Assembly (NCBI RefSeq): GCF_000244955.1
Contig: NZ_CM001439.1
Location: 1,206,628 to 1,270,627 of the forward strand
Direction of reading: 5' to 3'
From: Saccharomonospora marina XMU15
GTDB taxonomy: Bacteria; Actinomycetota; Actinomycetes; Mycobacteriales; Pseudonocardiaceae
DNA: 64,000 nt
Below the pieces are notes generated by a model that saw only the letters and a program-made list of their open reading frames with translations, searched no databases and had not been told where the DNA came from. How positions within the stretch are numbered: position 1 is the stretch's first letter; every line of letters starts with the position of its first letter. Below are positions 1 through 64,000 of this stretch, in pieces. Position numbers and translations under genes: made by a program.

Positions 1-152
1 TCGTGCCCGGCGAGAGCCGGGGTGAGCGAGACCAGCCTGCCCGTCTCGTACACGGACGGTTCGAACCGGCCGGTCGGATCGGCGAGCATCTCCGACAACG
101 TTGCCGCTGCCGTCTCCTTCGCCCGGTTCAGCCAGGAAACGCGCGAGTTCAT
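1..152 (-). CDS. Class II terpene cyclase, N-terminal fragment
   Basis: Only the first 50 codons lie inside the window; the gene runs off the left edge. The start ATG at 152 has a GAGGAG ribosome-binding site about six bases upstream. The visible protein contains the block PSVYETGRLVSLTPALAGH, which resembles the N-terminus of bacterial class II diterpene cyclases of the copalyl-diphosphate-synthase type (alpha/alpha-barrel, prenyltransferase/squalene-cyclase fold). That family cyclises geranylgeranyl diphosphate by protonation. The catalytic DxDD motif would lie outside the window, so the class is inferred from the N-terminus only. The 126 bases to the next gene show no clear element. Confidence 0.5.
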   Translation of the reverse strand, partial: MNSRVSWLNRAKETAAATLSEMLADPTGRFEPSVYETGRLVSLTPALAGH

Positions 153-278
153 GCTGCACTCCTCGACGGCATGCGGCTTTGAGTTGTCCGCCCCCTTGTA
201 ACCGGTCCAGCACTGAAAGTAGCACCCTTGCCCTGGCTGTCACACGACCTGTGCACCGATTGGAGCAGTCCACTGCCG

Positions 279-2297
279 TCAGCCGGTGACCTCGAACTCG
301 CTGGACGTGCCGGTGAAGGAGCGAACGCGGCCAAGCGCGTCGCGCGCGTCCCCGTGGTAGCGAATCCGGTGCGTGCCCTCGGCTGCCCGCGGCACCTCCC
401 AAGTGACGACTACTTCGGAGGCGGTCGGGCCCTTGCGCGCGACGCGGAGTGTCGTGGACCAGTCACCGTCATCGGCCACGGTGTGCCAACCCTGCGCGTC
501 GCGGCGTTGCACCTCGACGAAGGTCTCGCCGCGGTGCGGGTCGTTGCCAGGGTGCGCTCCGCTGAAGGTGACGCTCACCCGCGAGCCCGGCGGGTAGCTC
601 GGAGCAGGCTGGGTGAGCACGTCGCCGAAGGCCGTGCCGGGCACGGGGGTGTCGAGCAGCACGGGTGGTTGCAGTGACAGCTGGCTTCGTGAGAGGTCGG
701 CGGGAGGCTGCCCCGGTTGCAGTTCGCGGCCGTCGCGAAGTGCCGTGGCCAGTTCGGCCGCGGTCTGCCGCAACGCGGGGAGTTGCCAGCGCCCGAACAG
801 CGTGCTGCCGCCCTCGTAGTGCTGGGCGTCGTACTCCTGCGGCGTGGTGACGTAGTGGAAGTAGCCGTTGCTGTAGCCGGCCACCAGCACGTCGCGCACG
901 TCCGCACCCACGATCCGCGCCACTGTGCGGCGCAGCCGCAGCCCCGCCGCGATCGTCACCTCGCCCGGTATCCCGATGAGGTAGAGTCCGCCGATCCGGA
1001 CCAGCTGTACCGGTACCCGCTGCGCCACCCACGGGTAGGCCGCGTTCATCGCACCGATCGGCACGACGACACCCTTGGGTGCCTGGCAGTCACGCAGTCG
1101 CGGCGACGCGGTGTAGAGCACCGAGTCCGACACCGTGTCCCACAGCGGGTTGCTGCCTTCGGCGAAGGTGGGAAACGCGGGGCCGTCCTCGGTGCTGCCT
1201 GCCGCCATCGCCGCTCCGACGGCGGGCTCGCAGGTGTGGTGTGGCCTGCCGTCCCCGGTGAACTCCGGCCGTACCTCCACATCGGACATATCGATGTAGA
1301 CAAGCCGGGAATCGACGCCGCCGGACATCCGCCTGCCCCGCGCGTTGAGCTGACTCGCGGCTGCCTGGTACTGCCGCAGCCCGATCTCGCGCGTGGCGGC
1401 GAAGTCCTCCGGTGTGGTGGGCGGGCGCAGGTCCAGATTCGGGGACATGTCGCCCGCGTTGGTCTGGGCGAACGCGGAGACGAATCCGGGCTCACCTTCG
1501 CGGTAGTCGACCCCGGCCACCTCGCGTTCCCAGTGGTAGGCCGCGTAGCCCTTGTTGTCGGCACTGATCAGCCGGTTGTCGCCGGACATGCTGGTGTTGT
1601 GGGTGGCGAACCAGTTGATCGCGCCCACCGACCTGCCCCCGCGCTCCACGCGCAGCAGCGAGGTCTGCGGGTCGATGGCGTCGGGGAAGAACGCGCGGTC
1701 GGCGGCGGGGTTGCGGTCGAACGCCTGCCGGGACCGGTTCACGCTCGCGGTGGCCAGTTCCGCGTGGCTGAGTGTGAGCGAACCGGGCGCCAGGTCCTGG
1801 TGCGCCCGCCTTACCGATTCCACGATGCCGTCGACGATGGCGTCGAAGGTCTTGCGGTGGAATCCGAGCGTGGTGAGGTTGTAGAGGAGATGATGGGAGT
1901 AGCCGCCCGGCCCGGCGTGCGTGTGCGTGCCCGTGAGTAACACGTTCCGTTCGGTGTAGAGGTCGCCGTAGTCCTCGGCCAGCCTGCGCAACACCGCCTG
2001 GTGCACGCTCGAAAAGATCATCGGTGAGTCCACGACGACCAGCAACACCCGCTCGCCGCCGTGCGGCTCGGCGATGACGAAGGAACGGGCACGCAGCCGG
2101 TTGTGCAGGCCCTCGGCCTGCTGGTCGAGGCGGCCGTAGCCCATCATGCCGACGTCGGCGACCTCACCGGTGGCGTCGGCGATCCCCCTGCCTAGGAGGT
2201 AACCGCTGTCGGGCGGTGGCGCCTGCCTCGCCTGCGCCGGTGGCTGTGCCGTGGCGAGCGCCACCAGCACGGCCGCGAGAAGCGCCCTGGCCCTCAC
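279..2297 (-). CDS. Neutral (non-lysosomal) ceramidase, secreted
   Basis: A 672-residue protein, normal length for bacterial neutral ceramidases, which cleave the N-acyl bond of ceramide to sphingosine and fatty acid. Residues 1-24 look like a Sec signal peptide. The zinc-site block THTHAGP is at 124-130, a second histidine block FATHNTSM is near 230-237, and GDMSPN at 282-287 matches the family hexapeptide carrying the catalytic serine. The C-terminal third fits the family's immunoglobulin-like domain. The start is GTG at 2297, inside the GTGA overlap with the stop of the upstream beta-propeller gene, so the two are probably translationally coupled and co-exported. Actinomycetes rarely make sphingolipids, so an environmental or host lipid substrate is more likely (inference). 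Confidence 0.88.
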   Translation of the reverse strand: MRARALLAAVLVALATAQPPAQARQAPPPDSGYLLGRGIADATGEVADVGMMGYGRLDQQAEGLHNRLRARSFVIAEPHGGERVLLVVVDSPMIFSSVHQAVLRRLAEDYGDLYTERNVLLTGTHTHAGPGGYSHHLLYNLTTLGFHRKTFDAIVDGIVESVRRAHQDLAPGSLTLSHAELATASVNRSRQAFDRNPAADRAFFPDAIDPQTSLLRVERGGRSVGAINWFATHNTSMSGDNRLISADNKGYAAYHWEREVAGVDYREGEPGFVSAFAQTNAGDMSPNLDLRPPTTPEDFAATREIGLRQYQAAASQLNARGRRMSGGVDSRLVYIDMSDVEVRPEFTGDGRPHHTCEPAVGAAMAAGSTEDGPAFPTFAEGSNPLWDTVSDSVLYTASPRLRDCQAPKGVVVPIGAMNAAYPWVAQRVPVQLVRIGGLYLIGIPGEVTIAAGLRLRRTVARIVGADVRDVLVAGYSNGYFHYVTTPQEYDAQHYEGGSTLFGRWQLPALRQTAAELATALRDGRELQPGQPPADLSRSQLSLQPPVLLDTPVPGTAFGDVLTQPAPSYPPGSRVSVTFSGAHPGNDPHRGETFVEVQRRDAQGWHTVADDGDWSTTLRVARKGPTASEVVVTWEVPRAAEGTHRIRYHGDARDALGRVRSFTGTSSEFEVTG

Positions 2298-3466
2298 GAG
2301 GTGAGCACGTCGGCGGGCACCGAGTAGCCGCGTACCCGCTGCGGGTGGTCGCCCACCGGGATACGCGCGATCTCCCTCGGGTTGTCGAAGGAGACGACCG
2401 AGATGTCGTCACTGTCGCTGTTGGACAGGAAGCAGTGCTTGCCGTCGGGTGAGGTCGCCGCCCAGTAGGGCTTCTTTCCGGTGGGGACGATCCGGTCCAC
2501 GGTGAGCGCGGGGACCGACAGGATGGCGGCGTAGTCGGAGATCGTGCCCGCGTCGCAGATCTTGCTGTGGTCGCCGTTCATCGTGAGCCCGTGATGTGCC
2601 GAGTCGAGCGGGTACTCGTCGCGGCGAAGCTGCTTGGCCTCCTCCGAAAGCGGCAGGTGCACCGTGCGGGTGCGGCGCCGCTCGTGGAGGTCGTACTCGA
2701 TGAAACCGTTGTGGAAGGAGAGCTGGGCGTACATGGTCCGCTGGTCGGGCATGACGACGAACGGCCGGATGCCGACACCGAAGTCGATCACCTCGCGCAC
2801 TCGCAACGTCTCGGCGTCGGCGATGGTGAGCCAGCGCCTGCCCTTGGCAGCGTCCAGCAGCGGGTCGTCGGGCGCGACGACGTTGCCGATCGTGGCGTTG
2901 TAGATCGTCTTCCCGTCGGGGGAGTACTGGTTCTCGTGCGGGAAATCGCCGCTTTCGAACCGGCCGGTGATGGAACCTGTCGCGGTGTCGACGGCATCGA
3001 CCACGTTCGCGGTGGTCGCCGAGACCAGCAGGGTGCGTCCGTCAGGGGACAGCGCCATGTGGTCGGATCGGTAACCGTCGACGCGACGCACCCACAGCTG
3101 CTCGCCGGTGGCCACGTCGAACGCCGAGACGTCGCCCAGGCTCGGGCGCGACACGTACATGGTCCTGCCGTCGGGCGAGACCATGATGTCGTCGACGAGT
3201 TGGTCGTGCCCCTCGCCAGCGGTCTGCCTGATGACCAGCATGGCGACGAGCTGGTCCGGCGTCATCGACGCCTTGCGCTCCTCCAGGTCGCCGACGACGT
3301 CGATGCGCTGGTACTTCGTGAACGTGCGGGCATCCACGAGGTCGACGGTGCCGTCCCAGTTGTTGCCGACGAACATCACGTCCCGGTTCGGCGCGGCCGC
3401 TGCCGAAGGTGCGAGGGTGACCGTCAGCAGGATCGCCGCGGCGAGGGAGCCCAACCGTTTCCACAT
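2294..3466 (-). CDS. Secreted YVTN-type beta-propeller protein
   Basis: A 390-residue exported protein with a signal peptide (WKRLGSLAAAILLTVTLAP then an AAAA cleavage region). It has repeated blades with the pattern SPDGRTxYVS/SPDGKTIYN/SPDGKHCFLS, typical of YncE/YVTN seven-bladed propellers. No catalytic residues can be assigned. I prefer ATG 3466; an in-frame TTG at 3472 is possible. Its stop overlaps the ceramidase start, so the two probably act together outside the membrane, perhaps as a binding partner. An inverted repeat lies just upstream of its start. Confidence 0.75.
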   Translation of the reverse strand: MWKRLGSLAAAILLTVTLAPSAAAAPNRDVMFVGNNWDGTVDLVDARTFTKYQRIDVVGDLEERKASMTPDQLVAMLVIRQTAGEGHDQLVDDIMVSPDGRTMYVSRPSLGDVSAFDVATGEQLWVRRVDGYRSDHMALSPDGRTLLVSATTANVVDAVDTATGSITGRFESGDFPHENQYSPDGKTIYNATIGNVVAPDDPLLDAAKGRRWLTIADAETLRVREVIDFGVGIRPFVVMPDQRTMYAQLSFHNGFIEYDLHERRRTRTVHLPLSEEAKQLRRDEYPLDSAHHGLTMNGDHSKICDAGTISDYAAILSVPALTVDRIVPTGKKPYWAATSPDGKHCFLSNSDSDDISVVSFDNPREIARIPVGDHPQRVRGYSVPADVLTS

Positions 3467-3474
3467 GGGCAATA

Positions 3475-3494
3475 AACCTACCGGAAAGTAGGTT
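3475..3494. promoter_or_regulatory. Perfect 7-6-7 inverted repeat, possible operator
   Basis: AACCTAC and GTAGGTT flank a six-base centre in the 49-bp gap between tmsB and the beta-propeller gene. The perfect dyad and 20-bp length suit a TetR/MerR-class operator. The stem is AT-rich compared with its surroundings and has no U-tract, so a terminator is less likely. No cognate regulator can be proven; the MerR gene at 6365-6694 in the same run is a candidate. Confidence 0.4.
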
Positions 3495-3515
3495 CTATTT
3501 GGTAACGGTGTTGCG

Positions 3516-4814
3516 CTAAACGCCCCAGTCCGGGCGCAACGGCATGCCTGCCTGACCTTCGTCGGCTACCTTCACACCGAGCACCTGCTGCAGTTCCAGC
3601 TTGTGCCGCTCGAACGCCAGCCGGGACGCCGCCATGTAGAGCGCCCACACCCTCGCCCTGCGGACACCGGCCTCCTGTGCCGCCTCGGGCCAGTTGCGGT
3701 CGAGATTGGCACACCAGGCTGCCAGCGTCCTCGCGTAGTGCTCGCGCAGGTTCTCGCTGTGGCGAACCTCGAAGCCGTTGTCCTGCATGGCGCAGATGAT
3801 CGTGCCAACGCCCTCGAGCTCACCGTCGGGAAAGACGTAGCGGTCGATGAACGGGCCCGTGTGGTTGGGATCGCTGTTGGTCGGCCGGGTGATGCAGTGG
3901 TTCAGCAACCTGCCCTGCTCGTTGAGCTTGGAGGCGAGGAAGCGGAAGTACGCGGGCAGGTTGCGGGCGCCGATGTGCTCGGTGAGCCCGATCGAGGACA
4001 CCGCGTCGAACCCGGTCTCCGGCACGTCCCGGTAGTCCAGGTGCCGAACCTCGGCCCGGTCGGCGAGTCCCCTCGCGACGATCTCCTTCTGCCCCCACTG
4101 GGCCTGCTCCCGCGACAGGGTCACGCCGAGCGCGCGCACGCCGTAGTGCTCGGCGGCGTGCGCCACCATGCCGCCCCAGCCGCATCCCACGTCCAGCAGC
4201 CGCATCCCCGGTTTCAGCCCCAGCTTGCGGCACACCAGGTCGAACTTGTGAAACTGGGCCTGTTCCAGCGAGGAGTCCTCATCGGGGTAGCACGCGCACG
4301 TGTACGCCATCGACGGTCCGAGGACCATCTCGTAGAACCGGTTGGAGACGTCGTAGTGCTGCGAGATCGCGGCACTGTCGCGGTTCTTGGAGTGGCGCAG
4401 ACCTCGGATGCCGCGCAGTAACCGGGCGGGCGCCTCCTCCGGAGGGGCCGGAACCCGCCGGAGGTGCCCGAGACCGACCTGCCGCAGCAACCACAGCCGG
4501 TCGGCCACGCTCAGCCCGTCCACCACCGAAGTCATCGTGCGCAGTAGCTGGTACAGGTCGCCGGTGACGTCGAGATGGCCGGTCACGTACGCGCGAGCGA
4601 GGCCGAGTTCGCCTGGTGCGGACAGGATGTAGCTCAGCGCGGTGGGGGTGCGCACCTCCATCCGTACGGGTGCGTCGTCGGCACCCGCGACACTGCCGTC
4701 GTATCCGACGATGGCCACGGGCGCGTCGGTACCGAGGAACCTACCGAAGAGCGTGCCCAGATCCGTGCTGCTCCGCGCCGAGAAACTGCTCGCGCCGAGG
4801 CTTGCCTTGCCCAT
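3516..4814 (-). CDS. tmsB: SAM-dependent fatty-acyl methyltransferase (TmsB/BfaB type)
   Basis: A 432-residue member of the cyclopropane-fatty-acid synthase family. The SAM-binding motif VGCGWGG is at about 209-215, preceded by the substrate-domain signature HYDVSNRFYE (153-162) and followed by EHIGARNLPAYF. The start at 4814 is chosen because GGAAGG lies eight bases upstream; an ATG at 4820 would be too close to it. The gene follows an FAD-linked oxidase. In mycobacteria and relatives that pair (TmsA/TmsB, also called BfaA/BfaB) turns oleoyl chains into 10-methylene and then 10-methylstearic acid. This context favours 10-methyl over cyclopropane synthesis; the exact product is inferred. Confidence 0.8.
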   Translation of the reverse strand: MGKASLGASSFSARSSTDLGTLFGRFLGTDAPVAIVGYDGSVAGADDAPVRMEVRTPTALSYILSAPGELGLARAYVTGHLDVTGDLYQLLRTMTSVVDGLSVADRLWLLRQVGLGHLRRVPAPPEEAPARLLRGIRGLRHSKNRDSAAISQHYDVSNRFYEMVLGPSMAYTCACYPDEDSSLEQAQFHKFDLVCRKLGLKPGMRLLDVGCGWGGMVAHAAEHYGVRALGVTLSREQAQWGQKEIVARGLADRAEVRHLDYRDVPETGFDAVSSIGLTEHIGARNLPAYFRFLASKLNEQGRLLNHCITRPTNSDPNHTGPFIDRYVFPDGELEGVGTIICAMQDNGFEVRHSENLREHYARTLAAWCANLDRNWPEAAQEAGVRRARVWALYMAASRLAFERHKLELQQVLGVKVADEGQAGMPLRPDWGV

Positions 4815-4931
4815 GTGCATCACCTTCCGCTCCTGCCCGCGCAACGGGCCTTCGTGGCCTGCCGTGCTACCGAGGCGTCAGTCGTGCTGCCTGCTCACCT
4901 GGTTTCCCCATGGCCACGGTGCTCATTGCGG

Positions 4932-6320
4932 TCATCTCGCTCTGACACATTTGTCGTAGAGGTCCAGCAACTTCCGCTGTGGGTCGTAGCGCTGCTTCAG
5001 CGCTCGGTAGGCAGGCCCGTTGTAGAGGCGCCAGAACTCCTCCGGCTCGTAGAAGCTCTCCGAGTACAACGACTTGCGGCCGCCCAGTTCGGTGACGGTG
5101 CGCTCGATCAGCCGGTTGTGCGCCGCCACGTCCTGGCCCGGCTTGGCGGGCACGGTGGCCCAGAAGCCGAAATTGACGTAGAGCGTGTCGGGATCGAGCT
5201 CGTACAGTGGCCAGCGGCGCCGGTCACGCTGCTTGACCGGGCAGATCCACACCGGACTGATGGGGATCTCGCGCCGGAAGAAGTCGAGGAACTCGGCAGC
5301 CCGGTCGACGGGCACCTCGATGTCCTGCACCACCGCCTCGGGCGGGGGTTTGCCGAGCGCCCGGTTCAGCCTGGCGGTCAACCGATGCCGACGTTCGAAG
5401 GCGATGATCTTCCAGTAGGTGTCCGAGCGCAGCAGTTTCGGGCCCACGAGCAGTCGCACGAGCCGGTTCTGCACGCCCAGCGCGCGGGAGCACCAGAACC
5501 AGTCGGTGTCCCAGCGCCACAGGTAGTCGCGCGTGTACAGGTGGTCGGTGGTGCGCTGCCTGATCGACTTGTAGTAGATGTCCAGCCAGGTGTAGTCGCT
5601 CGGGCGGGGTGCCTCGTCGGTGAAGGTGCCCAGCGTGAGGTACAGCTCACGAGGGCCGAACACCGTGCCGTCGACGAAGTCGACGTCGCCGCCGGAGCAG
5701 GCGCGTTCCAACTCGGCGAAGTACTCGCCCGGGTCGGTGTGTCGGACGTGGCGAAGCCGCACGTAGGGCCGCACCGGTTCCAGCTCGATCCGGAGCCGCA
5801 GCGCGTAGCCGAGCGTGCCGTAGGAGTTGGGGAAGCCGAAGAACAGGTCACCGTGCTCGTTGTCGGGCCTTGCGACCACGATCTCGCCCGCGCCGGTGAG
5901 GATTTCCAGCTCCAGTACCGACTCGTGCGGCATGCCGTTGCGAAACGACGACGACTCGATGCCGAGCCCGGTGACGGCCCCGCCGAGCGTGATGGTCTTC
6001 AGCTGCGGCACCACCAGTGGCATCAACCCATGCGGCAGCGTGGCGTCCACCAACTGCTCGTAGGTGACCATGCCCTCCACGTCCGCGGTGCGGGTGTGCG
6101 GGTCGACCTCGAGCACGTGCCGGAAGCCGGAGACGTCGAGCCCGTCGGTGGCCGCGCCCCGAGGGCGGAACAGGTTCGACGTCGGCTTGGCCAGGCGTAC
6201 CGGTGCGCCCGGCGGTCGGGCGGCGAGCTGGTCGCGTAAGGCCGCCACGCGTGCCTGGTGTCCGGTAGCCGTTGGCGTCGCGTCGCCGACGCCGGGTTGG
6301 TGCAGCGCCATACCACCCAT
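4932..6320 (-). CDS. tmsA: FAD-linked reductase for 10-methyl fatty acids (TmsA/BfaA type)
   Basis: A 462-residue protein of the FAD-binding-4/DIMINUTO-like family. The N-terminal half carries the PCMH-type FAD domain (TLGGAVTGLGIESSSFRNG, then FPNSYGTLGYALRL). The C-terminal half is the substrate-cap type seen in sterol Delta24-reductase relatives. In the tuberculostearic-acid pathway this enzyme reduces the 10-methylene acyl chain left by the methyltransferase, and that methyltransferase gene is the next one downstream (117-bp gap). GGAG sits six bases before the ATG at 6320. The MerR-type regulator gene lies 44 bp upstream on the same strand. A tmsC-like third gene is not seen. Confidence 0.8.
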   Translation of the reverse strand: MGGMALHQPGVGDATPTATGHQARVAALRDQLAARPPGAPVRLAKPTSNLFRPRGAATDGLDVSGFRHVLEVDPHTRTADVEGMVTYEQLVDATLPHGLMPLVVPQLKTITLGGAVTGLGIESSSFRNGMPHESVLELEILTGAGEIVVARPDNEHGDLFFGFPNSYGTLGYALRLRIELEPVRPYVRLRHVRHTDPGEYFAELERACSGGDVDFVDGTVFGPRELYLTLGTFTDEAPRPSDYTWLDIYYKSIRQRTTDHLYTRDYLWRWDTDWFWCSRALGVQNRLVRLLVGPKLLRSDTYWKIIAFERRHRLTARLNRALGKPPPEAVVQDIEVPVDRAAEFLDFFRREIPISPVWICPVKQRDRRRWPLYELDPDTLYVNFGFWATVPAKPGQDVAAHNRLIERTVTELGGRKSLYSESFYEPEEFWRLYNGPAYRALKQRYDPQRKLLDLYDKCVRAR

Positions 6321-6364
6321 GATCGCTCCAGGTGGCGGCTACTGCCAGGCACTTTCGGTTCCTT

Positions 6365-6694
6365 TCACCCAGAGCCGTTCGCCTCTTGCCACTGGGCGAG
6401 GTCCTGCTTGAGCTTGGCGATCTCCTGTCTTGCCTGGTCCAGCTCCGTCTCCAGGTGCAGGATGCGCTGCGCGGAGGCGAGCGTGTGGCCCTCGTCGAAC
6501 AACTCGCGCAGTCTGCCCGCGAGGCCGAGCTGGTGTCGCGAGTAGCGGCGGTGACCACCGCTGGAGCGCTGCGGTGACACGACTCCCGCGTTGTCGAGAC
6601 TGCGTAGGAACGGTTGTTCCACGCCGAGCAACTCGGCGGCCTGCCCCGTACTGAAGGCGGGGTAATGCTCGTCGTCGAGCTTCCGCAGGTTCAT
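6365..6694 (-). CDS. MerR-family transcriptional regulator
   Basis: A 109-residue protein with a winged-helix MerR DNA-binding domain (STGQAAELLGVEQPFLRSL, then GGHRRYSRHQL) and a C-terminal heptad-rich coiled coil from about residue 75 that should mediate dimerisation. There is no cysteine-bearing effector domain, so metal or redox sensing is not indicated. It is the first gene of the run leading into tmsA/tmsB and is the obvious candidate to control it (inference). A GGGAG ribosome-binding site precedes ATG 6694. Confidence 0.8.
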   Translation of the reverse strand: MNLRKLDDEHYPAFSTGQAAELLGVEQPFLRSLDNAGVVSPQRSSGGHRRYSRHQLGLAGRLRELFDEGHTLASAQRILHLETELDQARQEIAKLKQDLAQWQEANGSG

Positions 6695-6756
6695 CGCGGC
6701 ACACTCCCACCAGAAGAGGTCGACACCATCAATGACAGTTTAGCTAGTGTGGCCGG

Positions 6757-6785
6757 TTGACCCAATATGCAGTGACCGATATAAG
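6757..6785 (+). promoter_or_regulatory. Sigma-70-type promoter for the 6834 gene
   Basis: TTGACC (6757-6762) and TATAAG (6780-6785) are separated by 17 bases, a near-consensus -35/-10 pair. It lies in the intergenic region shared with the divergent MerR gene. Predicted transcription start is near 6792, giving a short leader before the GTG at 6834. Confidence 0.65.
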
Positions 6786-6833
6786 AATCATTGGCTCGTT
6801 CACGAGTTTAGTCGTAGTGATCGATAGAGGTGG

Positions 6834-7274
6834 GTGACTGTAGCCGTGGTTGTCGCGAATCTGAAGGGACAGTGCACGTCCGATCGCCCCGCGAAGACCG
6901 CTCCCGTGGTGAGCGCGGTCGCGGACGCCGAACGCAGCGTGGAGCGCGTCCGTCTCGCGCTGGAGTCCGACGGGGCGGACATGCGTGCCGTTCGCGCGGC
7001 GGCCGACGGCACGGCTCGGCTCATCCGGCTGCTCGCCACCATCACCGACCGCCTCGCCGAGCGCGCGGCCACGACCGTCGACGACTCACGGGTCGCCGAC
7101 GATCTAATTGCCGACCTCAAGGCACTGCGCAACTGTCTGGCCACCGGTGCCGCCCTGGTCGAACCAACGCTGGACGACCTGCGCGACTGGACCGATTCCT
7201 TCGACGTGGACAAGGAGTTCGCGGCGTGTTGGCAGGAGTGGGCGGCCGTGTCGGGGGCGACTAGCGAGCGGTGA
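6834..7274 (+). CDS. Hypothetical helical protein
   Basis: A 146-residue, mostly alpha-helical, acidic protein with no signal peptide or membrane segment; I do not recognise its family. GTG 6834 follows an AGAGG sequence by only three bases; an in-frame GTG at 6846 is an alternative. The gene has its own strong promoter. Its end overlaps the end of the convergent flavoprotein gene by 14 bp. Amino-acid use is normal for this genome and argues for a real gene. Confidence 0.6.
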   Translation: MTVAVVVANLKGQCTSDRPAKTAPVVSAVADAERSVERVRLALESDGADMRAVRAAADGTARLIRLLATITDRLAERAATTVDDSRVADDLIADLKALRNCLATGAALVEPTLDDLRDWTDSFDVDKEFAACWQEWAAVSGATSER

Positions 7275-8631
7275 ACACGCACTGACCTGGTGTCAGCACG
7301 CCCGCGGGGTCGTAGACGTGCTTGGCGACCTCCAGGGTCTGCCAGTCGTCGCCGAAGTGATCCCGCCAGTCCTTGGCGGTCATCGGCAGCGCGCTCGCCG
7401 GGTAGAGGGTGCCGCCGAGCTCCTTCACGCGCTCGTAGAGGGCGGTGTTGAGCTCGACCATTCGCAGGTTCGCGCATGGGTCGTAGGTGGAGCCGGTACG
7501 CAGGATCGCGAACAACCACACCAGGTCCGTGGCGGGCACCCGCAGCAACGGGGTCGCGAGCCGGTCCCTGCGAACCGGGTAGAGCAGGGTCAACCCGCTG
7601 TCGCCGAGATCGGCACCCTTGGTCTGCGCCAGCGTGTCCGCCACAACCGATTCGACCTCGTCGTCAGGCAGGAACAGGTTCAGCCACGGATGTGGGCGAA
7701 ACCAGTCACCCTCCGCCCGTAGCAGTTCCTCTCCCTGCGCCATCCGGTCGAGGAACGCGCTATAGGCGAGATCTTGCGACTCGGCCGTTTCGCGATCGAA
7801 GCACAGCTCGCCGAGCAACTCCTCCTCGTCGGGCCGGTCCGGCAGCGAGAAGTAGGTGGCTGCCTCCAACCGGTAGCGCCACCGGCCGGAGTCGGAGTCG
7901 GCTACCGGTTGCCCCTGCACGTGGTCGAAGCGCCCGTCGCGCACCACCGTGCGCTGGTCCTCGAGGAAGGCGCCCAGCTCGTCGTAGTACAAGGTCCAGC
8001 ACCGCACCCGCTGTTTGGCGGGCCGCAGCCGGACGGTCGCCCGCGTGACGATCCCGCACTGTCCGAGTCCGGCGCGGACGGCGTCGAACAGTTCGCTCTC
8101 CACCTCGGGCGAGCAGCGGAGGAGTTCCCCGTTTCCGGTGACGACCTCCAGCGCGGTGACAATGTCGGTCTGCGTGCCGTGGTGGTGGCTCGCGCCACCG
8201 ATACCCCCCACGGCGAGCGTGCCGCCGACGGTGAGGTCGAGGTAGTCGGTGAGTACCGCGGGGGTGAGTCCTGTCGGTAGCGTCGCCGCGAGCACCTGCC
8301 GCCAGCGGGCGCCCGCGTCCATCGTGATCTCGTCGCCGTTGCCCGGATGCACCCTTGCCAGGCCGGTCATGTCCAGTACGATCCCGCCCTCGGCCTGGCC
8401 CTGGCCGAACGGGGAGTGGCCCGCTCCGCGCGCCGCGACGGGGATCGTTCTCTGCGAGGCGAAAGCGATGATGCTCGCCACGTCCGCTGCGTGTGCCGGG
8501 CGCACGACCGCTCGCGGCCGCGCCTGCACCAGATGTCCCCAGTCCTGCGCGGCACGGGCGAGACCCGCGTCGTCGGTGGCAACCTCTCCGTCGATGGCAG
8601 GGAGTTCGGCGAGCTCGAACGGTTGCGCCAT
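7261..8631 (-). CDS. Cytokinin-dehydrogenase-like FAD oxidoreductase
   Basis: A 456-residue flavoprotein of the PCMH/FAD-binding-4 superfamily. The block ARGAGHS around residue 70 corresponds to the GHS motif that carries the covalently bound FAD histidine in plant cytokinin oxidases. The stretch VGGTLAVGGIGGASHHHGTQ matches the glycine-rich FAD loop, and HPWLNLFLP matches the conserved HPWLNLF motif of the cytokinin-binding cap. The substrate is therefore plausibly an N6-isoprenyl adenine or a similar secondary amine, but other carbohydrate or alcohol oxidases share the fold. ATG 8631 is preferred over GTG 8640. A TetR regulator lies just upstream on the same strand. Confidence 0.7.
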   Translation of the reverse strand: MAQPFELAELPAIDGEVATDDAGLARAAQDWGHLVQARPRAVVRPAHAADVASIIAFASQRTIPVAARGAGHSPFGQGQAEGGIVLDMTGLARVHPGNGDEITMDAGARWRQVLAATLPTGLTPAVLTDYLDLTVGGTLAVGGIGGASHHHGTQTDIVTALEVVTGNGELLRCSPEVESELFDAVRAGLGQCGIVTRATVRLRPAKQRVRCWTLYYDELGAFLEDQRTVVRDGRFDHVQGQPVADSDSGRWRYRLEAATYFSLPDRPDEEELLGELCFDRETAESQDLAYSAFLDRMAQGEELLRAEGDWFRPHPWLNLFLPDDEVESVVADTLAQTKGADLGDSGLTLLYPVRRDRLATPLLRVPATDLVWLFAILRTGSTYDPCANLRMVELNTALYERVKELGGTLYPASALPMTAKDWRDHFGDDWQTLEVAKHVYDPAGVLTPGQCVFTAR

Positions 8632-8652
8632 TCGGGTCACTCTAGCCGTGGG

Positions 8653-9222
8653 TCACCAAGCGGCTCGCAGGCCCCGCAACAGCGCGTGTACGGCGGGTGC
8701 GGGGTGGAAGGCGGCACCCGGGTTGGTGCACTCGTGCAGCAGTAGCCCGTCCACCAGCGCCATCAGGCTCCAGAAGTCGGCATGCGGCTTCGGTGAACCC
8801 AGCCGGGCCAGCCACAGGGCGCCTTGTTCGCCGATCTCGCGGCGAAGCACGCCGATCTGTCGGCTCAGCTCCTCGTGGAAGGCGGCCTCCGCGAAGATCG
8901 CCTGCCTTGCCATGGTCACCACCCGAGCGGAGCGCGCGAGCTCGACCGTGAACCCGGCGACCGCCTCGGCGAAGACGTCGGGGTCGATGTCGCCCGTGTC
9001 GCCGAGCCGGGCGGCGAACTGTCCCCATGCCGCGACGTCCAGCTCGCTCAGCCTGCGCAGCACTCCCGACAGCAGCGCCTGCCTGGTGCGGAAGTAGTTC
9101 GAGGTGGACCCGGCGGCCAGGCCCGCCTCGGCGTCGACCGCACGATGGGTCAGCTGCCGCGTCCCCCGTGTACCGAGCACCTGGATGGCGGCGTCGAGCA
9201 CCTGCTGCCTCCGCGCTGTCAT
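8653..9222 (-). CDS. TetR-family regulator
   Basis: A 189-residue protein with an N-terminal TetR helix-turn-helix (RRQQVLDAAIQVLGTRGTRQ, HRAVDAEAGLAAGSTSNYF) and an all-helical ligand domain ending in a tryptophan. It is transcribed divergently from an FAD monooxygenase across a 54-bp gap that holds two identical-class 14-bp dyads. This is the standard layout for autoregulation plus control of the oxygenase. The ligand is unknown but is likely an aromatic or antibiotic-like substrate of the oxygenase (inference). Confidence 0.85.
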   Translation of the reverse strand: MTARRQQVLDAAIQVLGTRGTRQLTHRAVDAEAGLAAGSTSNYFRTRQALLSGVLRRLSELDVAAWGQFAARLGDTGDIDPDVFAEAVAGFTVELARSARVVTMARQAIFAEAAFHEELSRQIGVLRREIGEQGALWLARLGSPKPHADFWSLMALVDGLLLHECTNPGAAFHPAPAVHALLRGLRAAW

Positions 9223-9230
9223 GCCGTTAC

Positions 9231-9264
9231 ACTACATCAGTAGTAATATCACTACATTCGTAGT
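9231..9264. promoter_or_regulatory. Twin operator between tetR and the monooxygenase gene
   Basis: Two inverted repeats, ACTACATCAGTAGT (9231-9244) and ACTACATTCGTAGT (9251-9264), share ACTAC/GTAGT arms and have centres 20 bp apart, about two helical turns. They fill the divergent intergenic region, so a bound TetR pair would cover both promoters. This is seen directly in the sequence; the assignment to the adjacent TetR is inferred. Confidence 0.75.
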
Positions 9265-9276
9265 AGAGTGGTTCGC

Positions 9277-10350
9277 ATGCGAGCACTCATCGTTGGCGGG
9301 GGAATCGGCGGACTTGCCGCCGCGATCGGCCTGACCCGGGCCGGATGGCAGGTCACGGTGCACGAGCGCGGTACCGACCTCGCACGCTCCGGCACCGGTC
9401 TCGGCATCTGGCCGGAGGCCGTGGCCGCGCTCGACCGGCTCGGCATCGGCGACGAACTGCGAAAGCGGGCACAGCGGCAGCCGCCCGGGTCGCTTCGCAG
9501 GCCGGACGGCCGCGTGATCGCCACAGTCGACACCAAGCGGCTGGAACGCCGTGCGGGTGAACCCCCGTACGTCATAGCCCGCGCCGCGTTGCTCGACCTG
9601 CTGTACGGGGCGCTCGCCGACGGCACCGTGCGGTTCGGCACCGAGGTCACCGAGGTCACTGCGGGCTCGTGGCAAGGCTTCGACCTCGTCGTCGGCGCCG
9701 ACGGAGCGGGTAGCCGCGTCCGGGAGTCGCTGTTCGGAGCCGAGCACCGGCTGCGCGACACCGGATTCACCGCCTGGCGGGGAGTGGTGACGCTCGACGT
9801 CGATCGCGGTGCGGAGACCTGGGGCATCGGCGAGAAGTTCGGCTACCTCCCGCTGGGCGACGGGCGCACCAACTTCTACGCCGTGCTGCCCACCCCGGCG
9901 CGCCCGCGCCCGATGGAGGAGGAACTCGCCACCCTGCGAAGCCGGTTCGGCCACTGGCACAACCCGATTCCGCGCGTACTGGACCGGATCGAGCCGGACA
10001 CACTGCTGCGGCACGGCCTGCACTACCTCCACCCGCCGCTGCCCAGCTACGTGTCGGGCAACGTCGTCCTGCTCGGCGACGCGGCACACGCGATGACACC
10101 TGATCTGGGGCAGGGCGCCTGCCAGTCGCTCATCGACGGGCTGGTCCTCGGCGAGTCCCTCGCAGCGACAACGGATGTACACAGTGGACTGCGTGGCTAC
10201 GACCGTGCCAGGCGCCGCCCGAGTCAGCGCATCGCGGCCGCCGCACGGCAGTTGGGCAGGGTCAGCGTGGCCTCACGAGCACTCGTCTTGCGGGATGCCG
10301 CCGTGCGGGCCGCCGTTGCCTTCGATTCGGTGCGATCGCGCGGAACTTGA
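9277..10350 (+). CDS. FAD-dependent aromatic monooxygenase (PHBH fold)
   Basis: A 357-residue class A flavin monooxygenase. The Rossmann motif GGGIGGLAAA is at the N-terminus, DLVVGADGAGSRVR is the central DG motif, and GNVVLLGDAAHAMTPDLGQG is the FAD-ribityl motif. Such enzymes use NAD(P)H and oxygen to hydroxylate an aromatic or ketone substrate. ATG 9277 is preferred over GTG 9268. The gene is divergent from and probably repressed by the neighbouring TetR protein. The substrate cannot be read from the sequence. Confidence 0.85.
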   Translation: MRALIVGGGIGGLAAAIGLTRAGWQVTVHERGTDLARSGTGLGIWPEAVAALDRLGIGDELRKRAQRQPPGSLRRPDGRVIATVDTKRLERRAGEPPYVIARAALLDLLYGALADGTVRFGTEVTEVTAGSWQGFDLVVGADGAGSRVRESLFGAEHRLRDTGFTAWRGVVTLDVDRGAETWGIGEKFGYLPLGDGRTNFYAVLPTPARPRPMEEELATLRSRFGHWHNPIPRVLDRIEPDTLLRHGLHYLHPPLPSYVSGNVVLLGDAAHAMTPDLGQGACQSLIDGLVLGESLAATTDVHSGLRGYDRARRRPSQRIAAAARQLGRVSVASRALVLRDAAVRAAVAFDSVRSRGT

Positions 10351-10456
10351 CCGATCGCTTGACCGATTTTCAGCCGTTCAGGGTGGTCCGCGACTGTGTT
10401 TCTCGTCTCTACTGTGGGGGTATATCAAGATCATCCAGCGTGGAGAGGAGCCAGCG

Positions 10457-10618
10457 ATGTTGGACACCGAGACCGAGCCGGTGCAGTCGTCGGCGAGACA
10501 ACTGATGCATGCGCGGACCCACGCGGCGGCGGGCGAGTCGAGGACCCCCGCGCGCTTTCCGGCGCCGATCGACGACGACGACGAGTTGGAGCCGACGATC
10601 GTGCGGGGACGCGAGTGA
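10457..10618 (+). CDS. Small acidic hypothetical protein
   Basis: A 53-residue open frame with an excellent AGAGGAG ribosome-binding site six bases before ATG 10457. The C-terminal half contains a run of four aspartates followed by ELEPTIVRGRE. There is no transmembrane segment or signal. I do not recognise it. It stands alone, 106 bases after the monooxygenase and 88 bases before the dehydrogenase gene. Confidence 0.55.
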   Translation: MLDTETEPVQSSARQLMHARTHAAAGESRTPARFPAPIDDDDELEPTIVRGRE

Positions 10619-10705
10619 CCTCACGCCGCCGCCATCGCCGCTAGTCGACGTCGGGACGCTCCCGGTACCGTGCCGGTGACCGTGCCACCTGATCCAGGAG
10701 CGTCC

Positions 10706-11956
10706 ATGAACGCCGACCCAGCGGCCGCGCGCCGCCATCTTCAGCAGGCCGAGCTGGAGGCGGGGCAGGTCCCGGACGTCGCGCCCCGTCCCGTCGAGCG
10801 GATCGGCGTGGTGGGCGCGGGCACGATGGGCGCGGGCATCACCGCGGTGTTCCTGGCGGCCGGGTTCGATGTGACGCTCGTCGAGCGGTCGCAGGAGGCA
10901 CTGGAACGCGGGCTGGCCAAGATCAGCGACATCCAGGACAGAGCCGTCGGCAAGGGCAGGATCGATCGCGCCGAGGCCGACCGCAGGCTCGCGGCGCTCA
11001 CCTCCGCCACCGAGCAGTCGGTGCTGCGGGATCGCGATCTCGTGCTCGAGGCCGTGTTCGAGGACATGGCCGTCAAGCAGGAACTCCTCGCGCGGCTGGG
11101 GGAACTCGTCAAGCCGGGCGCCGTACTGGCGTCCAACACCTCCTACCTGAACCTCGACGAGCTGGCACGGGCCAGTGGGCGAGCAGCTGACGTGGTCGGC
11201 CTGCACTTCTTCAGCCCGGCGCACGTCATGCGACTGCTCGAGGTGGTGCGTGGGCAGGCCACAGCTGCCGACACTCTCGCCACCGCGGTCGCGCTGGCGC
11301 GCAGGTGTGGGAAGTTGCCGGTGATCGCGCGCGTCTGCGACGGGTTCATCGGCAACCGCATCTACAACGCCTACCGCACGCAGTGCGAGTTCATGATCGA
11401 GGAAGGCGCGCTACCGGAGCAGGTCGACGCCGCGCTTCAGGGGTTCGGCTTCGCTATGGGTCCCTTCGCGGTGTGGGACATGTCCGGTCTGGACATCGCG
11501 CTGGCCAACCGCGAGCGCCTGGCGCCGACGCGAGACCCCAGGGAGCGGGTGCCCGAGGTACTGCAGCGGTTGTGCGCCGCGGGGCGGCTCGGCCGCAAGA
11601 CCGGCGCGGGTTGGTACCGCTACCCCGAAGGGCAGCGCCACGGCGAAGTCGACCCCGGGGTACACGAGACCATCAGGCAGGTGTCCCGAGAACTCGGCCT
11701 GACCAGGCGCCCGTTCACCGACGACGAGATCGTCCGGCGTGCGCTCGGCACGATCGTCAACGAGGCGGAGTTGATCCTTGCCGAAGGCATCGCCGAGCGG
11801 GCCTCGGACATCGATCTCGTGCTCGTCAACGGTTACGGCTTTCCCGCCGACCTCGGTGGGCCGCTGTACAGGGCACGCGACCACGAGGCCGAGGTGAAGG
11901 CCGGTATCGCGGAAGCCGAGCGCGCCACCGGATTCGGGTTTCGCCGGGCTGGCTGA
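10706..11956 (+). CDS. 3-Hydroxyacyl-CoA dehydrogenase
   Basis: A 416-residue NAD-dependent dehydrogenase. The dinucleotide motif GAGTMG is at 37-42, the catalytic histidine block GLHFFSPAHVM is in the middle, and two C-terminal 3HCDH helical domains follow (DGFIGNRIYNAY and the part around IVNEAELILAEG). It lacks an enoyl-CoA hydratase domain, so it is a monofunctional beta-oxidation enzyme. CAGGAG precedes ATG 10706 by five bases. It lies about 2 kb upstream of the box operon, whose product needs beta-oxidation, so a role in that route is possible but unproven. Confidence 0.85.
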   Translation: MNADPAAARRHLQQAELEAGQVPDVAPRPVERIGVVGAGTMGAGITAVFLAAGFDVTLVERSQEALERGLAKISDIQDRAVGKGRIDRAEADRRLAALTSATEQSVLRDRDLVLEAVFEDMAVKQELLARLGELVKPGAVLASNTSYLNLDELARASGRAADVVGLHFFSPAHVMRLLEVVRGQATAADTLATAVALARRCGKLPVIARVCDGFIGNRIYNAYRTQCEFMIEEGALPEQVDAALQGFGFAMGPFAVWDMSGLDIALANRERLAPTRDPRERVPEVLQRLCAAGRLGRKTGAGWYRYPEGQRHGEVDPGVHETIRQVSRELGLTRRPFTDDEIVRRALGTIVNEAELILAEGIAERASDIDLVLVNGYGFPADLGGPLYRARDHEAEVKAGIAEAERATGFGFRRAG

Positions 11957-11986
11957 CCTGTCAACGCAACACTCACCGGCTGCAAC

Positions 11987-12112
11987 GCAGGACTCGCGGG
12001 CCGGAAAGCGCAACTCGCGGGCCGGAGTGCAGGATTCGCGGGCCGGAGTGCAGAACTCGCCGGCCGCAACGCAGGACTCGCGGGCGAGAGCGGGGGACTC
12101 GCGAGTCAGCGC
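11987..12112. repeat. 21-bp tandem repeat array A (single arm, six units)
   Basis: Six units of exactly 21 bp with consensus GCAGgACTCGCGGGCcGg plus three variable bases. All lie in the orientation that trails the minus-strand gene ending at 12106; the final unit is the GGGGGACTCGCG variant and overlaps that gene's stop codon. It fills the gap between convergent genes. The plus-strand side (11957-11986) shows only a degenerate trace, so this array has one arm. It is not CRISPR: units abut without unique spacers. Confidence 0.85.
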
Positions 12113-12282
12113 TGCTCGCGTTCGTCGATCGGCGGCACGGCAGGATCGTCGTCGGCCGGTGGCTCCGGGTCGCGCCACTCCTCTGCCCGGCTCGGGCGGT
12201 TGCCCTTCAGCATGCCCTGAAGCTCCGACTTGAGCTGGTCGTCCTCGCGGGGCCCGTGCCGGTCGCTTTCGCGCTGCTGCAT
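12106..12282 (-). CDS. Small conserved-type acidic protein
   Basis: A 58-residue protein with a strong AAAGGAGG ribosome-binding site before ATG 12282. It is hydrophilic and begins QQRESDRHGPREDDQLK, with a later RAEEWRDPEPPADDDP tail. I recall similar short RHGPREDD... proteins in actinomycetes with no known function; that recollection is not a search. Its stop overlaps the last 21-bp unit of array A. Confidence 0.6.
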   Translation of the reverse strand: MQQRESDRHGPREDDQLKSELQGMLKGNRPSRAEEWRDPEPPADDDPAVPPIDEREQR

Positions 12283-12406
12283 GACAGCCTCCTTTCGGGT
12301 GGCTTCGGGTGACCTACCCCGGCGTTATGGCCGCGAAACGCGGGTTTGCCATCGCGCGGTTGGGTACCCGACGGGTGATCCGATCCCAATCGGCACGGGA
12401 GAGCGC

Positions 12407-12571
12407 ATGACCGCGCAGCCACCGGAGCGCGAACCAGCGAACAGTTCAGCAGCGCGATCGCGCGGCTCCAGGGAGTTGCCGGTGGCCTGGCCGTTGACGA
12501 TCGGAGTGGCCATCGTGCTGGTCGCCGGTTTCCTCATGGCCTACGCGGTGATCTATCTCAGCGGCGGGTAG
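12407..12571 (+). CDS. Small single-pass membrane protein
   Basis: A 54-residue protein: a polar N-terminal half followed by one hydrophobic helix (LTIGVAIVLVAGFLMAYAVI) and a short tail. GGGAGAG lies just before ATG 12407. It sits 32 bp upstream of the type II NADH dehydrogenase gene on the same strand, so it could be co-transcribed with it. No function is recognised. Confidence 0.6.
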   Translation: MTAQPPEREPANSSAARSRGSRELPVAWPLTIGVAIVLVAGFLMAYAVIYLSGG

Positions 12572-12603
12572 CCGAGGCAACGCAGGAGTCTCAGGAGCAT
12601 TTT

Positions 12604-13911
12604 GTGGCAACACGGATACTGATCGCGGGCGGCGGCTACGTCGGCCTGTACACAGCGCTGCGGTTGCAGCGGCGGCTGCGGCGAGGCGAGGCCGAGGTCA
12701 CGGTCGTCAACCCGGAGAACTACATGGTGTACCGGCCGCTGTTGCCGGAGGTGGCGTCCGGGACGCTCGAACCCCGCCACGCCGTCGTGCCGTTGCGGGC
12801 CGTGCTGCGCGGCAGCCGGTTCATCGCGGGCAGGCTCACCGGCATCGACGCCGAACGCAAGGTCGCCTCCGTGGCACCGACGGCGGGCCCGTGGCTGGAC
12901 CTGGACTACGACGAACTCGTGATCGGGCTCGGGGCCACCTCCAAGCTGGTGCCGGTGCCCGGGCTCGCGGAGGCGGGAATCGGGTTCAACTCCCTGGCCG
13001 AGGCGGCCCACCTGCGCGACCACGTGCTGCGGCAACTGGAAATCGCCTCGGCGACCACCGACACCGAACTGCGCAAGCGGGCGCTGACCTTCGTGTTCGT
13101 CGGCGGTGGCTACACCGGTGTCGAGGCGATCGCGGAGTTGCAGGACATGGCCATCGATGTGCTCGAGGGCTACCCCGAACTGGACGCCAGTGAGATGCGC
13201 TGGGTGCTGGTCGAGGCGATGGATCGCATCCTCACGACGGTGAGCCGCGAACTCGCCGATCGTGCGATGACCGAGCTGACCGGGCGCGGCATCGACATCA
13301 GGCTCGGCACCCAGCTCGAGTCGGTCGAGGAAGGCGAGCTGAGGCTTTCCGACGGCTCGAAGTTCTTCTCCGACACGCTGGTGTGGGTCGCGGGCACCCG
13401 CCCGCAGTCCATCGTCGGCGAACTGGGCCTGCCGGTGGACGGCAGGGGCAGGCTCGTGGTCGATCAGGCCATGCGGGTGGAGGGGCATCCCGGTATCTGG
13501 GCCGCTGGCGACTGCGCGGCCGTGCCGGATCGCGAGGCAGGCGGGGTTTCGCCGCCGACCGCGCAACACGCGGTGCGCCAGGCGGAGCAGCTGGGCGACA
13601 ACCTGGTCGCCACCATGCGAGGCGAGTGGCCACGGCCGTTCAAATACCGCAGCCGGGGCGAGTTCGTCACCCTCGGCAAGAACAAGGCCGTGGGGGAGGC
13701 GTTCGGCCGGGAGTTCGACGGCGCGCTCGCCTGGACGTTGCGGCGCGCCTACTACGCGACCCAGATCCCGACCTGGAACCGGACCATCCGGGTGCTCGGC
13801 GACTGGCTGGTCGGGATGCCCTTCGGCCACGACGTCGTGGACTTCGGTTCACGCGAGGAGCCGCGCGGGGCTTTCGAGGAGGCCGCGGGCAGGTCCGCAG
13901 TGGGCGGCTGA
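12604..13911 (+). CDS. ndh: Type II NADH dehydrogenase (non-proton-pumping)
   Basis: A 435-residue flavoprotein with two Rossmann motifs, GGGYVG at 9-14 (FAD) and GGGYTG at 167-172 (NADH), and the FAD-closing block GIWAAGDCAAVPD near 298. It oxidises NADH and passes electrons to menaquinone at the inner face of the membrane. An amphipathic C-terminal region (LGDWLVGMPFGHD) probably anchors it. GTG 12604 has AGGAG seven bases upstream. It lies ahead of the box operon but is separated by a new promoter. Confidence 0.85.
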   Translation: MATRILIAGGGYVGLYTALRLQRRLRRGEAEVTVVNPENYMVYRPLLPEVASGTLEPRHAVVPLRAVLRGSRFIAGRLTGIDAERKVASVAPTAGPWLDLDYDELVIGLGATSKLVPVPGLAEAGIGFNSLAEAAHLRDHVLRQLEIASATTDTELRKRALTFVFVGGGYTGVEAIAELQDMAIDVLEGYPELDASEMRWVLVEAMDRILTTVSRELADRAMTELTGRGIDIRLGTQLESVEEGELRLSDGSKFFSDTLVWVAGTRPQSIVGELGLPVDGRGRLVVDQAMRVEGHPGIWAAGDCAAVPDREAGGVSPPTAQHAVRQAEQLGDNLVATMRGEWPRPFKYRSRGEFVTLGKNKAVGEAFGREFDGALAWTLRRAYYATQIPTWNRTIRVLGDWLVGMPFGHDVVDFGSREEPRGAFEEAAGRSAVGG

Positions 13912-13986
13912 TCGGCGGCCGCTCGCCGACGGCGCGGGTACTCTCGGCACCGACTGTGCGAGGGTCGGCGGGCACCGCGCTGCGCT

Positions 13987-14000
13987 GGTTCTACAGAACC
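13987..14000. promoter_or_regulatory. Inverted repeat abutting the boxC -35 element
   Basis: GGTTCT-AC-AGAACC is a perfect six-base dyad whose last base touches the TTGACG -35 box at 14001. A dyad in this position usually marks the site of a repressor or activator of the downstream operon. The candidate regulator in the window is the PaaX-type protein at 20005-20871, but the pairing is inference. Confidence 0.55.
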
Positions 14001-14028
14001 TTGACGTTTGTTGGGTCGTGCGTAGAAA
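14001..14028 (+). promoter_or_regulatory. Promoter of the box operon, apparently leaderless
   Basis: TTGACG (14001-14006) and TAGAAA (14023-14028) are 16 bases apart. The -10 ends eight bases before the GTG of boxC, so the transcript would begin at or within two bases of the start codon. No Shine-Dalgarno sequence is present, consistent with leaderless translation. Confidence 0.6.
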
Positions 14029-14036
14029 ATCAACGG

Positions 14037-15728
14037 GTGACCGCCATCGACGTCGACACCGACCGGCCCGCCGTCTCGTTCGACAGGCACCCTGATTCCT
14101 ACCGCCACTGGCGGCTGCGGGTCGAGCAGCCGGTGGCGTGGCTGGAACTGGACGTGGACCCCGAGGGCGGGCTGGTACCCGGGTACGAGCTGAAGCTCAA
14201 CTCATACGACCTCGGCGTGGACATCGAACTGTACGACGCCACGCAACGGCTTCGGTTCGAGCACCCTGAGGTGCGCACGGTCGTGATCACCAGCGGCAAG
14301 GACGGCGTCTTCTGCGCGGGAGCGAACATCCGCATGCTCGCGGCGTCCTCCCACGAGTGGAAGGTGAACTTCTGCAAGTTCACCAACGAAACCCGTAACG
14401 CGATGGAAGACGCTTCTCGCCACTGCGGGCAGACCTACCTGGCGGCGGTGAACGGGTCCTGCGCGGGCGGCGGCTACGAACTCGCGCTCGCCTGCGAGCA
14501 CATCGTGCTGGTCGACGACAACTCCTCGACCGTGGCGCTACCGGAGGTGCCGCTGCTGGGGGTGCTGCCCGGCACCGGCGGGTTGACCAGGGTGGTCGAC
14601 AAGCGCGGGGTGCGCAAGGACCGCGCCGACGTGTTCGCCACCCGCAGCGACGGGCTCAAAGGTGCCGTGGCCGCAAGCTGGGGATTGGTGGACGAACTGG
14701 CCTCCCGCCGTGACTTCGCCGAAACGGTGCGCAGGCGTGCGCTGCTGCTCGCCGAGCGCGGCGACCGGCCGGGTGAGCCAAGCGGGATCGAGTTGACCCC
14801 GCTGGAAAGGGTCGAAACCGCAGCCGGCCTGGAGTACCGGAATCTCGGTGTGCGCTACGACCGCGCCGCGGGCACCGTCGAGATCACCGTGCGCGGCCCG
14901 CGGGACGACGCTCCTGCGGGCACCGAGGAAGTGCATCGGCGGGGAGCCGCATTCTGGCCGCTGGCGGTGGCCCGCGAACTGGACGACGCCATTCTGCGAC
15001 TGCGCACCAACGAACCCGAACTGGGCACCTGGGTGCTGCGCACGGAGGGCGACCTCGACCGCGTCGTCGCGCACGAGTCGGTACTGCTGGAGCACGCGGA
15101 AACCGACTGGCTTTGCCGCGAGATCGTCCACTACTACAAGCGGGTACTGAAGCGGCTCGACGTGACCAGCCGCAGCCTCTTCGCACTGATCGAGCCGGGC
15201 AGTTGCTTCGCCGGGATGCTGCTGGAACTGGCGCTCGCCTGCGACCGGCAGTACATGTTGGACGGTCCACCCATCGAGGACGAGGACAGTGACGAGCGCG
15301 CCACGATCCGGTTGACCGAAGCCAACTTCGGAACCTTCCCGATGGGCAACGAGTTGTCGCGGCTGCGGTCCCGGTTCTACGGCGAGGCCGACCACCTCGA
15401 CCGGTTGCTTCCCGAGTCCGGCCGGGACCTCTCACCGGCAGCGGCCGTTGAGTTGGGGCTGGTCACCGACGCCCCCGACGACATCGACTGGGAGGACGAG
15501 ATCCGTCTGGTGATCGAGGGCAGGCGCTCGCTCTCGCCGGACGCGCTGACGGGGATGGAGGCCAACCACCGCTTCGTCGGTCCGGAGACCATCGAGACGA
15601 AGATCTTCGGTCGACTCTCGGCATGGCAGAACTGGATCTTCAACCGCCCCAACGCGTCCGGGCCCGACGGCGCGCTGCGCCGCTACGGCACGGGGCGGCA
15701 AGCGGTCTTCGACAGGAAGCGAGTGTAG
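14037..15728 (+). CDS. boxC: Benzoyl-CoA-dihydrodiol lyase BoxC
   Basis: A 563-residue enzyme of the crotonase superfamily with two crotonase-like halves: GVFCAGANIRMLA and NGSCAGGGYELALACEH in the first, and EPGSCFAGMLLELALACDR in the second. Length matches BoxC (about 550 residues). BoxC hydrolytically cleaves the 2,3-epoxide/dihydrodiol of benzoyl-CoA to 3,4-dehydroadipyl-CoA semialdehyde and formate. The GTG start at 14037 has no ribosome-binding site and lies eight bases after a -10 box. boxB begins five bases after its stop, confirming the pathway. Confidence 0.9.
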   Translation: MTAIDVDTDRPAVSFDRHPDSYRHWRLRVEQPVAWLELDVDPEGGLVPGYELKLNSYDLGVDIELYDATQRLRFEHPEVRTVVITSGKDGVFCAGANIRMLAASSHEWKVNFCKFTNETRNAMEDASRHCGQTYLAAVNGSCAGGGYELALACEHIVLVDDNSSTVALPEVPLLGVLPGTGGLTRVVDKRGVRKDRADVFATRSDGLKGAVAASWGLVDELASRRDFAETVRRRALLLAERGDRPGEPSGIELTPLERVETAAGLEYRNLGVRYDRAAGTVEITVRGPRDDAPAGTEEVHRRGAAFWPLAVARELDDAILRLRTNEPELGTWVLRTEGDLDRVVAHESVLLEHAETDWLCREIVHYYKRVLKRLDVTSRSLFALIEPGSCFAGMLLELALACDRQYMLDGPPIEDEDSDERATIRLTEANFGTFPMGNELSRLRSRFYGEADHLDRLLPESGRDLSPAAAVELGLVTDAPDDIDWEDEIRLVIEGRRSLSPDALTGMEANHRFVGPETIETKIFGRLSAWQNWIFNRPNASGPDGALRRYGTGRQAVFDRKRV

Positions 15729-15733
15729 GGACG

Positions 15734-17155
15734 ATGCCGACCAGGATCGACTACGACGCCAAGATCCCCAACAACGTGGACCTGTCGTCCAACCGGCGGC
15801 TGCAACGGGCGCTGGAAGGCTGGCAGCCCAAGTTCATGAACTGGTGGGCCGAGATGGGGCCCACGCTGGAAACCCACGGTGTGTACCTGCGCACGGCGGT
15901 GAGCGTCGGCCGCGAGGGTTGGGCGCACTTCGACCACGTGGTGCCGCAGGACTACCGTTGGGGCATCTTCCTCGCCGAACGCGAACCCGATCGGCGCATC
16001 GCGTTCGGTCAGCACAAGGGCGAACCCGTGTGGCAGCAGGTACCCGGTGAGTACCGCGCCGACCTGCAGCGACTCATCGTCATCCAGGGCGACACCGAGC
16101 CCGCTTCGGTTGAGCAGCAGCGGCTGCTCGGGCTCACCGCGCCCAGCCTGTACGACCTGCGCAACCTGTTCCAGGTCAACGTCGAGGAAGGCAGGCACCT
16201 GTGGGCGATGGTGTACCTGCTGCACGCCTACTTCGGCAAGGAGGGCAGGGAGGAAGCGGAAGCGTTGCTGTACCGCAACTCCGGCAGCCCGGACAGTCCC
16301 CGCATCCTCGGCGCGTTCAACGAGGAGACGGCCGACTGGCTGGCCTTCTACATGTTCACCTACTTCACCGACCGCGACGGCAAGTACCAACTCGGCACGC
16401 TCAAGGAGTCGGCCTTCGACCCGCTTTCGCGGACCTGCGAGTTCATGCTGAAGGAAGAGGCCCACCACATGTTCGTGGGCACGACCGGGGTCGATCGTGT
16501 CGTGAAGCGGTCGGCGGAACTGATCCGCGAGCACGACACCCTTGACATCGCCGCACACGGCGGCATCCCGCTCGACATCATCCAGCGCTACATCAACTTC
16601 CACTACAGCGTTTCGCTGGACCTCTTCGGCAGTGAGACCTCGACCAACGCGGCGAACTACTACACGTCCGGTCTCAAGGGACGCTGGCAGGAGACCCGCC
16701 GCAAGGACGACCACCAGCTCACCGACGACAGCATCACGCTGGAAAAGCCGCGTGAGGACGGCACCTGGGAGACCGAGGAGATCCAGGCGATACTCGCCCT
16801 GAACCTCGATCTGCGCGGCGAGTACATCGCCGACTGCCACACCGGCATCAAACGCTGGAACAAGATCCTCGCCGACAACGGTATCGACTACACCTTCCGG
16901 CTGCCCCATCCCGGATTCAACCGCGCCGTCGGCACCAATTCCGGCTACCACATCACGCCCGACGGCACTATTGTCGACGAGCAGACCTGGCAGCACGGCA
17001 AGAAGAACTGGCTACCCACCAGCGAGGACCTGACCTTCGTGCGCTCGTTGATGAAACCCGTGTACGAACGCGGCAAGATCGCGAGCTGGGTCGCGCCTCC
17101 CAGCAACGGCATCAACGGCAAACCGTTCGACTACACCTACGTCTACCTGACCTGA
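15734..17155 (+). CDS. boxB: Benzoyl-CoA 2,3-epoxidase subunit BoxB
   Basis: A 473-residue diiron monooxygenase. The iron-ligand helices are visible as EEGRH (151-155) and EEAHH (241-245), the ExxH motifs of ferritin-like class I diiron enzymes. BoxB inserts one oxygen into benzoyl-CoA to give the 2,3-epoxide and needs electrons from the iron-sulfur flavoprotein BoxA, which is not found in this window. ATG 15734 is preceded by AGGG and lies five bases after the boxC stop. Confidence 0.92.
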   Translation: MPTRIDYDAKIPNNVDLSSNRRLQRALEGWQPKFMNWWAEMGPTLETHGVYLRTAVSVGREGWAHFDHVVPQDYRWGIFLAEREPDRRIAFGQHKGEPVWQQVPGEYRADLQRLIVIQGDTEPASVEQQRLLGLTAPSLYDLRNLFQVNVEEGRHLWAMVYLLHAYFGKEGREEAEALLYRNSGSPDSPRILGAFNEETADWLAFYMFTYFTDRDGKYQLGTLKESAFDPLSRTCEFMLKEEAHHMFVGTTGVDRVVKRSAELIREHDTLDIAAHGGIPLDIIQRYINFHYSVSLDLFGSETSTNAANYYTSGLKGRWQETRRKDDHQLTDDSITLEKPREDGTWETEEIQAILALNLDLRGEYIADCHTGIKRWNKILADNGIDYTFRLPHPGFNRAVGTNSGYHITPDGTIVDEQTWQHGKKNWLPTSEDLTFVRSLMKPVYERGKIASWVAPPSNGINGKPFDYTYVYLT

Positions 17156-17201
17156 CCGACGCCCAGGTCGGCCAGGACGCGGAGCAGCGGGAGATGAGCA
17201 C

Positions 17202-18836
17202 ATGACCGAGTCGAGCCCCGCCACGAGCACACCCCGAGCCACCTCGCCGGTGGCGGGCTCCGCGGCCCCGGCCGGGTTCAACGCCGCCGAGTACCTCGTC
17301 GAAAGGCACGTCGCGCGGGGAGCCGGCGAGCGCACGGCGGTGGTTTCGGCGAGCCGCACGTTGAGCTACACCGAACTCGCCGCCGAGGTCCGCCGAGTGG
17401 CGGCGGGGCTGCGCGCGCTGGGGGTTCGACCCGAGGAACGCGTGCTGATGTGCATGACCGACGAGGTGGAGCTGTTCAGCGCGATCCTCGGCGCCATGTA
17501 CCTCGGCGCGGTAGCCGTGCCGTGCTCCACCATGCTCACCGGAGGCGAACTGGGCAAGCTGGTCGCCGACTCCCGCGCCCGGGTGGTGCTCGGCTCCACC
17601 GAGTTCGCCGACGCCGCCCGCACCGGCGTCGAGGCTGCCCCGGACGTCGAGACGGTCGTGTTCACCGACGAATGGCAGCGGTTGCGCGAGGCGGGTGAGC
17701 TGGAGCGGCCCTACCCGACCTGGGAGGACTCACCCGCGCTGTGGCTGTACACCTCGGGAACCACCGGCATGCCCAAGGCGGCGATGCACCGGCACGCCGA
17801 CATCCGATTCGTCGCGCGGAACTACGGGCAGCGGGTACTCGGGATCACGGCCGAAGACCGCTGCCTTTCGGTCGCCAAGCTGTTCTTCGCCTACGGCATC
17901 GGCAACTCCATGTTCTTCCCGCTCTCGGTGGGTGCCACGGCATTGCTCGAACCGGCGAGGCCGACGCCGCAGCTGGTGGCGCAGCGCGCGAAAGCCGACG
18001 GGGCGACGTTGCTGTTCGGCACGCCCAGCTTCTGGGGCCCGCTGCTGGCCAGCGACATCGCCGACGACACGTTCGGCTCGGTGCGGCAGGGCATCTCGGC
18101 GGGAGAGGCGCTGCCCGCTCGGATGCTGCACGGGATGCGCGACCGGTTCGGCGTCGAGGTGCTCGACGGCATCGGCTCCACCGAGATGCTGCACATCTTC
18201 ATCTCCAACCGGCCGGGTAGCGCAAGGCCGTCGTCGTCGGGGACACCCGTGCCCGGCTACGAGGTGCAGCTCCGCGACGAGCAGGGCGGTGTGATCGAGG
18301 AGGTGGACAGGGCGGGGGAGTTGTACGTGCGCGGCGACAGCGCCGCCATCGGCTACTGGTGCCGTGCGGCGACGTCGCGGCAGGTGTTCCTCGGCGAATG
18401 GACCCGCACCGGCGACACCTATGTGCGCAACACCGACGGCACCTACACCTGCCTCGGGCGGTTCAACGACATGATCAAGGCGGGTGGCATCTGGGTGACG
18501 CCGAGCGAGGTGGAGGACAGGCTGCTGGAACACCCCGATGTCGCCGAGGCGGTGGTGGTCGGCGTTCCCGACTCCGACGAGTTGGACCGGCCGGTCGCCT
18601 GTGTCGTGCCGATGCCCGGCAGGCACATCGACGGTGACGAGTTGATCCAGTGGTGCCGCGAAACGCTGGCCGCGTTCAAACGCCCGAGGGCGGTGGTGGA
18701 GTTGGCCGAGTTGCCCAAGACGGCGACCGGCAAGATCCGGCGCAACGTGCTGCGCGCCATGGTCGCGCGGTCCGGCGACGCCGCCGAGTCCGCCGAGTCC
18801 GCCGAGCCCACCGAACCCGCTGCCGTCACATCGTGA
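17202..18836 (+). CDS. bclA: Benzoate-CoA ligase
   Basis: A 544-residue ANL-superfamily acyl-CoA synthetase. It shows the P-loop-like A3 motif YTSGTTGMPK, the A5 block GIGSTEMLHIFIS, the hinge region GRFNDMIKAGGIWVTP and the catalytic lysine motif KTATGKIRR. ALGxxxEERVLM and FFAYGIGNSMFFPL are typical of benzoate- and 4-hydroxybenzoate-CoA ligases. It supplies the benzoyl-CoA used by BoxB and BoxC directly upstream. The C-terminus carries a low-complexity AESAESAEPTEPA tail. Exact substrate among benzoates is inferred from the context. Confidence 0.88.
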   Translation: MTESSPATSTPRATSPVAGSAAPAGFNAAEYLVERHVARGAGERTAVVSASRTLSYTELAAEVRRVAAGLRALGVRPEERVLMCMTDEVELFSAILGAMYLGAVAVPCSTMLTGGELGKLVADSRARVVLGSTEFADAARTGVEAAPDVETVVFTDEWQRLREAGELERPYPTWEDSPALWLYTSGTTGMPKAAMHRHADIRFVARNYGQRVLGITAEDRCLSVAKLFFAYGIGNSMFFPLSVGATALLEPARPTPQLVAQRAKADGATLLFGTPSFWGPLLASDIADDTFGSVRQGISAGEALPARMLHGMRDRFGVEVLDGIGSTEMLHIFISNRPGSARPSSSGTPVPGYEVQLRDEQGGVIEEVDRAGELYVRGDSAAIGYWCRAATSRQVFLGEWTRTGDTYVRNTDGTYTCLGRFNDMIKAGGIWVTPSEVEDRLLEHPDVAEAVVVGVPDSDELDRPVACVVPMPGRHIDGDELIQWCRETLAAFKRPRAVVELAELPKTATGKIRRNVLRAMVARSGDAAESAESAEPTEPAAVTS

Positions 18837-19675
18837 TCGACGGATACGAGGTCGTCGACGCGCACGTGCACGTCCCCGCGCTGGCGACGGTGAAACCCTC
18901 CTGGCTGGAGTGGGCCGACCGGTTCTGCGGCCCGCATCCGTGGCGGTCGGTGTACGACGAGGCGGGTAACCCGGTGCCGAGGCGGTTGGACGAGTTGTTC
19001 GAGCAGGAGGGTGTCGACAGGGCGCTGTTGTTCTGCGAGTACAGCCCGCGCGCGACCGGCATCCAGCCGATCGAGGACAACCTCCCGTTCGTCGAGTACA
19101 ACCCCGCGCGGTTTCGACTCGTCGCCAACGTCAATCCGCACCTGCACTACCCGGTGGTCGCAGAGGTGCGCAGGCAGCTGGGCCTGGGGGCGGTCGCGCT
19201 GAAGCTGCACCCGGTTCATGCCGGTTTCTCCCCGGCCGACAAGGAGTTGTACCCCACGTACCAGTTGTGCGCCGAGCGTGGGACGCCGGTGATCCTGCAC
19301 TCCGGCACAAGCAGCTTTCCCGGGGCGCGTGCCAGGTACGGCAATCCGGAACTGCTCGTCGACGTCGTCGAGGACTTCCCGGAACTGCCCTTCGTCTTCG
19401 CGCACGGCGGGCGCGGCTGGTGGTACGACGTGGCGGCGTTTCTGGCGCTGAGCAAGGACAACGTGTGGCTCGACCTCGCGGGGCTGCCGCCGAGGAAGCT
19501 GCCGGAGTACTACGCACGCTTCGACCTTTCCCGGCTGGCGCGCAAGTTTGTGTTCGGCACCGACTGGCCGGGCGTGCCCGGCGCCGCCCGCAACGTGCGT
19601 GCGCTGGTCGAACTCGGTCTGGAGCGCGATGTGCTCGCGGACGTGCTGGCGGGAAACGCCGACAAGCTCTACTGA
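18833..19675 (+). CDS. Amidohydrolase-2 family metal-dependent hydrolase
   Basis: A 280-residue TIM-barrel protein of the ACMSD/amidohydrolase-2 family. It has DAHVHVP (metal HxH), a later histidine in VILHSGTSSFPGA, another in FVFAHGGRGWW, and the closing aspartate in FGTDWPG. The GTG start overlaps the stop of the ligase gene (GTGA), so it is translationally part of the box operon. No such hydrolase is a core step of the box pathway; it may hydrolyse a benzoate precursor or a side product. The substrate is unknown. Confidence 0.75.
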   Translation: MIDGYEVVDAHVHVPALATVKPSWLEWADRFCGPHPWRSVYDEAGNPVPRRLDELFEQEGVDRALLFCEYSPRATGIQPIEDNLPFVEYNPARFRLVANVNPHLHYPVVAEVRRQLGLGAVALKLHPVHAGFSPADKELYPTYQLCAERGTPVILHSGTSSFPGARARYGNPELLVDVVEDFPELPFVFAHGGRGWWYDVAAFLALSKDNVWLDLAGLPPRKLPEYYARFDLSRLARKFVFGTDWPGVPGAARNVRALVELGLERDVLADVLAGNADKLY

Positions 19676-19677
19676 CC

Positions 19678-20004
19678 GCGAGTCCCCCGCCCATGCCCGC
19701 GAGTCCTGCACTCGGGTCCGCGAGTCCTGCACTCGGGTCGGCGAGTCCTGCACTCGGGTCGGCGAGTTCTGCCCTCGGGCCCGCGAGTCCTGCACTCGGG
19801 TCCGAGGATGCCGCACGCCGCGTCGCGGTTGACAGGCCTTGCCCGCACCCGCCTGGCCGAACCCGCTCGCTGAGGCGGGCGGTCCCAGGCTCACCGAACG
19901 CAGAACTCGCGGGCAGGAACGCAGAACTCGCGGGTGGGAACGCAGAACTCGCGGGTGGGAACGCGGGACTCGCGGGCGAGAAGGGGGACTCGCGGGTTGT
20001 GAGG
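19678..20004. repeat. 21-bp tandem repeat array B, two opposed arms
   Basis: The left arm (19678-19803) has six 21-bp units starting with GCGAGTCCCCCGCCC just after the amidohydrolase stop and continuing as GCGAGTCCTGCACTCGGG plus three bases. The right arm (19900-20004) has five units in the reverse orientation, GCAGAACTCGCGGG, ending in the GGGGGACTCGCGGG variant beside the paaX stop. About 96 bases of non-repeated sequence separate them. The whole element is a large imperfect palindrome between two convergent genes. Within a unit, CGAGT and ACTCG can form a 5-bp hairpin around CCTGC. Confidence 0.9.
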
Positions 20005-20871
20005 CTAGGCGGCTTCCTCGCCCGCCAGGCGTTCCTCCCAACGCCGCTGGGCGGCGGGACGCCACTCGGCGTGCCTGCGGTGGAAGATCTCGGCAGCCTG
20101 GCTGCCGCTCCAGTCCTCGGGCAGCAGCTGCTCCGGCAACTGCGGGTCGAGGAACGGAAACCGGCGCCATTCGTGCACCAGCCGGGTCTGCGCGTGCAGC
20201 ACGGCATCGCCGCCTCGCGGGTCCAGCGAGGCGAACTCGTCGATGAACGCCTCGTACCGCGCGTCGAGTTCCCGCAGGTCCCAGGCCCGTGCGACCATCG
20301 TTGCCTCGTCTCCGATCGCACCGTAGGGCCCGACGAAGGACATCGCGTTCTCCAACGCGAGCTCGGCCACGATGCCGACCGCTTCGGGCTCCCTGTCGAC
20401 ATGCGGCGTTATCCACACACCGGGGTCGGGCGAGCCGAAGCCCGCCCAAGTGAGCTTGGTGCGCAACCGGTGGCGCAGGTCGCGTTTGGGCTCGGGAACC
20501 GACACCAGTACCAGCAGCCACTGCCCGTCCCAGCTGCGCTCGCGGCTGCCGAAGTCGTAGATGCGCTGCGCGCCTTCGGTGAGCAGCTTGCGGCCCTGCG
20601 ATGTCAGCGACCAGCGCACCCGCCTGCCGACGCGCTCCGACTCCAGCCAGCCCTCCGCAGCGGTGCGGGCCAGCGCCTGCCTCGCCGACTTCTCCTCCAC
20701 CTCGAACATCGCGAGCGCGTCGACCAGCACCGACGTCCACACCGGACGACCACGCGGGAGTACGAACTCGCCGAGCAGTGTCATCAGCAGCGAGCGCGCG
20801 CTGGTGTGGCTCACCTCGCGGCGCCTGCTGACCACCGGCTTGCCGCGTCGTTGCCCGGCTGATGTCACCAT
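20005..20871 (-). CDS. PaaX-family transcriptional repressor
   Basis: A 288-residue protein with an N-terminal winged helix (ARSLLMTLLGEFVLPRGRPV, then VEEKSARQALARTAAEGWL) and the long C-terminal PaaX domain. In known systems PaaX represses phenylacetate genes and is released by phenylacetyl-CoA; relatives respond to other aryl-CoAs. Here it lies 44 bp downstream of mftE on the same strand and is convergent with the benzoyl-CoA operon. It is therefore a natural candidate for a benzoyl-CoA-responsive regulator of box or for the last gene of the mycofactocin operon (inference). Confidence 0.8.
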   Translation of the reverse strand: MVTSAGQRRGKPVVSRRREVSHTSARSLLMTLLGEFVLPRGRPVWTSVLVDALAMFEVEEKSARQALARTAAEGWLESERVGRRVRWSLTSQGRKLLTEGAQRIYDFGSRERSWDGQWLLVLVSVPEPKRDLRHRLRTKLTWAGFGSPDPGVWITPHVDREPEAVGIVAELALENAMSFVGPYGAIGDEATMVARAWDLRELDARYEAFIDEFASLDPRGGDAVLHAQTRLVHEWRRFPFLDPQLPEQLLPEDWSGSQAAEIFHRRHAEWRPAAQRRWEERLAGEEAA

Positions 20872-20915
20872 GTGTCACCACTCTCGTCTTTGATCGGGCT
20901 CCCAGCAGCGTAACG

Positions 20916-21584
20916 CTACTGCCCCAACCAATCGCGCACGGTGCTGACCAGTGCATCCGACCAGGTCGCCAGCAGTTCCTCGCCCTCGACGGCGGAGGCA
21001 CCCTCGGGGTCGCCGAGCACCCCGTTGCCGCTCACGGTGCGTACACCACCTTGCCGCAAGCGGTCCCACAACCGTGGTAGCGGCTCGGTATTGCCCGCCC
21101 TCGCCGCCGAAAGCCGGACCTCGGAGGGGCGAAGCGCGAGCATCACCGAGGTCTCGGTACGGCCCGCGTGGGAGTCGTCCGCGCGTCCGCTCGGTGCCCA
21201 CGACAGCACCTCGCGGCCCTCCTCCCGCAGCGTGCGAACGGCTCTGGCCAACGGTGCCGCGTTGCCTCCGTGCCCGTTGACCAGCACCGCCGCGGCGAAG
21301 TGGTCGGCGGAGCGGACGAGTTCCAGCACTACCAGCTCCAGCGCGGGGCCGCCGATGGACAGGGTGCCTGCGAAACCGGCGTGCTCACCGCTCGACCCGA
21401 ACGGCAGCGGTGGGGCGACGACGACTCCGGCGACCCTCGCGGCCAGGCGCTCGCTCAACTCCACCGCGATCGCGGTGTCGGTGTGCAACGGAAGGTGTGG
21501 GCCGTGCTGCTCGGTCGCGCCGAGCGGAACGGCGAGTACCGCCCGTGGGACCTCCGGCGAACGCAGCGCGCCGAGTTCGGTCAC
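20916..21584 (-). CDS. mftE: Mycofactocin precursor peptidase MftE
   Basis: A 222-residue creatininase-family metallopeptidase with the metal-binding block LGATEQHGPHLPLHTDTAIA, the motif LVNGHGGNAAP and the conserved DSHAGRTETS. MftE cuts the modified MftA peptide to release the C-terminal Val-Tyr-derived AHDP. The GTG start overlaps the mftF stop (GTGA). Confidence 0.9.
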   Translation of the reverse strand: MTELGALRSPEVPRAVLAVPLGATEQHGPHLPLHTDTAIAVELSERLAARVAGVVVAPPLPFGSSGEHAGFAGTLSIGGPALELVVLELVRSADHFAAAVLVNGHGGNAAPLARAVRTLREEGREVLSWAPSGRADDSHAGRTETSVMLALRPSEVRLSAARAGNTEPLPRLWDRLRQGGVRTVSGNGVLGDPEGASAVEGEELLATWSDALVSTVRDWLGQ

Positions 21585-22900
21585 CGCAACCCAGCCTCGG
21601 TGAACCGCGGCAGCAGTGGCGCAGGCGTGCGGTGGCGCACGCAACCGGCCCACACTCCGGCGCCGTAGGCGAGATCGTCGGCCACCCGCAGCGCCAGCCA
21701 CGCCGGGGAACGGCCCACCGAATCCACCACGCACGGCAGTAGCGAGGCGAGCAACGCCGTGCGGCCACGCCCGCTGAGCAGTGCCGCAGGCCACCAAGCC
21801 CTGCGGGTCGCCTCGGCGAGCAGCCGTCCCGCGCCGAGATGGCCGAGTCCGGCCAGCCGAAGCGACTCGCTCGCCGGAACACCACGGCCACGCAGTTTGC
21901 GCGGCAGCAGCGCCGCCGTCGCGGCGGCGAGCCCGAGCGCGGGCAGCGGTCTGCCTGCGGCCAGCAGCGCCCACGAGACCGCGCTCCATACCGAAAGCCT
22001 CGCGCAACTGAGCAGCCCCGGGTGTTTGCGAGAGAGTGGGGCGGCCGACGTGCCGTACTCGAAGCGCTGCCGCAACCACGGCAACAGCGCGGGGCGCGGC
22101 TCGTGGGTCACCCTCGCCGACGGCTCGTAGCGCACCGAGCCGATCCGCAGCAGCCGCCACACGAGGTCCACGTCCTCACCGAATCGAAGCCCGGTGTCGA
22201 ACCCGGCAACGGCGGCCAGCGCGTCCCTGCGCACGACGAGCGCCGCGCTGGGAACGTAGCTGACCCGGCTCATCGGGCGTACCGGGGCCGGGTGCGGCCC
22301 CAGGTCCAGGCTCGAGCGGTGCGCCTCGTACCTTGCCAGCACGCCGCTGCCGGGCGCGCCGACGACGCGCGGAGCCACCGCCACCACGTCGTCGTCGCCG
22401 AACTGGGCCAGCACCGCTTCCAGCCACCCCGGCTGGGGCACGGTGTCGGCGTCGAGGAACGCCACCAGCGGTGTCGAGGCCAGCGCCCAACCCGCGTTGC
22501 GGGCGGCGGCGGGCCCCATGGCGCGGTCGTGTCGCACGGTGGCCTCTGCCAGCGGGACGGCCGAGCCGTCGTCGACGACGACGCGGTCGGCCAGCTCTTT
22601 GGTCGCATCGAGCAGCCGCCGTACGCCCGCCGCGTTGTCCTTGACCGGCACCACGAGCGTCACGTCGCTGGGTGCCGGTCCCGATGGCGGCCTCGGGTGC
22701 AGCAACCCGGCCCGCACCAGGCGACGGGCCAGTTCCCGCTCTCGCTCGCCCTCGCCCACCGGTTCTCCGGACGACCAGCGCTCCAGCAGCCGAGCCCCGG
22801 CACCGCCCAGCCGAACCAGCCGAAGCGGGGACCCGCCGATCAGCAGCGTGCCCCTGCGCCGCACCGATGCGTCGAGAGTGAGCCGGGTGCCTGCCTTCAC
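21581..22900 (-). CDS. mftF: Mycofactocin glycosyltransferase MftF
   Basis: A 439-residue GT2-type glycosyltransferase. The catalytic domain starts around residue 75 (VTLVVPVKDNAAGVRRLLD), with the nucleotide-sugar DxD-like motif FLDADTVPQPGW and the acceptor-side FGEDVDLVWRL. The hydrophobic C-terminal third suggests membrane association. MftF adds the beta-1,4-glucose chain to premycofactocin. The GTG start overlaps the SDR stop, so the apparent open frame further upstream is a shadow of the SDR gene. Confidence 0.9.
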   Translation of the reverse strand: MKAGTRLTLDASVRRRGTLLIGGSPLRLVRLGGAGARLLERWSSGEPVGEGERERELARRLVRAGLLHPRPPSGPAPSDVTLVVPVKDNAAGVRRLLDATKELADRVVVDDGSAVPLAEATVRHDRAMGPAAARNAGWALASTPLVAFLDADTVPQPGWLEAVLAQFGDDDVVAVAPRVVGAPGSGVLARYEAHRSSLDLGPHPAPVRPMSRVSYVPSAALVVRRDALAAVAGFDTGLRFGEDVDLVWRLLRIGSVRYEPSARVTHEPRPALLPWLRQRFEYGTSAAPLSRKHPGLLSCARLSVWSAVSWALLAAGRPLPALGLAAATAALLPRKLRGRGVPASESLRLAGLGHLGAGRLLAEATRRAWWPAALLSGRGRTALLASLLPCVVDSVGRSPAWLALRVADDLAYGAGVWAGCVRHRTPAPLLPRFTEAGLR

Positions 22901-23712
22901 GATGTGAAACCACCGTCGGCGTGCACAACGGTGCCGGTGACCGCGCTCGATTCCGGTGAGCACAGGAAGCAAACGGCGGCCGCGACCTCGTCGGGGTCGA
23001 GCAGCCGGTCCACCAACTGGTGCGTGGCGAACTCCTCGACGTCGTCGAGGCCGTACAGCCGGGCCGTGGCCTCGAGCATGTCGGTGCGCGTCGAGCCGGG
23101 GGAGACCGCGGTGGCGCAGATCCCGGTGCCGCGCAGGTCGTGGGCAAGCCCCTTGACCAGGCCCACGACCGCGTGTTTCGCGGCGTTGTACCCGGCAAGG
23201 TGCCACAGTCCGTGGTGCGCGGCCGCCGAGGCCAGCGCGACGAACCGCCCGTTACGCGGCCGGGGGCGCTCCAGCAGCGCGGGAACGGCGGCACGCGCGA
23301 GGTTGGCCACGCCGTTGACCCCGACGGAGAACAGTGCCTCCCACTCGGCCTCCCACTCGGACTCGCCGGTTTCCCACAGCGGTTTTCCTCCCGCGATGAG
23401 CCCGGCACCCGCGACCGCGGCGTCAAGGCCGCCGAACCGGTCCCGTGCGATGTCGACCGCGCGCCGCAGCGCGGCAAGATCCTGCACGTCGGCGACGACG
23501 TCGACGACCTTGTCGGGGTGTTGCGCGGCGACGGCGGCCAGCTGCTCGCGGCCTGCGAGCGGGTATGGCACGCGGGGATCGTCGGCGCAGCGGTCGGTGG
23601 CCACGACGTTCCAGCCGGAACGGGCCATGCGGTGCACCACCGCCGCGCCGATGCCGCGGCCCGCTCCGGTGACCAGCGCGACCCGTCCGCCGTCCGTGGT
23701 CTGCCGCGTCAT
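22897..23712 (-). CDS. Mycofactocin-coupled short-chain dehydrogenase
   Basis: A 271-residue SDR with the dinucleotide motif TGAGRGIG at 16-23, a catalytic serine in ASAAAH and the YNAAKHA active-site motif. It has the 20-odd-residue insertion containing PRVPYPLAGREQL after beta-2. That insertion marks the mycofactocin-coupled SDR family, in which NAD stays bound and is re-oxidised by mycofactocin. It ends in the mftF overlap and starts in an ATGA overlap with the etfB gene, so it is firmly inside the operon. The alcohol substrate is unknown. Confidence 0.88.
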   Translation of the reverse strand: MTRQTTDGGRVALVTGAGRGIGAAVVHRMARSGWNVVATDRCADDPRVPYPLAGREQLAAVAAQHPDKVVDVVADVQDLAALRRAVDIARDRFGGLDAAVAGAGLIAGGKPLWETGESEWEAEWEALFSVGVNGVANLARAAVPALLERPRPRNGRFVALASAAAHHGLWHLAGYNAAKHAVVGLVKGLAHDLRGTGICATAVSPGSTRTDMLEATARLYGLDDVEEFATHQLVDRLLDPDEVAAAVCFLCSPESSAVTGTVVHADGGFTS

Positions 23713-24599
23713 GCCAGATAGCCCTTGCCGCGTAGGTAGTTCAGCAACTCGTCGGCGGCGCGGCCCGCGTCGTCGGTGACGACCACCCTGGGTGGCTCGC
23801 GCTGTTCGTGTGCCCCGGTCAGCCGCAGCAGCCGCTGCCGGGGATCGGCGCCCTGCGGTGGTGGTAGTTCCTTGGCACGCGGACGGTAGGGGCGCACCGA
23901 GCGCACCGCGACCGGTGGCGCCGCGAGCGCGGTGGGGTCCGAGGGCACGACCGGGATGGTGGCCGTGCGCGCCGCGAGCGTGGCGCGCAGGTTCGCCCTG
24001 CGCAGCCGGACTCCAGCCGGTTCGACGGAACAGACGGCGGGAAGCGGAATCGCGAGCCGTTCCCTGCGGCCCCGGTCGAGCCTGCGCAGCCCGACCAGAC
24101 GCCCGCCGGTGTAGCTCAACTCGACGAGTCCGAGGGCCTGCGCGCAGCCGAGTTCGGCGGCGAGAAACGCAGGGGTGGCCCCGGTTCCTCGGTCGGCGGA
24201 GCGGTCACCGGTGAGCACCAGGTCAGGGTGCCCCAGCTCCTCACGCACCGCCCGCGCAAGCGCTTGCGCCGTTGTCGCGCCGGAGTCGGCCCCGTTGCCG
24301 GTGTGCTCGGCGCCGGTGGCGTGCCCCGGGTCCACCCGCAGTACCGCGTGCGCGCCGCAGGCGAGGGCGTCACGCAGCATCTCGGTGGCGGGTTCGGGTG
24401 CGAGCGAAACGGCCACGCACCGCCCGGCAACCGCCCGCGCGATGCGCAGACCGTGTTCCAGCGCGCAGCGGTCGGCCTCGCCGGGACCCGCACCACGCGC
24501 GTCGGTGCTCACCCGGCCCGTCAGCGCGTCGACGCGGGCGTGCGAGTCCACCCAGCGCATGGCCACCACGACGAGCGGCCCCGAACCGTGGTCAGCCAT
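23709..24599 (-). CDS. etfB: Electron-transfer flavoprotein beta subunit (FixA-like)
   Basis: A 296-residue EtfB/FixA-type protein. It has the AMP/FAD-binding layout of the family: VVVAMRWVDSHARVD at the start, ALEHGLRIA, and HPDLVLTGDRSADRGTGATP, which corresponds to the GxxxxDxxxGxxP loop. The C-terminal 60 residues are proline- and arginine-rich and unusual. Its start at 24599 overlaps the ferredoxin gene end by eight bases. With EtfA, FixC and FixX it makes a complete ETF and quinone-reductase set. Confidence 0.82.
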   Translation of the reverse strand: MADHGSGPLVVVAMRWVDSHARVDALTGRVSTDARGAGPGEADRCALEHGLRIARAVAGRCVAVSLAPEPATEMLRDALACGAHAVLRVDPGHATGAEHTGNGADSGATTAQALARAVREELGHPDLVLTGDRSADRGTGATPAFLAAELGCAQALGLVELSYTGGRLVGLRRLDRGRRERLAIPLPAVCSVEPAGVRLRRANLRATLAARTATIPVVPSDPTALAAPPVAVRSVRPYRPRAKELPPPQGADPRQRLLRLTGAHEQREPPRVVVTDDAGRAADELLNYLRGKGYLA

Positions 24600-24888
24600 G
24601 GCGGAACACCACGCCCTGCCCGCCGTCGGGATAGCTCCAGCTGATGGCGTTGCCGCCGTCGCACACCAGGTAGCACGTGCCGCACTCGAAGCACTGCTCG
24701 TAGTTGAACAGGATCCCACCGTCGTCGGTGGGCACGAACAGGTTGGCGGGGCAGGCGTGCACGCAGGCCTTGGTGGTGCACGAGCGGCAGACGTCGGTGT
24801 CGACCACGATGTGCGCGTTCGCCGCCACGCGGAAGTCGACGCGCGCCATCCGGTCGTCGAAGGCGACGTCGGCGTATCGCTGGGTCAT
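24592..24888 (-). CDS. fixX: FixX-type ferredoxin
   Basis: A 98-residue ferredoxin-like protein with CRSCTTKACVHACP and CFECGTCYLVC cysteine clusters, as in FixX proteins that partner FixC/ETF-quinone oxidoreductase. It probably completes the iron-sulfur domain that mammalian ETF-QO carries in one chain. The C-terminal WSYPDGGQGVVFRHG matches the family ending. It lies between fixC and etfB in a tightly packed operon. Confidence 0.88.
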   Translation of the reverse strand: MTQRYADVAFDDRMARVDFRVAANAHIVVDTDVCRSCTTKACVHACPANLFVPTDDGGILFNYEQCFECGTCYLVCDGGNAISWSYPDGGQGVVFRHG

Positions 24889-24898
24889 CTGGTGCTCC

Positions 24899-26248
24899 TC
24901 ATCCGAACGAGCGCAGGCCGGTCAGCGCGTCCCTTGCCAGTTGGTGCAGGCCCACGCCGTTACGTCTGGCCGAGCGGCGCAGCAGCCTGCGAAGGCCCGG
25001 CTTCGGGGCGGGGTTGTCCACCGTGAACATGCCCTCCACCAGGTCGCACACCAGGCCCGGATAGCGCTGCTGCACGCGGTCGGAAAGCACCAGCGCGGGC
25101 GCGTTGCGCAGCTTCTTGTGGTCGGCGAGTACGAACGAGTCCGCCAGCAGCGTCCGGTACTGCCGCAGCAGTTTCGGATCGTCGGCGCTCAGCGCACGTG
25201 CCGCCGCGCGGCCCGCGTACATGCCCGAGCCGAGCGCGAAGTTGACGCCCTCCAGCCAGATCCCGGCGGCAAGGCACATCGCCGCCGCGTCGCCCGCCAC
25301 CAGCAGCCCGTCGCCGACGAGTCGTGGCATCGTCCGGTAGCCGCCCTCGGGAATCAGGTGCGCGGAGTACTCCACCAACTCGGCTCCACGCACCAGTGGC
25401 CGGATCGAAGGGTGCCGCTTCAACCCGGCGAGGATCTCCTCCGGTCGCAGTCCCGCCTTCGCAAGACCGGGCAGGCCGAGCACGAGACCGACGCTGAGCG
25501 TGTCGTGGTTGGTGTAGACGAACCCGCCGCCGGGAACGCCACCGGTGCCGCCGAGTATCTCGATGTCCACACCGTCGGACCCGCTCACGCCGAAGCGTTC
25601 GTCGATGATCTCCTTGGGCAGCGCCAGGGTTTCCTTCACACCGAGCGTGGTGTGCTCGGCCTGCTCGCCGGGGTAGAGCCCGGCCTGCTTGGCGAGGAAG
25701 GAGTTCACCCCGTCGCAGGCGATGACCACCCTGGCCGTGAGGTCACCCTGCTCGCGGTCGGTGCGCACGCCGACCACCCGCCCGCCGCTCGTGCGAAGCA
25801 GCGAGGTGGCCACTGTGGACGGCACGAGCACGGCACCTGCCTGCCGCGCGTGGTCGGCGAGCCAGCTGTCGAACTCGGCGCGGTAGGTGGTGGCGCCGTT
25901 GTAGGGCGCGCTGCCCCAGTTCTGGCTGCGGAAGTCGACGGTCAGCGAACGCTCGCCGGACAGCAGCATCGTCTGCCGCCTGGTGATCCAGCGTTGCACC
26001 GGAACCCGTTCGAACCAGCCGGGGACCAGCTCGTCGAGCACCCGGCCGTACACCACACCGCCGTAGACGTTCTTCGAGCCGGGGAACGGGCCACGCTCAA
26101 GCAGCGCGACGGAGTGGCCCGCCCTGGCCAGCTCCAGCGCCGCGGCCGAGCCCGCGGGCCCAGCGCCCACCACGATCGCGTCGAAGTCGGTGGTGGCCGG
26201 TGGTTCCACGGTGACGGCCGCCCCTGCAGGGCCTGCCCTGTCACGCAT
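24899..26248 (-). CDS. fixC: FixC-type ETF-quinone oxidoreductase flavoprotein
   Basis: A 449-residue FAD protein with IVVGAGPAGSAAALELARAG near the N-terminus, the GSKNVYGGVVYG substrate-side motif and LLVAGDAAAMC as the FAD-closing motif. It resembles FixC and the flavin part of ETF-QO, which takes electrons from ETF and delivers them to quinone. ATG 26248 has GGGAG five bases upstream; ATG 26251 is also possible. It begins inside the end of etfA. Confidence 0.88.
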   Translation of the reverse strand: MRDRAGPAGAAVTVEPPATTDFDAIVVGAGPAGSAAALELARAGHSVALLERGPFPGSKNVYGGVVYGRVLDELVPGWFERVPVQRWITRRQTMLLSGERSLTVDFRSQNWGSAPYNGATTYRAEFDSWLADHARQAGAVLVPSTVATSLLRTSGGRVVGVRTDREQGDLTARVVIACDGVNSFLAKQAGLYPGEQAEHTTLGVKETLALPKEIIDERFGVSGSDGVDIEILGGTGGVPGGGFVYTNHDTLSVGLVLGLPGLAKAGLRPEEILAGLKRHPSIRPLVRGAELVEYSAHLIPEGGYRTMPRLVGDGLLVAGDAAAMCLAAGIWLEGVNFALGSGMYAGRAAARALSADDPKLLRQYRTLLADSFVLADHKKLRNAPALVLSDRVQQRYPGLVCDLVEGMFTVDNPAPKPGLRRLLRRSARRNGVGLHQLARDALTGLRSFG

Positions 26249-27194
26249 CATCGCTCCCACTCAGTCGGCGGGCCAGTTCCCGAAGCAGTGCCTGCGCGTC
26301 GGTGACCAGCCCGAGATCGGCCATCGCCGTCATCGGTGAACTGGCGTCGGTGTTCACCGACACCACGTGCCGTGGCGCGCCGAGCCCACCGGTGTGCTGG
26401 GTGGCACCGGACACCCCGAAGGCCACGTAGAGGTCCGGGTCCACGATCACGCCGGTGGTGCCGATCTGCCGCTCGTAGGGCGCCCAGCCCGCGTCCGTGA
26501 CGACCCTGGTCGCGCCCACCGAAGCCCCCAGCGCCGCCGCCACCTTGCCGAGCAGCGCCACGGCGTCGGGACCGGACAGTTCGCCGGAGGCGAGCCCTGC
26601 GCCCGCACCGAGGATGCGTGGTGCCTCGGCGAGGTCGGCGGTCGCGGGGTCGGGGTCGAGCACCTCCAGCACCTCTGCGTCAGCCGCGGGGCTCACCTCC
26701 ACGTCGAGATCGGCAAGCTCCGGCGAGCCGTCGAAGGGCAGGCAGCCGCGCACACTCGGCAGCAGTGTCGCCACGAACGGCCCGCTCACCTCGACGGTCA
26801 CCGCCACTCGGGAATCCCACCTTGCCAACTCGGCCGAGGTCTCACCGACCCGCACGGCACCGGCCAGCAGCGGCCTCGCCAACTCGGCGGACAGCCGGGG
26901 TGCGAGGTCGCGGCCGTCGGGGGAGGCCGGCAGCACCACCCTCGGCACGTCACGCAGCGGCCGCGCCAGCGCCCGCGCCCACGCCGACGGCGCGAACTCG
27001 CCGAGTTCGGCGCACCAGGCACGGCGAAGCGGTGGAAGCTGGTCCACCGCCTCCCGGCAGCCCGAGCCCGCGAGCAGCGCCGTGCCGCAGGCCTCGGCGA
27101 CCGCCTCGTCCGCGCCGAGCGGAGCCATTCCTTCCCGGATCACCAACACGGCCAGCGAGTCGCAGCAGGCCAGCGGGCTTTCGGTCGCCGTCAC
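26241..27194 (-). CDS. etfA: Electron-transfer flavoprotein alpha subunit (FixB-like)
   Basis: A 317-residue EtfA. The C-terminal FAD domain is clear: VVTDAGWAPYERQIGTTG, DLYVAFGVSGATQHTGG and VSVNTDASSPM, all hallmarks of EtfA. The N-terminal half is weakly conserved, as is usual. The GTG start overlaps the stop of the upstream OYE-type gene (GTGA). Together with etfB it should accept electrons from a flavoprotein dehydrogenase encoded in the operon. Confidence 0.88.
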   Translation of the reverse strand: MTATESPLACCDSLAVLVIREGMAPLGADEAVAEACGTALLAGSGCREAVDQLPPLRRAWCAELGEFAPSAWARALARPLRDVPRVVLPASPDGRDLAPRLSAELARPLLAGAVRVGETSAELARWDSRVAVTVEVSGPFVATLLPSVRGCLPFDGSPELADLDVEVSPAADAEVLEVLDPDPATADLAEAPRILGAGAGLASGELSGPDAVALLGKVAAALGASVGATRVVTDAGWAPYERQIGTTGVIVDPDLYVAFGVSGATQHTGGLGAPRHVVSVNTDASSPMTAMADLGLVTDAQALLRELARRLSGSDDA

Positions 27195-29155
27195 AGTGCC
27201 ACCGCCACCCGGTGTCCTTCGACGACGGCCGCGTGTGCCCTGCGCGGCGCCACGCAGTCGCCCACCCTGTGCACCTCGAAGTCGGCCGTGCCGGACAGCT
27301 CCCGCCACAGGTCGTCCTCGGGCGCCTGGTGTGTCGCGCACACCACCCAGTCGAACCGCTCCTCGGCGGTGACGCCGGTGGTGTGCTTCAGCATTCGCAG
27401 CGCCACGCCCGAGGTCTCGGGGTCCGCCGCGGCTTCCAGCACCACCTCGTCGGTGGTCTGCGTGATGCCCTTCGCCGCGGCACGCACGTTGAACGTCTCC
27501 ATGTCCAGCGTGACGCCCAGGTCCTGGCCCACCACCATGCCGGAGGTGGAGATCCGCACCGAGCAGCCGCGGTCGGCCAGCAGTTCCGCGACCGACGTGG
27601 CCTGATGGAAACCGAGATCGTCGATGACACACACCTCGCCCTGCGGTGCGGCGCGGCCTTCCAGCACGTCTCGCACGTCGACGACGCGGTCGAGCCCACC
27701 GGCCCAGTGCGGTGGCGCGGGCCTGGCCCCGGTGGCGAGCACGACGGCCTCCGGGCGAAGTGCCGCGATCTGCTCGGCCGTGGCCGTGACACCGGTGCGC
27801 ACGTCCACGCCGTGGCGGTGGCACTCAGCGAGCGCGTTGCGTACCACGTCGAGGAACTCCGCGCGGCTGGGCACGCTCGCCGCCACGCTCACCTGGCCCC
27901 CTGTGGTGGGTTGCCGTTCGAGCAGCACCACGTCGTGTCCGCGTTGCGCGGCCGTGGCCGCCGCCTGCAGCCCGGCGGGGCCGCCGCCGACCACCACGAC
28001 CCTGCGGCCGCGTCGGACCGGGTCGGGAAGCGGCACGCTTTCCTTGCCGGTTCGGGGGTTCTCGATACAACCGAGCCAGCGGTTGAGCCCCATACGCCCG
28101 ACACATTCCTGGTTGCAGGAAAGGCAGGTGCGGATCTCGGCCGCCTGCCCCGCGCGTGCCTTCGCGACGAAATCGGCGTCGGCGATCTGCCCGCGCACCA
28201 CGCCGATGAGGTCGGCGTGTCCCTCGGCGAGCGCTCGGTCGGCCTGCAGCGGGTCCTTGAACCTGCCGACCCCCACCACGGGCAGGTCGACCGCCTTGCG
28301 GATGGCGCTGGGGATGAACATCGCGTACCCGGGCGGGATGCTCATCGAAGCCTCGATCATGTACAGCGTGGACGTGGCCACACCGATCGAGGTGTTGATG
28401 TAGTCGACGTCGCCCGTGGCCTCCACCCAACGCGCCACCTCGACCGCCTCGTCGATGGTGGTGCCGCCCTCGATCAACTCGTCGCCGCACAACCGTACGC
28501 CGAGCGCCATGCCCGGCCCGATCGCCTCCCGCACCGCAGCCACCAGGCGCAGCAGCAGCCGAGCCCGGTTCTCCAGCGGACCGCCGTAGTCGTCGTCGCG
28601 CCGGTTCGTCGCGGGGGAGAGGAACCCTCGCACGATGGAGGAGTGCGAGCACTGCAGTTCCACACCGTCGAAGCCGCCCTGCCTGCAATGTGTGGCCACC
28701 TTGGCGTAGCCCGCGACGATCTCGTCGATCTCCGTGACCGAGACCGCCTTGGGGACCTCGCGAAACAGCGGGTCGGGCACCGGCGACGGTGCCCACACCG
28801 GAAGCCGGGAGTACATGCTGGAGGCCTGGCCACCGTTGTGGTTGAGCTGGGCGAAGATCGGCACGCCGTGTGCGTGCACCGCCTCGGTGATGCGCCGGTA
28901 GCCCGCGACCACCTCGGGGTGGAAGCCGTGGATGAGCTTTTCGTAGGGCCAGTCCGTCGGGTGGGTGGAGTGCTCCTCGGTGATGATCAACCCGGCCCCA
29001 CCCGCCGCGCGGGCCGCGTAGTAGGCGGCGTGCTGGGCGCTCGGCATGCCGTCGGTCGCGTAGTTGGTGAGGTGCGCGGAGAACACCACCCGGTTCGCGA
29101 GCGTCACCGGCCCGATCCGAAGTGGCGAGAACAGGTAGCGGTAGCGGCTGTTCAT
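27191..29155 (-). CDS. Mycofactocin-system FadH/OYE-family oxidoreductase, first type
   Basis: A 654-residue protein with an N-terminal old-yellow-enzyme TIM barrel (FMN), a 4Fe-4S site CLSCNQECVG...C near residue 350 with all four cysteines, and a C-terminal FAD/NAD(P) domain (VVVVGGGPAGLQAAATAA). This is the 2,4-dienoyl-CoA reductase (FadH) architecture. Two such proteins recur in mycofactocin loci as FadH/OYE oxidoreductases; no reaction is established for them to my knowledge. Its ATG overlaps the stop of the sister gene (ATGA). It may reduce or oxidise a mycofactocin intermediate or a dedicated substrate. Confidence 0.82.
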   Translation of the reverse strand: MNSRYRYLFSPLRIGPVTLANRVVFSAHLTNYATDGMPSAQHAAYYAARAAGGAGLIITEEHSTHPTDWPYEKLIHGFHPEVVAGYRRITEAVHAHGVPIFAQLNHNGGQASSMYSRLPVWAPSPVPDPLFREVPKAVSVTEIDEIVAGYAKVATHCRQGGFDGVELQCSHSSIVRGFLSPATNRRDDDYGGPLENRARLLLRLVAAVREAIGPGMALGVRLCGDELIEGGTTIDEAVEVARWVEATGDVDYINTSIGVATSTLYMIEASMSIPPGYAMFIPSAIRKAVDLPVVGVGRFKDPLQADRALAEGHADLIGVVRGQIADADFVAKARAGQAAEIRTCLSCNQECVGRMGLNRWLGCIENPRTGKESVPLPDPVRRGRRVVVVGGGPAGLQAAATAAQRGHDVVLLERQPTTGGQVSVAASVPSRAEFLDVVRNALAECHRHGVDVRTGVTATAEQIAALRPEAVVLATGARPAPPHWAGGLDRVVDVRDVLEGRAAPQGEVCVIDDLGFHQATSVAELLADRGCSVRISTSGMVVGQDLGVTLDMETFNVRAAAKGITQTTDEVVLEAAADPETSGVALRMLKHTTGVTAEERFDWVVCATHQAPEDDLWRELSGTADFEVHRVGDCVAPRRAHAAVVEGHRVAVAL

Positions 29156-31077
29156 GCGGGCACCACCTGCCGGGCGGTGGAGACGGCCACTGCGGCCCTT
29201 CGCCCCTCCAGCACGGCCTCGTGGACCGTTCTGGGAGCGACGAGATCACCTGCGGGGACGGCACCGTCGACGAGCGGCGGTGTGCCGGGCAGCCGGTGTC
29301 CACAGTGCACCAGCACCGCCGACTCCAACTCGGTGGCCGCGCCGGTGAAGACGTCCTCGACCACGACGCGGTCGGGATACACCTCACGCAGCACGCTGCG
29401 CTTGGCCAGCCGCACGCCCGCACGCTGCAACCTGGCGTTGGCGTCGGCGAGGTCGCCGGTGATCGCCAGCTGGGTGCCGACCACCTGATCGTGGGTGACG
29501 ATGGTGACGGCGTGTTGCCGCGCGGCGAGCAGTTCCGCCACCGCCACGCCGACTGCATCGCCGACCGGGTCGAACACCGTGACCGTGCCCTGCGGCAGCG
29601 AGTCCGGTTCGCGCAGCAGGTCAACGACGTCCACCACGCGAGCGCCTTCGTGCGCGCCGTAGGACCGCGGCCCGGGGCGGGAACCGGTGGCGGCTATGAC
29701 GCTTTCGCCCGGCCTGGCCACGGTGTCCTCGCTTCCGGTGACGACCTCGACGCCGAGCCTGCGCACCTCGGCTTCCAGCCAGTCGGCGAGCCTTCCCAGC
29801 CGATCGCGCCCCGGCAGCGTCGCCGCCAGTGTCAGCATCCCGCCGAGTCGAGGTTCGCGTTCCACCAGCCGCACCCGGTGCCCGCGCAGCGCCAGCACCC
29901 TCGCGGCCTCCATTCCGGCGGGCCCGCCGCCGACCACGAGCACGGGGCCTGCCCAGTGCTGCCCCGTCGCGGTTTCGGCGGGGTCGGTGGTCTCGTGCCC
30001 GCTGCGGGGGTCGCCGATGCAGCTGACCACCGGGTTCCGGTTGTCCCGCACGCGGCACTTCTGGTTGGTGAGTGTGCACGGCCGGATGCGTTCGGGCTGC
30101 GACAGCTTGGCCACGAACTCGGCGTCGGCTATCTGCGCACGGGTCAGCTCCACCAGGTCGGCCACGCCGTCGGTGAGTGCCCACCGTGCCTGTTCCGGTT
30201 CGACGACCGAACCCTGCAGCACCACCCGGGTGGCACCGGCCGCCACCTGCCGCACGCGGCGGCTCAACTCGGCATTGAAGCCGGGTTCGGTGTGTGAATC
30301 GGGCCGGGTCGCCGATGTCCCCATCGCCGAACCACGTACGACCACGAGATAGTCCACCTTGGCCGCCACCTCGCGGGCGATGTGCTCGGCCTGCTCCGGT
30401 GTGATTCCGGCCCACGGTGCCAGCTCGTCGCACGAAAGCCGAAGCCCGAGCACGCGGTCGGCACCGATGCGGGCACGCACCGCGGCCAGTACCTCCCGCA
30501 ACAGCAGCAGCCGATCCTCGCCGTAGGCGTCGCCGCGCTGGTTGGTGAGCCCGGAAAGGAACTGCCGCAGCAGCGAGAACTGCCCCGCGTCCACCTCGAC
30601 ACCGTGCAGGCCGGACTCGGCGGCGAGCTCCGCGCCGAGGGCGAAACCCGCGACGACCGCCCTGATCTCGGCGGCCTCCATCTCCATCGGCATCTCCCGG
30701 CCGGCCACGTCCGGCACCCGCGAAGGCGCCCACAGCGGACGCTGCGAGTAGGCCGAAGAGCCCTGCGACCCGGCGTGGCCCAGCCCTGCGAGCACGAGTG
30801 TCCCGTGCGGACGGCAGGCGTCGGCGACCAGGGACCAGCCGGTTCCGCACTGCTGCGCCAGCGGCGCGCGCTCGTAGGGCCAGTCGGAGTCGTGCACGCT
30901 CGCCGTCTCGGTGACGACCAGCCCGGCACCACCGGCCGCCCGCCGCTCGTAGTAGGCCACGTGCGCCTTCGAAAGCGCCCTGCCCCGTGCCAGGTTTGTC
31001 TCGTGTGGACCGAACATCACCCTGGACGGGGCGGTCCTGGCTGCGAGGGTGATCGGTTCGGTGAGCGGTTCACTCAC
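29152..31077 (-). CDS. Mycofactocin-system FadH/OYE-family oxidoreductase, second type
   Basis: A 641-residue paralogue of the downstream protein with the same OYE barrel, linker and C-terminal dinucleotide domain (VLVVGGGPAGMEAARVLALRG). The iron-sulfur segment reads CTLTNQKC followed by SC, so the second cysteine of the usual CxxCNxxC is threonine; the DNA (TGC ACA CTC ACC) confirms this. The cluster may therefore be absent, three-ligated or use another residue. The GTG start overlaps the mftC stop. It occupies the position where mftD usually follows mftC. Confidence 0.8.
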   Translation of the reverse strand: MSEPLTEPITLAARTAPSRVMFGPHETNLARGRALSKAHVAYYERRAAGGAGLVVTETASVHDSDWPYERAPLAQQCGTGWSLVADACRPHGTLVLAGLGHAGSQGSSAYSQRPLWAPSRVPDVAGREMPMEMEAAEIRAVVAGFALGAELAAESGLHGVEVDAGQFSLLRQFLSGLTNQRGDAYGEDRLLLLREVLAAVRARIGADRVLGLRLSCDELAPWAGITPEQAEHIAREVAAKVDYLVVVRGSAMGTSATRPDSHTEPGFNAELSRRVRQVAAGATRVVLQGSVVEPEQARWALTDGVADLVELTRAQIADAEFVAKLSQPERIRPCTLTNQKCRVRDNRNPVVSCIGDPRSGHETTDPAETATGQHWAGPVLVVGGGPAGMEAARVLALRGHRVRLVEREPRLGGMLTLAATLPGRDRLGRLADWLEAEVRRLGVEVVTGSEDTVARPGESVIAATGSRPGPRSYGAHEGARVVDVVDLLREPDSLPQGTVTVFDPVGDAVGVAVAELLAARQHAVTIVTHDQVVGTQLAITGDLADANARLQRAGVRLAKRSVLREVYPDRVVVEDVFTGAATELESAVLVHCGHRLPGTPPLVDGAVPAGDLVAPRTVHEAVLEGRRAAVAVSTARQVVPA

Positions 31078-32264
31078 GGGCGGAAGCCGGCGAGCGGGCT
31101 GGTGTCACAGGCCCGGTCCGGCAACCGGTCCGGCTCGGGGGGACCCCAGCCGATCGGAACGGCGACACGCTTGCGGCCCCGGCGCGAGTGGTCCTTGTCC
31201 GGCCTCGGCTTCTCGCCGCCACCGACCGTCGCGAGCGCGCGCTCGCCGTTGCCCTTGACGCACTCGGGGTCGGGCCCGTCGAGCGGCAGCCCGGTGAAGA
31301 ACTTCGCCGCCATGCAACCGCCCTGGCAGGAGTCGTATGCCGAGCAGGACGAGCAGGCGCCGCCGGTCTGCGGCGTCCGCAACCGCGCGAACAGCTCCGA
31401 CTCGCGCCACACGGAGGTGAAGCCGCCCTCGTCGCGCACGTTGCCCGCCAGGAACTCGTCGTGGATAGCGAAGGGGCACGCGTACACGTCGCCCACCGGG
31501 TCGATGAGGCAGACAACGCGCCCCGCGCCACACAGGTTCAGTCCCGGCAGCGGGGTCGAGCCGAGCGCGTTGAGGTGGAAGAACGAGTCGCCGGTCAGCA
31601 CGTTCTCGCCGCTGGCCACGAGCCATTCGTACAGCCGCAGCTGTTGCTCGGCGGTGGGATGCAGTTCGTCCCAGGTGTCGGCCCCTCGCCCGGACGGCCG
31701 TAGCCGGGTGATGCGTAGCTGGGCACCGTAGGAGTCGGCGAGCCTCTTGAACTCGTCGAGCTGGTCCACGTTGTGCCGGGTCATCACGACGCTGATCTTG
31801 AAGTTCGCGAAGCCCGCGTCCCGCAGGTTCTCCATGGCGCGCAGTGCGGTGTCGTAGGACCCTGGCCCGCGCACATGGTCGTTGACCTCCGCGGTCGCGC
31901 CGTCGAGCGACAGTTGCACGTCCACGTAGTCGGTGCTCGCCAACCAGCGGGCGCGCTCGGGTGTGATGCGTACACCGTTGGTGGAGAACTTCACCCCGAC
32001 CTGGTGATCGACGGCATACTCCACGATCTCCCAGAAGTCGCCGCGCACGGTGGGCTCGCCGCCGCCGATGTTGACGTAGAACACCTGCAGTCGCTGCAGC
32101 TCGTCGATGACCGCCTTGCATTCCGCTGTGGACAGTTCACGTGGGTCCCGCCGTCCCGACGACGAAAGGCAGTGCATGCACGAGAGGTTGCACGCGTAGG
32201 TCAGCTCCCAGGTCAGACAGATGGGAGCGTCGAGGCCGTGCTGGAAGTGCTCGACAAGCTTCAT
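31074..32264 (-). CDS. mftC: Mycofactocin radical SAM maturase MftC
   Basis: A 396-residue radical SAM/SPASM protein. The CxxxCxxC cluster is C25-C29-C32 (YACNLSCMHC) and GGGEP is at 67-71. The C-terminal SPASM domain holds the auxiliary-cluster cysteines (LNLCGAG, YACPFA, CSSCSAYDSCQGGC). MftC decarboxylates the C-terminal tyrosine of MftA and then forms a Val-Tyr crosslink. AAGGGAG precedes ATG 32264. A charged, proline-rich extension follows the SPASM domain. Confidence 0.93.
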   Translation of the reverse strand: MKLVEHFQHGLDAPICLTWELTYACNLSCMHCLSSSGRRDPRELSTAECKAVIDELQRLQVFYVNIGGGEPTVRGDFWEIVEYAVDHQVGVKFSTNGVRITPERARWLASTDYVDVQLSLDGATAEVNDHVRGPGSYDTALRAMENLRDAGFANFKISVVMTRHNVDQLDEFKRLADSYGAQLRITRLRPSGRGADTWDELHPTAEQQLRLYEWLVASGENVLTGDSFFHLNALGSTPLPGLNLCGAGRVVCLIDPVGDVYACPFAIHDEFLAGNVRDEGGFTSVWRESELFARLRTPQTGGACSSCSAYDSCQGGCMAAKFFTGLPLDGPDPECVKGNGERALATVGGGEKPRPDKDHSRRGRKRVAVPIGWGPPEPDRLPDRACDTSPLAGFRP

Positions 32265-32316
32265 GGGTCTCCCTTCGAAGGCCGCGTGGCCGGTGCCGGT
32301 GCCGCTGGTGCCGCTG

Positions 32317-32634
32317 TTACCGCTGGGCACTCACGATGGTTCCGGCCGAGGCCAGCCCGGCGAGCGCGTCGAGATAGCGCGGGTGCTCGGCACGCGGGAC
32401 GCCCGCCGATTCCAGCGCCGACCGCGCGTCCGGCTGGTTTTCCAGCTCCCGGACGACATCGACGAGCAGGCGGGTCTTGAGGAAGGACAGTTTCCTGGTG
32501 GTGAAGTCGTATACGAGTGCACCGAACGGTTCCGGTCGCAGCGCGACACTGGAACTGAGCCGGTAAGGCCGGTCCGGTTCGAACGAACCGGCGCTCACGG
32601 CTGTTCGGTGGGAAGCAGGGGCGTCAGTAGACAC
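32317..32634 (-). CDS. mftB: Mycofactocin RiPP chaperone MftB
   Basis: A 105-residue protein with the RRE-like fold of MftB: RPYRLSSSVALRPEPFGALVYDF and then the helical KLSFLKTRLLVDVVRELE. MftB binds the MftA leader and presents it to MftC. The GTG start at 32634 lies inside the end of mftA (11-bp overlap), so expression is coupled to the precursor gene. Confidence 0.92.
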   Translation of the reverse strand: MSTDAPASHRTAVSAGSFEPDRPYRLSSSVALRPEPFGALVYDFTTRKLSFLKTRLLVDVVRELENQPDARSALESAGVPRAEHPRYLDALAGLASAGTIVSAQR

Positions 32635-32716
32635 CGCACATGCCGTCGATCGAGACTTCTTCGACGAGCATGTCGTCCTCGACGACGGCGTCCTCGTGGG
32701 TCTGCGACTCGTTCAT
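32624..32716 (-). CDS. mftA: Mycofactocin precursor peptide MftA
   Basis: A 30-residue peptide beginning MNESQTHEDAVVEDD and ending IDGMCGVY. The C-terminal IDGMCGVY is the family hallmark; Val29 and Tyr30 are the residues that become mycofactocin. It is acidic in its leader, as is typical. GAGGAG lies nine bases before ATG 32716. It is first in the operon, directly ahead of mftB and mftC. Confidence 0.95.
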   Translation of the reverse strand: MNESQTHEDAVVEDDMLVEEVSIDGMCGVY

Positions 32717-32764
32717 GGCAAGCTACTCCTCGCTGAGCAGTGGTAAGACCGAAAACGAGAGTAA

Positions 32765-32779
32765 TGGCACCCGGTGTCA
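32765..32779. promoter_or_regulatory. Candidate MftR operator
   Basis: TGGCACCCGGTGTCA is a dyad with one mismatch in seven arm positions, located midway between mftA and mftR. Its right half overlaps a TTGACA sequence read on the minus strand (32780-32775) that could be the -35 of the mft operon, although no clear -10 follows. MftR is known to bind upstream of mftA in mycobacteria; assigning this dyad to it is inference. Confidence 0.5.
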
Positions 32780-32792
32780 AATGGAAGGGGTC

Positions 32793-33398
32793 ATGGCGAA
32801 GGAGCCGTCAGATCCACCCGTCCGGCCAGGTAGGCGCCGTTCGACCAGCCAGTACGAGTTGGAGCGCGTGGCGTTCGAACTCTTCGAACGCCACGGCTTC
32901 GAGGCGACCACCGTCGACGACATCGCCAGGAGCGCGGGCATCGGAAGGCGGACCTTCTTCCGGTACTTCGACTCGAAGAACGACGTGGTCTGGGGTGCGT
33001 TCAGCGACCAGTTGCAACGGATGCGTGACCGGTTCCGCGACCGGCCCGACGACGAGCCGCTCATGGACGCGGTGCGCACCGTCGTCGTGGACTTCAACCG
33101 CGTCGATGCCGCCGAGGTGCCCCGGCACCGCAGGCGGATGGAGCTGATCCTGCGGGTACCGGCGTTGCAGGCGCACTCGACGCTGCGTTACGCCGAGTGG
33201 CGGGCGGTGGTGGCCGAGTTCGCGGCGCTGCGCCTCGGGGTGTCGCCGAGGGAACTGCTGCCGCAGGCCATTGCCTACGCGGCGCTTGGCGTCGCGCTGG
33301 CCGCCTACGAGCACTGGCTGGCCCGCACCGACGTGGAGCTGTGCGAACTGCTCGACACCGCCATGGCAGCACTGGCGCAGGGCTTCGGCAACGACTGA
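32793..33398 (+). CDS. mftR: Mycofactocin-system TetR regulator MftR
   Basis: A 201-residue TetR protein, divergent from mftA. The helix-turn-helix reads FELFERHGFEATTVDDIARS, followed by AGIGRRTFFRYFDSK, the pattern of MftR proteins. In M. smegmatis MftR represses the mft genes and is released by long-chain acyl-CoAs. ATG 32793 has GAAGGGG close upstream; an ATG at 32781 is an alternative. Repeat array C begins 17 bases after its stop. Confidence 0.88.
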   Translation: MAKEPSDPPVRPGRRRSTSQYELERVAFELFERHGFEATTVDDIARSAGIGRRTFFRYFDSKNDVVWGAFSDQLQRMRDRFRDRPDDEPLMDAVRTVVVDFNRVDAAEVPRHRRRMELILRVPALQAHSTLRYAEWRAVVAEFAALRLGVSPRELLPQAIAYAALGVALAAYEHWLARTDVELCELLDTAMAALAQGFGND

Positions 33399-33414
33399 CC
33401 GGAGCCCCCACCCC

Positions 33415-33638
33415 GCGAGTCCCCCGCCCATGCCCGCGAGTTCTGCGCCCATGCCCGCGAGTTCTGCGTTGGCGGTCGCGAGTTCCGCGTTCAGGTGGTG
33501 TGCGCCCGCGCGCGCCCACGAGCACCGGAGCGTCGGACTCGCCGCCCGGAGTGCAGAACTCGCGGGCGAGAGTGCAGGACTCGCCGCCCGGAGTGCAGAA
33601 CTCGCGGGCGAGAGTGTGGGACTCGCGGGTGGGAGCGG
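33415..33638. repeat. 21-bp tandem repeat array C, two opposed arms
   Basis: The left arm begins at 33415 with the GCGAGTCCCCCGCCC variant, then three degenerating units (GCGAGTTCTGCGCCC and similar). The right arm has about five reversed units (GCAGAACTCGCGGGCGAG) and ends with GTGGGACTCGCGGG next to the GreA-like gene stop. The middle, about 50 bases, is unrelated. It follows the same polarity rule as array B: each arm points away from the gene it follows. Confidence 0.88.
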
Positions 33639-34103
33639 TCAGCTCGGCAGCTCGAGCTTCAGGATCTCCGCCGAAGCCTCACCCTGCGGGGTGCGGTAGG
33701 TGATCTTGTCGCCCTGCTTGTGCCCCTCGATGGCGCGGCCAAGTGGGCTGTCTGCGGTCAGCGAGGACACGTCGTCCTCCTCCGCCTCGTCGGCGATCCC
33801 GACGACGACCATGTCCTCGACACTTCCGTCGCCGAACTTCAGCGTCACCTTGGTCCCGGAAGGCAGTCCCGAGTCCTGCTCACCCACCGGCCCGCCGTGC
33901 AGCAGGTCGCTGATCTGGCTGATCCGCTGGTCGAGCCTTGACACCACCTCGGCGCGTTCGAGCAAGTCGGCCTGGTCGGCGCTGTCGCCGAGCGGGTCGT
34001 CACCGAGCCGCGGCGCCAGCGCCTCCCTCTGCTCACGTAGCTGTTCGAGCTCACGCTCCAGCCTGGCACGGGTGGCCGGGCTCAAGCCTCCGGTCGACGT
34101 CAT
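33639..34103 (-). CDS. greA: GreA/GreB-family transcription elongation factor
   Basis: A 154-residue protein with an N-terminal antiparallel coiled coil (RARLERELEQLREQREALAP ... RLDQRISQISDLL) and a C-terminal FKBP-like domain (VVVGIADEAEEDDVSSLTA, DSPLGRAIEGHKQGDKITY). Gre factors insert the coil tip into RNA polymerase and stimulate cleavage of backtracked RNA. The tip reads GDSADQADLLE and keeps acidic residues but differs from the usual GDLSENAEYH. ATG 34103 gives normal length; a longer start at 34139 is possible. Confidence 0.82.
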   Translation of the reverse strand: MTSTGGLSPATRARLERELEQLREQREALAPRLGDDPLGDSADQADLLERAEVVSRLDQRISQISDLLHGGPVGEQDSGLPSGTKVTLKFGDGSVEDMVVVGIADEAEEDDVSSLTADSPLGRAIEGHKQGDKITYRTPQGEASAEILKLELPS

Positions 34104-34147
34104 TCGTCCATTGTCAGGGTTGAGCGCCAGGCTCGCCATGTGATTGA

Positions 34148-36496
<2,349 letters not shown>

Positions 36497-36529
36497 TGTG
36501 CCCTGCTCGATATGAGGCATGATCTGCCC

Positions 36530-38203
36530 ATGGCCGAACACGACCTCAAGCCACGCAGTCGCGAAGTGACCGACGGCCTCGAGCGGGCCGCCGCGCGGGG
36601 GATGCTGCGCGCCGTGGGCATGGGTGACGACGACTTCGCCAAGCCACAGATCGGCATCGCCTCGTCGTGGAACGAGATCACCCCCTGCAACCTGTCGCTG
36701 AAACGGCTGGCCGAGGCCAGCAAGCAGGGTGTGCACGCCGAAGGCGGGTTCCCGCTGGAATTCGGCACGATCTCGGTCAGCGACGGCATCTCCATGGGGC
36801 ATGAGGGGATGCACTTCTCGCTGGTGTCACGCGAGATCATCGCCGATTCGGTGGAGACGGTCATGGAGGCCGAGCGGCTTGACGGCACCGTGTTGCTCGC
36901 CGGGTGCGACAAGAGCCTGCCCGGCATGTTGATGGCTGCCGCGCGGCTGGATGTCGCCGCTGTGTTCGTCTACGCGGGTTCGATCCTGCCCGGCCGCGTC
37001 GACGACCGCGAGGTGACGATCATCGACGCGTTCGAGGCGGTGGGGGCCTGCGCCCGGGGCCTCATCAGCCGAGAGGAGGTCGACCGCATCGAGCGGGCCA
37101 TCTGTCCCGGCGAGGGTGCGTGCGGCGGCATGTACACGGCCAACACCATGGCCTGCGCAGCCGAGGCGCTGGGCATGTCGCTGCCCGGTTCCGCGAGCCC
37201 GCCATCGGTGGACCGGCGTCGCGACCGGCTCGCGAGGGCCAGCGGCGAGGCGGTGGTCGAACTGCTGCGGCACGGCATCACCGCGCGCGACATCCTCACC
37301 AGGGAGGCGTTCGAGAACGCGATCGCGGTGGTGATGGCGCTGGGCGGTTCCACGAACGCGGTGCTGCACCTGCTCGCGATCGCCCACGAGGCGGGAGTAC
37401 CGCTGAGCCTGGACGACTTCTCCCGCGTCGGCGACCGGGTGCCGCACCTTGCCGACGTCAAACCGTTCGGCAGGCACGTGATGACGGCGGTCGATCGGGT
37501 CGGCGGCGTGCCGGTGGTGATGAAGGCACTGCTTGACGCCGGGTTGCTGCACGGCGACTGCCTCACGGTGACGGGGAAGACACTGGCGGAGAACCTCGCC
37601 GAACTGACCCCGCCCGAACTCGACGGCGAAGTGATCCGCTCGCTCGCCGACCCGATTCACCCGACCGGCGGACTGACGATCCTGCACGGCAGCCTGGCAC
37701 CCGAGGGTGCGGTGGTGAAGAGCGCGGGCTTCGACACCGCCAGATTCGAGGGGACGGCGCGGGTGTTCGACGGCGAGCAGGCCGCCATGGACGCGCTCGG
37801 TGAACTGAAGGCGGGCGACGTGGTGGTGATCCGCCAGGAGGGCCCGCGAGGCGGGCCCGGCATGCGGGAAATGCTGGCGGTGACCGGTGCGATCAAGGGA
37901 GCCGGGCTGGGCAAGGACGTGCTGCTGCTCACCGACGGCCGGTTCTCGGGCGGAACCACCGGCCTGTGCGTCGGCCACGTGGCGCCCGAGGCCGCGCACG
38001 GTGGCCCGATCGCGTTCGTCCGCGACGGTGACCCGATCGTGCTGGACATGACGAATCGCACGCTCGACCTCGGGATCAGTGAGGACGAACTGGAGCGCAG
38101 GCGCGAGGGGTGGCAGCTGCCGCCGGTCACCAGCCGATCCGGGGTGTTGCGCAAGTACGCCCAACTGGTCGGCACGGCCGCGCGGGGCGCCGTCTGCTCC
38201 TGA
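36530..38203 (+). CDS. ilvD: Dihydroxy-acid dehydratase
   Basis: A 557-residue IlvD/Edd-family enzyme of branched-chain amino acid synthesis; it dehydrates 2,3-dihydroxyisovalerate and 2,3-dihydroxy-3-methylvalerate. Iron-sulfur cysteines appear in [14 protein letters not shown] and [16 protein letters not shown]. The [10 protein letters not shown] active-site block is near the C-terminus. ATG 36530 has no ribosome-binding site and lies six bases after a CATGAT sequence, suggesting a leaderless transcript. Confidence 0.94.
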
Positions 38204-38239
38204 CGCCGCCCGCGCCTCGGCTACTCGTGCGGGTGGGGC

Positions 38240-38776
38240 TCAGGCCAGCAGTGCAGCGATCTCGGTCTGGACCTGCCCTGGCGAGACGGTGGGCTCGAAG
38301 CGGCGAACCACGGCGCCGTCGCGGTCGACGAGGAACTTCGTGAAGTTCCACTTCACCTCGTCGGTGCCGATCGCCTCGGGCCGTGAGTTCTTGACGTGCT
38401 CGTACAGCGGCCCGGAATCGGGGCCGAAGTCGCCGGGAGCCTGCTCGCGTAGATAGGCGAACAGCGGGTCCGCCGTGGTGCCGTTGACATCGACCTTGGC
38501 GAAGACGGGGAAGGTGACGTCGTAGGTGGTGGAGCAGAATCGCTGGATCTCGTCGTTGGTGCCGGGTTCCTGACCGCCGAACTGGTTGCAGGGGAAGGCG
38601 AGGATCTCCAGACCGCGATCCTTGCAGGTCCGGTACATCTCCTCGAGGCCTTCGTACTGCGGTGTCAGGCCACACTTGCTGGCCACGTTCACGATCAACA
38701 GGACGCGGCCCTTGTACTCGGCCAGCGAACGGATCTCGCCGTCGGCGGTGAGGACGCGGAACTGGTGCACACTCAT
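38240..38776 (-). CDS. Glutathione-peroxidase-family thiol peroxidase
   Basis: A 178-residue peroxidase. The catalytic cysteine is C35 (NVASKCGLTPQY), a cysteine rather than selenocysteine. The FPCNQFGGQEPG block (61-72) and the WNFTKFLVD Trp-Asn motif complete the site. In actinomycetes, which lack glutathione, such proteins are normally thioredoxin-dependent. It is convergent with ilvD (36-bp gap with no repeat array) and divergent from the SDR gene. Confidence 0.9.
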   Translation of the reverse strand: MSVHQFRVLTADGEIRSLAEYKGRVLLIVNVASKCGLTPQYEGLEEMYRTCKDRGLEILAFPCNQFGGQEPGTNDEIQRFCSTTYDVTFPVFAKVDVNGTTADPLFAYLREQAPGDFGPDSGPLYEHVKNSRPEAIGTDEVKWNFTKFLVDRDGAVVRRFEPTVSPGQVQTEIAALLA

Positions 38777-38866
38777 AGCCCGGCACTGTTTCACCCCGTA
38801 CTGGGGGTTCGACATGACGTGCGCCACACTTGAGGGCGTCGGCGATTCCGCTCGTGAAGGGACGGT

Positions 38867-39553
38867 GTGCTCGTGAAGGCGACCGCGCTGGTTACCGGAG
38901 GCACCGGTGGTCTGGGCACCGCCGTGACCAAGGCTCTGCTCGCACAGGGCTGGCGGGTGGTGGTTCCGTGGATCGAGGAGTCCGAGTTGGACCGGCTCGA
39001 CGCGGCGGAGAACCTGGAGTTGGTGCGCGCGGACCTGTTCGACCCCGATGACGCGGCTCGGTGTGCCGAACTCGCCGCGAGCAAGCACTCCGCGCCGTTT
39101 CGAGCGGTGGCCAACCTGGTCGGTGGGTTCGCGGTCGGGCAGAAGGTGCACCAGACACCTGTCGAGGAGTTCGAGCGGCTGCTGCGGCTGAACCTACGGC
39201 CCACCTACCTGGTCAGCCAGGCGGCTCTGCCGCGCCTGCTCGAGGCGGGTGGCGGTTCGATCGTCTGCGTGTCGAGCCAGGCGGCGTTGCGCCCGTTCCC
39301 CGGTGCCTCGGGTTATGTGACCTCCAAAGCGGCCGTGCTGGCGCTGGTGGACGCGCTGGACGCCGAGTACGCGAGCGATGGTGTGCGGGTCAACGCGGTA
39401 CTGCCGACCATGATCGACACGCCGGGGAATCGGGCCGCGCAGCCAGACGCCGACCCCAGCGGTTGGACCCCACCGGAGAAGATCGCGGAGGTGATCGCCT
39501 TCCTGTGCGGTGACGCCTCCGGGGTGGTCAGCGGGGCACACATCCCCGTCTGA
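38867..39553 (+). CDS. Short-chain dehydrogenase/reductase
   Basis: A 228-residue SDR with the cofactor motif TGGTGGLGTAV, the NxxG-like region VANLVGGFAV, a catalytic serine in VCVSSQAA and the YVTSKAAV active site. No substrate can be assigned. GTG 38867 is four bases after AAGGGA; GTG 38873 is an alternative. Array D starts six bases after its stop. Confidence 0.8.
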   Translation: MLVKATALVTGGTGGLGTAVTKALLAQGWRVVVPWIEESELDRLDAAENLELVRADLFDPDDAARCAELAASKHSAPFRAVANLVGGFAVGQKVHQTPVEEFERLLRLNLRPTYLVSQAALPRLLEAGGGSIVCVSSQAALRPFPGASGYVTSKAAVLALVDALDAEYASDGVRVNAVLPTMIDTPGNRAAQPDADPSGWTPPEKIAEVIAFLCGDASGVVSGAHIPV

Positions 39554-39558
39554 CGCCC

Positions 39559-39880
39559 GCGAGTCCCCCGCCCAGGCCCGCGAGTCCTGCGTTCGGGCCC
39601 GCGAGTGCTGCGTTCGGGCCCGCGAGTGCTGCGTTCGGGCCCGCGAGTGCTGCGTTCGGGCCCGCGAGTTGGGCGTTCGAGGAGATCTTGCGGCAGTCTG
39701 TGGCCGACGCGAGTGCGGGGACCGACCCCGACCGGAGTGCAGAACTCGGGCTCTGGAGCGCAGGACTCGCGGTCCGAAGTGCAGGACTCGCGGTCCGGAG
39801 TGCAGAGTTCGCGGGCGAGAGTGCAGAACTCGTCGTCTGGAGTGCAGAGATCGCGGGCAGGAGTGGGGGACTCGCGGGGT
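39559..39880. repeat. 21-bp tandem repeat array D, two opposed arms
   Basis: The left arm starts with GCGAGTCCCCCGCCC and contains three consecutive identical GCGAGTGCTGCGTTCGGG units. The right arm has seven more diverged units (GTGCAGGACTCGCGG) ending in GTGGGGGACTCGCGGGG next to the cobN stop. About 60 bases separate the arms. It lies between convergent genes, like the other arrays. The identical central units suggest recent copy-number change or gene conversion. Confidence 0.9.
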
Positions 39881-42800
39881 TCACGCTCCTTCGTCTTCCA
39901 GGTCGCCTTCCACGCGTAGGTAGATCTCCCGCATACGGTCCAGCAACTCCGGGTCCGGCTGCTCCCACAAGCCGCGGTCGGCCGCCTCGTTCAGCCGCTC
40001 GATGATGCCCCGAAGCGCCCACGGGTTGGACTGCGTGAGGAAGTCCTGGTTCTGCTTGTCCAGCACGTAGGACTCGGCCAGCCGCTCGTACATCCAGTCG
40101 CCCACCACCCCGGCGGTGGCGTCGAAGCCGAACAGGTAGTCCACGGTGGCCGCGAGCTCGAACGCGCCCTTGTAGCCGTGCCGCCGCATCGCGGCCAGCC
40201 AGCGCGGGTTGACCACCCTAGCTCGGAACACGCGTGCGGTCTCCTCGGTCAGCGTGCGCGTGCGCACCGCGTCCGGCGCCGTGCTGTCGCCGACGTAGGA
40301 GGCGGGGGCAGAACCCGTGAGTGCCCGCACCGTCGCGATCATGCCGCCGTGGTACTGGAAGTAGTCGTCGGAGTCGGCGATGTCGTGTTCCCTGGTGTCG
40401 GTGTTCTTCGCCGCCACCTGAATCCGCCGGTAGGAGCGTTCCATGTCGTCGCGGGCGGGCGCGCCGTCCAGCCCCCTGCCGTAGGCGTAGCCACCCCACA
40501 CCGCGTACACCTCGGCGAGGTCGGAGTCGTCGCGCCAGTTCCCCGAGTCGATCAACGGCAGCAGCCCCGCGCCGTAGGCACCTGGCTTCGAGCCGAAGAT
40601 CCGCGCGGTGGCGCGTCGCTCGTCGCCGTGGGCGGCGAGGTCGGCCTTCACGTGCGCGGCGACGAAGTTGTCCCGCTCCGGCTCGTCCAGACCGGCCACC
40701 AGCCGCACCGCGTCGTCGAGCAGGTCGATCACGTGCGGGAAGGCATCGCGGAAGAAGCCGCTGATACGAACCGTCACATCGATCCTGGGCCTGCCGAGTT
40801 CGGCGAGCGGGATGGGCTCGATCCCGACGACACGGCGCGAAGCCTCGTCCCACACCGGCTGCACCCCGAGCAGGGCGAGCACTTCGGCGGCGTCGTCGCC
40901 GGAGGTGCGCATCGCGGAGGTGCCCCACACCGACAGCCCCACCGAGCGCGGCCACTCACCAGTCTCGGTGCGGTAGCGGCGCAGCAGCGAGTCGGCCAGC
41001 GCCTGGCCGGTCTCCCACGCGAGCCTGCTGGGCACCGCCTTCGGGTCGACGGTGTAGAAGTTGCGCCCGGTGGGCAACACGTTCACCAGCCCGCGCAGCG
41101 GTGAGCCACTCGGCCCGGCGGGCACGTAGCCGCCGTCGAGCGCGTGCAACACCGCGTCCAACTCCGCACCCGTTCCCGCGAGCCGGGGCACGATCTCGGT
41201 CGCCGCGAACCGCAGCACCTCGGCCACCGAGCCCGCCCTGCCCCGGCACACGGTTTCCACGGCCTCGCTCGCCCAGCCACGCTCCTCCATGGCCTCGACC
41301 AGCTCGCGTGCCTGCCGCTCAATATCGTCCACTTCGGACATCGGGGAGTCCTCGGTGAGGCCGAGCGCGGTACGCAACCCCGGTATCGCGCCCCTCGTAC
41401 CACCCCACACCTGCTGCGCGCGCAGCATCGCCAGCACGAGGTTGACTCGCGCCTCACCGACGGGTGCCTCGCCCAGAACGTGCAGCCCGTCGCGGATCTG
41501 GGCGTCCTTGACCTCGCACAGCCAGCCGTCGAGGTGCAGCAGGAAGTCGTCGAACTCCGCGTCGTGCGGCCGCTGCGACACGCCGAGGTCGTGGTCGAGC
41601 TTCGCCGCCTGGATGAGCGTCCAGATCTGCTGGCGGATCGCGGGCAGCTTCGCCGGGTCCATCGCGGCGATGTTGGCGTGCTCGTCCAGCAACTGCTCCA
41701 GCTTGGCGAGGTCGCCGTAGCTTTCCGCACGAGCCATCGGTGGCACCAGGTGATCCACGATGGTGGCGTGCGCCCTGCGTTTGGCCTGCGCTCCCTCACC
41801 GGGATCGTTGACGAGGAACGGGTAGATCAGCGGCAGGTTTCCCAGCACGGCGTCGGGGGCGCAGGCAGCCGAGAGCCCGGCGTTCTTGCCTGGCAGCCAC
41901 TCCAGCGACCCGTGCTTGCCCAGGTGCACCACGGCGTGCGCGCCGAACTCCTCCTCCAGCCACCGGTAGGCCGCCAGGTAGTGATGGCTCGGCGGCAGGT
42001 CGGGGTTGTGGTAGATGGCGACCGGGTTCTCCCCGAAGCCGCGTGGAGGCTGGATCATCAGCACCACGTTGCCCGCCCGCAGCGATGCGAGCACGATGTC
42101 GCCGCCGTCAACGTACAGCTCACCGGGCGGCTCGCCCCAGTGCTCGATCATGTCCGAGCGCAACTGCCCGGGCAGCCGGGCGAACCATTCGCGGTAGCGG
42201 GCGAGCGGCACCCGGATCGGGTTGCCGCAGAGCTGCTCCTCGGTGAGCCACTCGGGGTCCTGGCCTCCCGCGGCGATGAGCGCGTGGATGAGCGCGTCAC
42301 CGTCGGGAACGTCGGTCCCGGTCGGGTCGACACCCGGGAAGGCGTCCGGGCCGAGGTCGTAGCCACCCTCACGCAGCAGCCGCAGCAACCGAACCGCCGA
42401 GGCCGGGGTGTCCAGCCCCACCGCGTTTCCCACGCGGGAATGCTTCGTCGGGTAGGCCGACAGCAGCAACGCGACGCGACGCTCCCGCGCGGGCGTGTGC
42501 CGCAGCCGGGCGTGGGAGAGCGCGATCCCCGCCACGCGCGCGGCCCGCTCCCGGTCGGGCACGTAGCGGGGCAGTCCGTCGGCGTCGACTTCCTTGAAGG
42601 AGAACGGCACCGTGATGATCCTGCCGTCGAACTCGGGCACCGCCATCTGGTTGCCCGCGTCCATCGGGGAGAGCCCCTCGTCGTTGTCCTGCCAGGTCCG
42701 CCGGTCGCTGGTCAGGCACAACGCCTGCAACATCGGCACGTCCAGCGCGGCGAGTTCGGCCACGCTCCACGACTCGTCGTCGCCGCCCGCGCCTGCCTCG

Positions 42801-43453
42801 GCGGGCCGGGTGCCTCCTGCCGCGAGAACGGTCACCACGAGCACGTCGGCCTCGCGTAGCCGGTCCAGCAGTTCGGGTTCGGTGCGGCGAAGCGACGCGC
42901 AGTAGATCGGCAGCGCCCGCCCGCCCGCGGCTTCGACCTCGTCGGCCAGCGTTTCCACGAAGGCGGTGTTCCCGGCGAGGTGATGAGCCCGGTAGTACAG
43001 GATCGCCACCACCGGGCCGTCGCGCTCGGGTCGCGGCAGCACACCCCAGGACGGTTGCTCGACGGGCGGGTCGAACCCGTCGCCGGTCAGCAGCAGCGTG
43101 TCGGAGAGGAACCGGTGCAGTTGCGCCAGGTTTTCGGGGCCACCGTGCGCGAGGTAGGTGTGGGCCTCGGTGGCGATACCCGCGGGCACGGTGGAAAGCG
43201 CCATCAGTTCGGCGTCCGGCGACTGCTCGCCGCCGAGCACCACGACGTGCGCGCCGCTTTCCCGCACCTGCGCGAGCCCTTCCGGCCAGGTGCGTTCGGT
43301 GCCGAGGATGCGCACCACGACGATCGGTGCGTCCCGCAGCAGACCGGGCAGTTCGGCCAGGTCGAGCCTGGCGGGGTTGGCCATGCGGTACTCGGCACCG
43401 CTCGTGCGGGCACTGAGCAGGTCGGTGTCCGAGGTGGACAGCAGCAAGATCAC
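39881..43453 (-). CDS. cobN: Cobaltochelatase large subunit CobN
   Basis: A 1190-residue CobN/BchH-family protein, normal length, that binds hydrogenobyrinic acid a,c-diamide and cobalt in the aerobic B12 pathway. Characteristic blocks include HLGKHGSLEWLPGKNAGLS in the middle and SDDYFQYHGGM near the C-terminus. The start is GTG 43453 with AAGGAGGG eight bases upstream. That ribosome-binding site lies at the base of a perfect inverted repeat. The ATPase partner is probably the fused chelatase subunit at 54103-56097. Confidence 0.94.
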   Translation of the reverse strand: MILLLSTSDTDLLSARTSGAEYRMANPARLDLAELPGLLRDAPIVVVRILGTERTWPEGLAQVRESGAHVVVLGGEQSPDAELMALSTVPAGIATEAHTYLAHGGPENLAQLHRFLSDTLLLTGDGFDPPVEQPSWGVLPRPERDGPVVAILYYRAHHLAGNTAFVETLADEVEAAGGRALPIYCASLRRTEPELLDRLREADVLVVTVLAAGGTRPAEAGAGGDDESWSVAELAALDVPMLQALCLTSDRRTWQDNDEGLSPMDAGNQMAVPEFDGRIITVPFSFKEVDADGLPRYVPDRERAARVAGIALSHARLRHTPARERRVALLLSAYPTKHSRVGNAVGLDTPASAVRLLRLLREGGYDLGPDAFPGVDPTGTDVPDGDALIHALIAAGGQDPEWLTEEQLCGNPIRVPLARYREWFARLPGQLRSDMIEHWGEPPGELYVDGGDIVLASLRAGNVVLMIQPPRGFGENPVAIYHNPDLPPSHHYLAAYRWLEEEFGAHAVVHLGKHGSLEWLPGKNAGLSAACAPDAVLGNLPLIYPFLVNDPGEGAQAKRRAHATIVDHLVPPMARAESYGDLAKLEQLLDEHANIAAMDPAKLPAIRQQIWTLIQAAKLDHDLGVSQRPHDAEFDDFLLHLDGWLCEVKDAQIRDGLHVLGEAPVGEARVNLVLAMLRAQQVWGGTRGAIPGLRTALGLTEDSPMSEVDDIERQARELVEAMEERGWASEAVETVCRGRAGSVAEVLRFAATEIVPRLAGTGAELDAVLHALDGGYVPAGPSGSPLRGLVNVLPTGRNFYTVDPKAVPSRLAWETGQALADSLLRRYRTETGEWPRSVGLSVWGTSAMRTSGDDAAEVLALLGVQPVWDEASRRVVGIEPIPLAELGRPRIDVTVRISGFFRDAFPHVIDLLDDAVRLVAGLDEPERDNFVAAHVKADLAAHGDERRATARIFGSKPGAYGAGLLPLIDSGNWRDDSDLAEVYAVWGGYAYGRGLDGAPARDDMERSYRRIQVAAKNTDTREHDIADSDDYFQYHGGMIATVRALTGSAPASYVGDSTAPDAVRTRTLTEETARVFRARVVNPRWLAAMRRHGYKGAFELAATVDYLFGFDATAGVVGDWMYERLAESYVLDKQNQDFLTQSNPWALRGIIERLNEAADRGLWEQPDPELLDRMREIYLRVEGDLEDEGA

Positions 43454-43464
43454 GGAAGAGCCCT

Positions 43465-43508
43465 CCTTGACGGTTCACTGTCGAGTCCATGACCCCATGC
43501 CGTCAAGG
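43465..43508 (-). promoter_or_regulatory. Perfect 9-bp inverted repeat over the cobN ribosome-binding site
   Basis: CCTTGACGG and CCGTCAAGG arms are separated by 26 bases in the cobN leader. On the cobN strand the downstream arm runs into AAGGAGGG, so a hairpin would mask translation initiation. The upstream arm also reads TTGACG and, with GACAGT 18 bases later, could be the promoter. Both readings are possible. It has no B12-box, so it is not a cobalamin riboswitch. Confidence 0.5.
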
Positions 43509-43571
43509 TGATCTCCGCGTCGTCGCCGTGCGCGTGGTGAGGCTCGCACGCCGAGGGCACCGTGCGGCTCC

Positions 43572-43577
43572 TACAGT
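43572..43577 (+). promoter_or_regulatory. -10 element of cobG, leaderless start
   Basis: TACAGT ends six bases before the GTG of cobG, and no Shine-Dalgarno sequence precedes that codon. The transcript would begin at the start codon. A -35 box is not evident. The same arrangement recurs at cobK, cobL, cobU and cobD. Confidence 0.5.
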
Positions 43578-43583
43578 GGGCGC

Positions 43584-44702
43584 GTGCCAAGCCGTACCCG
43601 TCCCGACGCCTGCCCAGGGGTGCTCGCCACCCATGAGGCCGCCGACGGCCCGCTCGCCAGGGTCCGGCTGCCCGGTGGGCGGTTGCGGGCCGAGCAGGGG
43701 CGGCTGCTCGCCGACTGCGCCGACGAACTCGGTGACGGCGCCGTTCACCTCACGTCCAGGGGCAACCTGCAGCTGCGGGCCGTGCGCGACACCGAGGAGT
43801 TGGCAGAGCGCCTCAGCCACGCCGGACTGCTGCCCTCGGCCGGGCACGACCGGGTTCGCAACGTGTTGGCGTCCCCGCTCAGCGGCCTGCACGGCGGGTC
43901 GGCCGACGTCCGCCCACTGGTTGCCGCCCTGGACGAAGCCGTACGCAGCAGTGACGAGCTTGCCGACTTGCCCGGCCGGTTCCTGCTGGCTGTCGACGAC
44001 GGCAGGGGCGACGTCGCCTGCGAGGGCGCCGACGCGTGCTGGCGGGCGACGAGCCCGCTGGAGGGTGCGCTGCTGCTCGACGGCGCCGACACCGGGCTGC
44101 GCGTGCCCGCGTCCGCTGCGGCCTCGGCGCTGGTGGAGCTGGCACTGGCGTTCCAGCGCGTACGCGGGCGCGCATGGCGAGTCGGTGAACTCGACGACGA
44201 AGGCAGGGCCGCTGTGCTCGATTCGGCGCGGCCACTCGCGCGCCGAGTCGAACCCGCACGGTTGCCCTTGAGTGGCCCGCCGCCGGTCGGTACGTACGGC
44301 CGTGTCGTGGTGGCCGCCGCACCCTTCGGCCGGCTTCGCGCCACGGTGTTGCGGTCCCTCGGCGAGCTTGTGGTCACCCCGTGGCGCACGCTGGTGGTCA
44401 CCGGCGTGGCCGGTCAGCGGCTGGCGGACATGGGGCTCGTGGTCGACCCGGAAGCGCCCTCGCTGCGAGTGAGCGCGTGCATCGGCTCGCCCGGCTGCGC
44501 CAAGTCGCGCTCCGACGTGCGAGCCGACGCCACGGCCGTGCTGGACCTCGGTGTGAGGGCACACTTCTCCGGCTGCGAACGCCGCTGCGGCAGACCGCGT
44601 GAACCGCACGTCGATGTGCTGGCCGACGAAGGCGGCTACCGCGTCGAAGGAAACCTCGTACCCACCGCCGAACTCGGCAACGCACTGAAAGGACGGCTGT
44701 GA
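43584..44702 (+). CDS. cobG: Precorrin-3B synthase CobG
   Basis: A 372-residue protein related to nitrite/sulfite reductases. The ferredoxin-like half contains [10 protein letters not shown]. The cluster region CIGSPGC ... [11 protein letters not shown] supplies the four cysteines of the 4Fe-4S site. CobG uses oxygen to make precorrin-3B, marking the aerobic pathway. It starts with GTG 43584 directly after a -10 box and ends in a GTGA overlap with cobH. Confidence 0.9.
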
Positions 44703-45325
44703 TCGACTACATCCGCGACGGCGCCGAGATCTACCGGCACTCCTTCGCCACGATCCGCGAGGAGGCGGATCTGGCGATCCTGCCCGACGACATCGCCACG
44801 GTGGCGGTGCGGATGATCCACTCCTGCGGCATGGTCGATCTGGTCGACGATCTTGCCTACACCCTTGAGGTGGTCGAGGCGGGCAGGCAGGCACTGCGCG
44901 ACGGTGCTCCGGTGCTGTGCGACGCGGAGATGATCGCCAGCGGCATCACGCGAAGGCGACTGCCCTCGGGCAACGACGTGGTGTGCACCCTTTCCGACGA
45001 GCGAGTGCCCGGCCTGGCCGAGCGGATGGGCACCACCCGCTCCGCCGCCGCGCTCGAGCTGTGGCGCGACGCGCTGCCCGGTTCGGTCGTGGCCATCGGC
45101 AACGCGCCCACCGCGCTGTTCCGACTGCTCGAACTGCTCGACGAGGGGGTCGGCGCGCCCGCGGCGATCATCGGCACGCCGGTGGGCTTCGTCGGCGCGG
45201 CGGAGTCCAAGCAGGCGCTCATCGACCTCGCTCCCGCGCCCTACCTCGCGGTCCGCGGTCGCAGGGGCGGCAGCGCCATGGCCGTCGCGGCCGTGAACGC
45301 CATCGCGACCGAGGAGGAGCTGTGA
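44699..45325 (+). CDS. cobH: Precorrin-8X methylmutase CobH
   Basis: A 208-residue CobH/CbiC protein that moves the C11 methyl group to C12 to give hydrogenobyrinate. The catalytic histidine is in [11 protein letters not shown] (about residue 41). The [13 protein letters not shown] and [13 protein letters not shown] blocks are typical. GTG start overlaps the cobG stop; the stop overlaps the cobIJ start, so three genes form one coupled unit. Confidence 0.94.
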
Positions 45326-46833
45326 GCACGGGCAGGCTGTACGGCGTCGGTCTCGGACCCGGTGACCCGGAGCTGCTGACGATCCGCGCTGCCCGCCTCA
45401 TCGGCGAGGCCGACGTCATCGCATTCCACTGCGCCAGGCACGGCCGCAGCATCGCCCGCTCGGTGGCGCAGCCCTACCTGCGGGAGGGCCAGCTCGAAGA
45501 GCGGCTGATGTACCCGGTGACCACCGAGACCACCGACCACCCCGGCGGGTACGAGGGCGCCATCGAGGAGTTCTACGAACTGTCGGCCAAGCGGCTAGCA
45601 CAGCACCTCGACGCGGGGCGCGACGTGGTGGTGCTGTGTGAGGGAGACCCGTTCTTCTACGGCTCCTACATGTACATGCACGAGCGGCTCGCCGACCGTT
45701 ACGAGGCGCACGTCGTGCCAGGAGTGACCTCGGTGAGCGCCGCGGCGGCGGTGCTCGGCAAACCGTTGGTGCAGCGTGACGAGGTGCTGACGCTGCTGCC
45801 CGGCACCCTGCCTGCGCCGGAGTTGGCGCGGCGGCTGGCCGACACCGACGCCGCCGCCGTGCTCAAGCTCGGCCGCACGTTCGGCTCGGTGCGGCAGGCG
45901 CTGGAGGAGTCCGGCAGGCTCGGCGACGCCAGTTACGTGGAGCGGGCCACCTGGAGCAGCCAGCGAGTGGAGCCGTTCGCCGAGGTCGATCCCGCGACCG
46001 TGCCCTACTTCTCCGTCGCGGTGGTGCCCGCGTACTCGCGCGGCAAGCCGGGCGCGAAGCGAGAACCACGCGCCCGCGAGGCACGTGGCGAGGTGACCGT
46101 GGTCGGGCTCGGGCCATCGGGCCCGGAATGGACCACTCCGGAGGCCGAGCAGGCACTGGCACGAGCCGACCACCTGGTGGGGTACGGCCCCTACCTGGCG
46201 AGGGTCGCGCAACGGGCGGGGCAGCGGCGGCACGCCTCGGGAAACCGGGTGGAGGCCGACCGCGCGGCGCAGGCGTTGGACCTCGCGCTCGACGGCGCGA
46301 GCGTGGCGGTGGTGTCCTCCGGCGACCCCGGGGTGTTCGCGATGGCCTCGGCGGTGCTGGAGCAGGCCGAGTCGCCGCGCTGGGCGGGCGTGTCGGTCCG
46401 GGTGCTGCCAGGGGTGACGGCGGCGCAGGCGGCGGCGGCCAGGGTGGGCGCGCCGCTGGGACACGACTACTGCGTCTTGTCGCTTTCGGACCGGTTGAAG
46501 CCATGGGAGGTCATCGAGCGCAGGCTGAAAGCCGCGGCCGAGGCCGACCTCGTCGTCGCGATCTACAACCCGGCCTCGCGCAGCCGCACCACGCAACTGG
46601 CCTCGGCACGCGAGGTGCTGCTGGCACACCGTGACCCGCGCACCCCGGTGGTGGTGGCGCGTGACGTGGGAGGTGCGCAGGAGGCCGTGCGGGTGGACAC
46701 GCTCGCGGAACTCGATCCGGCCACCGTGGACATGCGGTGCCTGCTCATCGTCGGGTCGTCACGCACGCGGGTGCGCGAGCAACCCGACGGCACGAGCGTG
46801 GTGTGGACACCACGGCACTACGAGTCGGGCTGA
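45322..46833 (+). CDS. cobIJ: Fused precorrin-2 C20- / precorrin-3B C17-methyltransferase CobIJ
   Basis: A 503-residue fusion. Residues 1 to about 240 are CobI ([38 protein letters not shown]). From about 256 it is CobJ ([52 protein letters not shown]). Both halves are class III SAM methyltransferases. The fusion is common in actinomycetes. GTG 45322 overlaps the cobH stop. Its stop lies within a palindrome shared with the convergent emb gene. Confidence 0.94.
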
Positions 46834-46844
46834 GCCGGCTCAGC
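46829..46844. terminator. Palindrome spanning both stop codons of cobIJ and emb
   Basis: GCTGAGCCGGCTCAGC is a perfect 16-bp palindrome containing the TGA of cobIJ and, on the other strand, the TGA of the convergent arabinosyltransferase. A CCGG-looped hairpin with a six-base stem could form in either transcript. There is no U-tract, so a terminator role is tentative. Confidence 0.35.
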
Positions 46845-49800
46845 GGGTGGGTGCCGAACCGTCGGGCTGTTGCGGGCCAGGACCGGGTGACCACCAGCCC
46901 GGACGTACCTCCTCGCCACGGATGACATGGGGCGGGTTGCCGTCGGTGTAGGGGTCCACCTCCTCCAGCGTGCCCCACGGCTGTCCCGGCGCGCCCCGCA
47001 GGAAGCTTGGCACCTCGGGCTGGTCGGCCAACTCCTCCAGGTAACCGAGCGGTCCACCCGTCGTGCTGCTCGCCCAGTCGGCCTCGCTTGCCAGCGAGCC
47101 GGCCGTCAGGTGGTAGGCGGGCACCTCCGCGATGCCGTCGGTGATCTTCATCGGCGTCAGGCACGGGTAGACGAACGAGGCGGGCCAGTCCATGTACACC
47201 GGCGCGTCACCGACCTTGTCGGTGAGCGTGGTGAACGTCGGCACGCGCGGCGCGGTGACGGCGACCCAGCCGTCCTCGGTGAGGTCGTCGTCGACGGCCA
47301 CGATGCGGGCGGCGGTGGCGCCCTCCGGCGCGTCGGCGAGGCCGAGCCGGACGTCGGCCCACTCGTCGGAGCCCGCGCCCGGCGCCAGTACCTCCGCGTC
47401 GCCGACCACCCGGAAACCCTCCGGTGTCGGCTCGCCGTACTGCACAGCCACGCTGGTGGCCTTCGCGCTCGGCGAGTTGACGGCCACCACTATCTGACCT
47501 TGCTTCGGACTGCTCGCGAGGTCGTACCACTGGGTGCGCAGCCTGCCGGTGGGGTTGACGGTCTCGCTGTAGCTGCTCCACATCGCCACGTTGCTGGGCG
47601 TGAAGCCGTGCGGCGGCTCCGCCAGCGGATCGCCGGACAGCAGCGGTTGGTCGTGGAACCCGGTCTGGACCGCCTGGTTGCCGTCGACAGGTTGCGGCAA
47701 CGGTCCCGGCCGGGCCTGCGGATCGACGGTGCGTTGCTGTGCGGCGGGCACCGGCACCAGCATGCTGGAAACCGGATCGCGTTCCACCATCACGTAGTCG
47801 CCGAGCCCGCAGCTGGAGCCGGTGAGGTGCTCGACGTTGGCCGCACCCAGGCTGTACGTGCCGGACTGCTCCTGGATGGCCTTCACCATGCTGCCGAACT
47901 CGGTCAGCGCCACCAGCCCGCACACCACCACGATCGCGAGCGAGCCACGCCACAGCGCGAGTCCCCTGCGCTCGGGAAGCGGGGGAGGAGCGCCGGGCCG
48001 CTGCGCGCGGATGTTCTCGATGAAGGCGATCACCGCGGCCACCCCCGCGGCCGCGAGCAGCAGCGTCGAAAGCTGGATGCCTGCCAGCTGTGGCGGCATG
48101 TTGTACCAGGGCACGCCCATCTTCGACACGAACCAGTACGCGTTCGGACCGGTGACGGCCAGTGCCGCCACCACGAGCAGCCCCGAAACGAACGCGGCGC
48201 GGTTGCGTTTGGAACGCAGCACCGACCCGCTGGTGGCCAGTGCGGTCAACGCTGCCATGGCCGCGCCGACGGCGGCGAACGCGCCGAAATGGTGGGTCCA
48301 TTTGGTGGGCGTGAGAGCCAGCAGCAGGAAGAACAACACCACCGTGGCGATCAGACGCCTGCTCGGCCCCAGCGCGGCACCCGGAATGCGGCCGCGGCGT
48401 AGCAACACCACGAGGCAGGCTCCCGTGCACAGCAGTAGCAGCAGCACGGGAAAGCGGCGGGTGGCCGAGCCGTCGGCTGTCGGGCTGAACAGCAACTGGT
48501 AGCGCATCAGTTCCTGGAACCACGAAAGGCTCGGTCCGACCTGGTTGCGCAGCCGCGAGGCCTCGTACACCGTCGCGGCCGTCTGGTCGGCGAACACCGC
48601 GAACAGCACCAGAACGCCGGAGGCCAGTATCGGCGCGAGCACGGCCGCCCAGCCCTGCCTCGCCCGTTGTCGCAGCAGGTGGAACAGTGGCCTGCCTGCG
48701 ACGAGGAACGGGGCGACCGCGATCAGCCCTGTCGGTGTGGCCGCGAGCGTGAACGCCGCCGCGAGCAGACCGAGGCACAGCGGCAGCAGCCTTCGGGTCA
48801 CCAGAGCGCGTTCCACGGCGCACAGCGCCAGCAGTGAACCCACGGCGGCGACCGGTTCGGGCCGCACGCCGTTGTTGAACGGCAACCACCACACCAGGAA
48901 CACGGTGGCGGCCGCCCAGCCCGCCGCCCGGCTGGTGCGGACCTCCTTGCCCAGCCTCGGCATGACCTCCCTGGTGATCAGCAGCCAACTGAGCACACCC
49001 AGCAGGAACGACGGCAGCCTTATCCACGGCGGCGCGACGCTGACCTGCGCCATCGCCTCGTAGACGTGGTAGAACCAGCCGAACGGAGCCTCGGCGACCC
49101 CGAACCACCGGTGGTAGTTGGTGAGATATCCGGCGTCCTCCACAACGCGCGACATCGTGAGGATGTAGCCGTCGTCGGAGGTCACCGGGCCGATGAACAC
49201 CCAGGCGCCGAGTGCGCCGAACACGGTCAGGTCGCGGCCGTTGAGCCGCCACCAGCCCACGGGCGCCCAGCGTGGCGCGCGGCGGGCGAATCCCGCGTCA
49301 AGGCGGTTGACCGCGATCAGGCACCCGATCATCGCCAGCACACCTAGGGCGCCCACCAGGAGTTTCAACACCGTCGGCGACGACTGGTAGCGGGTGTCGG
49401 GCGTGATGGACACGCCGAGGCCGGCGATGGGGTCCGCCCCGGCCTCGATCGCGGAGTAGATCCCGATGACACGGGGCCGCACGTCCCCAGACTCGTCGTG
49501 GACGACGGTGCCCGCGACCGTCAGCGTGGTGCGGACGGCGTCGGAGAAGAACCGGACATCGCAACCGGAAGCGGGCAGTGGTTGTTGCACGATCTGCTCA
49601 CCGCGATTGGAAGCGATGAGCATTCCCCGGTCGACGTGCAGTTGCAGGCCCGCGCCGCCGTCGAGGCGGGCGGGCGGCACGGTGGAGAAGACCAGTGCCC
49701 TTCCCGCCGTCCGCGCGTCCAGCGAGCGCACCGTGTCACACGGCACGTCCACGGTCAGTTGCTGCGCCCAGTAGCCCGCGAGTGGCGCGTTGACCGCCGT

Positions 49801-50013
49801 GGTGTCCTCGCCCACCGGCCAGGTGATGCGCGCGGTCTCCTGCACGACCGGAAGGAACGGGAACGCGACGGCGCAGGCGGCCGCGACGAGTCCGAAGACG
49901 ACAGCGAGCCGCCGCCATGGCGGGGTCCGTCTTCCGGTCCCCGCTCCGCGCGTGACAGGGTGTTCCGTTACCCCATCTGGCGTCTTCGCGTTGAGTGATG
50001 TGGCGGATCGCAT
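46840..50013 (-). CDS. Emb-type cell-wall arabinosyltransferase
   Basis: A 1057-residue GT53 membrane protein. After a first transmembrane helix comes a periplasmic lectin-like domain, then about a dozen further helices, with the catalytic-loop motif PVTSDDGYILTM (Asp-Asp-Gly) and LPFNNGVRPEP, and a large C-terminal periplasmic carbohydrate-binding domain. Emb proteins add arabinofuranose from decaprenyl-phosphoryl-arabinose to arabinogalactan or lipoarabinomannan. A, B or C type cannot be fixed. ATG 50013 follows a TAGCGT box by eight bases with no ribosome-binding site. It is foreign in function to the surrounding cobalamin genes. Confidence 0.9.
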   Translation of the reverse strand: MRSATSLNAKTPDGVTEHPVTRGAGTGRRTPPWRRLAVVFGLVAAACAVAFPFLPVVQETARITWPVGEDTTAVNAPLAGYWAQQLTVDVPCDTVRSLDARTAGRALVFSTVPPARLDGGAGLQLHVDRGMLIASNRGEQIVQQPLPASGCDVRFFSDAVRTTLTVAGTVVHDESGDVRPRVIGIYSAIEAGADPIAGLGVSITPDTRYQSSPTVLKLLVGALGVLAMIGCLIAVNRLDAGFARRAPRWAPVGWWRLNGRDLTVFGALGAWVFIGPVTSDDGYILTMSRVVEDAGYLTNYHRWFGVAEAPFGWFYHVYEAMAQVSVAPPWIRLPSFLLGVLSWLLITREVMPRLGKEVRTSRAAGWAAATVFLVWWLPFNNGVRPEPVAAVGSLLALCAVERALVTRRLLPLCLGLLAAAFTLAATPTGLIAVAPFLVAGRPLFHLLRQRARQGWAAVLAPILASGVLVLFAVFADQTAATVYEASRLRNQVGPSLSWFQELMRYQLLFSPTADGSATRRFPVLLLLLCTGACLVVLLRRGRIPGAALGPSRRLIATVVLFFLLLALTPTKWTHHFGAFAAVGAAMAALTALATSGSVLRSKRNRAAFVSGLLVVAALAVTGPNAYWFVSKMGVPWYNMPPQLAGIQLSTLLLAAAGVAAVIAFIENIRAQRPGAPPPLPERRGLALWRGSLAIVVVCGLVALTEFGSMVKAIQEQSGTYSLGAANVEHLTGSSCGLGDYVMVERDPVSSMLVPVPAAQQRTVDPQARPGPLPQPVDGNQAVQTGFHDQPLLSGDPLAEPPHGFTPSNVAMWSSYSETVNPTGRLRTQWYDLASSPKQGQIVVAVNSPSAKATSVAVQYGEPTPEGFRVVGDAEVLAPGAGSDEWADVRLGLADAPEGATAARIVAVDDDLTEDGWVAVTAPRVPTFTTLTDKVGDAPVYMDWPASFVYPCLTPMKITDGIAEVPAYHLTAGSLASEADWASSTTGGPLGYLEELADQPEVPSFLRGAPGQPWGTLEEVDPYTDGNPPHVIRGEEVRPGWWSPGPGPQQPDGSAPTR

Positions 50014-50039
50014 CGGGCGTCACGCTAGCGGGCAGCACG

Positions 50040-50810
50040 TCAAGGCCGTGCGTGGGGATGGCCCCTCACCCGATCGAGCACCCAGGCCTCCGCGGCGTCC
50101 ACACTGGTCACCGACTCGGTCACGGCGCGAGCCGGCCTGCGCACCACCACGACCGGTACCCGCAGCTGCCTCGCCGCGGTGAGTTTCGCGCTGGTCAGCG
50201 ATCCACCGCTGTCCTTGGTGACCAGCACCTCGATCCGGTGCTCGCGCAGCAGCGCCAACTCGTCGGCGATCCGGTAGGGCCCCCTGCTCAGCAACACCTC
50301 CAGCCGTGGCGGCAGCGGTGGCTCCGGCGGATCGACACAGCGGGCGAGAAACCACACGTCGGCCACCTCGGCGAAGGCGGAAAGCCCCTGGCGGCCGCTG
50401 GTCAGGAACGCGCGGGACCCCAGGGAAGGCAGTACTGCCGCGGCTTCGGACAGCGTGTCGACCCAGCGCCAGTCGTCGCCGGGCGCGGGCACCCAACCCG
50501 GCCGTTCCAGCCGTAGCAGCGGCACGCCCGCCAGCGCCGTACCTCGAACCGCGGACTCCCCGATGCGTTCGGCGAACGGGTGTGTGGCGTCCACCACAGC
50601 GGCGACGTCGTGCGCGGCAAGCCAGTCGGCGAGGCCGTTCGGTCCGCCGAACCCGCCGATGCGGACCTCGCCCTCCGGCAGCCTCGGCGAGGCCACCCTG
50701 CCCGCCAGTGAGGACACCACGCGCACTCCGGAGGCCACCAAGGCAGCGGCCAGCGCGCGAGCTTCGGAGGTGCCGCCGAGGATCAGAACGGGCCGGGCGA
50801 TACTTGCCAC
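50040..50810 (-). CDS. cobK: Precorrin-6A reductase CobK
   Basis: A 256-residue CobK/CbiJ. It starts RPVLILGGTSEARALAAALV (Rossmann loop for NADPH), contains VVDATHPFAERIGESA and ends with LVTKDSGGSLTSAKLTAA, all family signatures. It reduces precorrin-6A to 6B. GTG 50810 is fixed by the divergent cbiD start only nine bases away; the open frame continues upstream through cbiD but is a shadow there. Confidence 0.92.
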   Translation of the reverse strand: MASIARPVLILGGTSEARALAAALVASGVRVVSSLAGRVASPRLPEGEVRIGGFGGPNGLADWLAAHDVAAVVDATHPFAERIGESAVRGTALAGVPLLRLERPGWVPAPGDDWRWVDTLSEAAAVLPSLGSRAFLTSGRQGLSAFAEVADVWFLARCVDPPEPPLPPRLEVLLSRGPYRIADELALLREHRIEVLVTKDSGGSLTSAKLTAARQLRVPVVVVRRPARAVTESVTSVDAAEAWVLDRVRGHPHARP

Positions 50811-50819
50811 GGTGAGAGT

Positions 50820-51890
50820 GTGACCGAACTTCGTTACGGCTGGACGACCGGTGCCTGCGCCACCGCCGCGACCACCGCCGCCTACACCGCGCTGCTGACC
50901 GGTGAGTTCCCCGACCCGGTCGAGGTGCTGCTGCCCAAGGGAAGGCGCCCCGCGTTCGCGCTGGCCACGCAACGGCTGGGGGACGGCTCGGCGACCGCGG
51001 GCGTGGTCAAGGACGCGGGGGACGACCCGGACGTGACCCACGGGGCCCTCGTCGTGTCCACGGTTTCGCCGGGGCCGCCGGGCAGCGGCGTGGTGTTTCG
51101 GGCGGGGGAGGGTGTCGGCACGGTCACGCTGCCGGGGCTGCCGTTGCCGGTCGGCGAGCCCGCGATCAACCCGGTGCCGCGCGAGCTGATGACAACGGCC
51201 GTGCAGCGGGTCGCCCGGCGGCACGGGCAGCAGGCCGACGTCGTGGTGGAGATCTCCATCCCGCACGGCGAAAGCATGGCTCGACACACCTGGAACCCCA
51301 GGCTGGGCATCGTCGGCGGGCTTTCGGTGCTCGGCACGACCGGGGTGGTGGTGCCCTACTCGTGCTCGGCGTGGATCGACAGCATTCGGCGGGGCGTGGA
51401 CGTGGCCAGGGCACTGGGTCATCGGCATGTCGCGGGCGCGGTCGGCAACACCTCGGAGCGGGCCGTGGCGCGGCTGTACCAGCTGCCCGACACCGCGTTG
51501 CTGGACATGGGTGACTTCGCCGGAGCCGTGCTGAAGTACCTGCGGGCCAACCCGGTGCCGAGGCTTTCGCTGGCAGGCGGGTTCGCGAAGCTGTCGAAAC
51601 TCGCCGCGGGCTACCTGGACCTGCATTCCAAGCGGTCACAGGTGGACCTGGGACTGCTGGCCCAGTTGGCGCGCGAGGCGGGGCACGCCGACGTAGCCGT
51701 TCCGATCGAGCGTGCCAACACCGCGCTGCACGCGCTACAACTGGCGCACGAGCACGGCCTGCCGCTGGGCGACCTGGTGGCGAGCCGGGCGCGGCGAACG
51801 GCGCTGGAAGTGCTGGCGGGTGCCGCCGTGGAGGTGGACGTGGTCGTGGTCGACCGCGCCGGTGTCATCGTCGGGCGCTGCGGGCCGTAG
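50820..51890 (+). CDS. cbiD: Cobalt-precorrin-5B C1-methyltransferase CbiD
   Basis: A 356-residue CbiD: RYGWTTGACATAATTAAYTA at the start, NPRLGIVGGLSVLGTTGVV, and AGAVGNTSERAV. CbiD does the C1 methylation with loss of the C2 fragment in the anaerobic route; the aerobic counterpart CobF is not in this locus. Many actinomycetes combine CobG with CbiD. GTG 50820 lacks a clear ribosome-binding site. It is convergent with cobM (nine-base gap). Confidence 0.92.
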   Translation: MTELRYGWTTGACATAATTAAYTALLTGEFPDPVEVLLPKGRRPAFALATQRLGDGSATAGVVKDAGDDPDVTHGALVVSTVSPGPPGSGVVFRAGEGVGTVTLPGLPLPVGEPAINPVPRELMTTAVQRVARRHGQQADVVVEISIPHGESMARHTWNPRLGIVGGLSVLGTTGVVVPYSCSAWIDSIRRGVDVARALGHRHVAGAVGNTSERAVARLYQLPDTALLDMGDFAGAVLKYLRANPVPRLSLAGGFAKLSKLAAGYLDLHSKRSQVDLGLLAQLAREAGHADVAVPIERANTALHALQLAHEHGLPLGDLVASRARRTALEVLAGAAVEVDVVVVDRAGVIVGRCGP

Positions 51891-51899
51891 GCGGAGCGC

Positions 51900-52643
51900 T
51901 CAGGCCCGCTCGCGGGCGGCGGAGTACAGGAAGCTGTCCGGGAAGTCGGCCGCCGCCAGCACCCGCCCGACGAAGATCACGGCGGCGCGGGTGATGCCCG
52001 CCTCGCGCACCTGTTCGGCGATGTCGGCCAGCGTGCCTCGCACCACGACCTCGCCGGGTTGGCTGGCCAGCGCGACCGCCGCCGCCGGGCAGTCGGGCCC
52101 GTAGCGCGGCAGCAGTTCGGCCACTACCTGCTCGATCCGGTTGACAGCGAGGTGCAGCGCCATCGTCGTGCCGCTCGCGCCGAGCGTGGCGAGGTCCTCG
52201 CCGGGTGGCATGGCGGTGGAGCGTGCCCGTGCCCTGGTGATGACGAGGCTCTGCCCTACCTCGGGCACGGTCAGTTCGCTGCCGAGCACGGCCGCGGCCG
52301 CGGCGAAGGCGGGCACGCCGGGGGTCACGTCGTAGGGCACGCCCGCCGCGTCCAACCGCCGCGCCTGCTCGGCCACGGCGCTGTAGATGGAGGGGTCGCC
52401 CGAGCACAGCCGTACCACCTCGTGCCCCTCGCGGTGGCCGCGCAGCAACTCGTCGACGATCTCCTCCAGCGTCAGCCGCGCGGTGTCGACCAACCTCGCG
52501 CCCGCGGGGCAGTGCGCCAGCAGGTCGGCAGGGGTGAGGCTGCCCGGGTAGAGGCAGACCCCGCAGCGAGCGAGCAGCCGCTGCCCGCGCACGGTGATCA
52601 GGTCGGCCGAACCCGGTCCCGCACCGACGAAATGCACGGTCAC
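51900..52643 (-). CDS. cobM: Precorrin-4 C11-methyltransferase CobM
   Basis: A 247-residue class III methyltransferase: MTVHFVGAGPGSADLITVRG, LYPGSLTPADLLAHCP and RLCSGDPSIYSAVAEQ identify CobM/CbiF. It methylates C11 of precorrin-4 with SAM. The GTG start overlaps the cobL stop (GTGA), so it is the second gene of a cobL-cobM unit. Confidence 0.94.
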   Translation of the reverse strand: MTVHFVGAGPGSADLITVRGQRLLARCGVCLYPGSLTPADLLAHCPAGARLVDTARLTLEEIVDELLRGHREGHEVVRLCSGDPSIYSAVAEQARRLDAAGVPYDVTPGVPAFAAAAAVLGSELTVPEVGQSLVITRARARSTAMPPGEDLATLGASGTTMALHLAVNRIEQVVAELLPRYGPDCPAAAVALASQPGEVVVRGTLADIAEQVREAGITRAAVIFVGRVLAAADFPDSFLYSAARERA

Positions 52644-53857
52644 GCGTGGACCTCCCTGGTTTGCCCGGTTTCCTTCACCACGCTCCACTGGGTCACCGTG
52701 CGCGCGGGCGTCCAGCCGGTGAAGCCACCGAGCGGTGCGGCGTGCTCGATGGCCAACCTGGTCAGCTCGCCGCCGAACTCGGCGTGGGCCCGCGCGAGTT
52801 CCTGCTCGGCCTGCACCGTCACGCCGTTGGCGACCAGCCTTCCGCCTTCCCCGAGCGCGTCCCAGCAGGCAGGCAGCACGCCTGGTGCGGTGACCCCGCC
52901 GCCGACGAACACCGCGTCCGGCGCAGGCAGACCGGCGAGCGCCTCCGGTGCCGAACCGGTCACGACGTCCACCCGCGCGCCGAGCCGCTCGGCGTTGCGG
53001 GCAATGCGTGCCGCACGCCCCGGCCTCGACTCCACCGCGATCGCGGTGTTCGCCGGGTGCGCGCGAGCCCACTCCACGGCGACGCTTCCCGCGCCCGCGC
53101 CGACGTCCCACAACAACTCGCCGGGCAACGGTGCCAGCCGCGCCAGCACGCTCGCCCGCACGTCCCGCTTGGTGAGCTGGCCGTCGTGTTCGAAGACGGA
53201 ATCCGGCAACCCGGGCAGCGCGGGCAAGCCTCGCGGACCTGTGAACTCGACGGCGAGCACGTTCAACGCCGCGCACGTCGGATGCGGCCAGTCCAGCGCG
53301 CGGCCCTCCAGCCGCCGCTCACCGGGCCCGCCGAGTTCCTCGAGCACCGTGAGCCTGCTCGCGCCGAACCCGTGCTCGGTCAGCAGTGCCGCCACCGTGG
53401 TGGGGGTGGAGCCGTCGGAGCTGAGCACCAGCGCCCTTCGGCCGTCGCCCGCGACACGCAACACGCGGTGCGGCGAGCGGCCGACCGCGCTGATCACCTG
53501 CACCTCCTCGGCGGGCCAGCACAGCCGCGCCCGCGCCAGCGCCACCGACGACACACCGGGCACGATGCGAACCCGGTGCGCGCCGAGTCTGCGCACCAGC
53601 GTGGTGCCGATACCGGAAAGCAGCGGATCTCCGCTGGCCAGCACGCAGATCCGGCGACCCGCGTGTTCGGCGAGAACGCCGTCCAGCGATGGCAGCAGCG
53701 GGCTCGGCCACGCCACCTTCCGGTAGCCGCCGTCCGGCACGAGACCGAGCTGCCTTCGCCCACCGAGCAGCACCTCACACGCCTCGACCTCGGACCTGCC
53801 TTCCCGAGGCAGGCCGGGCCAGCCGTCGGCCCCGATACCCACCACCGCGATCGTCAC
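52640..53857 (-). CDS. cobL: Precorrin-6Y C5,15-methyltransferase (decarboxylating) CobL
   Basis: A 405-residue fusion of a CbiE domain (ITV-like start IAVVGIGADGWPGL; LASGDPLLSGIGTTL) and a CbiT domain from about residue 220, with the SAM motif WDVGAGAGSVAVEWA. It methylates C5 and C15 and decarboxylates the C12 acetate. GTG 53857 lies eight bases after TACGGT with no ribosome-binding site. It is divergent from the riboswitch-controlled chelatase operon. Confidence 0.93.
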   Translation of the reverse strand: MTIAVVGIGADGWPGLPREGRSEVEACEVLLGGRRQLGLVPDGGYRKVAWPSPLLPSLDGVLAEHAGRRICVLASGDPLLSGIGTTLVRRLGAHRVRIVPGVSSVALARARLCWPAEEVQVISAVGRSPHRVLRVAGDGRRALVLSSDGSTPTTVAALLTEHGFGASRLTVLEELGGPGERRLEGRALDWPHPTCAALNVLAVEFTGPRGLPALPGLPDSVFEHDGQLTKRDVRASVLARLAPLPGELLWDVGAGAGSVAVEWARAHPANTAIAVESRPGRAARIARNAERLGARVDVVTGSAPEALAGLPAPDAVFVGGGVTAPGVLPACWDALGEGGRLVANGVTVQAEQELARAHAEFGGELTRLAIEHAAPLGGFTGWTPARTVTQWSVVKETGQTREVHA

Positions 53858-53944
53858 GACCCCGAACCGTAGCCGCGCCCGCTCGCCGACACCCGCACGG
53901 GAGCCGTGTGATTTTCCTCCGCCCCGCTTCGTCGGGTGGTGTGC

Positions 53945-54100
53945 GATGATCGGGCCGCGGTCGTCGTGGAACCCGGTGCGAATCCGGGACGGTCCCGCCA
54001 CTGTGACTGGTCTGTCGGCCAGGAGTCAGAGCTTCGGTGGCCGCCTTGGTGTGCTGACGAGACGTGGGCGAGGACACCCACCCGTGGCTAAGGAGTCTTT
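53945..54100 (+). promoter_or_regulatory. Cobalamin riboswitch upstream of the chelatase-cobOBC operon
   Basis: It has the B12-box core GCCACTGT at 53997-54004, preceded by GGAACCCGGTGCGAATCCGG and followed by GGCCAGGAGTCAGAGC, the usual order of AdoCbl/Cbl riboswitch elements. A hairpin GTGGG/CCCAC (54064-54081) lies just before the AAGGAG ribosome-binding site of the chelatase gene, so control is probably at translation initiation. GATGAT at 53945 may be the -10. The 5' boundary is approximate. Confidence 0.88.
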
Positions 54101-54102
54101 TC

Positions 54103-56097
54103 GTGACGCCGTTCCCCTTCACAGCCGTCGTCGGGATGGAACAGCTACGGCTGGCGTTGCTGCTGTCGGCGATCTCACCGGCGATCGGTGGGGTGCTGGT
54201 GCGCGGCGAGAAGGGCACAGCGAAGTCCACAATGGTCCGTGCGCTCGCCGAGCTGCTGCCACGGGTGGAGGTGGTCGACGGCTGCCGGTTCTCCTGCGAC
54301 CCGCAACGGCCTGACCCTGCCTGCCCGGACGGGCCGCACCCTCGCGACGTTTCCCGTCGTAGCAGGCCTGCCAGGCTGGTGGAGTTGCCCGTCGGTGCTG
54401 CGGAGGAACGGGTGGTCGGCTCGCTGGATCTGGAACGCGCGCTGCGCGACGGCGCGGCCGACTTCCAGCCGGGGTTGCTGGCGGGTGCGCACCGTGGCCT
54501 GCTGTACGTCGACGAGGTCAACCTGTTGCAGGACCACCTTGTCGACACCCTGCTGGACGCGGCGGCGATGGGGCGCGCCACCGTCGAGCGGGAGGGCGTC
54601 TCGGTGTCGCACGCCGCGCGGTTCGTGCTCATCGGCACCATGAACCCGGAGGAGGGGGAGCTGCGGCCGCAACTGCTCGACCGCTTCGGGCTCACCGTGG
54701 AGGTGAGCTCCAGCCGCGAACCCCAGCAGCGAGCCGAGGTGGTGCGCCGCCGGATCGCCTACGAGGCCGACCCGGACGGCTTCGCGGCCCGCTTCCGTGA
54801 CTGCGATGCCGCGCTGGCCGACGACATCAGCGCCGCGGTCGGGCTGCTGCCGCGCGTGTCGCTCGGTGAGGAGGCGTTGCTGCGCATCGCCAGGGTGTGC
54901 GCCGAGTTCGAGGTGGACGGCATGCGCGCCGACATCGTCACCGCCCGCACCGCATGTGCGCACGCGGCATGGTGTGGCCGGGACTCGGTGACCGTGGAGG
55001 ACATCAGGGTGGCCGCGGGGTTGGCGTTGCCGCATCGGCGAAGGCGTAACCCGTTCGACGCGCCGGGCATCGACCCCGGTGAGCTGGAGCGGGCGCTTGC
55101 CGATCCACCGGAGCAGGGCCCGCCCGACGACGACCCGGGCTCGGGAACGCGGCAACCGGGTGAGGAGGGCGAGCAGCGCACCAGCGACCGGATGCCGCCC
55201 GGTGAGCACGGTTCGCACCCAGAAGGCGGGGACGGCGGTGAGCAGCCGGGCGGCGGTGGGCAGCGGCGCGTGGGGTCGGGCAGTCCCTACCGCGCGAGGT
55301 TGTTCACCGTGCGCGGCACCGGAGCGGGCGCCAGCGGTCGCCGCTCCGCGGCCGTCACCGACACCGGGCGGGTCGTCGGCACGCAACCCCTCGGCGTGCG
55401 CACCGGCGCGCCCCGGTTGGCCGCCACGATCCTCGCAGCGGCACTGCGGCAGCGGATGCGCGAGCGGGCAGGCAACGCGCTGCCGGTGCGGCCACGCGAT
55501 CTGCGCTATGCGCGCAGGCAAGGTAAGGAAGGCAATCTCGTGCTGTTCTGTGTGGACGCCTCGGGTTCGATGGGCGCGCGGCAGCGGATGCGCGAGGTGA
55601 AGGCAGCGGTGCTTTCGCTGCTGCTTGACGCCTACCGGCGGCGCGACAAGGTGGGGCTGGTGACCTTCCGGGCGCGCGGAGCGGAATTGGCGCTGCCGCC
55701 CACCGGGAGCGTGGAGGCGGCTGCCGCGCGGCTGGAGGCGCTGCCGACCGGCGGTCGCACCCCGCTGGCGGAAGGTCTGTTGCGGGCGGCCGAGACGCTG
55801 CGGGTCGAGGCGATGCGCGACCCGAGGCGGCGACCGCTGCTGGTGGTGGTCACCGACGGCCGCGCCACCGGCGGCGCCGACGCGGTGTCGCGCTCCCACG
55901 CCGCCGCCGACCTGCTCGCGCGCACCGGAGTAGCGAGTGTGGTGATGGACTGCGAGAGTGGGCGGATGCGGCTCGGTCTGGCCGCCGAACTCGCCGCTCG
56001 CCTCGGCGCCGAGCATGTCCGGCTCGGCGAGGTGGCCGCGGACTCGCTCGTCCGAGAGGTCAGCAGCAGGGCAGGACGTATCGGCAGGGCCGCCTGA
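54103..56097 (+). CDS. Fused ChlI/ChlD-type chelatase subunit for cobalt insertion
   Basis: A 664-residue protein. The N-terminal AAA+ ATPase has a Walker A GEKGTAKST (35-43) and a Walker B LLYVDEVNLLQDHLVD. An acidic, proline- and glycine-rich linker covers roughly 330-390. The C-terminal von Willebrand A domain carries the MIDAS motif DASGS near residue 485 and VVVTDGRATGG. It combines the roles of CobS and CobT (BchI and BchD) and probably drives CobN. GTG 54103 has AAGGAG eight bases upstream. It is the first gene after the riboswitch. Confidence 0.9.
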   Translation: MTPFPFTAVVGMEQLRLALLLSAISPAIGGVLVRGEKGTAKSTMVRALAELLPRVEVVDGCRFSCDPQRPDPACPDGPHPRDVSRRSRPARLVELPVGAAEERVVGSLDLERALRDGAADFQPGLLAGAHRGLLYVDEVNLLQDHLVDTLLDAAAMGRATVEREGVSVSHAARFVLIGTMNPEEGELRPQLLDRFGLTVEVSSSREPQQRAEVVRRRIAYEADPDGFAARFRDCDAALADDISAAVGLLPRVSLGEEALLRIARVCAEFEVDGMRADIVTARTACAHAAWCGRDSVTVEDIRVAAGLALPHRRRRNPFDAPGIDPGELERALADPPEQGPPDDDPGSGTRQPGEEGEQRTSDRMPPGEHGSHPEGGDGGEQPGGGGQRRVGSGSPYRARLFTVRGTGAGASGRRSAAVTDTGRVVGTQPLGVRTGAPRLAATILAAALRQRMRERAGNALPVRPRDLRYARRQGKEGNLVLFCVDASGSMGARQRMREVKAAVLSLLLDAYRRRDKVGLVTFRARGAELALPPTGSVEAAAARLEALPTGGRTPLAEGLLRAAETLRVEAMRDPRRRPLLVVVTDGRATGGADAVSRSHAAADLLARTGVASVVMDCESGRMRLGLAAELAARLGAEHVRLGEVAADSLVREVSSRAGRIGRAA

Positions 56098-56699
56098 TGC
56101 CGAAGGGCAAACCGGCCAACGTGCCCGACGACGGGCTCACCACCCGGCAGCGTCGCAACCGCCCGGTGCTCGCCGTCCACACCGGAGACATGAAGGGCAA
56201 GTCCACCGCCGCGTTCGGCATGGCGCTACGCGCGTGGAACCAGGGCTGGTCCATCGGGGTGTTCCAGTTCGTCAAGTCCGCCAAGTGGCGGGTCGGCGAG
56301 GAGGCCGCGTTCCGCGCACTGGACGCCAGCGGTGCGGGCGGCCGCGTCGAGTGGCACAAGATGGGCGAGGGCTGGAGTTGGGCACGTAAGCGGGGAACCG
56401 AGGACGACCACGCCGAGGACGCCCGCGAGGGCTGGGCCGAGATCAGGCGCAGGCTCGCCGAACAGCGGCACGACTTCTACGTGCTCGACGAGTTCACCTA
56501 CCCGCTGCGGTGGGGCTGGATCGACACCGACGAGGTGGTCGAGGCGCTCACCAGCAGGCCCGGCCGCCAGCACGTGGTGATCACCGGCAGGCAGGCTCCG
56601 CCCGCACTGGTGGCGGCGGCGGATCTGGTGGTGGACATGACCAAGGTCAAGCACCCGATGGATTCGGGTCAAAAAGGACAGCGGGGCATCGAGTGGTAG
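56097..56699 (+). CDS. cobO: Corrinoid adenosyltransferase CobO
   Basis: A 200-residue CobO/BtuR with the inverted P-loop HTGDMKGKSTAAFG near residue 30 and VLDEFTYPLRWGW. It transfers the adenosyl group of ATP to cob(I)yrinic acid a,c-diamide. Its ATG overlaps the preceding stop by one base (TGATG). Expression therefore depends on the same riboswitch. Confidence 0.94.
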   Translation: MPKGKPANVPDDGLTTRQRRNRPVLAVHTGDMKGKSTAAFGMALRAWNQGWSIGVFQFVKSAKWRVGEEAAFRALDASGAGGRVEWHKMGEGWSWARKRGTEDDHAEDAREGWAEIRRRLAEQRHDFYVLDEFTYPLRWGWIDTDEVVEALTSRPGRQHVVITGRQAPPALVAAADLVVDMTKVKHPMDSGQKGQRGIEW

Positions 56700-58027
56700 C
56701 CAGGATCGTCGTCGCCGCGCCCGGTTCCGGGCACGGCAAGACGACCGTGGCCACCGGGCTGATGGTGGCGCTGCGCTCGCGCGGGCTCGCGGTGTCCGGG
56801 CACAAGGTGGGGCCCGACTTCATCGACCCCAGCTACCACGCACTGGCCACCGGGTTGCCGCCACGCAATCTCGACCCTTTCCTGCAAGGTGAGGACCGGG
56901 TGGTGCCGCTGCTGCTGCACGGCGCACGGCGCGCGGAACTGGCCGTGCTCGAAGGCGTGATGGGACTGTTCGACGGCGCGCTCGGCACGGCGGGCTACGC
57001 CTCCACCGCGCACGTGGCCAAGCTGGTTTCCGCGCCGGTGGTGCTGGTGGTGGACGCGGCCGCCGCCAGCCGCAGCGTCGCGGCACTGGTGCTGGGATTC
57101 GCACGCTACGACCCGGACCTGCACCTCGCCGGGGTGATCCTGAACAAACTGGGCTCGCAGCGCCACGAGGACGAGATCCGGGCCGCGCTGGTGCCTACCG
57201 GTATCCCCGTGCTCGGCGCGCTGCGGCGTAACCCGGACATCCACGCGCCGAGCAGGCACCTCGGGCTCGTTCCCGCGGCGGAACGAGCCCGGGAGTCACG
57301 CGGCCTGCTGCCCCGGCTCGCCGAGTGGGTCGCAGCCGGCGTCGACCTCGACGCCGTGGTGCGGGTGGCGCGCGCCGCACCGGCACTGCACGGCCAACCG
57401 TGGAATCCCGCCGACCACGTCAGCCCCGCCACCCGCACAGCGGTGGTCGCCGCGGCCTCCGGCAGCGCGTTCACCTTCCGCTACACCGAGACCACCGAAC
57501 TGCTCGACGCGGCGGGGGTGGACGTGGTCGACCTCGACCCCACCACCGAGACCCGGCTGCCCCCGCACTGTGCCGGGCTGTACTTCGGCGGTGGCTTTCC
57601 CGAGGTGCACGCTGCCGAACTCGCGGCCAACGAAGGGTTGCGCGGCAGGCTGTCCGAAGCGATCGGGCGTGGGATGCCGGTGGTGGCCGAATGCGCCGGA
57701 CTGCTGTACCTGTGCCGGGAACTGGACGGGCTGCCGATGGTGGCAGCGCTCGACGCGGTCGCGCACATGACGGAGGGCGGGGCGCTGGGCTACCGGCGCG
57801 CGACGGCGGCGTCGACGTCACTGCTCGCCGAGTCCGGTCAGCCCGTCACCGGCCACGAGTTCCACCGCACCGTGGTCCGGCCCAGGCATGGCGCCTCGGC
57901 GGCGTGGCGCTGGGACGGGGAGTTGGAGGGCTTCGCCTCGCCGAGGCTGCACGCGTCCTACCTGCACGTGCACTGGGCTGGCCACCCCGAGTTGGCGAAC
58001 CGGTTCGCGGCGGCCGTCCATGCTTGA
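56693..58027 (+). CDS. cobB: Cobyrinate/hydrogenobyrinate a,c-diamide synthase CobB
   Basis: A 444-residue CobB/CbiA. The N-terminal dethiobiotin-synthetase-like domain has the P-loop APGSGHGKTT. The C-terminal class I glutamine amidotransferase domain has the nucleophile Cys in VVAECAGLLYL. It amidates the a and c carboxylates with glutamine and ATP. GTG 56693 overlaps the end of cobO. Confidence 0.93.
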   Translation: MVARIVVAAPGSGHGKTTVATGLMVALRSRGLAVSGHKVGPDFIDPSYHALATGLPPRNLDPFLQGEDRVVPLLLHGARRAELAVLEGVMGLFDGALGTAGYASTAHVAKLVSAPVVLVVDAAAASRSVAALVLGFARYDPDLHLAGVILNKLGSQRHEDEIRAALVPTGIPVLGALRRNPDIHAPSRHLGLVPAAERARESRGLLPRLAEWVAAGVDLDAVVRVARAAPALHGQPWNPADHVSPATRTAVVAAASGSAFTFRYTETTELLDAAGVDVVDLDPTTETRLPPHCAGLYFGGGFPEVHAAELAANEGLRGRLSEAIGRGMPVVAECAGLLYLCRELDGLPMVAALDAVAHMTEGGALGYRRATAASTSLLAESGQPVTGHEFHRTVVRPRHGASAAWRWDGELEGFASPRLHASYLHVHWAGHPELANRFAAAVHA

Positions 58028-59051
58028 GTTGTTGCGGTGGCACGGCGACAGGGAGGTGGCCGACGGCCTTGTCGATCTCGCCGTCAACGTCCGGCTGCCG
58101 CAACCGCCCGAGTGGCTGCGCCGCGAGCTTCGAGACTGTCTCGACGGGTTGGCCGCCTACCCCGACGTGCGCGGGGCGCGGCGTGCCATCGCCGCTCGGC
58201 ACGGCCGCGACCCGGACGACGTGCTGCCCACGGCTGGTGCCGCCGAGGCGTTCACGCTGCTGGCTTCGGCGCTGCGGCCGCGAACGGCGGTTGTGGTGCA
58301 CCCGCAGTTCACCGAGCCGGAGGCGGCGCTGCGTGCTGCCGGACACCGGGTGCGGCACGTGTTGCTGCGTGCCCGTGACGGGTTCGAGTTGACCGCCGAC
58401 GCGGTGCCCGCCGACGCCGACCTGGTGTTCGTCGGCAACCCGACCAACCCGACATCGGTGCTGCACCCCGCGCGGGCGCTGCGCAGGCTTGCCGTCCCCG
58501 GCCGGGTTCTCGTCGTGGACGAGGCGTTCCTCGATGCCGTGCCCGGCGAACCGGAAAGCCTGGCGCACGCCCGGCTGCCCGGCGTGGTGGTGCTGCGAAG
58601 CCTCACCAAGACCTGGGGGATCGCGGGGCTTCGTGCGGGCTACGTGTTGGGCGAGCCGGAACTGATCGAGCGGCTTCGTGCCGTGCAGCCACCGTGGTCG
58701 GTTTCCACGCCTGCGGCCGTGGCGATGGTGGCATGCAGCCGCCCGCAGGCGCTGCAGCAGGCGGCAGCCAACGCCCGTGCGGCGCGTGACGAACTCGCCG
58801 GACTGGTGGCGGGCCTGCGCGCGCTGGGGGTGGAGGTCGCGGGCACACCGCGTGCGCCGTTCGTGCTGATCAGGGTCCCTGACGGGCTCGGCGTCCGCGC
58901 CCGGCTTCGGGCGGCGGGTTACGCGGTGCGAAGAGGCGACACCTTCCCCGGCCTCGGGGCGGACTGGCTTCGCATCGCGGTGAGAGCTGACATGGCAGGC
59001 TTCCTCACCGCCCTGCGTGCCGCGCTGCCCGCGAGCCGAGACCTGCCCTAG
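58020..59051 (+). CDS. cobC: CobC, PLP-dependent threonine-phosphate decarboxylase type
   Basis: A 343-residue fold-type I PLP enzyme of the histidinol-phosphate aminotransferase family. The Schiff-base lysine is in LRSLTKTWGIAGLRAGY, and VFVGNPTNPTS is the family NPxNPT block. In B12 synthesis this protein yields the (R)-1-amino-2-propanol arm. ATG 58020 overlaps the cobB stop by eight bases. Convergent and overlapping with cobS by four bases. Confidence 0.88.
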   Translation: MLELLRWHGDREVADGLVDLAVNVRLPQPPEWLRRELRDCLDGLAAYPDVRGARRAIAARHGRDPDDVLPTAGAAEAFTLLASALRPRTAVVVHPQFTEPEAALRAAGHRVRHVLLRARDGFELTADAVPADADLVFVGNPTNPTSVLHPARALRRLAVPGRVLVVDEAFLDAVPGEPESLAHARLPGVVVLRSLTKTWGIAGLRAGYVLGEPELIERLRAVQPPWSVSTPAAVAMVACSRPQALQQAAANARAARDELAGLVAGLRALGVEVAGTPRAPFVLIRVPDGLGVRARLRAAGYAVRRGDTFPGLGADWLRIAVRADMAGFLTALRAALPASRDLP

Positions 59052-59797
59052 ACACTCGCCACGACCAGCGCCGCCGCCGTTGCCGACTCCACGCAGGCGC
59101 CGAGCACGTCACCGGTCACGCCGCCGAAGCGGCTCACCGCCCGCGCCAGCAGCGCACCGGCGACCGCGAAGGCGGCGAGAACCGCCAGCGGACCCTGCCA
59201 CCACGGCAAGCCGGGTGCGGGCACGGCCAGTCCTGCCAGCGACACCGGAACCAGGACGGCAAGCGGCAGCGCGACACTGCCCGCCACCGTGGCTCCCAGC
59301 CCGTCTTCGCGTGCCGAGGGCACCCCGCGTGCACAGCCGAGGACCAGCACCCCCCGGCCTGCCACCACGGCAAGCGCCACCGCGACCGCGCCGTGTCCCG
59401 CCGAGACCGCGCCCGCCAGCGCGCCGCACTGCAGGAGCAGTACCAGCAGCAGCGTCACCATCGCGGCCGGGCCGCTGTCGCCGCTGCGCATGACCCGCAA
59501 CGCCCGATCCCGGTCGTAGGACGCCGCCAGCCCGTCGGCGGTGTCGGCGAGCCCGTCCAGATGCAGCCCCCTGCTGGCAAGCGCCACGGCCGCCACGGCC
59601 AGCGTGGCACTCACCAGCGCGGGCAACCCGAGCAGTTCGCCGCCGAGCACCACCAGGACAGCCGTTGCCGCGAGCGGCAGCGCCGCGACCGGTGCCAGCA
59701 GCATCGCGTTGCCCGCAACCCGCTGATCCAGCTTCCGAGGTGCGGGCACCGGCAGCGCTGTCAGCGTGCCAAGCGCCAGCCTCGCCGAGTCCCGCAC
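59048..59797 (-). CDS. cobS: Cobalamin synthase CobS (adenosylcobinamide-GDP ribazoletransferase)
   Basis: A 249-residue integral membrane protein with several hydrophobic helices and the signature GLHLDGLADTADGLAASYDR plus MRSGDSGPAAMVTLLL. It joins alpha-ribazole to AdoCbi-GDP. The GTG start lies three bases after the cobT stop, so cobU-cobT-cobS form one minus-strand unit. Confidence 0.93.
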   Translation of the reverse strand: MRDSARLALGTLTALPVPAPRKLDQRVAGNAMLLAPVAALPLAATAVLVVLGGELLGLPALVSATLAVAAVALASRGLHLDGLADTADGLAASYDRDRALRVMRSGDSGPAAMVTLLLVLLLQCGALAGAVSAGHGAVAVALAVVAGRGVLVLGCARGVPSAREDGLGATVAGSVALPLAVLVPVSLAGLAVPAPGLPWWQGPLAVLAAFAVAGALLARAVSRFGGVTGDVLGACVESATAAALVVASV

Positions 59798-59800
59798 CGC

Positions 59801-60832
59801 TCAGGCGAGGTCGGCCAGCAAACCCATGTCCGCCAGCACGGCTCGGGCCGACCGCAGCACGGGCACGGCCTGCACGGCACCGCTGCCCTCGCCGAGCCGA
59901 AGCCCCAGGTCGAGGATCGGTCGCAGGCCGAGCGCCTTGAGGGCGTAGTGCTGGGAGGGCTCGGTGGAACGGTGCCCGGCCAGCCACCACCGCTGCGCGC
60001 CGGGAGCGATGTCGCGTGCGACGAGCGCGGCCGCACCGGAGAACACGCCGTCGAGCAGCACCGGGACACCGCGCGCCGCGCCCTGTACGAGGAAGCCCGC
60101 CGTCGCCGCCGCGCACGCGCTGCCGAGCGCCGTGAGCAGGTCGAACGGGTCGGTGAACCGGCCGGTGGCCCTGGTGAGCGCCGCTTCGACCACGGCGACC
60201 TTGCGGGCCCTGCCTTCCTCGTCGACGCCGGTGCCGCCGCCTACCACCTCGGCCGCGGGCAACCCGAGCGTGGCGGCGACCAGCGCGGCTGCCACCGTCG
60301 TGTTGCCGATCCCCATGTCACCGGGGATGAGCAGGTCCGCACCCGCGTCCACCTCCTCGTCCGCGACGGCCATCCCGGCACGAAACGCCTGCTCGGCCTG
60401 GCCGGGAGCCAGCGCGTCGGCGACGTCGATCGAACCGGAACCGCGCCGCACCTTGAAGGCGCGCACCTGTGCGGGCACGTCGGGCAGGTCCGCGTCCACG
60501 GCGATGTCCAGCACCCGCACCCTGGCGCCCACCTGGGCGGCCAGCACGTTCACCCCGCTGGTGCCGGACAGGAACACCCGCACCATCGCGGCCGTGATCT
60601 GCCTCGGGTAGGCCGACACCTCGGCGGAGGCCGACACCCCGTGGTCGCCGGCGAACACCACGACGCGCACGTCGTCAAGCGGCCGTGGCGGGACGCTGCC
60701 GTGCGCCGCGGAAAGCCACTCGGCCAACTCCTCCAGCGTCCCCAGCGCGCCGAGTGGCTTCACAAGGCCCGCGAGGCGCTGCCTTGCGGCCAGTCGGGCG
60801 GAGGCGTCCGGCTCCGGGATGTCGAACCTCAT
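59801..60832 (-). CDS. cobT: Nicotinate-nucleotide-dimethylbenzimidazole phosphoribosyltransferase CobT
   Basis: A 343-residue CobT: VVVFAGDHGVSASAEVSAYP, LIPGDMGIGNTTVAAALVAA and the catalytic-glutamate region LGEGSGAVQAVPVL. It activates the lower ligand as alpha-ribazole phosphate. ATG 60832 is preceded by GGAAGGAA. A four-unit 14-bp tandem repeat lies between it and cobU. Confidence 0.94.
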   Translation of the reverse strand: MRFDIPEPDASARLAARQRLAGLVKPLGALGTLEELAEWLSAAHGSVPPRPLDDVRVVVFAGDHGVSASAEVSAYPRQITAAMVRVFLSGTSGVNVLAAQVGARVRVLDIAVDADLPDVPAQVRAFKVRRGSGSIDVADALAPGQAEQAFRAGMAVADEEVDAGADLLIPGDMGIGNTTVAAALVAATLGLPAAEVVGGGTGVDEEGRARKVAVVEAALTRATGRFTDPFDLLTALGSACAAATAGFLVQGAARGVPVLLDGVFSGAAALVARDIAPGAQRWWLAGHRSTEPSQHYALKALGLRPILDLGLRLGEGSGAVQAVPVLRSARAVLADMGLLADLA

Positions 60833-60850
60833 CGATCGTTCCTTCCCTTC

Positions 60851-60906
60851 GGGGTCGTCACGGCGCGGTTGTCACGGCGGGGGTGTCACAGCGGGGTTGT
60901 CACAGC
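60851..60906. repeat. Four-unit 14-bp tandem repeat between cobU and cobT
   Basis: Four direct units of 14 bp (GGGGTCGTCACGGC, GCGGTTGTCACGGC, GGGGGTGTCACAGC, GGGGTTGTCACAGC). The last includes the TGA stop of cobU, so the stop context appears duplicated in the gap. It is only 20 bases upstream of cobT and may affect cobT translation. Confidence 0.8.
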
Positions 60907-61526
60907 CTCAGCACGCGGCCCGCCACCACCAGCCGCACCGAGTGGGATTCGGCGGCCACCGCCGTGTTCAACGCACCAAGCACGTCGCGGAAGATCCGGC
61001 CGGACACCGTGGCGGGCACCACCCCGGAGCCCACCTCGTTGCTGACGGCCACGATCGGCACGGTGGTGGTCCGCCAGGCGTCCACGAAGTCCCGCAACCG
61101 TTCGTCGACCCGCTGTTGCCAGCCCTGTTCCTGCTGCCAGGCACCGACCTCGTCGAGCACCCTGCTCAGCCAGGTGCCGAGGCAGTCCACCAGCATCGGC
61201 GTGGTCGTGCAGCGCAGCGTTCCCGCCAGATCGGAGGTCTCCACGGTTCGCCAGTGTGGTGGCCTGCGTGCCCGATGAGCGGCCACCCGCGCCGCCCATT
61301 CCGGGTCGTCGTCGGTCGGCGGCAGGCCGCCCGCGATGTAGACGACATGGTTGTAGCCGACCATCAACTGCTCGGCGTAGCGCGACTTGCCCGATCGGAC
61401 ACCACCGAGGATGAGGACGCGGCCGTTGCCGTGGCCGCCGCGACCGAAGCGGCGCAGCATCGCGGCACCGGCCTCCAGCCGAGCGGCAACGGCGTCCGCG
61501 AGTCTGCGCCCGGAATCGTTCGTCAT
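60900..61526 (-). CDS. cobU: Adenosylcobinamide kinase / guanylyltransferase CobU
   Basis: A 208-residue CobU/CobP with P-loop LILGGVRSGKSRYAE, the HRARRPPHWRTVE motif (GTP/GMP histidine region) and VSNEVGSGVVP. It phosphorylates adenosylcobinamide and attaches GMP. ATG 61526 is seven bases after AAGAAT and lacks a ribosome-binding site, suggesting a leaderless transcript; ATG 61535 is an alternative. An N-terminal extension of about 35 residues precedes the P-loop. Confidence 0.92.
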   Translation of the reverse strand: MTNDSGRRLADAVAARLEAGAAMLRRFGRGGHGNGRVLILGGVRSGKSRYAEQLMVGYNHVVYIAGGLPPTDDDPEWAARVAAHRARRPPHWRTVETSDLAGTLRCTTTPMLVDCLGTWLSRVLDEVGAWQQEQGWQQRVDERLRDFVDAWRTTTVPIVAVSNEVGSGVVPATVSGRIFRDVLGALNTAVAAESHSVRLVVAGRVLRL

Positions 61527-61549
61527 GGTCGGCATTCTTGCCCACCGGC

Positions 61550-61555
61550 TAGGGT
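61550..61555 (+). promoter_or_regulatory. -10 element of cobD, leaderless start
   Basis: TAGGGT is followed by exactly seven bases and then the GTG of cobD, the textbook spacing for a transcript beginning at its start codon. No ribosome-binding site is present. The divergent cobU start is 36 bases away, so both promoters share this short region. Confidence 0.55.
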
Positions 61556-61562
61556 TCGCGCT

Positions 61563-62498
61563 GTGATCCTTCCTCGTCGCGCCACCGCTGCCGGAATCGT
61601 CGCAGGCCACGCCGCTGACGCGATTTTCGGTGACCCGCGTCGCGGGCACCCGGTCGCCTGCTTCGGCACGCTCGCCGCGGCGCTGGAGCAGCGGGTGTGG
61701 TCGGACTCGCGCGGCAGCGGCGCCGGCTACGCGGCCGCATGCGTCGGCGCGGCCGTGGGCGTGGGAACGGCATTGCAAGCGGTCACGGCGCGTCACCCGC
61801 TCGCACGGTTGGTCACCACGGCGGTCGCGACCTGGGCCGTGCTGGGTGCGCGGGGCCTCGCGCGGGAAGGCGAGGTCATGGCGCAGTTGCTGGAGTCGGG
61901 GCGGATCGACGCCGCCCGAGCACGCCTTTCCCACCTCTGTGGCCGCGACGCGACCGGCCTCGGCAGCAGCGAGCTTGCCCGCGCGGCGACCGAGTCGATA
62001 GCGGAGAACACCTCCGACGCGGTCGTCGCCCCGCTGCTGTGGGGCGGGCTGGCCGGCATACCCGGCCTGCTCGGCTACCGGGCGCTCAACACTCTCGACG
62101 CTATGGTGGGGCATCGCTCTCCTCGCTACGAGCGGTTCGGCTGGGCCGCCGCGCGGGCCGACGACATCGCCAACCTGGTGCCCGCGCGGCTGAGCGCGGC
62201 TGCCGCCGTGGTGTCGGCTCGACTGGTCGGCGGCAACGCGGGCGGGGCGTTGCGGGCGTGGCGGCGCGACGCGGGCAAGCACCCGAGCCCCAACGCGGGG
62301 CAGGTCGAGGCGGCGTTCGCGGGTGCGCTGGGGGTCCGACTCGGCGGCAGCAACCGGTACGGCGACCGGGTGGAGCACCGTGGCACGCTCGGCGACGGTC
62401 CGGCACCCGGGCCACAGGAACTGCGCAGGGCCGTACGGCTGTCGCGGCTGGTCGGGCTGGCGGCGCTGGCGCTGGCCGCGTCGGCGCGCTATCGCTGA
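61563..62498 (+). CDS. cobD: Adenosylcobinamide-phosphate synthase CobD/CbiB
   Basis: A 311-residue membrane protein: DAIFGDPRRGHPVACFG at the N-terminus, ATESIAENTSDAVVAPLLWG and YRALNTLDAMVGHRSPRYER are CbiB signatures. It condenses adenosylcobyric acid with aminopropanol or its phosphate. It ends convergently, overlapping cbtA by ten bases. Confidence 0.92.
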   Translation: MILPRRATAAGIVAGHAADAIFGDPRRGHPVACFGTLAAALEQRVWSDSRGSGAGYAAACVGAAVGVGTALQAVTARHPLARLVTTAVATWAVLGARGLAREGEVMAQLLESGRIDAARARLSHLCGRDATGLGSSELARAATESIAENTSDAVVAPLLWGGLAGIPGLLGYRALNTLDAMVGHRSPRYERFGWAAARADDIANLVPARLSAAAAVVSARLVGGNAGGALRAWRRDAGKHPSPNAGQVEAAFAGALGVRLGGSNRYGDRVEHRGTLGDGPAPGPQELRRAVRLSRLVGLAALALAASARYR

Positions 62499-63229
62499 CC
62501 CGCCGGTGTTCGCACTCGCAGCACCCGATCGGCGAGCGTGCCGAACACGATTCCGAGCGCACTCCACAGCAGCAGTTGGGTGCCCAGTGACGCCACCCGG
62601 AACTCCCACAGCGTCGCGCCGGGGAAACCACCGGGGATCTCGTCGATTACCGGAAGCAGCGCCGCGGCCGTCGCGGTCACCGCGAGGTATCCGGCGGTCG
62701 CCAGCAACAGCGCCGAGGTCGCGCTGACCCGCCGCGCGAGCGCGCGACCCGCCACAACGGCGACGATCGCGGCCGCCACGGACAGCGCGACGAACCCGAA
62801 GTACAGGCCGGTCCGCTCGCCGATCGTGCCCGCCTGACCCACCGCGGGTGGGTTCGCCGGGTACTTCAGGAACGGAACCAGCACCACCACCACGAACGTG
62901 CCCGCGGCCAGCAGCGCGGCCGACACCCGCGGCGGCAGTGTGGTGATGCGGCCGTGCAGCAGCGCGAAGGCTATGGCGAACAGCCCGCCGACGGCGACGC
63001 CGTAGCCTGCGGTGCCGGCCAGCAGCCCCAGCGTGCTCTGCACGGTGCGGCTCACCGCCGCGTTCTCGGTGTGCGTATGCGCGGCACCGCCGGTGTCGTG
63101 ATGCCGCGCGGATTCCTCGAGTGCGATCGCGGCCTCGACGGACGGTTCGGCGAAGACGTAGGCGAAAACCGCCGCGAGCGCACCGGCGACAAGGCCCGCG
63201 AGCATGCCGCGGACCAGCAGGGTCCTCAT
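62489..63229 (-). CDS. cbtA: Cobalt transporter subunit CbtA
   Basis: A 246-residue membrane protein with about six helices (RGMLAGLVAGALAAVFAYVF first). A histidine-rich loop HHDTGGAAHTHTE lies after helix 1, and EIPGGFPGATLWEFRVASLG near the end is a CbtA signature. CbtA with CbtB is a predicted B12-regulated cobalt uptake system. It follows cbtB by 12 bases and shares the riboswitch upstream of cbtB. Confidence 0.9.
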   Translation of the reverse strand: MRTLLVRGMLAGLVAGALAAVFAYVFAEPSVEAAIALEESARHHDTGGAAHTHTENAAVSRTVQSTLGLLAGTAGYGVAVGGLFAIAFALLHGRITTLPPRVSAALLAAGTFVVVVLVPFLKYPANPPAVGQAGTIGERTGLYFGFVALSVAAAIVAVVAGRALARRVSATSALLLATAGYLAVTATAAALLPVIDEIPGGFPGATLWEFRVASLGTQLLLWSALGIVFGTLADRVLRVRTPAGQR

Positions 63230-63241
63230 CAGCTTTTCCGG

Positions 63242-63457
63242 TCAGTGACAGGGGAAAGCCAGCAGGTGCCGACCGTCGTGCAGGAACTCGTGCACGAGGC
63301 CGTCGCTGGACAGCAACTCCACCGCGCCCGCCTCGGTACTGACGAAGTAAAGGACGGCCAGCGCGAGGACGCCGACGAAGACCGCCCAGGGCAGGATCTC
63401 CCGCAGCGGGATCGAGATGTGGATGGGACGGGGTGCGGCGACACTCGCCTGCGACAT
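63242..63457 (-). CDS. cbtB: Cobalt transporter subunit CbtB
   Basis: A 71-residue single-helix protein (ILPWAVFVGVLALAVLYFV) whose C-terminus carries histidines (HEFLHDGRHLLAFPCH), the predicted metal-binding tail of CbtB. ATG 63457 has GAGGAGG five bases upstream. It is the first gene after the minus-strand cobalamin riboswitch, linking cobalt uptake to B12 status. Confidence 0.9.
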   Translation of the reverse strand: MSQASVAAPRPIHISIPLREILPWAVFVGVLALAVLYFVSTEAGAVELLSSDGLVHEFLHDGRHLLAFPCH

Positions 63458-63469
63458 CGAAACCTCCTC

Positions 63470-63600
63470 GGGCTTGACGCGGCCCACTTGGAACGGTTGC
63501 GACAGCGCCGGGTCTGACTCCCGGGTCGGGGCAACCGACCCGGATACAGTGGCGCGACCGTGCCGGGTTCTCACCGGCTTCCAGCCGCTGTCGCGTAACT
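63470..63600 (-). promoter_or_regulatory. Cobalamin riboswitch upstream of cbtB-cbtA
   Basis: On the minus strand the B12-box GCCACTGT is at 63553-63546. It is preceded by GGAAGCCGGTGAGAACCCGG and followed by GGAGTCAGACCC. A nine-base stem (63586-63594 with 63499-63507) encloses the core. It ends just before the cbtB ribosome-binding site. Boundaries are approximate. Confidence 0.9.
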
Positions 63601-63606
63601 CGTCGA

Positions 63607-63636
63607 AGGCTACGGTGGTCTGGACAGCAACGTCAA
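63607..63636 (-). promoter_or_regulatory. Promoter of the cbtB riboswitch leader
   Basis: Read on the minus strand, TTGACG (63636-63631) and TAGCCT (63612-63607) are 18 bases apart. Predicted start near 63600 agrees with the 5' end of the riboswitch fold. Confidence 0.55.
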
Positions 63637-63754
63637 CGTGACCGAGTTCTCGACCATCCGGTGGTTGTGTCGGCTACGGCCTTGCCGTCGCGGAACAGGG
63701 TTGCTTCTCAAGGTAGGTTGGCGCCGCGGTGCCGGATGAAGCTCGTGATCCTCC

Positions 63755-63901
63755 TCAGCTCCAATGTGTCGAGGAGAGCAGATCGGTGGTTTCGATCGGC
63801 GGTAGGCCGTCGTCGAGTTCGCGTAGCCGCTTGTAGCTGTCGCGCATCGCCGCTCGGTCCGGAACGTGCTCGCCGCCGGCCGCGCGTGCCAGTACCGTCA
63901 T
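63755..63901 (-). CDS. Possible small hypothetical protein
   Basis: A 48-codon open frame (MTVLARAAGGEHVPDRAAMR at the start, ending TTDLLSSTHWS). The composition looks protein-like, but the ribosome-binding site is poor and the family is unknown. The remaining sequence from 63640 to 64000 shows no other convincing gene. It could hold decayed or frameshifted coding sequence continuing past the right edge. Confidence 0.3.
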   Translation of the reverse strand: MTVLARAAGGEHVPDRAAMRDSYKRLRELDDGLPPIETTDLLSSTHWS

Positions 63902-64000
63902 TGTGCTCACAAGCCTGATCGTTCCTACCGCACGCGCCCGCCGGCTTGGAGTCGGCCAGTCTCGGCGTGGTGAACGCCATCCACTCCTGTTCGGTGGCCG

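What the first reader, a model, noticed from the sequence alone, without database searches (positions are those of the whole stretch)
27191..32716. Mycofactocin operon without mftD; two FadH/OYE flavoproteins occupy its place
mftA, B, C, E, F and R are all present, but no LldD-like FMN dehydrogenase (MftD) is found in the window. In the usual order mftD follows mftC; here mftC is directly coupled to two OYE/FadH-type proteins. MftD makes the redox-active alpha-keto amide (premycofactocin) from AHDP. Either mftD is elsewhere, or an OYE-type enzyme performs this or an alternative maturation, giving a different cofactor.
Basis: partly seen in the sequence, partly recalled or inferred. Interest (0 to 1): 0.85.

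Follow-up and report, generated by a model that had tools for sequence, protein, structure and literature searches.

The report
Mycofactocin operon missing its usual oxidase
An actinobacterium makes the peptide cofactor mycofactocin with an operon in which the usual oxidase gene is replaced by two other flavoproteins and an electron-transfer chain; this genome keeps the usual oxidase far away, but some other bacteria with such an operon seem to lack it, which suggests that the replacement genes can do its job.

Summary
In detail: one operon (20916-32716, minus strand) runs mftA-B-C-OYE_1-OYE_2-etfA-fixC-fixX-etfB-SDR-mftF-mftE, with mftR divergent and no mftD in the window. The strict reading 'this organism lacks MftD' is wrong: a bona fide mftD (691 bits, cut-off 470.85) lies 3.78 Mb away in contig coordinates. 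The wider idea holds up better. In 150 family genomes, 11 of 65 with MftC show no MftD; all 11 carry OYE_1. In a phylum sample the 7 MftC genomes without MftD are exactly the 7 genomes, besides the own, with OYE_1; 0 of 35 without OYE_1 lack MftD. Within the family the loss goes with the OYE plus ETF-FixCX block (11 of 21 with it, 0 of 9 without ETF). Best reading: a flavin/iron-sulfur dehydrogenase with its own ETF can replace MftD's deamination of AHDP; the chemistry is inferred. Main rival: the block reoxidises mycofactocinol, like MftG. Saccharopolyspora clusters without mftD but with TIGR03997 were reported in 2024 (PMC11162802); new here are the exclusion pattern, the ETF link and the mechanism.

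The parts
32624..32716 (-). mftA, 30 aa precursor ending IDGMCGVY
32317..32598 (-). mftB (chaperone, TIGR03967); start codon chosen by alignment
31074..32330 (-). mftC radical SAM maturase (TIGR03962); the only one over cut-off in the genome
29152..31077 (-). OYE_1, mycofactocin FadH/OYE family oxidoreductase 1 (TIGR03996); one Fe-S cysteine position is Thr
27191..29155 (-). OYE_2, mycofactocin FadH/OYE family oxidoreductase 2 (TIGR03997); four Fe-S cysteines, no NADPH GxGxxG, His171
26241..27194 (-). mycofactocin-associated ETF alpha (NF038209)
24899..26260 (-). FixC-like ETF:quinone oxidoreductase-type flavoprotein (best models under cut-off)
24592..24888 (-). FixX-like ferredoxin (60 bits, under cut-off 166)
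23709..24599 (-). mycofactocin-associated ETF beta (TIGR04503)
22897..23712 (-). mycofactocin-coupled SDR (TIGR04504)
21581..22900 (-). mftF glycosyltransferase (TIGR03965)
20916..21644 (-). mftE peptidase (TIGR03964)
32793..33398 (+). mftR regulator (TIGR03968), divergent

Best explanation
The window holds an OYE/ETF-type mycofactocin operon in which the block OYE_1-OYE_2-EtfA-FixC-FixX-EtfB sits in the slot that mftD fills in canonical operons. Shown: the block, its tight packing, the conserved MftA core, and that in the samples only genomes with OYE_1 lack MftD. Inferred: OYE_1/OYE_2 form an FMN/[4Fe-4S] dehydrogenase related to histamine and trimethylamine dehydrogenases, which oxidises the amine of AHDP to the keto amide (premycofactocin), hands the electrons through the iron-sulfur cluster to EtfAB, and these pass them by FixC/FixX to menaquinone; no oxygen is needed. 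This genome also has an orphan mftD, possibly a leftover of a second, canonical operon as in some relatives, so both routes may exist in it.
For: Co-occurrence: family sample, MftC in 65, MftD in 54, OYE_1 in 30 of 150; the 11 MftC genomes without MftD all have OYE_1, 0 of 35 MftC genomes without OYE_1 lack MftD (Fisher p 6e-5). Phylum sample of 366: MftD-less MftC genomes (7) and OYE_1 genomes other than the own (7) are the same set. Within the family the ETF block goes with the loss: 11 of 21 with it, 0 of 9 without (p 0.011). On an MftC tree the MftD-less rows need at least 9 changes on starred branches; in 9 independent pairs that differ in MftD loss, ETF goes the same way in 5.7 on average, the other way in 0, and does not differ in 3.3 (median p 0.03; 0.06 with the roles of the traits exchanged). 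Gene order equals that of a canonical operon with mftD exchanged for the block (L167 v. window). OYE_2 keeps four Fe-S cysteines in 102 of 102, lacks the FadH NADPH motif and in that region resembles histamine dehydrogenase. His171 is present in 64 of 64 ETF-linked and 3 of 20 ETF-less OYE_2, and two rows without ETF inside the ETF clade, L125 and L070, have Gln there and long branches. TMADH gives its electrons to ETF through [4Fe-4S] (PMC8097209, passages). BGCFlow (PMC11162802, section read) states that S. erythraea makes a methylated mycofactocin although the Saccharopolyspora clusters studied lack mftD.
Against: 10 of 21 family genomes with the full block, the own among them, keep an MftD. 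OYE_1 and OYE_2 stand beside mftD in 4 Rhodococcus/Prescottella loci, so they have a role that is not MftD replacement, at least without ETF. By sequence OYE_2 is nearer to FadH and naphthoyl-CoA reductase (268, 258 bits) than to histamine dehydrogenase (194 bits), and OYE_1's best fold match is naphthoyl-CoA reductase, 2 Z units above TMADH. The cysteine of histamine dehydrogenase's PHC motif aligns with Leu29, and the Tyr of its VYGAH motif with Gln168. OYE_1 has an incomplete Fe-S site in many rows (position 337 is Cys in 44 of 78 ETF-linked). For 3 of the 7 phylum genomes (G240, G337, G471) no ETF was seen in the stretches fetched. His171/ETF rests on 3 independent contrasts (p 0.25). Whether the S. 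erythraea genome has MftD outside the cluster was not tested. No chemistry was tested.
Confidence: 0.5

Rival explanations
1. The OYE-ETF-FixCX block is the mycofactocinol:quinone oxidoreductase of these bacteria, a functional analogue of MftG, and the AHDP step in MftD-less genomes is done by another enzyme such as an LldD-type paralogue.
For: The main MftG model (TIGR03970, E 1e-120) matches only 5 of 150 family genomes, one genus, and the eLife 2025 paper leaves open which enzymes replace MftG in the quarter of MftC genomes without it (PMC11778925, passages). ETF plus FixCX should end at the quinone pool. OYE_1/2 coexist with mftD in Rhodococcus. The 11 MftD-less family genomes keep LldD-like paralogues whose best score is 163-332 bits.
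Against: It does not explain why only OYE_1 genomes lack MftD; 31 of the 35 family genomes with MftC and no OYE_1 have no TIGR03970 match either, yet all 35 have MftD. LldD-like paralogues of similar score occur in genomes that keep MftD (212-265 bits). In the 4 Rhodococcus/Prescottella loci OYE_1/2 stand beside an MftG-like gene, so there they need not replace MftG.
Confidence: 0.25
2. In this and similar genomes the orphan MftD makes premycofactocin as usual; the OYE/ETF genes are mycofactocin-linked catabolic or electron-bridging enzymes that do not take part in biosynthesis.
For: The own orphan MftD is 691 bits, keeps 114 of 120 residues invariant in 25 operon MftDs, and stands beside a mycofactocin-coupled SDR. 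19 of 30 OYE_1 genomes of the family have MftD.
Against: 18 genomes in two samples with mft operons show no MftD, one of them a single contig, 98% complete (G100). A purely catabolic role predicts no link between OYE_1 and MftD loss.
Confidence: 0.15
3. MftD-less operons make a different cofactor from AHDP that is not the keto amide.
For: MftD, the known keto-amide-forming enzyme, is not found in 18 genomes.
Against: MftA core in 18 of 18, and mftE and mftF in 14 of 18, are kept; the mycofactocin-coupled SDR stays in the operon of 11 of 11 family genomes; S. erythraea is said to make a methylated mycofactocin (PMC11162802).
Confidence: 0.08

Closest known systems
Canonical mycofactocin operon (mftABCDEF, mftR; Mycobacterium type)
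   Same: mftA core, B, C, E, F, R; a relative (L167) reads mftR|A-B-C-D-SDR-F-E
   Different: mftD absent from the operon; OYE_1-OYE_2-ETF-FixCX in its slot; orphan mftD elsewhere in this genome
Saccharopolyspora mycofactocin-like clusters without mftD (BGCFlow, PMC11162802)
   Same: 17 clusters, IDGMCGVY, missing TIGR03966, TIGR03997 present (section read)
   Different: That section looks at clusters of one genus and gives TIGR03997 no function; OYE_1, ETF and whole-genome absence of MftD are not discussed in it
Histamine / trimethylamine dehydrogenase (FMN, [4Fe-4S] amine dehydrogenases; TMADH gives electrons to ETF)
   Same: Full-length fold (for OYE_2: 2tmd Z 38.5, 3k30 Z 37.4; for OYE_1 42.3 and 41.2), four Fe-S cysteines in OYE_2, His at the VYGAH position, no NADPH motif, ETF genes alongside
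   Different: No cysteine at the PHC position, Gln for Tyr of VYGAH; FadH and naphthoyl-CoA reductase match the fold as well or better and are nearer in sequence; substrate unknown
MftG (GMC mycofactocinol dehydrogenase)
   Same: Proposed link of mycofactocin redox to respiration
   Different: Other protein superfamily; no TIGR03970 match at E 1e-120 in this genome

Membership tests
Mycofactocin biosynthesis operon | mftA with IDGMCGVY, mftB, mftC | tested here: met
Mycofactocin biosynthesis operon | mftE and mftF | tested here: met
Mycofactocin biosynthesis operon | mftD in the operon | tested here: not met
   no TIGR03966 match in the window; orphan copy 3.78 Mb away in contig coordinates
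MftD (TIGR03966) | orphan gene at C1:5024055 over the curated cut-off, with residues of operon MftDs | tested here: met
   691 bits, cut-off 470.85; 114 of 120
TIGR03996 and TIGR03997 (mycofactocin FadH/OYE 1 and 2) | over curated cut-off | tested here: met
FadH-type NADPH-dependent reductase | NADPH-binding GxGxxG in the third domain | tested here: not met
   OYE_2 has DDLGFHQ where 1ps9 has GCGGIG; OYE_1 reads FDPVGDAVG there
Histamine/trimethylamine dehydrogenase | four cysteines for [4Fe-4S] | tested here: met
   102 of 102 OYE_2; OYE_1 of the window has 3 of 4, so for OYE_1 it is not met
Histamine/trimethylamine dehydrogenase | cysteine for covalent FMN (role recalled) | tested here: not met
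   Leu29 of OYE_2 aligns with the Cys of the PHC motif of 3k30
Histamine/trimethylamine dehydrogenase | Tyr and His of the active-site VYGAH motif (roles recalled) | tested here: inconclusive
   His kept (H171), Tyr is Gln168
Histamine/trimethylamine dehydrogenase | amine oxidation with transfer to ETF | not testable with these tools
   needs purified protein; only gene linkage seen

The most novel reading that the evidence does not exclude
A second, oxygen-independent premycofactocin synthase: an OYE_1/OYE_2 flavin/iron-sulfur dehydrogenase that oxidatively deaminates AHDP and drives the electrons through a dedicated ETF and FixCX into menaquinone, a non-orthologous and repeatedly exchanged replacement of MftD across Actinomycetota, possibly also serving to reoxidise mycofactocinol.
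Probability: 0.42. Interest if true: 0.8.

Novelty: new variant of a known kind. Interest (0 to 1): 0.62.

Why it matters
MftD is described as required for the redox-active part of mycofactocin, and antiSMASH 6.1.1 used it to recognise such clusters (PMC11162802). If an OYE-ETF block can stand in for it, the pathway has two interchangeable solutions for its key step, one of which ties cofactor maturation to the respiratory chain. It would also give a role to families that NCBI names only by their neighbourhood (OYE_1, OYE_2, mft_etfA, mft_etfB) and make an open point, how genomes without MftD or MftG run this cofactor, testable in cultured species such as Saccharopolyspora spinosa and Prauserella.

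Tried and rejected
Rejected: 'the organism has no MftD'. Rejected: MftG as the gene that decides MftD loss, since TIGR03970 matches 5 of 150 family genomes, all 5 with MftD; the two other MftG models were not searched. Rejected: a hidden divergent MftD in the 11 family genomes; a relaxed search found LldD-like paralogues of up to 257 bits, and one of 332 bits in G111 that is 38% identical to the own MftD and on a very long branch. The relaxed search was not run for the 7 phylum genomes (cap reached); there the limit was E 1e-100. Weak spots: G019 and the second copy in G005 pass the MftD cut-off (526, 548 bits) but are 54% identical to the own one and on long branches, so G019 may be a twelfth MftD-less genome; I counted it as having MftD. 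Three OYE_1 matches that I counted are under the cut-off or in pieces: G134 (596 bits), G471 (556 bits, at a contig end) and G191 (535 bits, 790.7 with its neighbours). Led nowhere: a common context of orphan MftDs; the neighbours looked at differ (glucosylglycerate hydrolase and SDR, NDMA-methanol dehydrogenase, catalase, Fe-alcohol dehydrogenase and others). The whole mftC contigs of G240 and G337 gave no ETF, mftE or mftF; the rest of those genomes was not read. A fold comparison cannot choose between reductase and amine dehydrogenase: naphthoyl-CoA reductase, TMADH, HisD, histamine dehydrogenase and FadH lie within 2.3 Z units for OYE_2 and 3.6 for OYE_1, where naphthoyl-CoA reductase leads. 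Only OYE monomers were modelled.

Literature: mycofactocin with old yellow enzyme (1 paper, listing only), with mftD (19, 12 papers), electron transfer flavoprotein (27, none), FadH (30, 4 papers), Pseudonocardia/Amycolatopsis (31; none of the 15 listed holds mycofactocin), ETF (34, none), premycofactocin (68), Saccharopolyspora (88), MftM (92). Of these I opened PMC3023750 (abstract, passages, parts 1 and 2 of 6), PMC11778925 (passages), PMC8406134 (passages), PMC11162802 (passages and one section); of the four, only PMC11162802 was seen to tie an OYE-family gene to the absence of mftD. PMC8097209 was read in passages. Ellerhorst 2022 (PMC9679996) and Ayikpoe 2019 (PMC6449177) were not held; the S. 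erythraea statement is second-hand.

Rows dropped: L113 (G125) fell out of the MftC tree as too short. That tree was built from fetched loci: 18 MftD-less genomes (17 kept), 10 OYE-ETF operons with MftD in the genome, 11 OYE operons without ETF (among them G043 and G050, whose OYE_1-like genes did not reach the limit) and 22 others. 118 of 120 OYE_1 and 102 of 106 OYE_2 sequences passed the length and score filter. One search used unique sequences: 64 ETF-linked and 20 ETF-less OYE_2, the latter a list that I made from the layouts; L087, L088, L092 and L099 were left unclassed (all His). The OYE_2 tree used 52 chosen rows. G240, G337 and G471 were left out of the ETF pair test. The model alignments took about half of the OYE loci. 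Many of the 80 loci are cut by contig ends, so absences there are weak.
Full report
What is there. The window (G000:C1:1206628-1270627, a single-contig genome of 5,965,593 bases, 99.98% complete) holds on its minus strand one tightly packed operon: mftA (32624-32716), mftB, mftC, OYE_1 (29152-31077), OYE_2 (27191-29155), etfA, a FixC-like flavoprotein, a FixX-like ferredoxin, etfB, a mycofactocin-coupled SDR, mftF and mftE (20916-21644), with mftR divergent. From mftB to mftE 9 of 10 neighbouring pairs overlap, 5 of them by 4 bases. OYE_1, OYE_2, etfA and etfB belong to families that NCBI has already named for their mycofactocin link (TIGR03996, TIGR03997, NF038209, TIGR04503).

MftD is elsewhere in this genome. 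A TIGR03966 search finds one match over the cut-off at C1:5024055-5025212 (691 bits, cut-off 470.85), 3.78 Mb from the operon in contig coordinates, beside a mycofactocin-coupled SDR (TIGR03971) and a glucosylglycerate hydrolase. It keeps 114 of 120 residues that are invariant in 25 operon MftDs. The one other genome of the genus that is held has it too. So the strict form of the finding does not hold. Some orphan MftDs look like remains of a second, canonical operon: those of G026, G063 and G090 are sisters of the operon MftD of G128, which still has a second operon with mftD; the own orphan is on a branch of its own, so for it this is an analogy. G046, G078 and G128 each carry one operon with mftD and one of the OYE type.

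But OYE-type operons seem able to do without MftD. In an even sample of 150 genomes of the family (Pseudonocardiaceae, judged from named loci), MftC is in 65, MftD in 54 and OYE_1 in 30. The 11 MftC genomes without MftD all have OYE_1; of 35 MftC genomes without OYE_1 none lacks MftD. By identical proteins the 11 include Prauserella muralis, P. cavernicola, P. endophytica, P. flavalba, Qaidamihabitans albus, Saccharopolyspora spinosa, Kutzneria buriramensis and Labedaea rhizosphaerae. A relaxed search of these 11 showed no MftD over the cut-off. A sample of 366 genomes across the phylum served as a replication: MftC 43, MftD 37 (one of them, G386, without MftC), OYE_1 8. Leaving out the own genome, the 7 MftC genomes without MftD are exactly the 7 with OYE_1, and 0 of 35 without OYE_1 lack MftD. 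Fisher tests give 6e-5 and 4e-8, but relatedness inflates these. On an MftC tree the MftD-less rows need at least 9 changes on well-supported branches. In 9 independent pairs that differ in MftD loss, ETF goes the expected way in 4 to 6, never the other way (median p 0.03), and OYE likewise (median p 0.06); with the traits exchanged the median p is 0.06 for both. So the trend is one-sided, but its phylogeny-corrected support is modest.

The ETF genes matter. Among the 30 OYE_1 genomes of the family, 21 have etfA/fixC in the operon and 11 of these lack MftD; 9 have no ETF in the stretch read and all 9 keep MftD (p 0.011). In the phylum sample 4 of the 7 show ETF genes near OYE or mftC; G240, G337 and G471 do not in the stretches read. 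Of 80 named OYE_1 loci, many of them cut by contig ends, 4 hold mftD: Rhodococcus or Prescottella, without ETF, with OYE_1 and OYE_2 beside mftD and an mftG-like gene. So OYE_1/2 by themselves are not simply a substitute; the full block may be. Gene order points the same way: L167 reads mftR|A-B-C-D-SDR-F-E and the window reads mftR|A-B-C-(six genes)-SDR-F-E.

What the OYE proteins look like. Both have the full-length fold shared by 2-naphthoyl-CoA reductase, trimethylamine dehydrogenase, histamine dehydrogenase, HisD amine oxidase and FadH (Z 36.5-38.8 for OYE_2 at mean pLDDT 78; 40.9-44.5 for OYE_1 at 83). In OYE_2 the four iron-sulfur cysteines are invariant in 102 of 102 sequences, the NADPH motif of FadH is gone and the region resembles histamine dehydrogenase. 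That fits an enzyme which gives electrons to ETF rather than one that takes them from NADPH; TMADH does so through its [4Fe-4S] cluster (PMC8097209, passages). Histamine dehydrogenase oxidatively deaminates a primary amine (recalled), the same type of reaction as MftD's. Against membership in that family: no cysteine at the PHC position, Gln168 for the Tyr, and higher sequence scores to FadH and naphthoyl-CoA reductase. At the aligned active-site position, His171 is found in 64 of 64 ETF-linked and 3 of 20 ETF-less OYE_2; L125 and L070, nested in the ETF clade, have no ETF neighbours, Gln at that place and long branches, though only 3 independent contrasts exist (p 0.25). OYE_1 is the less clear partner: its iron-sulfur site is incomplete in many rows.

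How it most likely works. MftA's core is unchanged in 18 of 18 MftD-less genomes, and mftE and mftF are seen in 14 of 18, so AHDP should be made and the product glycosylated. The step without an enzyme is the deamination of AHDP to the keto amide. The redox genes that I could tie to the loss of MftD are OYE_1 and, where the locus is complete, OYE_2 with EtfAB and FixCX; other redox genes of these genomes were not compared. I therefore favour a dehydrogenase route AHDP to OYE_1/2 to EtfAB to FixCX to menaquinone. Menaquinone (-74 mV) lies above PMFT/PMFTH2 (-255 mV; PMC11778925, passages), so the same chain could also reoxidise mycofactocinol, as MftG does; the main MftG model matches only 5 of 150 family genomes. 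That rival, or a double role, cannot be excluded.

What was known. Haft 2011 (PMC3023750, abstract, passages and two of six parts of the text) already said that TIGR03966 is in most but not all mycofactocin species. BGCFlow 2024 (PMC11162802, section read) described 17 Saccharopolyspora clusters without mftD but with TIGR03997 of unknown function, and cites production of a methylated mycofactocin by S. erythraea. New here, as far as the searches listed under Tried and rejected show, are the phylum-wide exclusion pattern of OYE_1 and MftD, the link to the ETF block, the His171 signature and a testable mechanism.

Noticed in passing
L014:6606-10128 (own genome C1:5022605-5026127): Orphan mftD lies between a glucosylglycerate hydrolase gene and a mycofactocin-coupled SDR; a second genome (G026, L148) also has a glucosylglycerate-hydrolase-like gene beside its orphan mftD (377 bits, under the cut-off of 550). 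A link to the sugar chain of mycofactocin is conceivable.
   Followed up: partly
L084, L086, L095, L098: Rhodococcus/Prescottella loci hold mftD, OYE_1, OYE_2 and an mftG-like gene together, without ETF: a mixed type that shows OYE_1/2 have a role beside MftD.
   Followed up: partly
L146 (G015): A catalase gene directly upstream of an orphan mftD; would fit an MftD that makes hydrogen peroxide.
   Followed up: no
L125 and L070, OYE_2: Two OYE_2 without ETF neighbours inside the ETF clade have Gln for His171 and long branches, as if released from a constraint.
   Followed up: partly
window 15623-20871: benzoyl-CoA epoxidase BoxB, a benzoate-CoA ligase family protein, an amidohydrolase and a PaaX-type regulator next to the mft operon.
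   Followed up: no
L058, L061: Contigs filed as MAG Bifidobacterium breve carry mft loci with the same identity to the query (56%) as those of actinobacterium IMCC26207 (L060); probably mislabelled bins.
   Followed up: no
G223:C1 9568 and 5983950: mftC and mftD matches of identical score near both ends of a single contig of about 6.0 Mb, probably an untrimmed circular overlap.
   Followed up: no
L164 (G013) 8132: An etfB-like match (104 bits) inside an mft operon with mftD, perhaps a trace of an exchanged block.
   Followed up: no
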